A DNA stretch of 46,540 nucleotides from Oscillospiraceae bacterium (GTDB lineage: Bacteria; Bacillota; Clostridia; Oscillospirales; Ruminococcaceae), in contig JAFRTG010000022.1 in NCBI GenBank assembly GCA_017427265.1, positions 1 to 46,540 on the forward strand, given 5' to 3'. The notes under the pieces were generated by a model, which made no database searches, was not told where the DNA came from, and saw only the letters and a list, made by a program, of their open reading frames with translations. A program made the translations under genes and the position numbers. This document shows positions 1-46,540 of the stretch, in pieces. Positions within the stretch are counted from its first letter, which is position 1. The number at the start of each line of letters is the position of its first letter.

Positions 1-90
1 GATGCAGACAGCAAGTCGGACGATAGCTCTGCCGATGATGAATTTGTCGGGCAGACTTCTTTCTTCGGAGATAATTCCTACAAGGATTAA
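1..90 (+). CDS. C-terminal tail of an unidentified protein (5' truncated)
   Basis: Frame 1 is open from the first base to a TAA at 88-90 and gives 29 residues rich in Asp and Ser, ending in GDNSYKD. The acidic, low-complexity tail is not enough to name a family. It lies just upstream of tnpW and a serine recombinase, so it probably belongs to the same transposon. The start lies outside the window. Confidence 0.5.
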   Translation, partial: DADSKSDDSSADDEFVGQTSFFGDNSYKD

Positions 91-113
91 CATATTTCCG
101 ACAACAAAACGAT

Positions 114-153
114 AGCTGTGTAAGGGGCGGCAGCAATGCCGTTCCACACGGCT
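114..153 (+). promoter_or_regulatory. nested hairpin in the leader of tnpW
   Basis: AGCTGTGT (114-121) pairs with ACACGGCT (146-153), with one G-U pair. Inside it, CGGCA (128-132) pairs with TGCCG (137-141) around a GCAA tetraloop. The structure lies between the preceding stop and tnpW. It could be a weak terminator or a leader structure; the T tract expected of an intrinsic terminator is absent. Confidence 0.3.
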
Positions 154-234
154 GTATATGAGGGCAGAGAGATAAAGCGAAACCCTCAAATCCAAATGCG
201 TAGATAAAGACAAGCTAAAGGAGAAAAATTCGCT

Positions 235-438
235 ATGAATGAAACTACAACTGCCGCCGTTGCGGTATCGGGAAGTGTGTCCGAATATCATATCGGGCAT
301 ACAACATACAGGGTGACAACAACTTTTAACCCAGCTTTTCGGCAAAGCCTGAGCGACATACTTGCGAGGCTCATCACAGAGGACTGCGAGAAAATGCTCG
401 GTGATAATGAACAGGAACAGGACAAGCAGGCTGTGTGA
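235..438 (+). CDS. tnpW: TnpW-like transposon-encoded small protein
   Basis: This 67-residue protein has the pattern of the TnpW family of Tn4451-like and conjugative elements: a variable N-terminus, then a YHIGHTTYRVTTTF segment (residues 18-31), then a helical part with SLSDILARLI. The function of the family is unknown; it is regularly found beside large serine recombinases. A good ribosome binding site (AAAGGAG) lies 9 bases before the ATG. The next gene, 90 bases downstream on the same strand, is the recombinase, which supports the assignment. Confidence 0.75.
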   Translation: MNETTTAAVAVSGSVSEYHIGHTTYRVTTTFNPAFRQSLSDILARLITEDCEKMLGDNEQEQDKQAV

Positions 439-483
439 AATTTTAGCTTGGTGCGTATTGACTTTTTCGGCAATGCGCGCTAA

Positions 484-2534
<2,051 letters not shown>

Positions 2535-2590
2535 AGGTAAAAATCTCCTTCAAATAAAATAATTGTCCGCAGCTTCAACCGTTTCTGTTT

Positions 2591-4624
2591 TTATTCGGTT
2601 TCTTCGCTGTCCGAGCCGAATCCGACATATATCTCTTTTTCGTCGGGAGCAACGGATATTGCAACTTCCTGTTTAACGGCTGTCATATCAACATGATATT
2701 CCGTAAAACGTTCTCCTTTGGACAGTTTCAAACGCATCGCCTTTTGGTCGCTAACGTACTTTTCGATGTTGAATTCCTGTTCAGGATTATCGTCCGACAG
2801 CATATAATATTGCTTATGACGGGTAATGTCGTACTTGTCCGAGAAGAACGGACGCACTCCTCGTACTTGCAGAATACACTTACCGCCGTCCATGACCGCC
2901 AGTTCGTCCTGAGATTTCAGCTCTTTTCCGAGTTTCTGATAGTTCAGTCCGTAGGACTGAGACTGACCACGGTTTTCGGAGGTATTATAGGCATCAATTG
3001 TTTCCTTGCCCAAGCTCTCTGAGATTTCTTTCAGAGTGCTTTTTTCCTTACCACCGAGGAAAAGAAGCGTATCACAGTTGCCTTCGATGGTGTCTGCGTT
3101 ATCTTTATATATAGCCTTTAGCTGGCTCTTAGCTTGCAGTATGATCGAGGCAGAGATTTCACGGCTTCTGATCGTGGCGATCAGTTTCTCGAATTGCGGA
3201 ATTTCGCCGATATTGGCAAACTCATCTAACAAACAGCGTACATGATTTTTTAGCTTTCCGCCTGGGGAATTATCTGCTTTCGTGCAAAGCAGATTAAAAA
3301 GCTGGGAATACATGATAGCGACAAGGAAGTTGAAAGTCGCATCTGTATCGGAGATGATTATGAACAATGCACTTAACTCGTCACCGAGGCGGTCGAGCTG
3401 AAGCTCATCGTAGGAGGTGATCTCCAAGACCTCATCTATTGCGAAAGGCGCAAGTCGTGTGCTACAGCTAATAAGAATAGACTTAGCCGTTTTTCCTGCA
3501 GCGAGCTTATACGCCTTGAATTGTTTGAGAGCGAAAGAGCCTAACCGTCTTTGTTCGGCTTCGGGCGTAGTCTCAAACAAGTCCTGATATTCCTCGATTA
3601 CTTCGGGATCGTCAGGTCTGGTGTCATTCAGCCAGTGTTCAAGAACCTCAAACTCAAGGTCGATAGCGTTCTTGAACTCCTCGTCATCCTCACGGCACTC
3701 AGAAGCGTTAATCATGTCGATCAGCGTCTCAAAGTTCCATTCTTCTTCGGGATACACGGCAAAGATAAAGGCAATATACGCAGTATAGAGCAGTTTCTCT
3801 GCTTTCACCCAAAAGTCATCGCCGGACGGCTGCTGAGATGATGATGTGTTTTTGATAAGGACTTCCACAAAACGTAGAATGTCCTTTTCACGGTTTTTCT
3901 CCGAGATATAGGCGAAAGGGTTATAATGCATACTCTTTGCAAAGTCGATAGTATTAAAGACCTTGATCTTGTACGGCTGATAGATTGGCTGTTTTTTGCC
4001 GTTCTTGTCCGTCGTATACATCACTTTGCCGCTTTCGTCACGCATAGGGCGGCCCCGCTCAAGCATCTTTCCGCACTCCACGAGAACCGTGCCTTTCGGA
4101 TCGGTAACAACGTAGCTGCTATGCATTTGCATCAGATTTGGCTTTACAAAGCCACGAGTCTTAAAGCTGCCTGATCCACCGATAACGATAACATTCTTAT
4201 TGCGCCCGTATTTCGGAGCGGAGGGCTTGCCCATAGTCAGGTATTCCGTCTGAGTCAGGATCACATTGTTTTCAAAGCAGGAAGTATCCATATATGGTTC
4301 TATGTCCTTTGCCGTACCCCATACGGCAGAGCCGTATTCTTCGCCCTGACGGAATTTTTTTCGGTTCTTCGACTTGACATAGATAACAAGTCTCATAATG
4401 CCTGCAACAATCAAGCCGAAAAGAAGATCATAAGGGTGTAAGCTGGGAAAGACCTTTGCAAAAGCCGTTCCGAGATTGCTCATGAAGGGCATCAGCTTTT
4501 CCTGAAAGCCATTGCCCTCAGCGGTTCGGTAAGCATAACCGATCAGGTTACCCACATAAGAGAAAGCTACATAGGGAATCGCCTTGATGATCAGCTTTTT
4601 GAGCTTCTTCGAGTTGACCTGCAA
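2591..4624 (-). CDS. VirD4/TraG-type conjugative coupling ATPase
   Basis: This coupling protein links the relaxosome to the type IV secretion channel and pumps DNA at the inner membrane. The 677-residue sequence has two N-terminal membrane segments (about residues 12-30 and 60-80), a Walker A motif in GGSGSFKTRGFV (about 150-160), the family YVVTDPKGT segment, and a Walker B motif in CLLDEFANIG (about 465). TraG/VirD4 hallmarks continue through LQAKSQLKAIY and LGGKEKSTLKEIS. It reads in the same direction as PcfB, with a gap of 103 bases between them. Length and order match Tn1549-type elements, so it looks intact even though the downstream transfer genes are now separated by the transposon. 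Confidence 0.93.
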   Translation of the reverse strand: MQVNSKKLKKLIIKAIPYVAFSYVGNLIGYAYRTAEGNGFQEKLMPFMSNLGTAFAKVFPSLHPYDLLFGLIVAGIMRLVIYVKSKNRKKFRQGEEYGSAVWGTAKDIEPYMDTSCFENNVILTQTEYLTMGKPSAPKYGRNKNVIVIGGSGSFKTRGFVKPNLMQMHSSYVVTDPKGTVLVECGKMLERGRPMRDESGKVMYTTDKNGKKQPIYQPYKIKVFNTIDFAKSMHYNPFAYISEKNREKDILRFVEVLIKNTSSSQQPSGDDFWVKAEKLLYTAYIAFIFAVYPEEEWNFETLIDMINASECREDDEEFKNAIDLEFEVLEHWLNDTRPDDPEVIEEYQDLFETTPEAEQRRLGSFALKQFKAYKLAAGKTAKSILISCSTRLAPFAIDEVLEITSYDELQLDRLGDELSALFIIISDTDATFNFLVAIMYSQLFNLLCTKADNSPGGKLKNHVRCLLDEFANIGEIPQFEKLIATIRSREISASIILQAKSQLKAIYKDNADTIEGNCDTLLFLGGKEKSTLKEISESLGKETIDAYNTSENRGQSQSYGLNYQKLGKELKSQDELAVMDGGKCILQVRGVRPFFSDKYDITRHKQYYMLSDDNPEQEFNIEKYVSDQKAMRLKLSKGERFTEYHVDMTAVKQEVAISVAPDEKEIYVGFGSDSEETE

Positions 4625-4727
4625 TGATGCAGTCCCTTTCTGTCAGTATCGGCATAAAGAAAAGCCGTAAAAGTATCGTCAGCCCTTGCCCGTGGAACGG
4701 GGGCAGACTTAAAGGAATCGTAACCTC

Positions 4728-5204
4728 TCATCTTCTGTTCTCCCTTGTTTTCTCTCTCTGTTTCTGTTTGCGAGGCTTGCTTGCCACACGAGCTGCTTCT
4801 TTGTGCATCTGCTCACGGGTGATCTCGCCGCGCTTCTTGGTCTTGTCCTGCCCCTTTCCGGCATACTCGGTAAATGCTTTCTTGAAATCCTCTGTCTTAG
4901 CAGCGGAAAAGAAAACATGATAAGTAGGCGGTTCGGTCTTTTTATCTGTTTTCAGGGCAAAATCAATGTCGTACTTCCTTGCGGTTTTCAGGAAATCACC
5001 GATATTCTCGTCTGATACCTCAATGCTGTCGAGCTTAGAAACGGACTTCTCCTGCAACTGCTTGTAGGTCATACGTCCTGTTTTCTCTGCCTTGCCGGAC
5101 ATAAACTCCTGCAAGGCGGTTTTCAGTACATCAGCCGTGATCTTCTCAGCCTTGAACGAAATATCTATGGTTTTCCTTGCACCGCTCTCAAAATCCGAAG
5201 GCAT
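4728..5204 (-). CDS. pcfB: PcfB-family conjugation protein
   Basis: A 158-residue hydrophilic protein with the PcfB pattern: an N-terminal FKAEKITADVLKTALQEF segment, a central MTYKQLQEKS segment, a DIDFALKTDKK...YHVFFSAAKTEDFKKAF core (about residues 79-113) and a very basic C-terminus. In the pCF10 system PcfB binds the relaxase and is needed for substrate recruitment to the VirD4-type protein PcfC, and here it lies just before the VirD4 gene. Its ATG overlaps the stop of the preceding gene, which implies translational coupling. Confidence 0.85.
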   Translation of the reverse strand: MPSDFESGARKTIDISFKAEKITADVLKTALQEFMSGKAEKTGRMTYKQLQEKSVSKLDSIEVSDENIGDFLKTARKYDIDFALKTDKKTEPPTYHVFFSAAKTEDFKKAFTEYAGKGQDKTKKRGEITREQMHKEAARVASKPRKQKQREKTRENRR

Positions 5205-5482
5205 CAGGCATCACCGCCTTTGCCTGCCTGAGACATCTCGAACGTGGAGAATGCTTCACTCTGGAGCCATCTGATCAGCTCCGCCTTTGCGTTCATAGCG
5301 GAAGCCTCGTCATCGAAGCTGCCGAGCAGAATAGCATCGTTCTTCTCGTCCATACTCGTCACGCCGACAAGGTTATAGCCGAGAACATTCTCATCATCAT
5401 CGAGTTCATCATCGACGAAAACAGCAAGCAGATTGCTGTAGTTGACGATAATACCGTCCTGGGTAATGATAGACTTAGCCAT
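5204..5482 (-). CDS. Small conserved conjugative-element protein, function unknown
   Basis: A 92-residue acidic protein. The start chosen is the ATG at 5482, because an AGAAAGGA site lies about 9-11 bases before it; the in-frame ATG four codons upstream sits directly on that site. The sequence MAKSIITQDGIIVNYSNL followed by LGSFDDEASAMNAKAELIRWL resembles small proteins that precede PcfB in Tn1549-like elements. No catalytic motif is visible. It overlaps the PcfB start by a few bases. Confidence 0.7.
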   Translation of the reverse strand: MAKSIITQDGIIVNYSNLLAVFVDDELDDDENVLGYNLVGVTSMDEKNDAILLGSFDDEASAMNAKAELIRWLQSEAFSTFEMSQAGKGGDA

Positions 5483-5549
5483 GATCTTCACCATCCTTTC
5501 TATTATGCTCTATGAGCTGGGGTAGGGTATTGTAGCCTGGGATTGGTTG

Positions 5550-5792
5550 TTAGTCTTCCGGCTTCGGGTTGAAATAGCCGAGCTTATCCCAGACCAGCTT
5601 GTCAGGACAGAAATAGCTGTATCTTGTGCCGTTATCAGCTTTCAGAGCATATCCGAAGTCGAATACACCTTCACGCAGACCGCGCTTAAGATAATCCTCA
5701 CTTCTGCCTGTAGCCTTTGCAATTTCGCTGATAGGAACATCACGGCACGTAAAGACCGGATCAGCTCTTGCAGGCTTTTGGGTTGCAGCCAT
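5550..5792 (-). CDS. Small conjugative-element protein with a possible HTH
   Basis: An 80-residue protein started at the ATG at 5792, which has a near-perfect AAGGAGGTG site; the longer reading frame would begin inside that site. The middle part, VPISEIAKATGRSEDYLKRG, reads like a helix-turn-helix, followed by a FDFGYALK...YFCPDKLVWDKLGY tail. Such proteins commonly accompany the DUF6017 gene in Tn1549-like elements. A regulatory or DNA-binding role is inferred only from the helix pattern. Confidence 0.65.
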   Translation of the reverse strand: MAATQKPARADPVFTCRDVPISEIAKATGRSEDYLKRGLREGVFDFGYALKADNGTRYSYFCPDKLVWDKLGYFNPKPED

Positions 5793-5815
5793 AGGTACAC
5801 CTCCTTCCATAGCGG

Positions 5816-6763
5816 TCAGTCATTGTGACCGCCAAAGTCTCTCTTGACGGCATATTCCGCCCATCTTGACTCAGCATTGTCCCTGAATCGCTTACTGTTG
5901 GCTTCATTGAACAGGGTGCTGATAAGGTAACTCTCAAAGTTGTGAACATTGTCGATACGTTCCATCTGCTCGATAGCATTCTGAAGAACCTCAATATCGA
6001 CCTTCAGCATTGCCGACTTAACGACCTCCCTGGGAAATTCCTGACCACAGATACGTTCCGTGGGTTTACGGGAACAGATTTGTCTGACGATCATCTGTAC
6101 GATCTCCTCAGCCTCAGATTCATCTTTAAGCCATTCAGCGAAGTCAAAGAAGTCGATGTTCTGCTTAACAACATCTGTATAAACAGCCTTTTCGCTTACA
6201 TATCCGTCCATCTGTCTGTCATCTGCCGAGTTTTCAACAGTCCGCTGTGCGGCAGGGGCAGATTGATAGATTGATTCTTCTTCCATTGATTTTTCTTTTT
6301 TTGATTCTTCTTTGATTGTTATTTTATAAGCGTCCTGATTTTCAAGATGTGATTGACCTTGATTTAGGTTTTCCGTATCAAGTAATTCCGTATCTTGCAA
6401 ATCAGCGTCTTGCGAGGGTATAAAAATGGGACTGTCAACATTATCACAGGACTGGTCCTCATCAGGGGCTTCATAAGGCTCATCATAGATGAGGTATTCC
6501 CAATCCACGATCCTGCCCTTCTCATAGACACGCTCCCTTTTGAGATACTTAGTTTCTTCGAGCTTTTTCAGAGCATTTGCAATCTTGGTAACACCTTCGC
6601 CCATAACGGCTGCAAGCCCTCTGATCGTGAAGTTCCAGCCGTCAGACATGGATACCATTGTGCAGTAAACTCCACGGGGGGAGCTTCCGACTCTCTTGTC
6701 CCTGAGAATCGTGTTGTAGATGATCGTAAAATCCTGCGTAAATTCCTTTCTCAGCTTTGGCAT
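5816..6763 (-). CDS. DUF6017/winged-helix protein of the conjugative element (replication-initiator-like)
   Basis: A 315-residue protein started at the ATG at 6763, eight bases after a GGAGGA site. The first ~110 residues form a winged-helix replication-initiator-like domain (FTIIYNTILRDKRVGSSPRGVYCTM..., then a GLAAVMGEGVTKIANALKKLE recognition helix). A long acidic, low-complexity Glu/Ser/Lys linker follows (about residues 120-200). The C-terminal domain (about 205-310) contains FDFAEWLKDESEAEEIVQMIV and ends in FNEANSKRF, as in DUF6017 proteins. Such proteins start the transfer and replication gene block of Tn1549-like elements. Whether it initiates replication or regulates the operon is not settled by the sequence. 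Confidence 0.75.
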   Translation of the reverse strand: MPKLRKEFTQDFTIIYNTILRDKRVGSSPRGVYCTMVSMSDGWNFTIRGLAAVMGEGVTKIANALKKLEETKYLKRERVYEKGRIVDWEYLIYDEPYEAPDEDQSCDNVDSPIFIPSQDADLQDTELLDTENLNQGQSHLENQDAYKITIKEESKKEKSMEEESIYQSAPAAQRTVENSADDRQMDGYVSEKAVYTDVVKQNIDFFDFAEWLKDESEAEEIVQMIVRQICSRKPTERICGQEFPREVVKSAMLKVDIEVLQNAIEQMERIDNVHNFESYLISTLFNEANSKRFRDNAESRWAEYAVKRDFGGHND

Positions 6764-6868
6764 AATATCGTCCTCCTGCATTTTTGCTGTCAGATGTTCT
6801 TCATTCCGGGAATACATTCTCAAGCATAGAAAAAACCATCTTGAATTTGTTTATTTTTACCAGAACGC

Positions 6869-6897
6869 TTGACAAAAGCAAATAGCCATGATATAAT
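6869..6897 (+). promoter_or_regulatory. Strong sigma-A promoter of a candidate ncRNA
   Basis: TTGACA (6869-6874) and TATAAT (6892-6897) are both perfect consensus with a 17-bp spacer. The promoter fires rightward, away from the DUF6017 gene, into a stretch with no open reading frame but several hairpins. Confidence 0.85.
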
Positions 6898-6903
6898 AGG
6901 AAA

Positions 6904-7070
6904 AGTTGAATATATAGTCATTTGAACAGAATTGTGGGACAAATGACTATGAAACCACAAACGTGAAAGCTGTGCCGCCACGTTTGCAAGCCGGCTATGA
7001 ATTGGCTTAGCAGAGCGTTTTAAGTTTTAGCAATAAAAAAAGCCCCTCATTTCTGAGGAGCATTGCTGAT
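6904..7070 (+). ncRNA. Candidate structured RNA at the end of the conjugative element
   Basis: Downstream of a consensus promoter there is no convincing ORF. Three successive hairpins are visible: an 11-bp perfect stem 6914-6924/6940-6950, an 8-bp perfect stem 6958-6965/6979-6986 and a 5-bp stem 6988-6992/7004-7008. A terminator-like hairpin around 7041-7060 follows, closed by AGCAAT/ATTGCT (7029-7034/7062-7067) and then by a T-rich tract. A role in regulating element replication or excision is possible but cannot be seen from sequence. Confidence 0.5.
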
Positions 7071-7094
7071 CTATTTTGTTTTAGGCATAAAAAT

Positions 7095-7131
7095 AGCGGA
7101 CAACGCTCCATGATATGGAACATCATCCGCT
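7095..7131. other. Nested inverted repeat between the candidate ncRNA and the att site
   Basis: AGCGGA (7095-7100) pairs with TCCGCT (7126-7131), and within it TCCAT (7107-7111) pairs with ATGGA (7115-7119). From here to 7340 I see no gene. TCTACC occurs four times at irregular spacing (7200, 7209, 7236, 7249), which could be protein-binding sites near the element end. Confidence 0.35.
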
Positions 7132-7344
7132 TATTGTTATGTATTTTGAGTTTACTCTGAGAGTGTCAACAGCTCAGGCTTTACCGCAGATTTTGTGATT
7201 CTACCATTTCTACCGAGTAACAAGTCTGCCTATTGTCTACCGTGGGCTTCTACCAAAACCGTCATTTTTCCCATTTTTCAGAGATTGCGCAAATTCGGGA
7301 AATCTCGATTCTGCGCGCTTTGAAAGCTCGTAATTTCGGGAACA

Positions 7345-7384
7345 AAACGGACTTAAAGGGACTCTAACGGACTAAAACGGAACA
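7345..7384 (+). repeat. Four direct repeats with 10-bp phasing beside the att site
   Basis: The core (A/G)(C/G)GGAC or CGGAAC recurs with the GG ending at 7350, 7360, 7370 and 7380, exactly one helical turn apart. The array lies 13 bases before the tRNA-Leu fragment. Repeats placed like this inside the ends of integrative elements are often arm-type integrase or excisionase sites; that role is inferred here. Confidence 0.5.
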
Positions 7385-7396
7385 AAGTTCTTAAAA

Positions 7397-7448
7397 CTTA
7401 AAATCTCTCGCTGGATACAGCGTGCCCGTTCAAGTCGGGTCAGCGGCA
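7397..7448 (+). other. Attachment site: 3' fragment of tRNA-Leu(UAA)
   Basis: From 7397 the sequence reads as the 3' part of a leucine tRNA: anticodon loop CTTAAAA (anticodon TAA at 7399-7401), 3' anticodon strand TCTCT, long variable arm CGCTG-GATA-CAGCG (7409-7422), T arm GCCCG-TTCAAGT-CGGGT (7424-7440), 3' acceptor strand CAGCGGC and discriminator A (7441-7448). The bases 5' of the anticodon loop cannot pair with the 3' anticodon strand and no D arm exists. It is therefore not a tRNA gene but the duplicated 3' end left by integration into a tRNA gene. The intact tRNA should be at the other end of the element. Confidence 0.75.
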
Positions 7449-7462
7449 CGATCAAACAAAAT

Positions 7463-7490
7463 AAAGCCGGGCTTTGCAAGGCCCGGTTTT
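7463..7490 (+). terminator. Terminator of the original tRNA-Leu gene
   Basis: CCGGGC (7467-7472) pairs with GCCCGG (7481-7486), extended by A-T pairs, and is followed by TTTTATTTTG. It lies 15 bases after the tRNA fragment, as expected if this is the native downstream flank. It could also end the leftward XRE transcript. Confidence 0.75.
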
Positions 7491-7573
7491 ATTTTGTCCT
7501 TTTTTCAGGCAGCTGATCTTCCGGACGGCTTACGCTTCGTGAGCCGGACAGTGAGGATTCTGCCGTTTGGGGG

Positions 7574-8065
7574 TTACGAATCTTTTCCGCCGTATTTTTC
7601 TTTGTTTTGCACAAGTGCAACGATATTTAACGTATTGCAGAGAAATGCGAGCGCGAGAATCAGAACAATGAGAAGCAGGCTTCTGACGAAACCGATTTGA
7701 CGGATCGGGATAAGAATCAGCAACAGCATTGCGATGAGCGTGGAAGCGATCATGACAAGTGTGAGCCTTTTTTCCGTTTGCCTGTATGTGCATTCGGTTA
7801 ACCGGAGCGCGCCGGACAGGTTCTCTTCTGCTGCATCAGAAAACTCGTTTTCGTTCAGTCTTTGGCCAGCGACAATCTCATTGATACTGACGCCGTACAG
7901 ATCGGAAAGCAAGGCAAGGCATTCCACGGGCGGCATATATGTGCCGGTTTCCCAGCGTGAAACGGTTTTGTTCGTCACGCCGATTTTTTCTCCGAGCATT
8001 TCCTGTGTCCATCCCTTTTCCTTGCGCAGCTCTTTCAGAAATTTTCCGATTTTGATGATATCCAT
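7574..8065 (-). CDS. XRE-family regulator with C-terminal membrane segments
   Basis: A 163-residue protein. The start chosen is the ATG at 8065, preceded by AAAGGAGG; a longer frame lacks a good site. Residues 6-60 are a Cro/C1-type helix-turn-helix (KIGKFLKELRKEKGWTQEMLGEKIGVTNKTVSRWETG). After a short linker come two hydrophobic helices (about 103-120 and 125-145) and a basic tail. This layout is common among small membrane-tethered XRE proteins of Firmicutes; the signal sensed is unknown. It has its own promoter and no operon partner, and is the first chromosomal gene beyond the element. Confidence 0.85.
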   Translation of the reverse strand: MDIIKIGKFLKELRKEKGWTQEMLGEKIGVTNKTVSRWETGTYMPPVECLALLSDLYGVSINEIVAGQRLNENEFSDAAEENLSGALRLTECTYRQTEKRLTLVMIASTLIAMLLLILIPIRQIGFVRSLLLIVLILALAFLCNTLNIVALVQNKEKYGGKDS

Positions 8066-8096
8066 TTCGGATACCTCCTTTCGTGTTTCTGATTGC

Positions 8097-8125
8097 ATTA
8101 TATCACAAAAAATGAAATCTGTCAT
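8097..8125 (-). promoter_or_regulatory. Promoter of the XRE regulator
   Basis: On the minus strand ATGACA (8120-8125) and TATAAT (8097-8102) are 17 bp apart. The -10 lies 32 bases before the start codon. AAACAGCGA occurs twice just upstream (8132-8140 and 8169-8177) and could be an operator. I see no gene between 8126 and 8250. Confidence 0.65.
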
Positions 8126-8250
8126 TCCCACAAACAGCGAAAATCACGCATGAACGGTGATTTACCATAAACAGCGACAATATTTCAGTCCGTCTGCTGT
8201 CCGTCATGCGTGAGTTTGCGGTCTATCTGCATGCACTGTAAAGCTATAGG

Positions 8251-8655
8251 TTATTTCAGGTTATACTTTTCCTTGAATAGACGCAGGTATGTCCTTGCTT
8301 CGGTCCGGAACTCTGCGTCTTTCTCTTTTATGGCTTTCTCAACATATCCGCATAAAATATCGTAAAACTCCTGATAAGAAAGGAACGCGGCGGGCGGTTC
8401 ACCCGTATCGAAGCATGTGTCGAAAACCACGCCGTCAAACTTCCTGCCGCCTAAATATTCAATATCAGATTCGGTCATCGCTGCCGCTTCAAAAAACTCT
8501 GCCGTTACCCTCCAGCCATCTCCTCCGATCCCTCTGCCCTGGGAAAAGCCTTTCAGGGTGCTCATAAATACAGAAGGTGATTTGAGATTTGCCAGTCTGC
8601 ACACCTGTTCCATGAACTCATTTATCAGTTCGTAATCCTTCTCGGTCAATGCCAT
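8251..8655 (-). CDS. Small protein, possible toxin-immunity (CdiI-like) protein
   Basis: A 134-residue soluble protein. The ATG at 8655 is chosen, with GGAAGG about 8 bases upstream; a GTG three codons earlier is possible. The central part, LKGFSQGRGIGGDGW and later FDGVVFD...LSYQEFYDILCGYVEKAI, resembles the layout of small immunity proteins of the CdiI type for ribonuclease toxins. That is a weak resemblance from memory. No toxin gene is adjacent, so an orphan immunity gene or an unrelated hypothetical protein are both possible. Confidence 0.6.
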   Translation of the reverse strand: MALTEKDYELINEFMEQVCRLANLKSPSVFMSTLKGFSQGRGIGGDGWRVTAEFFEAAAMTESDIEYLGGRKFDGVVFDTCFDTGEPPAAFLSYQEFYDILCGYVEKAIKEKDAEFRTEARTYLRLFKEKYNLK

Positions 8656-8698
8656 TATTTTCACCTTCCCTTTTAATACGGATTGCAGTTTTTACATT

Positions 8699-8727
8699 AT
8701 TATACCAAACAGCCCCGAAAAAGTCAA
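8699..8727 (-). promoter_or_regulatory. Promoter of the possible immunity gene
   Basis: On the minus strand TTGACT (8722-8727) and TATAAT (8699-8704) are separated by 17 bp. The -10 lies 43 bases before the ATG. Confidence 0.75.
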
Positions 8728-8819
8728 TCTGCAGCGCCGTTGCATTGCTTATGACTGCCATTTGAGCGATCAGGCGGCAGTGCTGCCCGATCCAAAGCAT
8801 TCCGGCGGTGTATTGAAAA

Positions 8820-9056
8820 ACTGAGCCCGTGTGCTTCCTCTTTCTTTTTTTCCGCTCTGCGGCGCTTGACTAAAGTTCTGCGAAGCCAGAGGAAAAAGGA
8901 TAAGGAAAGCGGGGGCGCGGGGGCGAAAACCTAAGGGGAAAGGGGGATAAGCCGCGAAGCGGCGCTTTCCCCTGTCTCCTTTGGTTGTCACCCCCGTTTT
9001 GAGGAGAGAAGAGACACCTGCGTTTTTTATGCATGATAGGGGGCGTGATTTCACAA
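8820..9056. other. Non-coding G-rich interspersed-type sequence
   Basis: The stretch has long purine/pyrimidine-biased runs, AGGGGAAAGGGGGATAAGC, and a GCCGCGAAGCGGC palindrome. A minus-strand frame stays open across it, but its product is low-complexity and Pro/Arg-rich with no start signal. I read it as a dispersed non-coding repeat of the genome; other copies would have to be found elsewhere. Confidence 0.35.
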
Positions 9057-9066
9057 GATACCCATG

Positions 9067-9440
9067 ACGCTTCCGGAGAGCTTTAGATCATGGGCTGCGG
9101 GCACTGCCCGCCAAATACTGATTTATGGCAGTACGTATGCGGAAACATATCAACGAAAAAAATACGCACAACGCTTCCGGAGAGCTTTAGATCAATGGAA
9201 ACGGGCGTTGCCCGCCAAATACTGATTTATGGCAGTACGTATGCGGAAACATATCAACGAAAAAAATACGCACAACGCTTCCGGAGAACTTTAGATCATG
9301 GGCTGCGGGCACTGCCCGTCTGCCCGCCAAATTCAGATTTATCGCAATAAGCTGACGGAAACAAATACGCTGAAAGCTGCGTACAACGCTTCCGGAAATC
9401 TTTAGATCAATACATGCGGACGTTGTCCGCCAAATTTTTT
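9067..9440 (+). repeat. Four tandem copies of a 104-111-bp hairpin repeat
   Basis: Copies start at the shared ACGCTTCCGGA at 9067, 9171, 9275 and 9386 (periods 104, 104 and 111). Each has CTTTAGATCA followed by a short hairpin with a GCGGGC/GCCCGC-type stem. Copies 1 and 2 are nearly identical over their whole length; copy 3 diverges in its second half and copy 4 is partial. The array ends 13 bases before the -35 box of the metY promoter. No reading frame is conserved across copies. Confidence 0.85.
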
Positions 9441-9452
9441 TTTGAAAACCTA

Positions 9453-9481
9453 TTGACAAGATGGGAATTCTGTGATATAAT
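9453..9481 (+). promoter_or_regulatory. metY: Promoter of the metY transcript
   Basis: Perfect TTGACA (9453-9458) and TATAAT (9476-9481) with a 17-bp spacer. The transcript would have a leader of about 160 bases containing a small ORF before metY. Confidence 0.85.
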
Positions 9482-9529
9482 ACATACAAATCCGATATGA
9501 TTTATAAAGAAAGGGAGGACGGAGACGGA

Positions 9530-9601
9530 ATGACCCTGATCTTCACTTCTCTCCTGCGGATCAATTACCGGTTCGGGCGAATGTGCCGATGTACACTGTG
9601 A
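9530..9601 (+). CDS. Candidate 23-residue leader peptide ending in Cys-Arg-Cys
   Basis: An ATG at 9530, 11 bases after an AAGGGAGG site, opens a 23-codon frame that ends in RFGRMCRCTL followed by TGA. It sits between a strong promoter and a gene that makes homocysteine or uses sulfide. The two Cys codons three apart near the end are the kind of codons read by ribosome-mediated attenuators. TTCGGG (9572-9577) inside the frame can pair with CCCGAA (9612-9617) beyond it, enclosing the Cys codons, but I see no clear terminator before metY. Translation is not proven. Confidence 0.55.
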   Translation: MTLIFTSLLRINYRFGRMCRCTL

Positions 9602-9651
9602 ATCGTATAAACCCGAATGAAAATGATTGATTTGAAAAGGAGAATATAATT

Positions 9652-10932
9652 ATGAGCAACTATAAATTTGAAACCCTGCAGCTTCATGTCGGCCAGGAGC
9701 AGGCCGATCCCGCAACGGACGCAAGAGCCGTTCCGATTTATCAGACCGCAGCCTATGTGTTCCATAATTCTGAGCACGCTGCTGCCCGCTTCGGACTGGC
9801 CGATGCCGGCAACATCTACGGCAGACTGACCAACTCCACACAGGATGTGCTCGAAAAGCGCGTCGCGGCGCTGGAAGGCGGCGTTGCAGCACTGGCTGTT
9901 TCGTCCGGTGCAGCAGCCATTACCTATACGATCGAGGCACTTGCATACCGCGGTGAACACATCGTTGCACAGCAGAGCATCTACGGCGGCAGCTACAATC
10001 TGCTGGCGCATACACTTCCGCAGTACGGCATTGAGACGACCTTTGTTGATATTCACAATCTGCAGGAGGTCGAAGCCGCAATCCGTCCGGAGACCAAGGC
10101 ACTCTACATTGAGACGCTCGGCAATCCGAACAGTGACATTCCGGATATCGAAGCACTTGCGAAGATCGCACATGCACACGGCATTCCGCTGGTGGTTGAC
10201 AATACCTTCGGCACGCCGTTCCTTGTCCGCCCGATCGAATACGGCGCAGATATCGTGGTGCACTCCGCAACGAAGTTCCTCGGCGGTCACGGCACAACGC
10301 TCGGCGGTGTGATTGTGGATTCCGGCAAGTTCGACTGGTCGCCGGAAAAGTATGCACCGATCGCAGCGCCGAATCCGAGCTATCACGGTGTTTCGTTTAC
10401 AAAAGCAGTCGGTCCGGCAGCCTTTGTGACGTACATCCGCGCAATTCTTCTGCGTGATACCGGTGCAACGCTTTCGCCGTTTAATGCATTCCTGCTGCTG
10501 CAGGGCATCGAGACGCTTTCTCTCCGTCTGGAGCGCCATGCAGACAACACCAAGAAGGTTGTCGAATTCCTTTCCAAGCATCCGCTTGTCAGCCGCGTGA
10601 ATCATCCGTCTCTGCCGGAGCATCCGCAGCATGATCTTTATCAGAAATATTTCCCGAACGGCGGCGGCTCGATCTTCACGTTCGACATCAAGGGCGGAAA
10701 AGAAGAGGCATGGAAGTTCATCGACGCGCTGAAAATTTTCTCGCTGCTGGCCAATGTCGCGGACGTCAAGTCTCTGGTCATTCACCCGGCTTCGACGACG
10801 CATTCTCAGCTGACGGACGAGGAGCTCGCAGAGCAGAATATCGGTCAGAACACGATTCGTCTCTCGATCGGAACCGAGCATATCGACGACATCATTGCAG
10901 ACCTCGAAAACGGCTTTGCTGCGATCGGCTGA
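9652..10932 (+). CDS. metY: O-acetylhomoserine sulfhydrylase (aminocarboxypropyltransferase)
   Basis: This cytoplasmic PLP enzyme condenses O-acetylhomoserine with sulfide (or methanethiol) to give homocysteine (or methionine). The 426-residue length is usual for MetY rather than the shorter MetB/MetC enzymes. Family marks are the N-terminal FETLQLHVGQEQADPATDARAVP, YGRLTNST, SSGAAAITY near the cofactor phosphate, the VVDNTFGTP segment, and the PLP lysine in HSATKFLGGHGT (about residue 209). The C-terminal RLSIGTEHIDDIIADL is also typical. AAGGAG lies 10 bases before the ATG. It appears monocistronic, with a strong terminator downstream. Confidence 0.95.
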   Translation: MSNYKFETLQLHVGQEQADPATDARAVPIYQTAAYVFHNSEHAAARFGLADAGNIYGRLTNSTQDVLEKRVAALEGGVAALAVSSGAAAITYTIEALAYRGEHIVAQQSIYGGSYNLLAHTLPQYGIETTFVDIHNLQEVEAAIRPETKALYIETLGNPNSDIPDIEALAKIAHAHGIPLVVDNTFGTPFLVRPIEYGADIVVHSATKFLGGHGTTLGGVIVDSGKFDWSPEKYAPIAAPNPSYHGVSFTKAVGPAAFVTYIRAILLRDTGATLSPFNAFLLLQGIETLSLRLERHADNTKKVVEFLSKHPLVSRVNHPSLPEHPQHDLYQKYFPNGGGSIFTFDIKGGKEEAWKFIDALKIFSLLANVADVKSLVIHPASTTHSQLTDEELAEQNIGQNTIRLSIGTEHIDDIIADLENGFAAIG

Positions 10933-11000
10933 AAGCAGTATCACGCCGCGGTGAATTTGTAAAAAGACGCCGGTCTTAGAAAGATATCCATACAGAAATT

Positions 11001-11033
11001 TTGCCCCGAAGCATTTCAAGGTGCTTCGGGGCA
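11001..11033 (+). terminator. metY terminator
   Basis: TTGCCCCGAAGCA (11001-11013) pairs perfectly with TGCTTCGGGGCAA (11021-11033) around an 8-base loop, followed by TGTCTTTATTT. It may also serve the convergent minus-strand gene at 11068. Confidence 0.9.
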
Positions 11034-11067
11034 ATGTCTTTATTTGACTGTTCAGATCAATCAGTAT

Positions 11068-11517
11068 TTAGTTCAGCATATTGTCTATGATTTCCGGATC
11101 GCATATGATCTGTATCCCTTTTATTGTTTCATCTGAAATATCAATCAAAATACGGCAGCTCTGACTGGGCTGAAAACAGTATGTGTCACAGTCTGCAAGA
11201 ACCTTTTCTTTTGAAAGCGCAGTGCCCAGTTCGCTGTATATATCCCGAAGCTCCGAATGAAAATCCAAAGGAAATCCGATTTTCCGCAGAATAAAATTAC
11301 ACAGATTGATTTCATCTTCAGTTTCGATATCGGACAGGCTGATTGCATGAACGGCAGAACTGCCGTTTTTGCGGAAGAAAACGATTTTCCAGCCAATCAG
11401 TTCCGCAGACCCTTCCACGCCTGCATACTCAAAATCGGCTTCTTTCCCGACGATGTCCGGGTCAACGATATCAGAAAGCATCCGTGATTGATTGATTATC
11501 ATATTCGCTGTCACCAT
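11068..11517 (-). CDS. Hypothetical protein
   Basis: A 149-residue acidic soluble protein that I do not recognise. It has a beta-rich N-terminal half (FEYAGVEGSAELIGWKIVFFRK, HAISLSDIE) and a helical middle (FHSELRDIYSELGTALSKEKVL). It has two Cys in DCDTYCF and one later. The frame is long for its composition and uses normal codons, so it is likely real, but the ribosome site before the ATG is poor. No partner gene is adjacent on the same strand; the next minus-strand gene is the histidine kinase 130 bases upstream. Confidence 0.6.
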   Translation of the reverse strand: MVTANMIINQSRMLSDIVDPDIVGKEADFEYAGVEGSAELIGWKIVFFRKNGSSAVHAISLSDIETEDEINLCNFILRKIGFPLDFHSELRDIYSELGTALSKEKVLADCDTYCFQPSQSCRILIDISDETIKGIQIICDPEIIDNMLN

Positions 11518-11646
11518 AGCCCTGCAAATTTCGGTTTCAACCCGTACACATGACAGGTTGCCGTACTTCCGACTGCATGTCAGAAATACGATGGCATAAA
11601 ACTTTTGTATGAACGCGATTTTTCTGCCGGAGACGCCTTTTCGGAT

Positions 11647-12954
11647 TTACTCCAGACAGACGGCAAATTCCATTTCGCCGGATTCGGGAAGCCGTCTTGC
11701 GGTCAGACGGCCGCCGAGTGCGGACGCCATTTTCTGTGAGATATACAGTCCGATGCCGCTGCCGTCATAGCCTTTTGCATTCGAGCCGCGCCAGTAGCAT
11801 CTGCAAACAAACGGCAGCTCGCTTTCCGGCAGAAGCGCGCCCTTGTTCCGCACGGCAATGCTGAGAATATCGTCCTCCCGCTGCATCAGAACCGAAATGC
11901 CGGTGCCGTCACCGTATTTGACCGCATTTTCGATAAACTGCGAAATAATGCGGAACAAACCGTATTTGTCGCTTTCGATCATCGGGTTCTGCGGACAGCT
12001 CACGGAAAACGGGATGTGACTGAGCTTCATCCGTTCGTTATATTCCTGCAGGGTCAGCTCGGCAAGCTCCTTCAGATAAAAGCGGGCGATTTCCGGCTGA
12101 TACGAGCTGACAGAAGCAGAGGCCGCTGCAATCATTTCCGCCGTCAGTTTTTCAATTTTATCGACATTCTGTTCAATCCGTTCTGCGATTTCCGTGACAG
12201 ACGGGCCCTCGGTTCCGTCATAGAGTCCCGTGCCGATTGCTTCCGCATAGAGCCGGATGTTGGCAGCCGGTGTTTTGACGCCGTGTGCGAGGGACGCAAG
12301 CAGACTTTGCCGCTCGGATTCGAGCCGTGCGACATTTTTGCGGCTGTTGTTCAGAACATCAGACAGCATGTTCATGCCCCAGATGAATTTGCCGAACATT
12401 CTGTTTCTGGATTCCGGCAGCTTGGCGGCGGTGTCGATTTTGGCGATGCGCACGGGGTAGTCTGTCAGCTGCCGGAACGGCATCAGAACACGGATATGCA
12501 TCAGAAGTGCTGCTGCAGATGTGAGCAGCCAGCAGATCAGAATCAGCAGCGTGCCGGTCAGGCGAATTCTGCCGGGGAGCGGATCGGGATATTCATATGC
12601 CGCAAAGCCCAGCAGCTCGCCGCTGCTGCTTCGCACCGAGCAGATGACCGTATCAATGGCGGTTTCCGTCAGAAAGGGCTCGGAAAACTGATTAGCCGGA
12701 AGAAACGTCACGCTTTCCGGCATTTCATTTCCGTATTCGCTGCGCCATGCATCCCAGTTTGCAGCGATGCACTGCTCCGGTTCGGTTTGCCCGTCTGAAA
12801 GCAGCGCACACAGGCTGTGATTGATCCGGTTTACGGTTACATTGCTGCGCTGCCTTCTGCGGTCGGATGCCTTTTCGCAGGAAATGTGAAATCCCAGCAG
12901 CAGAAGCGCAAATATGCAGGTCAGCACGCCGAACAGGCGCAGCAGCGGTTTCAT
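11647..12954 (-). CDS. Sensor histidine kinase
   Basis: A 435-residue membrane kinase. The ATG at 12954 overlaps the TGA of the response regulator (ATGA), giving translational coupling; the longer frame upstream is regulator coding sequence in another frame. Domains in order: membrane segment 4-22, an extracytoplasmic sensor of about 110 residues, membrane segment 132-153, a HisKA dimerisation helix with the phospho-acceptor His224 in SLAHGVKTP, and an ATPase domain with the N box QFIENAVKYGDG and G box DGSGIGLYIS. Its large sensor domain distinguishes it from the short BceS-type kinases. The adjacent divergent ABC transporter suggests control of an envelope-stress or peptide-export response. 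Confidence 0.92.
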   Translation of the reverse strand: MKPLLRLFGVLTCIFALLLLGFHISCEKASDRRRQRSNVTVNRINHSLCALLSDGQTEPEQCIAANWDAWRSEYGNEMPESVTFLPANQFSEPFLTETAIDTVICSVRSSSGELLGFAAYEYPDPLPGRIRLTGTLLILICWLLTSAAALLMHIRVLMPFRQLTDYPVRIAKIDTAAKLPESRNRMFGKFIWGMNMLSDVLNNSRKNVARLESERQSLLASLAHGVKTPAANIRLYAEAIGTGLYDGTEGPSVTEIAERIEQNVDKIEKLTAEMIAAASASVSSYQPEIARFYLKELAELTLQEYNERMKLSHIPFSVSCPQNPMIESDKYGLFRIISQFIENAVKYGDGTGISVLMQREDDILSIAVRNKGALLPESELPFVCRCYWRGSNAKGYDGSGIGLYISQKMASALGGRLTARRLPESGEMEFAVCLE

Positions 12955-13631
12955 ATGCCGCCTCCGAAGCGGTAACCGGCTTTGTAAACCGTCTGAATGA
13001 TGACCGGATTCTTCGGGTCGTCCTCGAGCTTTTCGCGCAGCCAGCGGATATGCACGCTGACGGTTGCGGGCTCCGTGAAGCAGTCGGAGCCCCATACCGC
13101 ATTAAAAAGCCGGTTTTTGTCCAGTGCCTCACCGGGATGCTCCATCAGAACGCGCAGCAGATCGAATTCCTTGGTGTTGAGCCGCAGGAGACTGCCGTTT
13201 TTGGTGACTGTCCGTGCGGTGATGTCCAGTGTAATGCCGAGGGCGCTGATGACCTGTTTTTCTGCAGGCGGGCTGCTCCGCTTGAGCAGCGCCCGGATTT
13301 TGGCAAGCAGCAGCGGAACGGAAAACGGCTTTCCGATGTAGTCATCGGCACCGGTTTCATAGCCGAGCAGCTTGCTCTCGTCATCGGCGCGGGCACTCAT
13401 CATCAGGACAGGCAGCGTCTGCGCTTTGCGAAGCTCCGTGCAGACAGAAAAGCCGTCAGAGTCCGGAAGCATGATGTCCAGCAGCACCAGCCGGAATTCC
13501 TCACGGCGGAGCGCGTCCAGCCCATCCGCCGCATTGCTGCAGAGCCGCACGGTGTAATCCGCTTTGTGCAGAAAATCACGTACCAGCACGCCAAGCTCCG
13601 GGTCATCTTCAATCATCAGAATATCTGTCAT
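12951..13631 (-). CDS. OmpR/PhoB-family response regulator
   Basis: A 226-residue DNA-binding regulator. The start is the ATG at 13631, which has CGGAGG 7 bases upstream. The receiver domain (residues 1-118) has the acidic pair ED at 8-9, phospho-acceptor Asp52 in LLDIMLPDSDG, and the Lys in YIGKPFS. The winged-helix output domain (about 128-224) has FDLLRVLMEHPGEALDKNRL and VSVHIRWLREKLEDDP, ending in VYKAGYRFGGG. It is the first gene of the two-gene operon and is divergent from the ABC transporter genes across 178 bases, so those are its likely targets. Confidence 0.93.
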   Translation of the reverse strand: MTDILMIEDDPELGVLVRDFLHKADYTVRLCSNAADGLDALRREEFRLVLLDIMLPDSDGFSVCTELRKAQTLPVLMMSARADDESKLLGYETGADDYIGKPFSVPLLLAKIRALLKRSSPPAEKQVISALGITLDITARTVTKNGSLLRLNTKEFDLLRVLMEHPGEALDKNRLFNAVWGSDCFTEPATVSVHIRWLREKLEDDPKNPVIIQTVYKAGYRFGGGI

Positions 13632-13773
13632 GTACGCACCTCCGTTTCCGGGTTCTATCAAATCAAATAGATTATAACACATCCGGTCTCAAATTTCAAC
13701 CCTCACGGCGGAAGCGGTCACGGGCGTCCGAAATATTTTTTGAGATTTAAGGACTTTTTAATAAACCCTGTGC

Positions 13774-13779
13774 TATAAT
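13774..13779 (+). promoter_or_regulatory. Probable -10 box of the ABC transporter operon
   Basis: TATAAT lies 30 bases before the permease start. The region 17 bp upstream (GGACTT) is a poor -35, as expected for a promoter that needs an activator such as the divergent response regulator. No clear tandem operator is visible. Confidence 0.5.
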
Positions 13780-13809
13780 GTGTACAATCAACCGGAAAGG
13801 AGTGATTTC

Positions 13810-16236
13810 ATGTTCTTTCGGATGCTCCGGCACGAGCTGCGGGAGAAAAAAGGACTGAATCTGATCTTGTTTCTGTTCATGACAGTGGCATCCGCGCTGG
13901 TTTTTATCAGCGCTGTTCAGGTATATTCCAGCGTAACAGGTACGTCGCGCAGCAAAGAAAGCTGCAATATCTCAGACTGTGTATTCATCCGTGCCGTCGG
14001 AGCGGCAGATACTGACCGCACAAAGCTCATCGAAAAACTGGAGCAGGAGGACGAGATCCTGTCCTATTTGTTTGAGGAGCGCATTCAGCTCTCTGATAAA
14101 GCGGTCGATTTTGCGAACTTTGATGAATCGGAATCGCAGGCGTTTCAGGACAATTCCTTTTCGCTCTCGAAGCAGCCGCGGGAGGTCAATCTCGTTTACG
14201 GGCTGCAGGACGAACCCTTCTATATCCAAAACGGAACCGCTGCGGTCTCGCGGGAAATACAGCTGCTGACCGGCGCAAAGCCCGGCGACAAGCTCCGTGT
14301 GACGACGGCGCTCGGCAATATCTATGAGTTTGAGATTGCGCAGATCTTCAAGGCGCCGCTCGGTATCAAGACGAATTATCTCCTGATTTCGGATGCGGAT
14401 TACGATGCGATCCGGTCTGAATATCCGGTTCGTTCGGAGATGTGCGAGCTGCGGATGAAAAATCCCAATGCGCTGGCCATGCGCGAAGTTTTCCTGCGCT
14501 TTTATACGGACATGTCGTCTGAAAACGGCTTTCAGGGATTTCATTATTATGAATCTGATATTTCGGAGCAGATTTTTTCCGGAACCGTTGCGGGCTTTAT
14601 GGTCTTTGCAAGCATTTTCATGATTCTGCTGATCTTTATGACGATCCGGTTTACCATCATTGCCTCGCTGAAGGAGGAGGAAAAATGCATCGGTACGATG
14701 CGGGCGCTCGGTGTGGATTCGTTCCGGTTCCGCTGGCTGTTTGCGGCAAAGTTCATAGCGTTTGCCGTTGTCGGCGGCGTGCTGGGTATTGCAGCGGGCT
14801 TTCCGCCCTCAAAGCTGGTCATCCTCAAATTCAGCCCGAATCTGCTGAATCCGCCGGACACCGTGCTGCTGCTGATCGGTGCTGCTGCCGTGGCTGCCAT
14901 TGCGGCTGTTATGATCCTGTTTACGCTGACGGTCATGCGCCGGATGAAGCGCATTTCAGTCATTGATGCGATTCACGGCGAAAACCGCGGCGAACGCTTC
15001 GGCAAGAGCTCCGTGCTGCCGCTCCGCCGCTGCAGGCGGATGCCTGTTCCGCTTTATCTGGCTGCATCTGACATTCTGACGCGGCTGAAGCGCTATATAT
15101 TCCTGATTCTTTCCTATGCATTCGGCGCGGCGATTGTTCTGCTGACGGTCTGTCTGCGCTGCTCGGTTGTCAGCGAAGAATTCCTGAAATACGCGCTGAC
15201 CGGCAATGTTGATTTTGCACTGAACCTCAGTGACGAACAGCTGCAGGTCTATGAAGAACGGGAAACATATGACAAAATTCCGTATATGGAGCAGATCAAT
15301 GCGGAGCTGAAGGAGGCTGGCATTCCGGCCGGCGCAAAATGCTATATTGATCTGCCCGCGGCGGTGCACTATGGCGACATTACGATTGAACGCAGCAGAT
15401 GCTACTGCCATTTTGAGGAGATGGATCTGCTCAAGCTGCGGGACGGAACAATCCCGAAGCTGGCCAATGAATGTGCACTCAGCTGCAACACGGCAGATAC
15501 TTACGGCATCAGCGTCGGCTCTGTGATTGATGTCGGAATGCTGACGCTGGAATATACGGACGGCAATCTCAGCGAAACGGAATCGAAAGAGCAGTTTGTC
15601 GTGACGGGACTGTTTGACTATATGGAACAGGGCGATCCGGTCGTCGTGATGAGCACGCAGTATCAGCCGAAGGATGAGAGTCAGGGATATTCCTGCTGGT
15701 CTTCTCTCAATATTATGTCAGATGACAAGGAAGCCGTCATGCAGCAGCTCCGCGATTATTACGGCGCAGAGCATGTCATGACGACCCGTGAATATATTTC
15801 GGATTTCCTCTGGAAATACGAGATCATTCTGACGACGATGATGTATGTCCTCAGCGGCGCAGTGCTGGTCATCACGGTTCTGATTACCGTGCTGTATCTG
15901 AACATCTTTCTGGCGGAGGATATGCCCGAAATTGCGCTGCTCAAGGCGGTCGGCTTCCCGGACGGCGCTGTCTATGCTTGGCAGATACTCCGGATGCTGC
16001 TGCTGACACTGTTCTCGGTTGCGGCGGGCGTGCTGCTGACGAAAACGCTCGGACTGCAGCTGATGCGCGTCATCTTCCGGCTGCATGTCGGCCTGACCGG
16101 CTTTGTCTTTGAACCGATGCGGCTGTTTACCTACGTGCTGCTGCCGCTGATGTTCTTTGCGGCTGTGCTGATTCCCTCCGTGATCCGGCTGCTGCATATG
16201 CGCTGTGTCGATATCCGGGAACTGAATGAAGAATAA
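13810..16236 (+). CDS. FtsX-like ABC transporter permease
   Basis: An 808-residue membrane protein. The start is the ATG at 13810, seven bases after AAAGGAGT. It has an N-terminal membrane helix (about residues 20-42) and a large extracytoplasmic domain to about 255. A three-helix FtsX bundle follows (about 260-390) with the typical RALGVDSFRFRWLF coupling region. Then come a further helix near 435-460, a second extracytoplasmic domain and a second FtsX bundle (about 670-800) with LLKAVGFPDGAVYAW. Two FtsX cores in one chain mean it can form the full membrane part alone. It overlaps the ATPase gene region by only a few bases. Substrate unknown; antimicrobial peptide export or resistance, or lipoprotein handling, are the usual roles of this class. 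Confidence 0.9.
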   Translation: MFFRMLRHELREKKGLNLILFLFMTVASALVFISAVQVYSSVTGTSRSKESCNISDCVFIRAVGAADTDRTKLIEKLEQEDEILSYLFEERIQLSDKAVDFANFDESESQAFQDNSFSLSKQPREVNLVYGLQDEPFYIQNGTAAVSREIQLLTGAKPGDKLRVTTALGNIYEFEIAQIFKAPLGIKTNYLLISDADYDAIRSEYPVRSEMCELRMKNPNALAMREVFLRFYTDMSSENGFQGFHYYESDISEQIFSGTVAGFMVFASIFMILLIFMTIRFTIIASLKEEEKCIGTMRALGVDSFRFRWLFAAKFIAFAVVGGVLGIAAGFPPSKLVILKFSPNLLNPPDTVLLLIGAAAVAAIAAVMILFTLTVMRRMKRISVIDAIHGENRGERFGKSSVLPLRRCRRMPVPLYLAASDILTRLKRYIFLILSYAFGAAIVLLTVCLRCSVVSEEFLKYALTGNVDFALNLSDEQLQVYEERETYDKIPYMEQINAELKEAGIPAGAKCYIDLPAAVHYGDITIERSRCYCHFEEMDLLKLRDGTIPKLANECALSCNTADTYGISVGSVIDVGMLTLEYTDGNLSETESKEQFVVTGLFDYMEQGDPVVVMSTQYQPKDESQGYSCWSSLNIMSDDKEAVMQQLRDYYGAEHVMTTREYISDFLWKYEIILTTMMYVLSGAVLVITVLITVLYLNIFLAEDMPEIALLKAVGFPDGAVYAWQILRMLLLTLFSVAAGVLLTKTLGLQLMRVIFRLHVGLTGFVFEPMRLFTYVLLPLMFFAAVLIPSVIRLLHMRCVDIRELNEE

Positions 16237-16249
16237 GGAGATGCAGGAT

Positions 16250-17008
16250 ATGGAAGAAATTTTATCGGTCAAGGATCTCTGCAAGACTTATATTGTACGC
16301 TCCAACAGCAACAATGTGCTGTGCAATATCAATCTTTCTGTCCGCGAGGGCGAATTTGTCTCTGTGATGGGGCCGTCCGGCAGCGGAAAATCCACCCTGC
16401 TCTATACAGTCAGCGGAATGGACAGCCCGACCTCCGGCGAGGTTGTGTTTGCAGGACAGAATCTTTCCGGGCTGAACCGCCGCGAGCTGACACAGCTGCG
16501 TCTGCGGGAAATGGGCTTTATCTTCCAGCAGATGTACATGATGAAGCGGCTTTCCGTGCTGGATAATATTCTGCTGCCGGGCTATCAGGCAAATTCTGAC
16601 CGCCGGGCGGTTCTGGAACGGGCGGAATCGCTGATGCGCCGTCTCGGCATCATTGAGACGGCATCGCATGAAATCACAGAGGTTTCCGGCGGTGAACTGC
16701 AGCGCGCCTGCCTCTGCCGGGCGCTCATCAATTCGCCGAAGATTATTTTTGCAGATGAGCCGACCGGCGCACTGAATTCCCGCGCGGCCGAGGATGTCAT
16801 GCGCGAGCTGATTGCAGCAAACCGCGCAGGCACGGCCGTTATGATGGTCACGCACAGCGAGCGCGTCGCCGGAAAGAGTGACCGTGTCCTTTATTTGATG
16901 GACGGCGATATCCGCGGCGAACTCGTGCTCGGCAGAATGACAGATGAAACAGAATCGAATGCGCGGGAACGGAAGCTGCGCACATGGCTCGAAGAACGCG
17001 GATGGTAA
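16250..17008 (+). CDS. ABC transporter ATP-binding protein (MacB/LolD type)
   Basis: A 252-residue ATPase that powers the FtsX-type permease encoded just upstream. The ATG at 16250 is chosen because AAGGAG precedes it by 9 bases; upstream in-frame ATGs overlap the permease end. Motifs: Walker A GPSGSGKST (about residue 40), Q loop GFIFQQMYMMKRLSVLDNI, signature VSGGELQRACLCRAL, Walker B IIFADEPTGAL, and the switch His in MVTHSERVA. The C-terminal extension after about 230 is short and basic. Confidence 0.93.
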   Translation: MEEILSVKDLCKTYIVRSNSNNVLCNINLSVREGEFVSVMGPSGSGKSTLLYTVSGMDSPTSGEVVFAGQNLSGLNRRELTQLRLREMGFIFQQMYMMKRLSVLDNILLPGYQANSDRRAVLERAESLMRRLGIIETASHEITEVSGGELQRACLCRALINSPKIIFADEPTGALNSRAAEDVMRELIAANRAGTAVMMVTHSERVAGKSDRVLYLMDGDIRGELVLGRMTDETESNARERKLRTWLEERGW

Positions 17009-17020
17009 GGGGGGATGGCG

Positions 17021-18409
17021 ATGAAACGCTGGCTGCTTTGGATGATGGTCACGACATTTGTGCTGCCTGCCGGAGGATGCGGTGCCGCCCGGAGCTATGA
17101 CAATTTCAGCGTACCCGAACAGGAGGCGCACACCCTCGTTCCTGTCGGAAACCTGACGACCGGAAACAGCTATGCCGGGGTTGCTGCAACAGCTGAGCCG
17201 ACAGAAGCGGTATACACCTCAAAGGACGGCCGCTGCAGGATTGAAGCCAAGGCACATTACTACGATGTCACGCTTGATCTGACCGACGGCGGCCACTATG
17301 CTGCGGGGGCAGCATACGGAGAGGTGCTCAGACAGCTGCCGTTCTCCTACGAGGAACAGCTTGAGCAGTATCTCTACGATTCGTTCGGGCTGCTGTACGG
17401 CACGCTTGAGGAATCAGTCAGATATGATGTGATACTGGAACGGACACGAACAATCAAGGCGGCGCTGGCAGAGCCCTACCAGCAGGAAATGGACGGCTTT
17501 TCGGCACAGTTTTCCGGCGGGGATACCGGCCTTGTCAGGGACGGAAGGATTTCGTCCGACGAAGCGGATCTGCTGCATCTGATCCCGGATGTGCTCCGCG
17601 AGACTGCCTGCAGTGCGATCACGGTTGACGGAAGCCGGACTGCCTCCGGCAAACGGCTGACTGCACGTTTGCTGGAATGGGATCTCGGCAAAGAAAACTG
17701 CCTTACCAATGCACACTGCGTTCTGCATCTGCAGCAGGGAGAGCAGTCGCTGATCTCCGTGACATCGCTCGGACTGCTCAATGTCATCACCGGTGTGAAC
17801 GATGACGGCGTATTTGCGGGCATTCTCGATGTCGGCTCTGCGCACGCGGAATACGATTCTGCGGGAAAAATCAGCTATACCTATGCGATGCGCGAGGGTC
17901 TCGAAGCCTGTAAAACGGCAAAGGAATTCGGTGATTTTATGGTTGCGCATGCACCGGATTTCCCGTACAATCACAATGTCATCATCACGGATGAGAACGA
18001 TGCCTTTGTCGCTGAGGACTGCCATGTTTCTTCAGAAGGCAGGCCGCTCCTGCGTGACCGGAGCACACCGCTGCTGGACGGTCTGCAATGGAATGCAGAG
18101 GGCTGCCTTTGCACAGTGAATGCATTTGCTGCCAAAGGGCAGTATGACTGCATGACGCGAATTAAAAGCAATGCGATCCGGTGGCTCAAATATGACAGAC
18201 TGTTTTCCGGCAGCGATTTCATTTCGCAGGAGCGCTTCAAGGAGCTGCTGACCAGCGAGCAGACAAACAATCATTTCACCAAAATCCGCGGCAGCGGACT
18301 GGTGTTCATGCTGCTTGCAGACTATGAAACCCGCTCGCTGCAGGCCGTTTTTACCGGCAAAGAGGGGGTTACGGATTATCCGGAATTCCTCGATCTCGGT
18401 GTATTCTGA
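17021..18409 (+). CDS. Lipoprotein with peptidase C45/choloylglycine-hydrolase-like Ntn domain
   Basis: A 462-residue exported protein. The ATG at 17021 is chosen over one six bases upstream because the GGGGGG site needs spacing. The lipobox AGGC puts the lipidated Cys near residue 20. The C-terminal half matches linear-amide C-N hydrolases: a nucleophile-like Cys in ACSAITVDGS followed by ARLLEWDLG (about residues 196-222), then NAHCVLHL, LGLLNVITGVNDDGVFAG, and NHNVIITDENDAFVAE. C45 and bile-salt-hydrolase enzymes share this fold and cleave or transfer amide bonds. In those enzymes the Cys becomes N-terminal after processing, which would release the lipidated first part. It follows the ABC ATPase by 12 bases, so it is probably co-transcribed. 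Confidence 0.75.
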   Translation: MKRWLLWMMVTTFVLPAGGCGAARSYDNFSVPEQEAHTLVPVGNLTTGNSYAGVAATAEPTEAVYTSKDGRCRIEAKAHYYDVTLDLTDGGHYAAGAAYGEVLRQLPFSYEEQLEQYLYDSFGLLYGTLEESVRYDVILERTRTIKAALAEPYQQEMDGFSAQFSGGDTGLVRDGRISSDEADLLHLIPDVLRETACSAITVDGSRTASGKRLTARLLEWDLGKENCLTNAHCVLHLQQGEQSLISVTSLGLLNVITGVNDDGVFAGILDVGSAHAEYDSAGKISYTYAMREGLEACKTAKEFGDFMVAHAPDFPYNHNVIITDENDAFVAEDCHVSSEGRPLLRDRSTPLLDGLQWNAEGCLCTVNAFAAKGQYDCMTRIKSNAIRWLKYDRLFSGSDFISQERFKELLTSEQTNNHFTKIRGSGLVFMLLADYETRSLQAVFTGKEGVTDYPEFLDLGVF

Positions 18410-18434
18410 GCGATTGAATCATATGATTTTTTTA

Positions 18435-18465
18435 CCCCTCACGCGGCTGTTTTCCGTGTGAGGGG
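18435..18465 (+). terminator. Terminator of the ABC transporter/C45 operon
   Basis: CCCCTCACGCGG pairs with CCGTGTGAGGGG around a short loop, followed by CGTTTTGCG. It lies 25 bases after the lipoprotein stop. The rest of the gap to the next promoter shows nothing else. Confidence 0.8.
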
Positions 18466-18587
18466 CGTTTTGCGTTCTGATCATGTGCAGGGAAATTTAT
18501 CATATTCCGCTGCGGGCTCCGGGAAATGCGGGATAAGCCGAAGCTGTCCGAACAGATTCGCGCCGGATAAAAGTTGCAGTTCTTAAC

Positions 18588-18616
18588 TTGCATTTTGTTA
18601 GATAGTATGGTATAAT
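18588..18616 (+). promoter_or_regulatory. Promoter of the membrane protein-SDR pair
   Basis: TTGCAT (18588-18593) and TATAAT (18611-18616) with a 17-bp spacer, about 53 bases before the start codon. Confidence 0.8.
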
Positions 18617-18668
18617 GATAGACGGCGATTCGTTTGGATACGAGGTTTTTTACGGAGGTACGCAAAAT

Positions 18669-19478
18669 ATGAAATCCGAAAGCGGAAAAAAGCGAAAACC
18701 GATACGGGCGGTGATTGCGGGCATCCCGGTTTTGCTCGCCGGACTGACCGTGTTCCTGTCACTGAAAAACGTGCAGAATGCTGACCGTGCGTTCCGGAAC
18801 GGTATGGGGATCGTTGAAGGAATGTATCAGCTTGCACGGCGGGAAACCGGGGAATTCCGTGAGATCAATCTGAAGGGGCTGAAAAAATGCAGTGTCGATC
18901 AGTTTGATATGCCGGGATTCGGCAATCTTGCAATTCTGCGCACACATGCAGGACTGAAGCAGAAAACTGCGTTTGTGATGACACCGTATGAGAAAAAAAT
19001 GCCTGCATGTACCGTGGAATACACATATTTCCTCTGGATGAGCAAAGCGGATATGGAATTCTGCGATCTCACCGGCAAGGAGGATTCCGATGGCTACAAG
19101 CAGGCTGTCATGCAGCTTGACAAAACCTGCATGAACTACTACGACATTGAGGAGGAACAGCAGGCTTCAAACTGGAACGACAGCTTCCGCGCGCTCGCCG
19201 TACACAAGAAACTGCAAAAGCAGGATGAATTACGCAATCAGGATATGCTTTGCAGTGTGCTCAGCACATATCTGAATGCTGCAAAGGCTGCGGCAACGGA
19301 TTCGCCTGAGGATACCGCACAGCAGCTCGCTGCAGCGGAGTCGTATTCCGAACAGCTGCTCGAAAACGGCGGCGGGCCGGCTGATGACATCCGGGAGGCG
19401 CTCAGCAGGGATCAGGCACAGGCATTTCTCAGCAAGGTTTTCTTCGGTACGGAGGCGTACCGTGAAAATATGCAGTGA
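18669..19478 (+). CDS. Membrane-anchored extracytoplasmic protein, function unknown
   Basis: A 269-residue protein. The start is the ATG at 18669, preceded by ACGGAGG; the longer frame begins inside the -10 box. A basic N-terminus (KSGKKRKPI-type) and one hydrophobic segment (about residues 15-32) are followed by an exported domain of about 235 residues. This domain has several Cys and a conserved-looking FVMTPYEKKMPACTVEYTYF stretch, then an Ala/Gln-rich helical C-terminus. I do not recognise the family. It is followed 44 bases later by an SDR gene with no promoter in between. Confidence 0.7.
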   Translation: MKSESGKKRKPIRAVIAGIPVLLAGLTVFLSLKNVQNADRAFRNGMGIVEGMYQLARRETGEFREINLKGLKKCSVDQFDMPGFGNLAILRTHAGLKQKTAFVMTPYEKKMPACTVEYTYFLWMSKADMEFCDLTGKEDSDGYKQAVMQLDKTCMNYYDIEEEQQASNWNDSFRALAVHKKLQKQDELRNQDMLCSVLSTYLNAAKAAATDSPEDTAQQLAAAESYSEQLLENGGGPADDIREALSRDQAQAFLSKVFFGTEAYRENMQ

Positions 19479-19522
19479 CCCGCGCATTTTTGTAAGGATG
19501 ATTTTTTGTAAGGAGTATGGCT

Positions 19523-20296
19523 ATGAAGAACTATTTTGATCTGACAGGACAGGTCGCGCTTGTGACCGGCTGCTCCACCGGACTCGGTGTGCAGATGGCC
19601 AGAGCGCTCGCAAGTCAGGGCGCGAAAATCGCAGCAGTTGCCCGCAGACAGAATCTGCTGGACGAAATTGCGGCTGACATTACAAAGGAATTCGGTACCG
19701 AAGCAATCGGCGTTTCCTGCGATATCACCGATTCCGAAAAGGTGCAGGCTGCAGTCCGGACGATTATGGAGCGTTTCGGACGAATCGACATTCTCATCAA
19801 CAATGCCGGAACCGGCGCTGTCGCACCCGCAGAGGAGATCACGGACGAGCAGTTCCGGAATGAGCTCGATATTGACCTGTTCGGCTCCTTCCGTATGGCA
19901 AGGGAGGTCGCAAAGCAGGCGATGATTCCCGCAAAATACGGCCGCATCATCAACATTTCCTCGATGTACGGCCTTGTCGGCAACAAGATCGCACCCTGCA
20001 CGCCCTACCATGCGGCAAAGGGCGGCGTTGTCAACATGACACGCGCACTTGCCTCGGAATGGGGCGACAAGGGCATCACGGTCAACGCGATCTGCCCCGG
20101 CTATTTCTATACGCCGCTGACCACTGAAACGCTGAATTCGGAATTCTTCCAGAATTACGCAAAGCAGATGATTCCGCTGGCACGCTACGGCTCGGAGGGT
20201 GAGCTGGATACTGCTGCACTGTTCTTCGCATCGCCGTGCAGCACCTATGTCAACGGAACCGTTCTTCCTGTGGACGGCGGCTATACAGCAATGTAA
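19523..20296 (+). CDS. Short-chain dehydrogenase/reductase
   Basis: A 257-residue cytoplasmic NAD(P)-dependent oxidoreductase. The ATG at 19523 gives proper spacing from TAAGGAG; one two codons earlier is too close. Classical SDR motifs: cofactor-binding TGCSTGLG (residues 15-22), NNAGTG (about 92-97), catalytic Ser in NISSMYG (about 145), YxxxK in YHAAKGG (about 160-166), and the NAICPGYFYT segment. The N-terminal FDLTGQVALVTG resembles gluconate 5-dehydrogenase and sugar-alcohol SDRs more than FabG, but the substrate cannot be fixed. It is probably the second gene of a two-gene transcript. Confidence 0.9.
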   Translation: MKNYFDLTGQVALVTGCSTGLGVQMARALASQGAKIAAVARRQNLLDEIAADITKEFGTEAIGVSCDITDSEKVQAAVRTIMERFGRIDILINNAGTGAVAPAEEITDEQFRNELDIDLFGSFRMAREVAKQAMIPAKYGRIINISSMYGLVGNKIAPCTPYHAAKGGVVNMTRALASEWGDKGITVNAICPGYFYTPLTTETLNSEFFQNYAKQMIPLARYGSEGELDTAALFFASPCSTYVNGTVLPVDGGYTAM

Positions 20297-20306
20297 CACA
20301 GCAGGC

Positions 20307-20354
20307 AAACGACGGAACGAAACGGTCTGACCGCACAGCTTCGTTCCGTCGTTT
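20307..20354 (+). terminator. Terminator after the SDR gene
   Basis: A perfect 15-bp stem (20307-20321/20340-20354) with an 18-base loop. It lies 40 bases before the CotH start, and no promoter is seen in that gap, so the CotH gene may depend on read-through or on a promoter within the hairpin region. Confidence 0.8.
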
Positions 20355-20393
20355 CAGTACGCCGCATTCCGCGGAATGAAACGAGGATTACAA

Positions 20394-22463
20394 ATGAAAT
20401 CAGGAAAAAAAATACTCAGCTGCCTTGCTGCAGCGCTCATGCTGCTGCAGAATCCTGTTCCCAAGGCCTCGGCAGAAAAAGCGATGCTCTATGCCAGAAC
20501 ACAGGATCTCATCCGGACAGAGGCCGTCAGGGCGCAGGCCGAACCGGAACCGGTGCCTGATCCCAAGTATGAAACGATTCCGCTTGCAGATCTGCGCGTC
20601 AAGGGCGTTTTTCCGGGAGAAGATCACGTTTCGGATGCCGTTGACGTCTGGTACTGCCCCTGGGAGGACTGCCGGTATCTGTTCCTGCCTTCTACGGCAA
20701 ACCGCGAGGAACTGTATGTTACGTATGATTCCAAATACCGGCTTTTTCTGAACGAAACGCAGGTGACCTCCGGCAAGCTCACATCGCTGCTCAGTACCGC
20801 GGATACCTTTCAGATGCGGGTGGGAGACAAGGAATGCGGTACGCTGAAGGTCATGCAGTCCAATCTCGGCTGTATCTCGCTGCGCGCGCAGGATATGCCG
20901 CTGGATCAGCTCAATTCCTCGCGCCGGAAAACAGCATCGGGTTCTGCGCTGATGGTGAATGCAGAAGGCGAAACCGTATACGATGATGCATTTGAAAAGC
21001 TCTGGGCGCACGGCAATTCCTCGTGGGATTACAGCAAGAAAAAGCCCTATAACCTGAAGCTGCCGAAAAAAGCCGACCTGTTCGGCATGGGCAAGGCCAA
21101 GCGCTGGGTGCTGCTTTCCAATTATCTCGACCACTCAATGCTCCGCAACAGAATGGCGGAGGAAATGGCCAAGAGCGCCGGTATGGAATTTGTTCCGGAT
21201 ACCGTTTTTGCCGATCTCTATTATAACGGCAGCTACTGCGGAACCTATCAGCTGAGCGAAAAGGTGCAGATTCAGAAGAACCGCGTCAATATCCGCGATC
21301 TTGCGGATGAAACGGAGGAGCTCAACAGCAGCGATCTCAGTGAATATCCGGAAAATGTCATCGGCGCCGAAAGCCGCAGTCAGTACATGGAAAACAGCTA
21401 CAAATTCTACGATATCCTCAAAAACCCGGCGGATATTACCGGCGGCTATCTGCTGCAGTTCGAGCAGTGGAACCGTTACGGCATCGGCGGAAAGGCCAAA
21501 AGCGGTTTTGTCACATCGCGCGGTCAGGCCATCACGGTCAAGGATCCGGAGTATGCTTCGCAGGCGCAGGTCGAATATATCCGCGCCTTTGTGCAGGAGG
21601 CCGAGGACGCGATGTATTCCGAGACGGGATACAACGAAAAGGGCAGGCATTTCAGCGAATATATTGACATGGAATCCTTTGTCGAAGCGTATCTGATGCA
21701 GGAAATCACCATGAATATTGACGCAACATTTTCGAGCTTCTATTTCTGGAAGGACTCTGATCTCACCGGTGACGGCAAGCTGCACTTCGGACCGCCGTGG
21801 GACTTTGATCTGAGCTGCAACAACTTCCCGACAACGCGCATCAATGAGGACGGCATCGTCGGCTATTCCTACAGGCCGGACAATCTGTTTGCAGCACGCT
21901 TTCCGATTCACGGCTATGACGACAACAAGCGCACCTCGTCGTCCGGCAGCGGACGGCCGACCGTCGGCTACAGCTGGATTGCACAGCTTTACCGGCAGGA
22001 GGATTTTGTGCACGAAGCGGCAGAGACCTATTTCCGGAAATTCCGGCCGTATCTGCTCTCGCTGACCGATGAAAAGGATCCTTACTTCATGCAGCTTGCT
22101 GCGCAGATTCAGCCCTCGGCAGAGATGAGCAATGCCCGCTGGCATACCTACGGCGGCTCGAAATATACCGTGTTCGGCTCGTCCAGCGGTGAGGATTTCA
22201 TCGGTTCTGTTGCGATATTAAGTGACTTTGTCAAAAAGCGCGCCGACTGGCTCAGCGAGCTCTGGGAGCCGTACCGGTATCTTGAGGGTGATGCGAACGG
22301 CGACGGCGAATTGAATGCTGCCGATGCGGTCGCGCTGCAGAAATGGCTGCTCTGTTATCCGGACGCGGCACTCGCAAACCGCCAGAGCGCCGATTTCAGC
22401 AGGGATTACCGCATTGATTCTGCTGACTTCACGCTGCTGAAGCGCAGTCTTACCGGAACGTGA
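20394..22463 (+). CDS. Secreted CotH-family kinase with C-terminal dockerin
   Basis: A 689-residue protein. The start is the ATG at 20394, seven bases after CGAGG. A signal peptide (about residues 1-28, cleavage near ASA-EK) precedes the CotH domain. That domain shows GNSSWDYSKKKPYNLKL, WVLLSNYLDHSMLRN, GTYQLSEKVQI and the WDFD metal-site motif in GPPWDFDLS, all typical of CotH. CotH proteins are atypical kinases of spore-coat and secreted proteins; in ruminococcal cellulosomes they occur fused to dockerins. Residues 631-689 are a type I dockerin with two calcium loops (GDANGDGELNAADA and DFSRDYRIDSADF) and so should bind a cohesin scaffold. Confidence 0.92.
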   Translation: MKSGKKILSCLAAALMLLQNPVPKASAEKAMLYARTQDLIRTEAVRAQAEPEPVPDPKYETIPLADLRVKGVFPGEDHVSDAVDVWYCPWEDCRYLFLPSTANREELYVTYDSKYRLFLNETQVTSGKLTSLLSTADTFQMRVGDKECGTLKVMQSNLGCISLRAQDMPLDQLNSSRRKTASGSALMVNAEGETVYDDAFEKLWAHGNSSWDYSKKKPYNLKLPKKADLFGMGKAKRWVLLSNYLDHSMLRNRMAEEMAKSAGMEFVPDTVFADLYYNGSYCGTYQLSEKVQIQKNRVNIRDLADETEELNSSDLSEYPENVIGAESRSQYMENSYKFYDILKNPADITGGYLLQFEQWNRYGIGGKAKSGFVTSRGQAITVKDPEYASQAQVEYIRAFVQEAEDAMYSETGYNEKGRHFSEYIDMESFVEAYLMQEITMNIDATFSSFYFWKDSDLTGDGKLHFGPPWDFDLSCNNFPTTRINEDGIVGYSYRPDNLFAARFPIHGYDDNKRTSSSGSGRPTVGYSWIAQLYRQEDFVHEAAETYFRKFRPYLLSLTDEKDPYFMQLAAQIQPSAEMSNARWHTYGGSKYTVFGSSSGEDFIGSVAILSDFVKKRADWLSELWEPYRYLEGDANGDGELNAADAVALQKWLLCYPDAALANRQSADFSRDYRIDSADFTLLKRSLTGT

Positions 22464-22500
22464 GGATTCGTCGGAAAAGCGGTATCTCCGATGGATTGAG

Positions 22501-22666
22501 GATGGGGACGCTGCCCCATCCCCCGCTGAATGGCTACCGGCCATTCAGAATCCCATTGTGATGAAAATATTGTATTTCCTTTTCTTTTCCATATTGCGGG
22601 ATTCCAAAGGGTCAGTGACCCTTTGGCGGGTTTGGGCGGAGCCCATTATAATTATCGCGCAAGCGA
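22501..22666. repeat. Run of consecutive palindromes (REP/BIME-like)
   Basis: Four hairpins follow one another: GATGGGG/CCCCATC (22501-22507/22514-22520), CTGAATGG/CCATTCAG (22526-22533/22541-22548), CCAAAGGGTC/GACCCTTTGG (22604-22613/22617-22626) and ATCGC/GCGAT (22654-22666). None is followed by a T tract. The stretch has no gene and is probably a dispersed intergenic repeat. Confidence 0.55.
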
Positions 22667-22683
22667 TACCTTTATCGACAAAA

Positions 22684-22713
22684 TGAGGCGCTGATTGTAA
22701 TATCAGCGCCTCA
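22684..22713. terminator. Bidirectional terminator between the CotH and YolD-like genes
   Basis: TGAGGCGCTGAT (22684-22695) pairs perfectly with ATCAGCGCCTCA (22702-22713). The minus-strand gene's stop lies within the right arm, and T-rich sequence follows leftward. It ends the SOS operon and may block the CotH transcript. Confidence 0.8.
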
Positions 22714-23130
22714 TTCGTATTCTGCAGGGGAAGCCAGTGTGATTCCGCAGATATTCTGCACGGGAATCCGCAGACCGTTTGTCAGGTACAGCATTTTCTC
22801 AGCAGAATCGTAGTGCCGGAAGCGGCCTGTGCAGGTCACATAGGCGCCGCCTGCCTTGCGTGCATCCGGCTGAAAGCAGGTGAGCGTCACGGCGGGCTGC
22901 TCCGCTGCCAGAGAGAGCATCTGCTGAAAGGCGGTGTCCAGCGCTGCAAGCTCGTCTTCAGACATGGCCGCGCGGGGCGACGTCAGACGCGCTGTTTCGC
23001 TGAGCTCCTCGTCAAATCCGGTGAGTGCGGCAAATGCGGAAAACTGTGCTGCACGGCTGCTGTTCCGCATGGGCTGATGATGCTGCAGCATATGCCGCGG
23101 ATGCTGCATGATATCTGCATAGCTGTCCAT
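22711..23130 (-). CDS. YolD-like protein
   Basis: A 139-residue protein with the YolD-like pattern: an N-terminal YADIMQHPRHML...HQPM, then SRAAQFSAFAALTGFDEELSETARL, and a C-terminal beta domain with VTCTGRFRHYDSAEKMLYL and IPVQNICGI. YolD proteins are usually encoded beside UvrX/UmuC-type Y-family polymerases in Firmicutes and are thought to act as UmuD-like partners. Here it is the last gene of the operon that starts with such a polymerase. AAAGGAG precedes the ATG. Confidence 0.85.
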   Translation of the reverse strand: MDSYADIMQHPRHMLQHHQPMRNSSRAAQFSAFAALTGFDEELSETARLTSPRAAMSEDELAALDTAFQQMLSLAAEQPAVTLTCFQPDARKAGGAYVTCTGRFRHYDSAEKMLYLTNGLRIPVQNICGITLASPAEYE

Positions 23131-23145
23131 GCTGTCTCCTTTCGG

Positions 23146-23871
23146 TCAGCCGATTCCCAGCCTGCGGAGCATCTGTGCACGGTCACTGAGAAACAGCTTT
23201 GTCACCTGATAGCTTTCAGTGTCCTCATATGCGCAGGGGCGGATTCCGCCGCCGTCAAAGCTGAGGATCTCTGCGCCCGGCATTCCGAGCAGGATGGGGG
23301 AGTGCGTTGCAATGATGAACTGCGCGTCTGCACGTACACAGCGGTCAAGCTCCAGCAGAAGCGTCAGCTGCCGCTGCGGGGAGAGCGCTGCCTCCGGTTC
23401 ATCCAGCAGATAGAGGCCGCTGCCCGTAAAGTTGTTCTGCACCAGCTGCAGAAAGCTCTCGCCGTGCGAACGCTCGTGAAAATGCTGCGGAATGCCCGCG
23501 ATCCGGCTGTAGGCCTCCTCTGCCGTAGCGACATTATAAAAGCTCTCTGCGCGCAGAAAATAGCCCCATTTTGCCATACGGCAGCCTTTCGTCAGCCGCA
23601 GCGCACGGCAAAGCTCCGAATGGGAATCGTAGGTTGAAAACTGATAATTCCGCGAGCCGCCCTCCGGATTGAATCCGGATGCAACGGCAATCGCTTCGAG
23701 CAGCGTTGATTTGCCGCTGCCGTTTTCTCCGACAAAAAAGGTCACCGGTCTGCGGAATACGAGCGTATCCAATGCTGCAATGGCCGGGATGCTGCACAGA
23801 TAGCTCTGCGGGTCGATCAGCGTCCGGTCTGTGCGGATTTCGCGGATATAGAATTCATTGGCTTCCAGCAT
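23146..23871 (-). CDS. AAA ATPase (SMC/RecF-like, ABC-type nucleotide-binding fold)
   Basis: A 241-residue soluble ATPase. It has Walker A GENGSGKST (about residues 47-55), a degenerate signature region around ERSHGESFLQLV, Walker B LYLLDEPEAALS (about 153-164), and a switch His in FIIATHSPILLG. This is the compact ABC-like ATPase layout used by many DNA-metabolism and defence proteins of unknown target. It lies 6 bases from the VOC gene and 15 from YolD, in the LexA-controlled operon, so a role in damage response is inferred. Confidence 0.87.
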   Translation of the reverse strand: MLEANEFYIREIRTDRTLIDPQSYLCSIPAIAALDTLVFRRPVTFFVGENGSGKSTLLEAIAVASGFNPEGGSRNYQFSTYDSHSELCRALRLTKGCRMAKWGYFLRAESFYNVATAEEAYSRIAGIPQHFHERSHGESFLQLVQNNFTGSGLYLLDEPEAALSPQRQLTLLLELDRCVRADAQFIIATHSPILLGMPGAEILSFDGGGIRPCAYEDTESYQVTKLFLSDRAQMLRRLGIG

Positions 23872-23877
23872 AATCCC

Positions 23878-24258
23878 TCACCACTTCTGACAGAAAAATT
23901 CAATCTGCTCGCCGAGCGGCCCGAAGCAGAATCCGATTCTTGCAGGAAAATCCGGGTCGCCGCCGATCTGAACATCCTTCGGCTCAACATGAATCGGATA
24001 GCCTGCGGCGCGCACCTTTTCGATGGCGGCATCCACATCATCGACTGCGAATGCCATATGCCGGATGATGCCCTGCGGCATCGGTGCTGTGCCGTTCCGG
24101 AATATTTCAACAATCCCGGAACCGGTATCAAGCAGTGTGCAGGTTTCGCATTTCTTCAGAACGCGCAGTCCGAGCAGATCGGCGTAGAATGCGCGTACCT
24201 TCTCATATTCCGAATCGTTCGCTGTTTTCATCGAAACGTGATGCAGTCCCAGAATCAT
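23878..24258 (-). CDS. VOC-superfamily (glyoxalase-like) protein
   Basis: A 126-residue metal-dependent enzyme or binding protein with two beta-alpha-beta-beta-beta units. Candidate metal ligands are His in LHHVSMKT (near residue 7), Glu in GIVEIF, His in IRHMAFAVDDVDAAI, and Glu in GEQIEFF near the C-terminus. VOC members include glyoxalase I, dioxygenases and fosfomycin/bleomycin-resistance proteins; the exact reaction is unknown. Its place between a Y-family polymerase and an ATPase in an SOS operon is unusual. Confidence 0.88.
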   Translation of the reverse strand: MILGLHHVSMKTANDSEYEKVRAFYADLLGLRVLKKCETCTLLDTGSGIVEIFRNGTAPMPQGIIRHMAFAVDDVDAAIEKVRAAGYPIHVEPKDVQIGGDPDFPARIGFCFGPLGEQIEFFCQKW

Positions 24259-24273
24259 ATCATTCTCCTTTTG

Positions 24274-25758
24274 TTATGCACGGTGTCCGCCGACCTGACC
24301 GTTGCGCATGATTGCGGTTGCGCCTTCTTTGAAGTTCATGCCCCTGAGGACGGCATTTTTTCCGTAACGGCTTTTGAGGTTCAGCAGGGCTTCCTGCAGT
24401 TTCCGTTCTTTTTCGCTGCGGAGCCGTTCCTGCTCGTGTCTGCGTTCCAGCACGGCGGGGTCGTCGAACAGGCTGTACTGCACAGGCGGATCGTCTGCAG
24501 GCAGTGCATTTTCCGCAATCACATGATTGGCAATAATATTGATGCGCCGGACAAGCAGCGCCGGGTCCGTGATCTGACTGTAAAGCTGCATGGCCGCTGC
24601 AATCAGCTGCCGTGCGGACGCGGTATGCCGCCCCAGATTTGCCGAGCCGTGTGCGGGCTTCGGTACTGTTTTGCCGTAATAATTACGTGTGAGCGTGCCG
24701 CTGTAATCAGACGGAATCCCTGTGTGATCGTAGCCGATGTGCAGCACAAGCTGGTCGCAGACAAGCCTTTTCCGCACAAGCTCCAGCGCAAGCTGATCGG
24801 TCATTTCGCGGACAATGAGCCTGCCTTTTTCAGCCTGATAGGGTTCGGGGAGCACCTGCCCCTGTGAAAGACTGTGACTTTCCGGCCGGTAGGCCTTGAT
24901 CTCCGCAAGCGTGGTCGGTTCCCAGCCCCATGCGTGGTCGATCAGCAATTCTGCATTGACGCCGAACATCCGGAACAGTTTGTCCTCACCGAATTCGGAA
25001 AATCGCGCAAGCTCGCCCATTGTGCAGATGGATTCCTGTTCGAGCCTGCGTGCGGTTCCCTTGCCGATACGCCAGAAATCGGTAATCGGGCGGTGTGCCC
25101 AGAGCTCTTTCCGGTAGGACATTTCATCCAGTTCCGCAATGCGCACGCCGTCGCGGTCGGGCGGCATTTTTTTTGCCACAATATCCATCGCAACTTTGGC
25201 CAGATAAAGATTGCTCCCGATGCCTGCCGTCGCTGTGATGCCGGTTTGCCGCAGGACGTCCCGGATCATGTGCATTGCGAGTGCATGACCTGTGCAGCGG
25301 TAGGTTTCCAGATAATTCGTTGCGTCGATGAATACCTCGTCAACGGAATATACGTAAATATCTTCGGGCGCAATATACTTCAGATAGATCCCGTAGATTT
25401 CTGTGCTGATATCCATATACCGTTTCATATGCGGCGGTGCGACGATATAGTCAACGGCCAGCTCCGGATGCGCGGCAAGCTCGCCGGCCAAACAGGAGGC
25501 GCCGGTCAGCTGATGCCCCGGTGCGCGGGCACGGCGTCTTTCATTTTCCTGTGCGACCTTCTGAATGACTTCAAACAGGCGCGGCCTTCCGGGCACGCCG
25601 ATTGCTTTGAGGGAGGGGGACACGGCAAGGCAGATCGTTTTCTCCGTGCGGCTTGCATCCGCGACAACCAGATTGGTATTCAGCGGATCCATGCCGCGTT
25701 CTGTGCATTCTGCAGAGGCGTAAAAGGATTTCAGATCAATGCAGATACAAACCGGCAT
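24274..25758 (-). CDS. Y-family DNA polymerase (UvrX/UmuC-like)
   Basis: A 494-residue translesion polymerase. The ATG at 25758 follows GGGAGG; an earlier ATG in frame lacks a site. Catalytic marks are the first aspartate in CICIDLKSFYASAEC (Asp8), and the YSVDEVFID motif carrying the second acidic pair (about residues 137-145). TAGIGSNLYLAKVAMD and the helix-hairpin-helix region ITDFWRIGKGTARRLEQ follow, then the little-finger domain. The C-terminus has SLFDDPAVLERRHEQERL and then NLKSRYGKNAVLRG, as in UvrX/YqjW-type error-prone polymerases. It heads the operon and has a LexA box at its promoter, so it should be induced by DNA damage. Confidence 0.93.
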   Translation of the reverse strand: MPVCICIDLKSFYASAECTERGMDPLNTNLVVADASRTEKTICLAVSPSLKAIGVPGRPRLFEVIQKVAQENERRRARAPGHQLTGASCLAGELAAHPELAVDYIVAPPHMKRYMDISTEIYGIYLKYIAPEDIYVYSVDEVFIDATNYLETYRCTGHALAMHMIRDVLRQTGITATAGIGSNLYLAKVAMDIVAKKMPPDRDGVRIAELDEMSYRKELWAHRPITDFWRIGKGTARRLEQESICTMGELARFSEFGEDKLFRMFGVNAELLIDHAWGWEPTTLAEIKAYRPESHSLSQGQVLPEPYQAEKGRLIVREMTDQLALELVRKRLVCDQLVLHIGYDHTGIPSDYSGTLTRNYYGKTVPKPAHGSANLGRHTASARQLIAAAMQLYSQITDPALLVRRINIIANHVIAENALPADDPPVQYSLFDDPAVLERRHEQERLRSEKERKLQEALLNLKSRYGKNAVLRGMNFKEGATAIMRNGQVGGHRA

Positions 25759-25819
25759 ATGCGCCGCCTCCCTTCCTGCTTCCGGCATTGCGTCTCAAGT
25801 GTGCAGATTTCCCCGCAAT

Positions 25820-25833
25820 CGAACAAAAGTTCT
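25820..25833. promoter_or_regulatory. LexA-binding SOS box
   Basis: CGAACAAAAGTTCT matches the Gram-positive LexA consensus CGAACRNRYGTTYG closely (GAAC-N4-GTTC core intact). It lies just downstream of the -10 box of the minus-strand polymerase promoter, around the expected transcription start, which suits repression. Confidence 0.85.
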
Positions 25834-25839
25834 TTCTCT

Positions 25840-25868
25840 ATTATACACGAAGCGAATCGAAATGTCAA
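25840..25868 (-). promoter_or_regulatory. Promoter of the SOS polymerase operon
   Basis: Minus-strand TTGACA (25863-25868) and TATAAT (25840-25845), both perfect, separated by 17 bp. Confidence 0.88.
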
Positions 25869-26082
25869 GCCCCTGACGCAAATAATTTTTTGGTATAATC
25901 ATGCTGTTTGTCCGGAAGGGGAAATCCATATAAAATGCATCCGCAGGTTTTCGGTATGCGTCAGTCAAGTTGTCTGGATGTACGTTTCGATTTACATATA
26001 TTATGGAATATTTAAGCGGAATTCGTTTGTATCGCACAAAATTCAAACCTTAAATTTCGTTAATATTGCCTTTGATTATCAA

Positions 26083-26110
26083 ATATTGCGAAAGTTGTAT
26101 GTTAATGATA
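26083..26110 (+). promoter_or_regulatory. Conserved distal motif upstream of peptidase gene A
   Basis: ATATTGCG, 10 bases, then GTTAATGATA. The same two blocks occur upstream of genes B, C, D and E. The end of the motif is 160 bp before the -10 box. An ATTCAAA also occurs here at 26041, but 42 bases before the motif instead of 25. The surrounding stretch 25900-26240 is AT-rich and holds no gene. Confidence 0.55.
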
Positions 26111-26246
26111 TACAGGCTATCCGCCGGAACGAACAGCTCATTTTTGAGGCTTTTCGTTTCCAGCGCTGAATTTTGGCTTTTTCAAGATTATGTTGCAGTA
26201 ATTTAATTATATATCAAAATATGTTTATAAAACAGCAAAAATAGCC

Positions 26247-26276
26247 TTGCGAATCTGGAAGAAAAAATGCTATACT
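26247..26276 (+). promoter_or_regulatory. Promoter of gene A
   Basis: TTGCGA (26247-26252) and TATACT (26271-26276) with an 18-bp spacer; TGC before the -10 makes it an extended -10. Confidence 0.65.
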
Positions 26277-26303
26277 ATGTGCAGTTCGGTGAGCACGGGT
26301 TGA

Positions 26304-26348
26304 AGCCGCAGGGGGTGCGGCTCTCAGACGCCGCCCGTCTGACCGGGC
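26304..26348 (+). promoter_or_regulatory. GC-rich leader with mutually exclusive hairpins (gene A)
   Basis: AGCCGCA/TGCGGCT (26304-26310/26316-26322) forms one hairpin. CAGACG (26325-26330) can pair with CGTCTG (26336-26341), or GCCCG (26333-26337) can pair with CGGGC (26344-26348); the two overlap, so only one can form. A-rich then T-rich sequence follows, before the ribosome site. This looks like an attenuator or RNA switch, though no known class is recognised. Confidence 0.4.
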
Positions 26349-26386
26349 AAAAAATCTATTATTTTTTTTACAAAGGAGAAGAAAAT

Positions 26387-27565
26387 ATGAAACGCAGATT
26401 TACCAAAGCTCTCGCATCCGTTCTCGCAGCCTGCTCTCTTGCAACCGCAACACAGGTCGCACTGACCGCAAATGCATACTCCTACCCCGGTGATGCAAAT
26501 GTTTGGGCAACAAGCCACATCTATTCTGCCGTACATTACAACGGCAAGCGCAATGTCGCTCTTTCCTACAGCTCCAGCCAGGGCACTTACTGGATGGTTG
26601 ATAAGAACAGAAAGATCCGCATTGTGGAAGACGGCGTCTATCAGCCCGGTTACCACGGCAATCCGAATGTCTGGTACATCGCAACGGGCAGCACGGATCC
26701 GGTCGCATTCACAGACTGGACAACCTTCAATGCCAGAGCACAGCTGATGGAGAACATGGAGAATGCACGCGATTACTATTCTTCGCTCGGCCACAGCAAC
26801 TTTAACTTTGACAACGGCACCGGCGTCTACACCTATCTCTACGGCGCACACTACAATGTTCCGGGCAGCTATGCAACCAACTGCAACTATGGCCAGACCT
26901 GGATCGGCTTCGGTGAGGCAAACAGCATGTTCTACAACATGAGCGTGGATGACGGTATCGTCAAAATGCCGTTCGCAGAACTGATTCTCAAGCAGAAGGT
27001 CGGCTGGTACGGCGGCATGGGTCTTGAGGCTGATGCAATCAGACGCGCTTATGTCGATCTGTTCGCAGAGCTCGGTGAAGAGTCCACTGACTGGAAGATC
27101 GGCGCAAAGGCATATAAGGCAAATTACAGCACCACCAATCCGAAGAACTATTCGATGGTAAACATTGCATCTCCGAGCCAGACCACTGACCCGAGTATTT
27201 CGGTTTCCGGCTTCTACACCACGGTCTCTGCTTTCAACAATAACAAGACCACACTGCAGAACCTCTACAACCAGACCTCCGGCAACGGCCGCTACAATGC
27301 AGTACGCCGTGCATCGACTGTTCTGTCCAATGCACTGTATAAGTCCACGACCGGTTCTAACGCTCTGACCAAGAACGATCTTGCAAAGATTCTGTACAAG
27401 TCTCTGGATTCCTACGGCAACAATGCAACATGGGTTCAGTTCAACAATATCCGCGGCATCATCACCGGTGCAGCAAGCAACTACCTCTACAGCACTTATA
27501 ACTCCACCACCGCTGCAAATAAGCTCAGCAGACTGAACACTGTGCTCAACCAGGCAGGTCTGTAA
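26387..27565 (+). CDS. Secreted M4-peptidase-like protein with lost active site (gene A)
   Basis: A 392-residue protein. The ATG at 26387 follows AAAGGAG; the longer frame starts within the promoter. A signal peptide (to about residue 30, ALTANA) is followed by YPGD and the same fold as gene C: GTYWMVDKNRKIRIVE, HSNFNFDNGTGVYTYLYG, and the ends of the catalytic region. Where the active paralogs have VGHEFTH, this protein has VKMPFAE (residues 192-198), and the Glu of MEAYSD is replaced by Arg (RRAYVD). All zinc ligands and the catalytic Glu are therefore gone. The frame is intact, with normal promoter and terminator, so it is probably expressed as a pseudo-enzyme, for example an inhibitor, decoy or binding protein. 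It has no dockerin. Confidence 0.82.
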   Translation: MKRRFTKALASVLAACSLATATQVALTANAYSYPGDANVWATSHIYSAVHYNGKRNVALSYSSSQGTYWMVDKNRKIRIVEDGVYQPGYHGNPNVWYIATGSTDPVAFTDWTTFNARAQLMENMENARDYYSSLGHSNFNFDNGTGVYTYLYGAHYNVPGSYATNCNYGQTWIGFGEANSMFYNMSVDDGIVKMPFAELILKQKVGWYGGMGLEADAIRRAYVDLFAELGEESTDWKIGAKAYKANYSTTNPKNYSMVNIASPSQTTDPSISVSGFYTTVSAFNNNKTTLQNLYNQTSGNGRYNAVRRASTVLSNALYKSTTGSNALTKNDLAKILYKSLDSYGNNATWVQFNNIRGIITGAASNYLYSTYNSTTAANKLSRLNTVLNQAGL

Positions 27566-27594
27566 TTTCATCAGATTATCAGTATTTCCATGAA

Positions 27595-27624
27595 GATCCT
27601 GCGCAGATTTTTCTGCGCAGGGTC
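27595..27624 (+). terminator. Terminator of gene A
   Basis: GATCCTGCGCAG pairs with CTGCGCAGGGTC (one G-T pair) around ATTTTT, followed by a long T tract. Confidence 0.9.
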
Positions 27625-27645
27625 TTTCTTTTTTTGCATATCAAT

Positions 27646-27697
27646 ATTCAAATGGAATAATATTTGTCAGATATTGCGCCCCGGAAAGTTAATGATA
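27646..27697 (+). promoter_or_regulatory. Conserved distal motif upstream of gene B
   Basis: ATTCAAA (27646-27652), ATATTGCG (27671-27678), 9 bases, GTTAATGATA (27688-27697). The last two blocks are nearly identical to those of gene A. The motif ends 150 bp before the -10 box. Confidence 0.6.
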
Positions 27698-27824
27698 CAT
27701 GTTGAATCAATTTTCATAGATGTTCGGACAGATTTTATTTTGCAGGAGCCTGCGGAGAATTGTACAGGGAACGGCAGGAGCTTTCTGATTTTACAATTTT
27801 CTTGAAATTTCCGCAATAATCCGC

Positions 27825-27853
27825 TTGTAACGAAGCGGCGAATTTGTTATACT
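27825..27853 (+). promoter_or_regulatory. Promoter of gene B
   Basis: TTGTAA (27825-27830) and TATACT (27848-27853), spacer 17 bp. The leader of about 170 bases contains a hairpin CCGATGCG/CGCATCGG (27862-27869/27908-27915) that encloses AACC/GGTT pairing. Confidence 0.7.
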
Positions 27854-28030
27854 GATGTAAACCGATGCGGACAACCATAATACAAATCGAACGAAAATGC
27901 GGGTTGACGCATCGGATATGTACCGATAACAGGACGGCAGGCAGCAGTGCTGCCGGGTGATCGCTGGCTGCGAAAATCTGCACTGTATGTCCTGTATCCG
28001 CAGTTTTATGAAGAGGAGAAGAGGTTTATA

Positions 28031-29962
28031 ATGAAACACACACTCGTAAAGACCGTTGCTTCTGTGATGTCGCTCTGTATGCTGGCATCCTCAATGCCGC
28101 TTGCGCATGCGGCGGATGCGCCTGTTTATCCCGGGAATGAAAACCTGACGGAGACAACTGCTGTATATACTTCGGCTGCGGGCGCGACTTGCAGCGTTAC
28201 ATGTGCAAAAGACGGCGACCAGATCGTGCTCGTTGATTTGAAAAGAAATATTCGCATCGTTGATGCAAGCACCAGAATGTGGAGCGTCAGCGGAGAAGGT
28301 GCGCCGATCACGAGCGCGGTTGATGAAACGAAATGGAATCAGTGCGCGGAGCTGCTTGCAGCTATGCAATCAGTCTATGATTTTTACCACGATACGCTCA
28401 AACGCACAGATTTTGATTTCAACAGCAAACATGATGATACCATTTATGCTGCTGTTGTACAGAGCGGGATCAGCGATACAAGAGCAGTCAAAGAGGCAAA
28501 AATCTACTACAACGGTCAGATGGAAGTGAAGGACATTGTTCCTTGCCTTTGGGTTTCTCATGGAGATGAAGTCTTCAACAGCCTTGGTTCTGATATCAGT
28601 GCGGTGGGACATGAGTTTACGCATTTTGTGACAATGAAAGAACTGGAATGGTGCGGTAATACTGACAACAGTTTTGAATCAGCGGCATTGATGGAAGCAT
28701 ATTCTGATATTATGGGTGAGCTTTGCGAAGACGAACCGGACTGGAAAGCTGCTGCACATGCAATTAAGAATGATCCCCAAAAGAATCTGAGTGAGAGAGA
28801 TATCGCAAACCCGGCCGGTACGCAGAAGCCGACTCCTGTTGATGAAGAATTTCTTGATGATTACAACGTATTTCTGACCAGAAGAAGTGCTTTGGAACAT
28901 TATAAACAACCGAAGGGCGGCAGCCCTGCGTCCTATCTCGTTTCCACCATCATTTCCCATGCTGCCTATGAAATGTATGCGGCGGGCATCGGCAAGGACG
29001 AGCTTGCGAAGGCCTGGTATGCGTCCATCGACTATTATTCCGGCAACACCAAACAGGCAACGCTGCTTGACTGCCGCAATGCGGTTTGTGCAGCGGCAGC
29101 GGATTATTTCTACAGCAAGTACAGCGCAGACGAAGCGGCTGCCAAACTGAAAATCGTTGAGGATGCATTTGCAGCAGCCAATCTCAAGCCTTCTCAGGCA
29201 GAAGCAGAAAGCACGGATTATATGGCCGGCTTTGTGAGAAGGGAACAGGCAAAGTTCCCGTCCGGCACATACTGGAACACCGGCGACCCGGATACATGGA
29301 GCAATGAACCGGTCTATGCCGACCGCAGCTCATATCTCCCGATGGGGCCGACTGTATACCCGTTTTGGGGTCTGACCGGCTGGCAGACTGAGGAGGAATA
29401 CTTCCAGTGCGCCGGCTTTGCAAAGAAGCTGCAGGAGGACTATTTCGGAAGAACGGTCATGATTCAGGACGATAATCCGCATTATGTTCCGCAGATCGGC
29501 GACCATCTCCGTTTGGAACATTATATTTGGGACGAACCCACGGGCGCAGGCCACAGCATTTTTGTTACAGGCGTTGACGGTGATACGATTACATATGCAG
29601 ATTGCAATGCTGACGGATCCTGCATGATCAACTGGAATCAAACAGGGAAACTCGTTCGCAATTCTGAGGGCAATATCTGTCTCAATGGGACGGGACGCTA
29701 TCATGATGAATTTGCATGGGTCGAAAGACCGCTGAAGCAGAGTGACGTCAATGCGGACGGCAAGATCGACCGCTACGACTGCTGGCAGCTCAGATATCTT
29801 GCGGAAGGCAAGGCGGACAGCGTACAGGAAAACGAGATCCTGCGCTGGCATGCAGCAAATCTGAACGGCGACGACAAAATTGATCTTGCTGATCTGGATC
29901 TGCTTGACAGACTGACCTATTCCCCAAGCGCAAAAGACAGATTCGGCTTTGTTGCTTTCTGA
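28031..29962 (+). CDS. Secreted M4-like metallopeptidase/Cys-His domain/dockerin fusion (gene B)
   Basis: A 643-residue exported protein. The start is the ATG at 28031 after GAGGAGAAGAGG. Signal peptide 1-27 (AHA-AD). Residues about 60-385 are an M4-like zinc peptidase with HEFTH (194-198) and the Glu ligand in MEAYSD (Glu222), but no FTP/PepSY propeptide. Residues about 395-568 are a Cys-His domain of papain/NlpC type: QCAGFAKKLQ (Cys460), GHSIFVTGV (His508) and TYADCN (Asp524/Asn526), ending in WVERP. Residues 572-630 are a dockerin with two calcium loops (SDVNADGKIDRYD and NLNGDDKIDLADL). It would be secreted and attached to a cohesin scaffold. Two peptidase-like modules in one dockerin protein is a combination I do not know as a named family. 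Confidence 0.88.
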   Translation: MKHTLVKTVASVMSLCMLASSMPLAHAADAPVYPGNENLTETTAVYTSAAGATCSVTCAKDGDQIVLVDLKRNIRIVDASTRMWSVSGEGAPITSAVDETKWNQCAELLAAMQSVYDFYHDTLKRTDFDFNSKHDDTIYAAVVQSGISDTRAVKEAKIYYNGQMEVKDIVPCLWVSHGDEVFNSLGSDISAVGHEFTHFVTMKELEWCGNTDNSFESAALMEAYSDIMGELCEDEPDWKAAAHAIKNDPQKNLSERDIANPAGTQKPTPVDEEFLDDYNVFLTRRSALEHYKQPKGGSPASYLVSTIISHAAYEMYAAGIGKDELAKAWYASIDYYSGNTKQATLLDCRNAVCAAAADYFYSKYSADEAAAKLKIVEDAFAAANLKPSQAEAESTDYMAGFVRREQAKFPSGTYWNTGDPDTWSNEPVYADRSSYLPMGPTVYPFWGLTGWQTEEEYFQCAGFAKKLQEDYFGRTVMIQDDNPHYVPQIGDHLRLEHYIWDEPTGAGHSIFVTGVDGDTITYADCNADGSCMINWNQTGKLVRNSEGNICLNGTGRYHDEFAWVERPLKQSDVNADGKIDRYDCWQLRYLAEGKADSVQENEILRWHAANLNGDDKIDLADLDLLDRLTYSPSAKDRFGFVAF

Positions 29963-29980
29963 TAACTCCTATTCCCTTCA

Positions 29981-30014
29981 GCCTCCTGCGCGGATCCCAC
30001 ACTGCGCGGGAGGC
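29981..30014 (+). terminator. Terminator of gene B
   Basis: GCCTCCTGCGC pairs with GCGCGGGAGGC (one G-T pair), followed by ACCTTTCCCTTT. Confidence 0.75.
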
Positions 30015-30087
30015 ACCTTTCCCTTTGCGGAACCAAAACCTTTCCAAATCTTATGGATGCATGTGTGCACACGGGGAATCAAAAATT

Positions 30088-30140
30088 ATTCAAAGTGTAT
30101 ATATTTGATTAAAAATTGCGGAGCGGAATAATTAACGGTG
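30088..30140 (+). promoter_or_regulatory. Conserved distal motif upstream of gene C
   Basis: ATTCAAA (30088-30094), AAATTGCG (30113-30120), 10 bases, ATTAACGGTG (30131-30140). It ends 157 bp before the -10 box. Confidence 0.6.
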
Positions 30141-30260
30141 TGCCGGCTCCGGAGCACAAGAAAGTGAACATTTCAGAAAAGAAGCGTTGCTGCGTGCATC
30201 GCTTTTATTCTTATCTTGCATTTTTTATGATATTCTAATATAACATGAAAACAAAAAAAT

Positions 30261-30302
30261 CGCAATTTTCAACTGGTTTTTTCGGAACAGGTGTGCTATA
30301 GT
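30261..30302 (+). promoter_or_regulatory. Promoter region of gene C with -45 box
   Basis: The -10 is TATAGT (30297-30302) with an extended TGC; the -35 region is poor. CGCAATTTTC (30261-30270) lies 36 bp before the -10, as it does in genes D and E. The leader has ACCGG/CCGGT (30321-30325/30332-30336). Confidence 0.6.
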
Positions 30303-30425
30303 GGGATAGTCCGAAAGCGAACCGGCGGGGTCCGGTGCTGCTGCAAACGCTGTATTTTTCGATGGGGAAGCATCTGTATGATTCGCTGAGCGGACAAAAA
30401 TATTGATACACAGGAGTGAAATCAA

Positions 30426-31598
30426 ATGAGAAAAGGACTTACAAGACTCGCAGCATCTGCAATGTCGGTCTGCCTGCTTGCATCGGCCGCTCCGGCAGCA
30501 ATCTTTGCACAGGCATTGGCTTATCCCGGCGACGCCGCGATGAAGTCAGAGGGATGCCAGTACACCCCGGCAAGAGGCGGTTCCCGCCCGTGGGTTTCCA
30601 TTTCGTGGGATAAGGTGAACCAGAAGATCTGGATGGTTGACAAATCCACGAAGATTCGTGTGATCAAGGGCGACTGGACTTCCTACAGAGGGATGCCCGG
30701 AACAGAATACGCACGTCCGTCTTCTGACAAAACACCTCTGAACCAGCAGCCGAACTGGGACAAAAATGCTGAGATGATGCACAATGTGGAGAAGGTTTAT
30801 TCCTTCTACAAAAACACGCTCGGCCACAGCAACTTCAATTTTGCCGGCGGCAGCGATCAGAATATTTATGTTTATTCCTTCCCGAATCCCGGTGATGCCC
30901 GTGCGCATGTCATTGATGACATCGGCAGCCAGCAGCCGAACAAGCTGAACTGGCTGGCATTCGGTGATGCCGGCACATATACCTACAGCATGGGTTCTGA
31001 TCTCGGTGCAGTCGGTCATGAGTTTACACATCTGGTTTCCTACCAGAAACTCGGCTGGCTCCCCGGCATGAACACGGAGACTGATGCGCTGATGGAAGCA
31101 TATTCCGACATTCTGGGCGAGCTCTGTGAGACCAATCCGGACTGGAAGGTTGCCGGCGATGCATTCAAGGGCAATACTGCAACAAATAAGCAGTATTCCT
31201 ACAGAGACCTTGCAAATCCGGGCGCAACGAACGATCCGCTGCACGGTTATTCTCCGAACTATGACAATTATTATTCCTTCAAGTATAACAAAGCATGGCT
31301 TGAGAACAATCATCCGTATACGGTGGCTCCTTGCTACAGCGGATGCACAGTCGTTGGTCACGCTGCATATCTGATGTATAACAGCGGTATCCCGAAGAAT
31401 GACCTTGCAAAGATCTGGTATAACTCCATGAACTGCTATACTGTGAGCGACACCAAAAATGCAACCTTCAGCGATTGCCGCAAGGCAGTTGTGCAGGCTG
31501 CAAAGTATTACTACGGCACATGGACGCAGGAAGCACGGAACAAGGTGCAGAAGATCGAGAATGCATTCAATGAGGTCTGCATTTATAACTGGAACTAA
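30426..31598 (+). CDS. Secreted M4-like metallopeptidase, single module (gene C)
   Basis: A 390-residue protein with an AGGAG site before its ATG. The signal peptide is residues 1-28 (identical in gene D to residue 25). The catalytic region begins almost at once, with IWMVDKSTKIRVIKGDW, HSNFNFAGGSDQNIYVY, HEFTH (198-202) and the third ligand Glu224 in MEAYSDILGEL. Compared with thermolysin, the GVHxNSG motif that carries the transition-state His is replaced by CYSGCTVVGHAAYLM, putting Tyr304 at that position. There is no propeptide, Cys-His domain or dockerin, so this one would be a free secreted peptidase, or held by unseen contacts. Confidence 0.88.
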   Translation: MRKGLTRLAASAMSVCLLASAAPAAIFAQALAYPGDAAMKSEGCQYTPARGGSRPWVSISWDKVNQKIWMVDKSTKIRVIKGDWTSYRGMPGTEYARPSSDKTPLNQQPNWDKNAEMMHNVEKVYSFYKNTLGHSNFNFAGGSDQNIYVYSFPNPGDARAHVIDDIGSQQPNKLNWLAFGDAGTYTYSMGSDLGAVGHEFTHLVSYQKLGWLPGMNTETDALMEAYSDILGELCETNPDWKVAGDAFKGNTATNKQYSYRDLANPGATNDPLHGYSPNYDNYYSFKYNKAWLENNHPYTVAPCYSGCTVVGHAAYLMYNSGIPKNDLAKIWYNSMNCYTVSDTKNATFSDCRKAVVQAAKYYYGTWTQEARNKVQKIENAFNEVCIYNWN

Positions 31599-31622
31599 AA
31601 TATGAACTGCTTCAGCAGTCAG

Positions 31623-31653
31623 AATCCCGCGCAGTATCTTGCTGCGCGGGATT
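31623..31653 (+). terminator. Terminator of gene C
   Basis: AATCCCGCGCAG pairs perfectly with CTGCGCGGGATT, followed by TCTTTTG. Confidence 0.85.
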
Positions 31654-31665
31654 TCTTTTGCTGCA

Positions 31666-32132
31666 AAAACCTTTCCAAATCTTATGGATGCATGCGTGCA
31701 CACGGGGGACCAAAAATTATTCAAAGTGTATATATTTGATTAAAAATTGCGGAGCGGAATAATTAACAGTGTGCCGGCTCCGGAACGCAAGAAAGTGAAC
31801 ATTTCAGAAAAGAAGCGCTGCTGCGTGCATCGCTTTTATTTTTATCTTGCATATTTATGAGATTTTAATATAACATGAAAATAGAAATTCGCAATTTTCA
31901 ACTGGTTTTTTCGGAACAGGTGTGCTATAGTGGGATAGTCCGAAAGCGAACCGGCGGGGGGCCGGAACTGCTGCAAACGCTGTATTTTTCGATGGGGAAG
32001 CATCTGTATAATTCGTGAGAGGACAAAAATACTGATACACAGGAGTGAAATCAAATGAGAAAAGGACTTACAAGACTCGCAGCATCTGCAATGTCGGTCT
32101 GCCTGCTTGCATCGGCCGCTCCGGCAGCGATG
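31666..32132 (+). repeat. Duplicated upstream-plus-signal-peptide block, copy 2
   Basis: Second copy of the block at 30035-30503, with scattered substitutions and one- to three-base gaps upstream and none in the first 75 coding bases. It contains the distal motif, -45 box, promoter and leader of gene D. Confidence 0.9.
31744..31771 (+). promoter_or_regulatory. Conserved distal motif upstream of gene D
   Basis: AAATTGCG (31744-31751), 10 bases, ATTAACAGTG (31762-31771), with ATTCAAA 25 bases before its start. It ends 155 bp before the -10 TATAGT at 31926-31931, which again has an extended TGC and the upstream CGCAATTTTC box. Confidence 0.6.
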
Positions 32133-33992
32133 TATGCAGAAGCAGCAAATTATCCCGGTGACAGTGCTGTTTCTGCACAGGGTTGTCAGTACACCCCGGT
32201 CAGAGGAAGCACCCGTCCCTGGGTTGAAATTGCCTATGACTACAATGCGCATAAGATGTGGATGGTTGACAAAAGCAGAAACATCCGCGTGATCAAGGGC
32301 AACTGCTCGACCCGTTACTTCGGAGACATGCCGACCTACACCGTTACTCCGTCACCTGACAGAGATCCGCTCGGTCAGCAGCCGAACTGGGATACCAATG
32401 CACAGATGCTGCACAATGTTGAGAAGGTGTATGACTTCTACAAGAAAACGGTCGGTCATACGAACTTCAATTTCAGCGGTTCGAGTGATAAGAGACTGTA
32501 TGTCTGCTCTTATGATCTCCCCGGTGATGCACGTTCTGATTACAGAATCAATAACGGAGGACACGGTCCGAGTGAGCCCATTGCATGGCTGGGCTTCGGC
32601 AATGCGGGACAGTATACCTATAATATGGGCGTCGATGAAGGCGTTGTCGGCCATGAGCTGACACATCTTGTGCTCTGGCAGAAGCTGGGCTGGTATCCGG
32701 GCATGAACACGGAGACCGATGCACTGATGGAAGCATACTGCGATATTATGGGCGAGCTTTCCGAGACAAACACGGACTGGAAGGTCGCCGGCGATGCATT
32801 CAAGAGCAATACTGCAACGAACAAGCGCTACTCTTACAGAGACCTCACAAATCCGGGCGCAACGAACGATCCGCTCCACGGCAATATCGCATTCTATGAT
32901 GACTATATTACGTTCAGAACGAACCGCGAGTGGCTGGAAAAAGAAACGCCGTATTCGGTGCTGCCTTGCTACAGTGGCTGCACGATCATCGGACACGCTG
33001 CTTATCTGATGAATCGCTTCGGTATCTCCAAGACTGATCTTGCAAAAATCTGGTACAAGTCCATGAATAACTATTCGGGTGATGCACGTGAGGCAACCTT
33101 TATGGACTGCCGCGAAGCAGTTGTGAAAGCAGCAAAGTCATATTTCGGCAGTTCTTCTAATAATGTGAAGCTCGTGGAGCGTGCTTTCGATGCTGTCAAT
33201 GTGAGCCACCGCACGAACCTTTCTATTGCAGTGGCTGAAAACAGCACGAATCACTCTGATTTTGTCAGACATGAGATGATGAAATTCCCGAACGGCCGCT
33301 ACTGGAATGCAGGCGATCCGGATCTGACTTCGACAACCGGTAATAATAATGACCATACAACCTATCTGAGAATGGGACCGACTGTGGGACGCAATTTCCT
33401 CCAAACGTACTACTGGCCGACGGAGGAAGGATACTATCAGTGCGCAGGTTTTGCAAAGAAGCTGCAGGTCGACTACTTCGGGACTGATACATTCGTGCAG
33501 GATGATAACATCAACTATACGCCCCGCTGCGGTGATCACCTCCGTATTAAGCACTATTATAGGGGAATGATCCTGGGTGAGCACAGCGTATACATCACTT
33601 CTGTCAGCGGCAACCGGATTACTTATGCGGACTGCAACTCTGACGGCAACAATGTTATCAAATGGAACAAGAGTGTGACCTACAGCCGCGATTCCTCCGG
33701 CAGACTGTACTATACGGAAGGTCAGGATCGCTATGAGTTTGAATGGGTCGAGAGACCGATCATGCAGGGCGATGTCAATGCAGACGGCGTTCTCAACAGT
33801 GCTGACGTTACGGCGCTGAACAAGATCATCAACAACACAGCTCCGACTTCCGGTTACGACACCGTGATGCGCAAGACAGCAGCGGATATCAACGGCGACG
33901 GCACGGTCAACAGCTCCGACCGTACACTGCTCAATCAGCTCATTAACAACACAAACAACGCAAAAAGCTCCTACGGCTATATCATTTTCTGA
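32055..33992 (+). CDS. Secreted M4-like metallopeptidase/Cys-His domain/dockerin fusion (gene D)
   Basis: A 645-residue protein with AGGAG before the ATG. Signal peptide as in gene C. M4-like domain about 60-385 with HELTH (200-204) and Glu226 in MEAYCD; Tyr306 stands where M4 enzymes have their transition-state His. Cys-His domain about 395-568: QCAGFAKKLQ (Cys463), EHSVYITSV (His510), TYADCN (Asp526/Asn528), WVERP. Dockerin 572-632 with GDVNADGVLNSADV and DINGDGTVNSSDR, both canonical calcium loops. The M4 domain is closest to gene C and the C-terminal half closest to genes B and E, consistent with module exchange within the cluster. Confidence 0.9.
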   Translation: MRKGLTRLAASAMSVCLLASAAPAAMYAEAANYPGDSAVSAQGCQYTPVRGSTRPWVEIAYDYNAHKMWMVDKSRNIRVIKGNCSTRYFGDMPTYTVTPSPDRDPLGQQPNWDTNAQMLHNVEKVYDFYKKTVGHTNFNFSGSSDKRLYVCSYDLPGDARSDYRINNGGHGPSEPIAWLGFGNAGQYTYNMGVDEGVVGHELTHLVLWQKLGWYPGMNTETDALMEAYCDIMGELSETNTDWKVAGDAFKSNTATNKRYSYRDLTNPGATNDPLHGNIAFYDDYITFRTNREWLEKETPYSVLPCYSGCTIIGHAAYLMNRFGISKTDLAKIWYKSMNNYSGDAREATFMDCREAVVKAAKSYFGSSSNNVKLVERAFDAVNVSHRTNLSIAVAENSTNHSDFVRHEMMKFPNGRYWNAGDPDLTSTTGNNNDHTTYLRMGPTVGRNFLQTYYWPTEEGYYQCAGFAKKLQVDYFGTDTFVQDDNINYTPRCGDHLRIKHYYRGMILGEHSVYITSVSGNRITYADCNSDGNNVIKWNKSVTYSRDSSGRLYYTEGQDRYEFEWVERPIMQGDVNADGVLNSADVTALNKIINNTAPTSGYDTVMRKTAADINGDGTVNSSDRTLLNQLINNTNNAKSSYGYIIF

Positions 33993-34020
33993 TTCGGTAA
34001 ACCTGTCAGATTTCAAATAT

Positions 34021-34047
34021 CCCTGTGCAGAAATGCTCTGCACAGGG
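34021..34047 (+). terminator. Terminator of gene D
   Basis: CCCTGTGCAG pairs with CTGCACAGGG, followed by GCATTTTTTT. Confidence 0.9.
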
Positions 34048-34125
34048 GCATTTTTTTGACGGCATTTGACCTGTTTCTGATAATTAAATATGATGCGCAT
34101 TTTTCACACGATCCTGTGTCTTTTT

Positions 34126-34178
34126 ATTCAAATTGGATAATTCATGCCAATTATTGCGGTTTGTAATAATTAAAGATA
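34126..34178 (+). promoter_or_regulatory. Conserved distal motif upstream of gene E
   Basis: ATTCAAA (34126-34132), TTATTGCG (34151-34158), 10 bases, ATTAAAGATA (34169-34178). It ends 158 bp before the -10. In this copy AATTATT and AATAATT form a perfect 7-bp inverted repeat across the core. Confidence 0.6.
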
Positions 34179-34299
34179 TCACGAAATAAAATCGCACGAT
34201 TGTCATAAATCAAACAGGTGCGCTTTTTTATATGCCCGCGATTTTGTTTTCACAGGCGAATCTGAATTCGGCCGGAATCGCATCTTGCAGGCTTTTTTT

Positions 34300-34341
34300 C
34301 GCAATTTTCTACTAGATTATTTGACGAATATGTGCTATAGT
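34300..34341 (+). promoter_or_regulatory. Promoter region of gene E with -45 box
   Basis: CGCAATTTTC (34300-34309) lies 36 bp before TATAGT (34336-34341), which has an extended TGC. The leader has CCGGA/TCCGG (34363-34367/34373-34377). Confidence 0.6.
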
Positions 34342-34464
34342 ATGGGTAGTCAGGGCGGCGAGCCGGATTGTTTCCGGTATGATTGGTTCCCGTTCTGCTT
34401 TTGTTGTTTCAGATATAAATATTTTCACTTTCCGGACAAACTGATTGATTTTAGGGAGAATAAA

Positions 34465-35367
34465 ATGAAAAAATGTCTCAGAACGATTGCAGCATCCGCG
34501 CTGTCCGCGTGTCTGCTTGCTGCAGCTGCTCCGGCAGCACTGACTGCAAATGCATCCTACGGACCGAACGGTACGATCAAAGCAACACGCACAACGGTTT
34601 CGCAGAGCACAGCACTGGTTCCGACACATATGGCTGATTTTGTCAGATATGAGCGGCAGAGGCTCCCGGAGGGCAGATACTGGAACACCGGCAATCCGAA
34701 TACAACCAGCAGCAACAGGATCTGGGATTCTCACGATACTTGTCTGCCGATGGGACCGACGGTTTATAAGCATTTTTATCAGACCTACTGGCAGTATATG
34801 GAGCCCTATTATCAGTGTGCAGGTTTTGCCAAGAAGCTGCAGATTGACTACTTCGGCACAGATGTCTTTACACAGGTCGGCTCCAATCCGGGAAGCTATA
34901 CCCCGCAGATCGGTGATCATCTGCGCCTGAGCATTTCCCTCCGTAATAATATGCATCTCCTTGACCACAGCATTTTTGTAACGGCAGTAAACGGTCTGTC
35001 CATTACATATGCTGACTGCAATGCCGACGGATACTGCGGCATCGACTGGGATCAGCATATGACCTTCCAGCGCGCTGCTGACGGCACGCTTTACTGCGAT
35101 TTAGACGGTTATCATTATGAATTCCTCTGGGTCGAAAGACCTGTGAAGCTCGGTGATGCCAATGCCGACGGCCTGCTGACAGATGACGATATTGATGCAA
35201 TGAATGCGGTCATCAACGGAACAGCCGGCTATAAGCAGATGGACTGCGACAGACGTTCGCAGGCCTGCGATATCAACGGTGACTATCGCATTGACAGCAG
35301 GGACGTTTCGCTCCTCAGAAAACTGCTGAACGGCACTGCTTTGTCGCAGTACGGCTTCATTAAATAA
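34465..35367 (+). CDS. Secreted Cys-His domain/dockerin protein (gene E)
   Basis: A 300-residue protein. The start is the ATG at 34465 after TAGGGAG. Signal peptide to about residue 30 (TANA-SY). No M4 domain. The Cys-His domain (about 55-228) shows GRYWNTGNPN, QCAGFAKKLQIDYFG (Cys118), DHSIFVTAV (His168) and TYADCNADG (Asp184/Asn186), and ends in WVERPV. The order Cys, His, Asn/Asp fits papain-like amidases and peptidases (NlpC/P60, CHAP), but no named family is certain. Dockerin 230-292 has GDANADGLLTDDDID and DINGDYRIDSRDV. It may be the stand-alone form of the domain fused in genes B and D. Confidence 0.87.
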   Translation: MKKCLRTIAASALSACLLAAAAPAALTANASYGPNGTIKATRTTVSQSTALVPTHMADFVRYERQRLPEGRYWNTGNPNTTSSNRIWDSHDTCLPMGPTVYKHFYQTYWQYMEPYYQCAGFAKKLQIDYFGTDVFTQVGSNPGSYTPQIGDHLRLSISLRNNMHLLDHSIFVTAVNGLSITYADCNADGYCGIDWDQHMTFQRAADGTLYCDLDGYHYEFLWVERPVKLGDANADGLLTDDDIDAMNAVINGTAGYKQMDCDRRSQACDINGDYRIDSRDVSLLRKLLNGTALSQYGFIK

Positions 35368-35411
35368 TTTTGCCATCCCCCTTCCCCATCCCCAATCGGG
35401 CAATCGAAAAG

Positions 35412-35448
35412 CATCCCCAAACGGTCTTCATCCTTCCGTTCGGGGATG
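35412..35448 (+). terminator. Terminator of gene E
   Basis: CATCCCC and AACGG pair with CCGTT and GGGGATG, followed by TTTTTCG. Confidence 0.8.
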
Positions 35449-35546
35449 TTTTTCGTTTTGCGGGAAAGCGGTTCGCATCATTTTGTCAGAAATAAATGAC
35501 GCGGTGATCTGTTTTTTGCAAAGGTTCTGATTTATATGCAAAAGAA

Positions 35547-35575
35547 TTGATTTTCTGTCCATTTTATGTTATAAT
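35547..35575 (+). promoter_or_regulatory. Promoter of the small LRR-dockerin gene
   Basis: TTGATT (35547-35552) and TATAAT (35570-35575), spacer 17 bp. The distal motif and -45 box of genes A-E are not seen here. Confidence 0.75.
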
Positions 35576-35658
35576 TTCACCGTCGGCCGACACAGAATAT
35601 TCTACTGAAACTCAGAAAAAATACAATTTCGCTTTTGGAAAAAACGGAGGTAAATTTT

Positions 35659-36471
35659 ATGAATCGTCTGATGAAAAAGGTTGCTTCGGCAGCTGCTTCT
35701 CTTACAATGCTTGCATCGTGTGCAGCGGTCTGCCCGCTCAGCGCTTCTGCCGCAGAGACCACCTATACCTACGGCGCATTCACTTACGTTGTACGCAACA
35801 ATCTGGTCGGTATTGTTTCCTGCAGTTCCACTGCTGCGCAGATTACAGTTCCGGAAAAGATCAACGGTAAGTATGTGACCTGTATTCTGACCGGTGCTTT
35901 CAAGAATCGCACGAACCTGAAAAAAATCAATCTGCCGAAATACATCACCAATATTGAGCCGTTTGCATTTCAGAACTGCTCCGATCTGACTGAATTTGAT
36001 GTTCCGTTCTACACAACAACTGTGGCGCCCGGTGTGTTTGCAGGCTGCACCAAGCTGAACAAGATTGTCATCAACGGTCCGTATACAATGTTCGTGAACG
36101 GTACATTTACCAATCAGAACGGATACACAAATGCATTCAACGGCTATGTGTACATTGACAAATACAACATGTACCCGGCACCGTCCTTTGCTTCCGCGGC
36201 ACAGAGACGGTATTATCTGCTCGGCGATGCAAACTTTGACAATGTCGTTGACGCTGTTGATGCCTCCCAGATCCTGAGCATGTATTCTACGCTGTCCACC
36301 GGCAATGTGACCGATCAGCAGCTCAGCGAAGGAAAGGTTTATGCTGATGTGAACCGCGACGGTTATATCAACTCGATTGATGCATCCCTCGTGCTGTCTT
36401 ACTATGCAAAGGCTGGTGCAGGCTATCAGTATCCGTTTGAGTATTACATGTACTGCGATAATCAGAGATAA
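35659..36471 (+). CDS. Secreted LRR_5 (BspA-like)/dockerin protein
   Basis: A 270-residue protein. The ATG at 35659 follows ACGGAGG. Signal peptide to about residue 32 (ASA-AE); LASC at 18-21 also resembles a lipobox, so lipidation is possible. Residues about 60-165 hold BspA-type leucine-rich repeats (GAFKNRTNLKKINLPKYI, FAFQNCSDLTEF, GVFAGCTKLNKIVI), which usually bind proteins or surfaces. Residues 189-252 form a dockerin with GDANFDNVVDAVDAS and DVNRDGYINSIDAS. It likely brings a binding domain to the same scaffold as the peptidases. Confidence 0.88.
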   Translation: MNRLMKKVASAAASLTMLASCAAVCPLSASAAETTYTYGAFTYVVRNNLVGIVSCSSTAAQITVPEKINGKYVTCILTGAFKNRTNLKKINLPKYITNIEPFAFQNCSDLTEFDVPFYTTTVAPGVFAGCTKLNKIVINGPYTMFVNGTFTNQNGYTNAFNGYVYIDKYNMYPAPSFASAAQRRYYLLGDANFDNVVDAVDASQILSMYSTLSTGNVTDQQLSEGKVYADVNRDGYINSIDASLVLSYYAKAGAGYQYPFEYYMYCDNQR

Positions 36472-36500
36472 TTGCTTGACTTTTCAGATCATACAGAAAG

Positions 36501-36538
36501 CCCCTTCCCGGAGAGCCGTGTGTTTCTCCGGGAAGGGG
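36501..36538 (+). terminator. Terminator of the LRR-dockerin gene
   Basis: CCCCTTCCCGGAGA pairs perfectly with TCTCCGGGAAGGGG around a 10-base loop, followed by ATTTGCGTTTTT. Confidence 0.9.
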
Positions 36539-36644
36539 ATTTGCGTTTTTGTGCATATTGCTGAGGATTTGCTGCGCGGGGGTTCTCCGGATTTGCCGTG
36601 TTGCATGAAAATGCAATTTTTATCATTCTGAATGCAATATATAC

Positions 36645-36674
36645 TTGACATTTTTGCAAGTTATGGTGTATAAT
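36645..36674 (+). promoter_or_regulatory. Promoter of the XRE/membrane-protein pair
   Basis: TTGACA (36645-36650) and TATAAT (36669-36674), both perfect, spacer 18 bp. Confidence 0.85.
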
Positions 36675-36700
36675 ACAGGCAAGAGAGGAGGGGGAGCCCG

Positions 36701-36928
36701 ATGAAAAACAAGAAAATGAAAATTGCACGTATGGAAGCGGACATGAATCAGGAGGCGCTTGCAAAAGCGGTCGGCGTAACCCGCCAGACGATCGGTCTGA
36801 TCGAATCGGGGAACTATAATCCGACACTGAATCTTTGCATTGCAATCTGCGATGCACTCGGCAAAACGCTGAATGATCTGTTCTGGCTTCCGCAGGAGGA
36901 AAGGGGGAGCGGTGATGAAGATGCTTGA
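36701..36928 (+). CDS. Small XRE-family regulator
   Basis: A 75-residue regulator that is almost entirely a helix-turn-helix: KIARMEADMNQEALAKAVGVTRQTIGLIESGNYNPTLNL, then a second helical part ending in LNDLFWL. This is the YozG-type short XRE protein of Firmicutes that often controls an adjacent membrane-protein gene. GAGGAGGGGGAG precedes the ATG. Its last 14 bases overlap the start of the membrane-protein gene, so the two are translationally coupled. Confidence 0.9.
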   Translation: MKNKKMKIARMEADMNQEALAKAVGVTRQTIGLIESGNYNPTLNLCIAICDALGKTLNDLFWLPQEERGSGDEDA

Positions 36929-37823
36929 AAAATGGTTTGTCCGGCAGCTGGACAGGCTCTCCGGAACATACCCGAATGACGAGCGCGTTTCACGCATCAA
37001 TGAAAAGGGCTTTGCGCTCTGCGGCCTTTGCTATATCATTGTGCTGACATGCCGCTTCCTGTACGGGCTGATCCACTATCAAACCAAGCTGTTTTTCATG
37101 CGGAATGATGTTTTCTTTGACGTAATCGTGCTGGGAATCATGCTGCTGATTATTCTGGCAATCACGCTGCGGCAGCGCCGCACGGAAACGCCTGTGCAGG
37201 AACAAACGAAGGAGAAGCTGCATCTGGCGGAGCTGCCGCGGTTTGCTGCGAAGCTGCTCACCGGAAAATGCCCGAAGGACGAGCGTACCGTTCAGGCCTT
37301 TGAGCGCGGTTTTGCGGTCTGCGCACTGATCGGGTTTGCCTATTTCAGCGTGAGTTTTCTGCTTTTTTATGCGTTTTTGAATCATTATTTTTTCACAACC
37401 GTATACAGTCTGTTTGCTGCTCCGGTACTGCTCGGCTATGTCAAGCTGCATGAAAACATTTTGACACCGCCGCGCTTTGCGAATATCCGCCTGAGCACAA
37501 AGCATCTGCTGCTGCGGCTTCCGGTCTATCTGCTGGCGGTTCTGCCGTACCTTTTTGTGCGGGCCTTTTTCCCGACGGTTTTTGATACAATCGGGGGAGA
37601 TTTACCGCAGAAAACTTACAGCGAGAACCTGTTTGTCATGTTCTTTCAGGTCGTCGGTGACGGCTTCAAAAACTGGGTCCGGCATCCCTTCCGTATTCCC
37701 GCTGATGCGCTGTGTTATGCTGTACTTATCTATCTGGCCGTTGTGATTCTTTTTGAATATCTGGTTTTTCTCTATCGGCGGCAGATGAAAAAGATGGACG
37801 CGGAGGAAAATGATCTGTCATAA
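36915..37823 (+). CDS. Membrane protein with an internal duplication, function unknown
   Basis: A 302-residue protein. The ATG at 36915 is used because GGGGGA precedes it and the longer frame lies within the regulator gene. Two related units are visible: LSGTYPNDERVSRINEKGFALCGL (about residues 12-36) and LTGKCPKDERTVQAFERGFAVCAL (about 115-138), each followed by membrane helices. In all about six to seven helices are visible, the last near 270-290. Proteins with a DERV-type motif and XRE partners are common in Clostridia and mostly uncharacterised. The regulator probably represses its own operon. Confidence 0.75.
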   Translation: MKMLEKWFVRQLDRLSGTYPNDERVSRINEKGFALCGLCYIIVLTCRFLYGLIHYQTKLFFMRNDVFFDVIVLGIMLLIILAITLRQRRTETPVQEQTKEKLHLAELPRFAAKLLTGKCPKDERTVQAFERGFAVCALIGFAYFSVSFLLFYAFLNHYFFTTVYSLFAAPVLLGYVKLHENILTPPRFANIRLSTKHLLLRLPVYLLAVLPYLFVRAFFPTVFDTIGGDLPQKTYSENLFVMFFQVVGDGFKNWVRHPFRIPADALCYAVLIYLAVVILFEYLVFLYRRQMKKMDAEENDLS

Positions 37824-37829
37824 AAGCAG

Positions 37830-37859
37830 CCGGAGCAGAGGGAATCGCTTCTGCTCCGG
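37830..37859 (+). terminator. Terminator of the XRE/membrane-protein operon
   Basis: CCGGAGCAGA pairs with TCTGCTCCGG, followed by TTTTC. Confidence 0.85.
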
Positions 37860-38005
37860 TTTTCTTACGGGGGTGTTTATGTTGCTGCACTGGATGCTGA
37901 TTGTATTTCGGTTTCTTTTCTGGAATTGTTATAAGATGCGGCATTGATGAAGATATTTTAATGCTTCAAACGCAAGGTATTTATATTTTTGAGAGTGTTG
38001 TATAA

Positions 38006-38191
38006 TACAGATCTCCTCAAACTGATCCGGATTGGTATTATCACAAAGCAATCATGGATGTCGATCGGAATGGTTCTATTGATGCTGCTGATGCACAATA
38101 TACGATGGGATATTACATGGATATCCTTTCTAAAATAACAAAGATGTCATTTGATGCATATATGTTTACTGGTTACTGTAACTACGTGTAA
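38006..38191 (+). pseudogene. Relic of a dockerin C-terminus
   Basis: The frame from 38006 to the TAA at 38191 encodes 61 residues containing MDVDRNGSIDAADAQYTMGY, a complete calcium loop and helix of a dockerin, then a short tail. It lacks a start and a first dockerin repeat, and a stop lies immediately upstream (38003-38005). It is the 3' end of a lost dockerin gene. The remaining 37860-38000 interval holds nothing else recognisable. Confidence 0.7.
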
Positions 38192-38200
38192 TATATTGAA

Positions 38201-38235
38201 AACCCCGCTCCCGAACAAAATTCGGGGGCGGGGTT
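38201..38235. terminator. Bidirectional terminator
   Basis: AACCCCGC and CCCGAA pair with TTCGGG and GCGGGGTT, followed by TTTG on the plus strand. It serves the relic's former gene and the minus-strand CotH gene. Confidence 0.8.
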
Positions 38236-38252
38236 TTGTATGCGATATTTTT

Positions 38253-39899
38253 TCAGGAATGCCAGTAATCATTCAGGAAATTGATGCGCGACTGCAGCCA
38301 GTCAGCGAGATAATCCGCGGCCTCCTTCTGCGATTTTGCATCTCTTGCACGTTTGCAGAGCTCCATGGAGAACGCCTCATTGTGAATGAGATTGTCCCAC
38401 TTTGCATAGTTCCGCTTGAAGGCTTCCTTTGCGGTCTCCGAATCCGCCATGACAGTTCTGACGGCGTTTGTAAACACGCCGCTGTCATAGGCCTTTGTCC
38501 ATGTCTCGCGGATGATGTCCTGATACCAGTCCTCGTGCATCAGCACAGCCAGCCACGGGTTGACCGTTTCGTAGGTGTTGTCATCGACGTCCGGCACAAT
38601 GCTGCCTGCGTAGAAGCCGGTGCCGTCCTTGCAGCGCTTCTTGTTGCCGAGTCCGGAGTCAAAGTCCCACGGCGCCTCAAAGGTCAGCTTTTTGTCGCCG
38701 TCCGGGCCGAAGTCTGCGTCCATGTAGAAGCTCGACCAGTAGATATCCGCATCACAGGTCAGCTCCGCAATGACATAGGCATCGGCGAGTGACTTCACAT
38801 TGACAACAGCCTCGACGGCCTCCTGCGGCGTCATCTGATCGGCAGGCTCAATGTCAGAGTAGTCTTTGTTGAACTGATATGCCTTGTCCTCGTAGGCTGC
38901 TGCATACATGATGCGATAGACCTGATTGACATAATTGGCGATAAAGTCGTGCTGCTCCTGCGAGTTGATCTTGCTCTTGATTGTCATACCGACATCCCGT
39001 TTGATATCATCGTCATTTTCCGGGAGACAGGTGATTGTCTGCTTGGGTTCTTCGTCGCCTTCAAAGGGCTTCAGCGGCGCATTGTCGTTATAATCGACAT
39101 GGAACTGCTGCAGCGGTTCTTCGTTATAATAATAGCCGTCAAATTCCAGCAGATAGCCGATATCTGTTCCGGTATAATCCGGCTGTTCCGGCTCGGTGAT
39201 CGCAATGCGGTCGTTATCGACCTGCTGCTGTTCGGTCAGCAGATAAACGCCCCAGTATTCGCCGTTGATCTGTACCTCGACGAGCTGCGCATCTGCGGCA
39301 TAGAGACCGTCCGGCTCCAGTATTTCGCGTGCAATGGAAAGCGCCGTTTTATCACGCAGCATAGAGCCGTCCTTATAGGCCGCGAGCAGCAGCCAGTTCT
39401 TGAATTCTGCGCCGTCATTCAGACCGAGCAGATTCTGCTTTTCGGTGAATTTAATGCGCAGCGGTTTTTTGTCATAGGTTGTCGTCCAGTTTCCGCGTAC
39501 CTTGACTTCGGCATCCAGTGCAGCGGGCGTTCCGTCCTGCTTGGGGTCGTAGAGCGTGATCTGACAGGCTTCGTAGTAGGGAGCAGGCGGCATCTGATAG
39601 CCCGGCGTCCAGCTGGCGATCTGTTCGGCGACATGCTGCGCAACGGGCTGCGTCACAAAATCCATGACATTGGGATCCCGGCTGACGGTATCAATACACA
39701 GCATCGGGATTGCGGGATCAACCTCCGGTGCCTCTTTTTCTGCTTCGGAAACGGACTGGTCATCCGGTACAGAATCGGACTGCTCGATGTTTTGGGATTC
39801 CTCAACCGGTGCAGAGGACTGCTCCTTTGGTTTTCCGGCACATCCGCTCAGCAGACCGCATGTCACCAGAAAGAGTGCAATGATTTTTCTTTTCTTCAT
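38253..39899 (-). CDS. CotH-family lipoprotein
   Basis: A 548-residue exported protein. The ATG at 39899 lies 9 bases after GGAG. The lipobox LLSGC places the lipidated Cys at about residue 20. An acidic Ser/Glu/Pro linker (about 25-60) precedes the CotH domain. That domain has KVRGNWTTTYDKKPLRIKF, NWLLLAAYKDGSMLRDKTA, WGVYLLTEQQQVDNDRI, CDADIYWSSFYM, and the WDFD metal-site motif in EAPWDFDSG. CotH-fold kinases phosphorylate secreted proteins; here the enzyme would be cell-surface anchored by lipid, whereas the other CotH in this window carries a dockerin. It has its own promoter and no operon partner. Confidence 0.9.
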   Translation of the reverse strand: MKKRKIIALFLVTCGLLSGCAGKPKEQSSAPVEESQNIEQSDSVPDDQSVSEAEKEAPEVDPAIPMLCIDTVSRDPNVMDFVTQPVAQHVAEQIASWTPGYQMPPAPYYEACQITLYDPKQDGTPAALDAEVKVRGNWTTTYDKKPLRIKFTEKQNLLGLNDGAEFKNWLLLAAYKDGSMLRDKTALSIAREILEPDGLYAADAQLVEVQINGEYWGVYLLTEQQQVDNDRIAITEPEQPDYTGTDIGYLLEFDGYYYNEEPLQQFHVDYNDNAPLKPFEGDEEPKQTITCLPENDDDIKRDVGMTIKSKINSQEQHDFIANYVNQVYRIMYAAAYEDKAYQFNKDYSDIEPADQMTPQEAVEAVVNVKSLADAYVIAELTCDADIYWSSFYMDADFGPDGDKKLTFEAPWDFDSGLGNKKRCKDGTGFYAGSIVPDVDDNTYETVNPWLAVLMHEDWYQDIIRETWTKAYDSGVFTNAVRTVMADSETAKEAFKRNYAKWDNLIHNEAFSMELCKRARDAKSQKEAADYLADWLQSRINFLNDYWHS

Positions 39900-39962
39900 G
39901 ATACAATACTCCGTATTTATAAGATTGCCGGAGCGCTCCGGCTGATCGGGTGATATGCATCT

Positions 39963-39991
39963 ATTTTACCGCAGATTGTATCATTTGTCAA
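39963..39991 (-). promoter_or_regulatory. Promoter of the CotH lipoprotein
   Basis: Minus-strand TTGACA (39986-39991) and TAAAAT (39963-39968), spacer 17 bp. A GCCGGAGCGCTCCGGC palindrome lies in the leader. Confidence 0.75.
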
Positions 39992-40011
39992 GTTGTATTC
40001 TTTTGAAACGG

Positions 40012-40055
40012 AAAAACCGTGTATCAGCCGCAGGAGCAGCCGATACACGGTTTTT
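40012..40055 (-). terminator. Terminator of the large LRR protein gene
   Basis: AAAAACCGTGTATC (40012-40025) pairs perfectly with GATACACGGTTTTT (40042-40055). It lies about 20 bases after the stop, so transcription ends just where a dockerin would be expected in other proteins of this type. Confidence 0.9.
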
Positions 40056-40075
40056 GATTCGGGATAATCTGCCGG

Positions 40076-43000
40076 TTACTGTGCTGTCGTTGTCACAGCA
40101 GCTGTTGTCGTGGTGGTGGTCGCTGCGGTTGCCGTGGTTGTTGTTGCGGCTGCTGTTGTCGTTGTTACAGCCGCTGCGGTCGTAGTAGTTGTAGTAGTTG
40201 TCGTCGTGGTGGTTGTTGTTTCGGTCGTTGTGGTCGTGGTTTCCGGTTCAGGCTGCTGCGGAATCAGATTCAGAAGCGGCTGGTTGTTTGCCTCGATGAC
40301 AACTGCATTCCAGCTGTTGCCATCATTCTGAATGCTTGCTTCAGTGAGGCCGCTGCATCCGTAGAATGCGCCGCTCTGAACGGTTTCCAGTGTAGCCGGT
40401 GCGACAAATGTTGTCAGATTTCTCATGCCGTTGAAGCTGTTTGCGGGAATGATGCTGCCGCCGGTCACGGTGATGCTTTTGAGTGTGTTCGGAATGCCGT
40501 ATTGGTTTGCCTTGTAATAGCCAGCAGGGGAATAATTACCATTGAAAAACCAGCTGTAAACGGGTTCCGCAGTGCCGTCATTTGCAGCTGCCAGGGTGTT
40601 TCCTGCATACGGAATTGTCAGCGATTCAAGGGATTTGCACTCATTAAAGACATGTTCTTCAATTTCACCGACACCGTCGCGGATGACAGCACTGGTTATA
40701 TTGGCACAGTGGCTGAAAGCATAAGTGCTGAGCTTGTCAACAGACCCCGGAATATCAACGGAGGTGATGCCCAAGCAATTATAGAAAGCATATGTGCCGA
40801 GGGCGGTCAGGCCTTCCGGAAGAATCAGTTCACCGAATTGCATTGCGGTGCAGTTGGAAAAAGCTGTGCTGCCAATACTGGTAACAGTATCCGGAATATT
40901 CAGATTTGTCACCTGATTACAATTATAGAATGCATTATCTCCGATGCTGACGATGTCATTCGGATAATTGATTTCAGTGAGGCTTTGCATATTCTTGAAG
41001 CTGTTGGCTGGAATATTGTTTCCGCCGGTGACAGTGATAATTTTGAGTGCGTTCGGAATGCCGTGTTTGTTTGCCTTGTAATAGCCAGCAGGGGAATAAT
41101 TGCCATTGAAAAACCAGCTGTAAATGGGTTCCGCAGTGCCGTCATTTGCAGCTGCCAGGGTGTTTCCTGCATACGGAATTGTCAGCGATTCAAGGGATTT
41201 GCATTCGCCAAAAACGTACTGTCCGATTTCGCCGACGCCGTCATGAACCACAGCGGATGTTATGCTTGAGCAGCCATAAAACGCTTGACTGCCGAGTGAA
41301 CTGACGGAACCGGGAATTTCAGCATAAGTGATACCCGTGCACTTCTGGAATGCTTTTTCTCCGATTCGGGAAATCAGATCCTTGATGATTAAATTACCGA
41401 AGTTTGCAGAGTCGCAGTTTTCAAAGGCGGAATTGCCGATATACTGCAGATCGGCAGGGAGCAAAAGTTCATTGGAGGTATCATTCGGACCGCCGTAACG
41501 GAATCCTTCCAGGGCGGAACAGTTCCGGAACGCATAGTTGCCGATTCTGCGGATTTTGTTGGAGGTATAAATGGTTGTCAGATTGGAAGCACCGTCAAAG
41601 ACATGGTCACCGATGGAAGTGATGTATTTGTGCGGTCTTGGCTCCTCGTCTTCTTCGTCTTCCACATCGTCCTCATCAGCAAACTCGACTGTTTTAATCA
41701 GCTTCGGGTTCTTGAACGGGGAGCTTGTGAAGTTATACATGTCGCCGTAGCCGGTGATGTACAGATATCCATCCTCGGAAAGAACAGAATAAAGATGTTC
41801 ACCAAGCTGGAGCAGATTACCGTCAGCGTCACGGTTCATGGCTTCGATATTATTCTGCGATTTCAGAATACGGTAATGTGTGATTGTAGTGTTGGGCTCT
41901 GTCGGAGCGGTATACGGTGTTTCTGTTGTGATTTCGGGGCCGTCATTTTCATTGGAACCGTTGCCGCTTGGCTCATAATGCTGATTGTCGCCGCTGCCGA
42001 CAAGATCCATCCGAATACAGATGTCAACATCTTTTTTACTGTTTGAGATTGTAAATGTACCATTTTGTATTGTTTTGCCATCAATGGTTACTTTATAAGA
42101 ATGTCTGCCGGTGCTGCAATATGCAACAAGACTGGGATTATCAAACGTATATGTGTTTGAATCCAGTGTCAGTGTTGCGGAATGTCCTGAAAGATCAAAA
42201 GCATTGATATTATATGCATCTTTCAGGTTCAGTGTTGTCTTATAAGCGATGCGAGGGCACTTTCCGTATCCGAAATGGAACTTCCCGTCGTTTCCGAGAC
42301 AACAGTGCCAATCTGCTATTTTATATTCAAGAGTCAGAATTGTATACTCAAATTTGAGCTTTAGCTTCTCAAAGTGTTTGAAGCCAAATTCCAGATAAAC
42401 ACCGAGGCTCATTACAAAATTCAGTTCGCCGTCCAGTCCGATTGTACAGCTGTGCTTTGTATTTTCCGACTCGTCATAGCAAAGGAATGAGACGGTTGTG
42501 GCGGTTGAGATACCGTCCTTAATTTTATCAGTCGCCTTGATAGCGGATTTTGCTTCAAAACCAATTGAAAAATTCACACCGAATCGGATTAGCTTGGCAA
42601 GTTCTGCTTCAATGGAGAAAACGATTGCAATTCTGAATTTGCCTTCGAGTGTGGTTGTATTATCAGTTGATGTTGTTGCACCTTGCTTCTGATATTTGTG
42701 CCCCTCCGGACGGTCACTGTCATAGCTTTGACCTGAAATCACTTTAAATGTGCGTACCATAGAGAACGTGCCGGAAATATAGAGTTCTAAATCCACATTG
42801 ATGTTGAAGTTCACACCGGGGATACCAGTCTCGAGTGCAATATTCAGTATCTTGTTTGTCAGCGAATCTGTATGCTCCATCAGATAGTTATGAATATCGG
42901 TCAACTCAAATCTGTCGAGCGGCGCATTTTTGACTGTAGCTGAGAGCCCGTACGTAAAATTGTGTTCCAGATTCATTGTAAAGTTCAGATAGCCGAAAGA

Positions 43001-44260
43001 TTTATAGAAATTGACTTTGAATGCAATGGTATATGAGAGACTGGGGGTTACAGTTAATACATTGTTGGGCGACGGGAAATCATGCCGAAAGTTGCAGACC
43101 AGTTTACTTGTCATATTACCCGAAGCATACGGATCCGGCAGTTCGTCAAATTCAGCAACATTCGAGTCGAGATAATTCCGGTCTGCAGTCTGCATTTCGG
43201 TTTCTGCGTCCGCAGAATCTTCTGCTTCGGATGCATTTTCAGTGATTTCAGCATCTTCCGGCTGTTCTGCAGCAGGGATTGCTTCGGTTTCAGGCTGAAT
43301 TTCTGTTTCAGCAGGTGCTGTTTCATCTGTCTGGAGTGGCATATCTTTTGCCACTTCATAATTGTCATTGTGTGTTTCGATTTTGATGAAATCAAACATC
43401 TCATCGGCGGCATTCTCACCGGAGATGGTCGCCTTGTCACCGTCGATCTGAACGTCATGGACGGTCAGCGCAACGATATCGCCGGGAGCAGGCTGCGCAA
43501 AGAAGTATGAACCGTCTTCCAGATTTCTGACCGTGTCGTCGATGTTGTCAAACACATAGATGTTGTTGTCATAGTCTGCGGAAACAAGGGTGTTGACCTC
43601 GTCCGTAGACTCTGCCTGAACGGTTTCCTCATTCAGAACAAGGAAGTTTGTGTCGTTTCGGTCGTCAAGGTTGACGACCTGTTCTTCGTCAAATGCAGTG
43701 ATATCCGTTGCGCGGATTTCCTGTACCTGTCTGGTGTTGTCGCTGACGAGGAAGCTGTCACCGATCGGCAGACCAAGGCGGTTGAGCAGCTGACCCTTGA
43801 TGATGTAGAATTCCGGGATTCTTGAGAGGTCAGCTTTCAACTCCGTTATGACGCTTTCACCGGCCTTGACAGCAGCCTCAACCGTGTAAACATCCGACGG
43901 ATCGTCCTGATTGGTGAACGAAATGAGGAGCTTACAGTCTGTCGGCTGCGTGGACGCGGCCAGGATGTCACCGGTCTGATCGTTGTAATCAACATAGGTG
44001 ACAGCATAGGTTTGCGTCTGGTTCTGCGGTGCAGGCTGAGAGAGCGGTACTGCCTGCTGACCGCTGCGGTTTGCCGGATCGGAGGCCTTTTGGGCAATGT
44101 AATCCGCAAAGGAATTCTTCCCCTGCAGACTGTCATCCTGTCCGCTTGCGGTCTGACCCGCAGCGGATTCCGGTTTGCGTGTACTGAAGGAATTGGCTTC
44201 CGACAGTACGACCGATGTACACATGACTGCACTGAGTACACCGGCGATGAATTTCTTCAT
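40076..44260 (-). CDS. Very large secreted LRR_5 (BspA-like) protein with Thr-rich tail and no dockerin
   Basis: A protein of about 1,394 residues. The ATG at 44260 follows AGGAG; a TTG one codon earlier is possible. A signal peptide (to about residue 23) is followed by a region to about 400 with Gln/Pro- and Glu-rich linkers. Then comes a long beta-rich region (about 400-850) that I do not recognise, with repeated FNINVDLELYISGTF-type strands. BspA-type leucine-rich repeats fill about 900-1330 and include two copies of a 188-residue unit, with YSWFFNGNYSPAGYY inserts between repeats. The C-terminus is a poly-Thr/Ala tail and ends there, without the dockerin seen in the next gene. Likely a surface or matrix-binding protein, loosely attached or secreted. 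Confidence 0.85.
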   Translation of the reverse strand: MKKFIAGVLSAVMCTSVVLSEANSFSTRKPESAAGQTASGQDDSLQGKNSFADYIAQKASDPANRSGQQAVPLSQPAPQNQTQTYAVTYVDYNDQTGDILAASTQPTDCKLLISFTNQDDPSDVYTVEAAVKAGESVITELKADLSRIPEFYIIKGQLLNRLGLPIGDSFLVSDNTRQVQEIRATDITAFDEEQVVNLDDRNDTNFLVLNEETVQAESTDEVNTLVSADYDNNIYVFDNIDDTVRNLEDGSYFFAQPAPGDIVALTVHDVQIDGDKATISGENAADEMFDFIKIETHNDNYEVAKDMPLQTDETAPAETEIQPETEAIPAAEQPEDAEITENASEAEDSADAETEMQTADRNYLDSNVAEFDELPDPYASGNMTSKLVCNFRHDFPSPNNVLTVTPSLSYTIAFKVNFYKSFGYLNFTMNLEHNFTYGLSATVKNAPLDRFELTDIHNYLMEHTDSLTNKILNIALETGIPGVNFNINVDLELYISGTFSMVRTFKVISGQSYDSDRPEGHKYQKQGATTSTDNTTTLEGKFRIAIVFSIEAELAKLIRFGVNFSIGFEAKSAIKATDKIKDGISTATTVSFLCYDESENTKHSCTIGLDGELNFVMSLGVYLEFGFKHFEKLKLKFEYTILTLEYKIADWHCCLGNDGKFHFGYGKCPRIAYKTTLNLKDAYNINAFDLSGHSATLTLDSNTYTFDNPSLVAYCSTGRHSYKVTIDGKTIQNGTFTISNSKKDVDICIRMDLVGSGDNQHYEPSGNGSNENDGPEITTETPYTAPTEPNTTITHYRILKSQNNIEAMNRDADGNLLQLGEHLYSVLSEDGYLYITGYGDMYNFTSSPFKNPKLIKTVEFADEDDVEDEEDEEPRPHKYITSIGDHVFDGASNLTTIYTSNKIRRIGNYAFRNCSALEGFRYGGPNDTSNELLLPADLQYIGNSAFENCDSANFGNLIIKDLISRIGEKAFQKCTGITYAEIPGSVSSLGSQAFYGCSSITSAVVHDGVGEIGQYVFGECKSLESLTIPYAGNTLAAANDGTAEPIYSWFFNGNYSPAGYYKANKHGIPNALKIITVTGGNNIPANSFKNMQSLTEINYPNDIVSIGDNAFYNCNQVTNLNIPDTVTSIGSTAFSNCTAMQFGELILPEGLTALGTYAFYNCLGITSVDIPGSVDKLSTYAFSHCANITSAVIRDGVGEIEEHVFNECKSLESLTIPYAGNTLAAANDGTAEPVYSWFFNGNYSPAGYYKANQYGIPNTLKSITVTGGSIIPANSFNGMRNLTTFVAPATLETVQSGAFYGCSGLTEASIQNDGNSWNAVVIEANNQPLLNLIPQQPEPETTTTTTETTTTTTTTTTTTTTAAAVTTTTAAATTTTATAATTTTTTAAVTTTAQ
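40506..41633 (-). repeat. Two tandem copies of a 564-bp (188-residue) LRR unit
   Basis: TTTGCCTTGTAATAGCC occurs at 40506 and again at 41070, exactly 564 bp apart, with high identity over the first ~130 bases and partial identity beyond. The same period is found in the neighbouring gene. Confidence 0.75.
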
Positions 44261-44326
44261 CAAATTGAATCACTCCTAACTGTAAAAAAATATTGTGTTA
44301 TATGCTGTGTATATTGCAGCATCATT

Positions 44327-44355
44327 ATTATAGCACAACAAATAACGGATGTCAA
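44327..44355 (-). promoter_or_regulatory. Promoter of the large LRR protein gene
   Basis: Minus-strand TTGACA (44350-44355) and TATAAT (44327-44332), spacer 17 bp. The stretch 44360-44470 holds nothing else evident. Confidence 0.85.
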
Positions 44356-44474
44356 TTCAGCTCGATTCTGTCAATTATGAGTACAAATTGTAGAATCCGG
44401 ATAAGAAGCATCAGATGTAATATGATGCGTAATATGCTGATTACGAATAAGGATGATTGCCATATATGAAAAAA

Positions 44475-44506
44475 ACGTGCGCCTGCTGCCGAAGCAGCAA
44501 GTGCAC
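44475..44506 (-). terminator. Terminator of the LRR-dockerin gene at the right edge
   Basis: CTGCTGC/GCAGCAA with flanking GTGC/GCAC pairs around CGAA, with six T's following on the minus strand (A's at 44470-44475). Confidence 0.75.
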
Positions 44507-44521
44507 GCCTGAGATATGAAT

Positions 44522-46540
44522 TTATTTGCGAATTAGATTTTTTTTGCGGCCGATCAGATAACTCCACGGGATGTCCAGCTGTGCGATGGTATTGGAAACA
44601 TAGTAAACAAGAACCAGCTGCGCATCCGTTAGTGTGATCTTTCCGTCTTCATCGACATCTGCAGCATTGCGCTGTGCATCGGTGAGCGTCGGGTGCAGAC
44701 CAATAAACTCTTCCACATAGAATGTGAGAACAGTGATGACATCGTTCATTGTGACCACGCCGTCGCCGTCCGGATCGCCCTTCTCAAGCGGAGTTTCCGG
44801 TTCAGTGGGCTGTGTCGGGGTCGTTGTGACCGGAGCGGTCGTTTCGGTTGTCGTCACTTCCGTTGTGGTAGCTTCCGTTGTGGTAGCTTCCGTTGTGGTA
44901 ACTTCCGTTGTGGTAGCTTCCGTCGTGGTAGATTCCGTCGTGGTAGATTCTGTTGTGGTAGATTCTGTTGTGGTAGTTGTTGCCTTAGTGGTTGTAGTTG
45001 TAGCTTTCGTAGTCGTGGTAGTAGCCTTGGTAGTCGTGGTCGTAGCCTTGGCAGTCGTGGTTGTTGCCTTGGTAGTTGTGGTCGTAGCCTTGGCAGTCGT
45101 GGTCGTAGCCTTGGCAGTCGTGGTCGTAGCCTTGGCAGTCGTGGTCGTAGCCTTGGCAGTCGTGGTTGTAGCCTTCGTAGTTGTGGTCGTAGCCTTCGCA
45201 GTCGTGGTGGTTGTCTCGGTAGTCGTAGTGGTTGTCTCAGTGGTCGTTGTTGTCACGTTCTCAGGAATTGTTGTACCAGGTACAGGGTGTTTCCGGACGA
45301 GGTTCAGGAGCGGATCATTGTCTTCTTCAATGACAACGTCGTCCCAGTTGTTGTCCGCATTCAGAATCTGTGCCTCACTGAGCGCATTACAGCCGTGGAA
45401 TGCACCGGCCTGAACAGTTTCCAGGGTGCCCGGCGCAACAAATGTTTTCAGTCCGGACATGTTCATGAAGCTGTCAGCCGGAATGATGCTTCCGCCGGTC
45501 ACTGTGATGCTGGTGAGACCAGCAGGGATGCCGTGACCGTTTGCATTGTAGTAGCCTTCCGGCGCATATGCGCTGTTGAAGAACCAGCTGTAAACAGGTG
45601 CTGCGGAACCGTCGTTCGCGGTTTCCAGCGTGTTGCCTGCATAAGGGATTGTCAGGGTTTCAAGCGATCTGCACTCATTGAAGACATAGCGCTGGATCTC
45701 AGCAACACCGTCACGGATGACAGCATTTTTGAGATTTGCACAGCGCACAAATGCCTGATTGCCGATGATTCGGACAGAGGAAGGAATATCGACAGCCGTA
45801 ATGCCGAGACAGTTGTTGAATGCCTCTATGCCGATGAAGGTCAGCTTATCCGAGAAATTCATTTCGCCGAATTGTGCAGCAGAGCAGTTGTAGAATGCAT
45901 AATGACCAATGCTGGTAACAGTCTCCGGAATCGGCAGATTCGGAACCTTGCTGCAGTTATAGAATGCGTATTCGCCGATGCTTGTGATGTCATCCGGATA
46001 GATGATCTCTTCGAGACTGACCATGTTGCTGAAGCTGTTGTCCGGAATGATGCTTCCGCCGGTCACGGTAATTTTGGTAAGACCTGCGGGGATGCCGTGA
46101 CCGTTTGCATTGTAGAAGCCTTCCGGTGCATATGCGCTGTTGAAGAACCAGCTGTAAACAGGTTCTGCGGAACCGTCGTTTGCGGTTTCCAGCGTCTTGC
46201 CGGCATAAGGGATTGTCAGGGTTTCAAGCGATTTGCACTCATTGAATACATAGCGCTGAATTTCAGCAACACCGTCACGGATGACAGCATTTTTGAGATT
46301 TGCACAGCGCGCGAATGCCTGATTGCCGATGATTCGGACAGAGGAAGGAATATCGACAGCCGTAATGCCGAGGCAGGTGTCGAATGCCTGTGTGCCAATG
46401 ACGGTCAGCTTATCCGAGAATTTCATTTCGCCGAATTGTGCAGCAGAGCAGTTGTAGAATGCATAATGACCAATGCTGGTAACAGTCTCCGGAATCGGCA
46501 GATTCGGAACCTTGCTGCAGTTATAGAATGCGTATTCGCC
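44522..46540 (-). CDS. Secreted LRR_5 protein with Thr-rich linker and dockerin (5' end beyond window)
   Basis: The frame is open to the right edge, so the N-terminus and signal peptide are missing; 672 residues are seen. They comprise BspA-type leucine-rich repeats in near-identical 188-residue units, with the SWFFNSAYAPEGYYNANGHG insert between repeats. A Thr linker of about 140 residues follows, built from 7-residue units such as ATTTTAK and later TTEATTT. A C-terminal dockerin completes the protein, with GDPDGDGVVTMNDV and DVDEDGKITLTDAQ calcium loops and a basic tail (GRKKNLIRK). It shares its repeat unit with the gene to its left, so the two arose by duplication. Function is probably adhesion or matrix binding on the scaffold. 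Confidence 0.9.
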   Translation of the reverse strand, partial: GEYAFYNCSKVPNLPIPETVTSIGHYAFYNCSAAQFGEMKFSDKLTVIGTQAFDTCLGITAVDIPSSVRIIGNQAFARCANLKNAVIRDGVAEIQRYVFNECKSLETLTIPYAGKTLETANDGSAEPVYSWFFNSAYAPEGFYNANGHGIPAGLTKITVTGGSIIPDNSFSNMVSLEEIIYPDDITSIGEYAFYNCSKVPNLPIPETVTSIGHYAFYNCSAAQFGEMNFSDKLTFIGIEAFNNCLGITAVDIPSSVRIIGNQAFVRCANLKNAVIRDGVAEIQRYVFNECRSLETLTIPYAGNTLETANDGSAAPVYSWFFNSAYAPEGYYNANGHGIPAGLTSITVTGGSIIPADSFMNMSGLKTFVAPGTLETVQAGAFHGCNALSEAQILNADNNWDDVVIEEDNDPLLNLVRKHPVPGTTIPENVTTTTTETTTTTTETTTTTAKATTTTTKATTTTAKATTTTAKATTTTAKATTTTAKATTTTTKATTTTAKATTTTTKATTTTTKATTTTTKATTTTTESTTTESTTTESTTTEATTTEVTTTEATTTEATTTEVTTTETTAPVTTTPTQPTEPETPLEKGDPDGDGVVTMNDVITVLTFYVEEFIGLHPTLTDAQRNAADVDEDGKITLTDAQLVLVYYVSNTIAQLDIPWSYLIGRKKNLIRK
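44840..45255 (-). repeat. Minisatellite coding for the Thr-rich linker
   Basis: The core is a 21-bp unit (GGTCGTAGCCTTGGCAGTCGT on the plus strand, less its last base, and variants) repeated many times between about 45000 and 45200. It is followed leftward by 15-18-bp variants of TCCGTTGTGGTAGCT. Such arrays change copy number easily, so linker length may vary between strains. Confidence 0.8.
45541..46540 (-). repeat. 564-bp (188-residue) LRR unit repeated at the right edge
   Basis: TTGCATTGTA recurs at 45541 and 46105, and ATTTCGCCGAATTG at 45861 and 46425, both exactly 564 bp apart with only scattered differences. At least two copies are present and more may lie beyond the edge. Confidence 0.85.

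Follow-up and report, generated by a model that had tools for sequence, protein, structure and literature searches.

The window is the whole contig C20 (46,540 bases) of a 3.8-Mb genome, whose host is very probably a rumen-type Ruminococcus. It carries five intact open reading frames, here called A to E, all on the + strand within 26387-35367 and with intergenic gaps of 456-472 bp:

26387..27565, +, gene A: signal peptide and M4-like domain without zinc or catalytic residues (open reading frame, alignment)
28031..29962, +, gene B: signal peptide, M4-like, CHAP-like Cys-His and dockerin modules (open reading frame, Pfam)
30426..31598, +, gene C: signal peptide and M4-like domain with HExxH...E (open reading frame, Pfam, alignment)
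32055..33992, +, gene D: signal peptide, M4-like (residues ~36-384), CHAP-like (~385-570) and dockerin (571-645) modules
32652..32666, +, HELTH zinc motif of D (residues 200-204; third ligand Glu226; alignment)
33441..33443, +, Cys463 of D, forming a triad with His510 and Asp526 (triad alignment)
34465..35367, +, gene E: signal peptide, CHAP-like domain (Cys118, His168, Asp184) and dockerin

Pairwise identity within the array is 29-65% among the M4-type modules, 52-53% among the Cys-His modules and 32-49% among the dockerins. An earlier note on this DNA had described a modular M4-like/Cys-His/dockerin array of five genes, and the intact frames, Pfam matches and alignments bear this out. Among the loci examined, the five-gene array was found only here.

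The M4-like modules of B, C and D match Peptidase_M4_C of Pfam above the cut-off (1e-7, 1.1e-12 and 1.8e-14, respectively). Structure prediction, which the earlier note had proposed as a check, gives the module a thermolysin fold, and the thermolysin-like portion of D begins at residue 36. When 18 M4-like members were aligned with thermolysin, whose numbering is used here, the HExxH His pair, the catalytic Glu and the distal Glu (H142, E143, H146 and E166) were retained in 17 rows, B, C and D among them. The exception is A, in which M, P, E and R replace all four, in agreement with the earlier calls of A as dead and of C as possessing the active-site motif. Asp170 is retained in 18 of 18 rows and Arg203 in 17. 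His231 and Tyr157 are catalytic residues of thermolysin, and neither is present in any of the 18 rows; in the sequence alignment the position of His231 is Tyr in 10 of them, including B, C and D, the HMMER alignment being in a different register near this residue. Since these two residues are absent, B, C and D are termed M4-like and not standard M4 members. No FTP/PepSY propeptide matched in A-D in Pfam at E up to 1. Thus the likeness to thermolysin and Peptidase family M4 covers the fold, the zinc site, Asp170 and Arg203, whereas the array proteins differ in the propeptide, in His231 and Tyr157, and in the fusion of B and D to CHAP-like and dockerin modules. Gene A has no Pfam match, and aligns with 35-36% identity to C and D and 29% to B. 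A decaying pseudogene was rejected on account of its intact frame of 392 codons, and to judge from its sequence A looks like a retained non-enzyme; between A and C, dN is 0.69 and dS 2.04, a pair value that mixes both branches.

The predicted structure of the Cys-His module has the CHAP / NlpC-P60 fold, with Cys at a helix start followed by His and an acidic residue on strands; the CHAP triad has this order, Cys-His-acidic. All 12 rows that are E or M4-fused have the full triad, as do 8 of the 15 others, which leaves 7 of 27 rows incomplete. In Pfam, the CHAP profile reaches 12.8 bits in B against a cut-off of 26, and at E up to 1 it matches 3 of 27 relatives (best 8.4e-4). No sequence relatives of the module were found in the PDB (best E 0.4). 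Its top structural neighbours include Ly7917, PlyGRCS, the MepS complex and PlyPy. It is alike to CHAP amidases and endopeptidases (Gsp amidase, Ly7917, PlyGRCS) in fold class and triad order, but identity to them is 12-16%, an extra N-terminal segment is present, and a dockerin serves as the targeting module. With the motifs and the triad mostly retained, His231 and Tyr157 absent and no propeptide matched, the docked enzymes look catalytic but non-standard, as far as sequence can tell.

The dockerins contain the two calcium-loop repeats of type I dockerins. Dockerin_1 of Pfam is matched above the cut-off by D (5e-13) and below it by both E (1.5e-4) and B (6.8e-4). A sequence search links the D dockerin to solved dockerins (best E 2.8e-7), and the fold of the E dockerin lies within 1.6 A of 2ccl and 2.2 A of 5lxv from R. 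flavefaciens, each over 61 residues. An absence of cohesins from the genome had been named in the earlier note as decisive against its reading; 22 cohesin matches were found on 9 contigs, of which 18 exceed the cut-off either singly or together with neighbours. B, D and E are dockerin-bearing candidate cellulosome components, whose partner would be a cohesin.

The regions between the genes contain the following features:

26058..26105, +, element I of A (divergent, 4 mismatches; right half ATTGCG...GTTAA intact)
27592..27627, +, terminator-like hairpin after A (terminator scan)
27646..27693, +, element I of B (right spacer 1 base shorter)
27812..27853, +, element II and extended -10 of B (1 mismatch)
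30034..30482, +, stretch of C with promoter, leader and the beginning of the signal-peptide region (75-bp bins 88-100% identical to the corresponding stretch of D, from 31665)
30088..30135, +, element I of C (upstream alignment, pattern scan)
30261..30302, +, element II and extended -10 of C (pattern scan)
31622..31654, +, terminator-like hairpin after C (terminator scan)
31719..31766, +, element I of D (upstream alignment, pattern scan)
31890..31931, +, element II and extended -10 of D (pattern scan)
34020..34048, +, terminator-like hairpin after D (terminator scan)
34126..34173, +, element I of E (upstream alignment, pattern scan)
34300..34341, +, element II and extended -10 of E (pattern scan)
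35429..35448, +, terminator-like hairpin after E, 7 pairs (terminator scan)

Element I, ATTCAAA-N20-ATTGCG-N10/11-TTAA, was found by aligning the five upstream regions, and lies 336-385 bp upstream of the ATG in B, C, D and E. At up to 2 mismatches it occurs in its own genome only upstream of these four genes (4 matches; reversed control 0). Shuffled 450-bp stretches come within 3 mismatches in 5 of 2000 cases and within 4 in 42 of 2000, so that the score of A is weak taken alone. At up to 1 mismatch, the element precedes 7 of 19 family genes (B, C, D, E, L112, L113 and L114). L028 and an M4 gene on contig C25 of the same genome retain mainly its right half, and a score no better than shuffles was obtained for the C25 fusion, L029, L030, L115 (only 332 bp), L116, L117, L118 and L122. 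Across 30 genomes of the genus, the same threshold gives 10 matches in 7 genomes (control 0), B being absent owing to its shorter right spacer. Six of the 10 precede family genes, namely C, D and E of the array and the fusions of G149 (C27), G153 and G162. The other four are two composite sites without a gene and two places without element II (G148:C25 and G159:C76; 5 and 9 mismatches). Matches beyond the genus were treated as background: in a scan of 396 genomes of the family, other genera contribute 18 places, compared with 9 for the reversed pattern, and element II (6 or more mismatches) stands beside none of the 18.

Element II, CGCAAT-N5-ACT-N-G-N17-TGNTATANT, includes the extended -10. 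Of 17 measured regions, 12 place CGCAAY exactly 36 nt from the -10, three of these 12 (L126, L131, L114b) having been found by these patterns in the first place; in one region the distance is 37 nt, and CGCAAY is absent in four (A, L030, L117, L118). In five more regions (C25 fusion, L029, two of L116, L122), no TGNTATA lies within 210 bp, and these were left out of this count. A second CGCAAY is present in L028 and L126. Elements I and II are 136-147 bp apart in 12 of the 13 regions with both, and 68 bp apart in L115. In a cleaner test, all 29 element I places from the scans of the own genome, the genus and the family were scored for a downstream element II. Nine showed it 136-147 bp away with 0-1 mismatch (B, C, D and E of the array; G148:C24, G149, G153, G162 and G166), and in the remaining 20, including all 18 outside the genus, it had at least 5 mismatches. 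Independent composite cases are fewer than these counts, since C/D and L112/L113 are near-duplicates. Use of element II as a genome-wide regulon marker was rejected, since its matches overlap with ordinary sigma-70 promoters once up to 2 mismatches are allowed, and the matches listed cover all 30 genus genomes; in its own genome, 4 of 14 matches have 0-1 mismatch, all four inside the array. Thus at least four of the five array genes share one unusual promoter, which recurs before related genes in other species. The earlier interpretation is supported in part. Its description of the genes as separately controlled units misleads, since one and the same composite promoter stands before B-E and, in part, before A.

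That each gene has its own terminator, as was also claimed, agrees with the scan for A, C, D and E. A hairpin after B was seen by eye; the scan did not flag it. Terminator-like sites are twice as many as in shuffles (22 vs 10.3, sd 3.3), and promoter-like sites are modestly enriched (23 vs 15.7, sd 3.9). The leaders of C, D, E and relatives have in common a AAGCGAACCG-like stretch and a possible TCCG/CGGA pairing. A structured leader of the riboswitch type was rejected, as folding energies of single sequences against mononucleotide shuffles are ordinary for C, D, E, L112, L113, L114, L028, L126 and L131 (z 0.2 to -1.5); for A, B, L034M4 and L114b, z is -2.9 to -3.9. An Rfam search of the leaders gave chance-level matches only.

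The profile search found 15 Cys-His and 13 M4 matches in the own genome, where some of the latter are fragments belonging to a single gene, and one covers just the signal peptide of E. Each profile matches 13 of the 30 genus genomes, and in a family-wide draw of 148 genomes, own genome included, the Cys-His and M4 profiles match 6 and 4. The M4+Cys-His+dockerin layout, which the earlier note had suggested looking for in other ruminococci, recurs beyond B and D on the own contig C25 and in G149 (two copies), G153, G162, G167 (with an extra dockerin between modules), G173, RUG.491 and UBA1190; the last two are additional to the 30 genomes, since no genus match place fits their coordinates. Contigs C34, C3 and C2 of the own genome also encode Cys-His proteins with dockerin and LRR. 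In G149 (C27), G162, G153 and the own C25, the fusion has two neighbours, an ABC ATPase and a ~530-residue membrane protein (identity with the G149 copy 48-98%). A relative of the membrane protein (52%) is also encoded in G148; a perfect composite promoter comes after it, and no fusion gene, as if the gene had been lost and the promoter left behind. A second gene-less composite-like site, with the right half of element I only, lies just after the G153 fusion, and a third, complete one is found in G166. Apart from a 22%-identical ABC match, relatives of these neighbours were not found in the window, and for this reason the array seems to be a copy that has both moved and expanded. Beyond 30482, C and D are mostly 57-87% identical in 75-bp bins; dS is 1.2 and dN 0.29 in the mature part, and pS is 0.12 in codons 1-32, a pattern that fits best with a recent gene-conversion event covering promoter and signal segment.

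The reading towards which we lean, with modest confidence, is that these are secreted hydrolases, tethered by dockerins, which attack peptide bonds at the scaffold and are co-expressed from a dedicated promoter. It starts from the anatomy of the array, the predicted folds, the conserved catalytic residues, the recurrence of the fusion and the shared promoter. A-E would form a tandem-expanded family of secreted Ruminococcus proteins, composed of a thermolysin-fold zinc domain with an altered active site and without detectable propeptide, a divergent CHAP/NlpC-P60-type Cys-His-Asp domain, and a two-repeat calcium dockerin. B, D and E would be exported, after which their dockerins would bind cohesins of the cell's scaffoldins; C may act free, and A may be kept as a non-catalytic homologue. 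Near the fibre or the surface of the cell, the docked enzymes would cleave peptide bonds, whether in proteins of the plant wall, in neighbouring microbes or in cell-wall peptides. The main rival is a peptidoglycan substrate, which we regard as possible but doubtful: the CHAP-like module would be an amidase or endopeptidase of peptidoglycan, and the M4-like module would trim wall peptides or proteins, in remodelling of the own wall or in lysis of neighbours on the fibre. Phage and bacterial wall hydrolases are indeed among the top structural neighbours of the Cys-His module; however, non-wall amidases such as Gsp amidase share the same folds, no wall-binding module was matched in A-E in Pfam, and the targeting module is a dockerin.

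As for expression of such scaffold-bound hydrolases, the composite promoter, with element I ~140 bp from element II and the latter 36 nt before the extended -10, would switch the set together, probably via one activator bound at both elements. ATTGCG of element I is the reverse complement of CGCAAT of element II, and this inverted relation suggests that a single protein may bind both. Tentatively, one activator on element I and on the inverted copy in element II could loop the DNA and fire a promoter with a weak -35, for coordinated release of paired M4-like/CHAP-like hydrolases onto the cellulosome; such a control module would be old enough to move with its genes, to be homogenised between paralogues and to persist after gene loss, perhaps as a small-RNA promoter. 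Instead, the elements may be no more than a leftover of shared ancestry or of a recent duplication, with no regulator dedicated to them, a view that concerns regulation and overlaps the other readings. C and D hardly differ upstream, L112 and L113 stem from closely related sources (proteins 98.6% identical), and 12 of 19 family genes, including the own C25 fusion, have no good element I. However, the sequence between elements I and II is little conserved, and the invariant bases of element I and the spacing of element II to the -10 are kept across B, C/D, E, L112/L113 and L114 despite saturated synonymous sites (B/D, D/E), so we think this view unlikely. Less likely than a peptidoglycan substrate, and improbable in our judgement, is a largely non-catalytic family of binders, decoys or inhibitors on the scaffold with motifs as relics, which the intact A without zinc or catalytic residues, the seven incomplete triads and the missing His231 would favour, but against which stand the zinc ligands and catalytic Glu in 17 of 18 M4-like rows, the triad in every E or M4-fused row, and the average purifying selection on the mature part of C/D.

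Peptidases that carry dockerins have been described before in R. flavefaciens. This species has more than 220 dockerin proteins, of which only about half could be classed as carbohydrate-active (PMC3573020); 16 dockerin-borne peptidases are given for it in Table 2 of PMC2930009, 10 of them transglutaminase-like. RflaF_05439 of strain FD-1, with two NlpC/P60 modules and an X-dockerin, is likewise a secreted Ruminococcus dockerin protein with a Cys-His module of the NlpC/P60 superfamily and an unproven substrate; its NlpC/P60 module was solved without measured activity (PMC3573020). Its triad is Cys109-His215-Gln230, with Cys and His 106 residues apart against 50 in E, and unlike the array fusions it has an X-dockerin and, in the published description, no M4 module (PMC3573020). 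Its structure is not in the best 50 structural neighbours from Foldseek or VIA-align. In FD-1, Peptidase-UNK-Doc, zincins-Doc-UNK and LRR-Cysteine proteinase-Doc also join peptidase-like modules to dockerins, but neither a fusion of M4, CHAP-like and dockerin modules nor a tandem array or a shared promoter is described in the consulted parts of these papers (PMC2930009, PMC5301203). The dockerin of a peptidase-Doc protein (group 4) bound ScaE, and group-6 dockerins, e.g., of the zincins protein, bound ScaC (PMC5301203). Clo1313_0689 of C. thermocellum (8x39) is, by entry names and title, a cellulosomal protease carried by a double dockerin; it is named a serine protease, and its catalytic modules are unrelated to those of the array. 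The consulted part of PMC3672088 names no dockerin-borne protease, and within the open-licence literature neither the tri-modular fusion nor the composite promoter was found described.

Cellulosomes are studied as polysaccharide machines, and the recurring fusion and the conserved promoter in several species provide a defined, testable set. The hydrolases, their cohesin and a putative regulator of the 48-bp element I would reveal whether the scaffold handles protein or peptidoglycan too, and would also show how accessory parts of the cellulosome are switched.

Outside the array, the window encodes several other dockerin, LRR and CotH proteins. Judging from the genes listed below for 529-8131, its left end, which has a GC content of 44-49%, appears to be a portion of an integrative conjugative element that is truncated where the contig stops. 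The same genome also carries two further M4+dockerin proteins, at locus L123, in which both M4 and dockerin matches exceed Pfam cut-offs and the N-terminal regions are long.

529-8131: serine recombinase, conjugative coupling protein, DUF6017 and HTH genes
20376-22463: CotH kinase+dockerin
35659-36471: LRR+dockerin
38253-39899: CotH, no dockerin match
40076-44263: large LRR protein, no dockerin match
44522-46426: LRR+dockerin
C44:38000-50000 (L123): two M4+dockerin proteins, tandem

Within the Cys-His family, the Cys is missing, and mostly the His too, in L119 (G148:C25:5000-18000), L072, L080, L089 and L032:2553-3446; the family thus appears to include pseudo-enzymes.

The composite promoter, in which element I lies about 140 bp upstream of element II, was also found in three places with no protein gene seen downstream.

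G148:C24:50084-50131 (L126): composite promoter copy
G166:C210:15468-15515 (L131): composite promoter copy
L114, about 8400-8590 (G153): copy in which element I comprises just its right half

Next to the G148 copy lies a relative of the membrane gene found elsewhere beside the M4, Cys-His and dockerin fusion, so gene loss is likely there. It is possible that a small RNA is made from such gene-less copies.

In three genomes (L112:7180-11282, L113, and L114 from 8982), a GGDEF-EAL protein and then a sensor-like protein are encoded downstream of the fusion gene; in L112 the sensor-like protein has an HD domain and a 5TM-5TMR_LYT match below cut-off. Relatives of both proteins were looked for in the window, and neither was found. 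These neighbours hint at a link of the fusion loci to cyclic-di-GMP.
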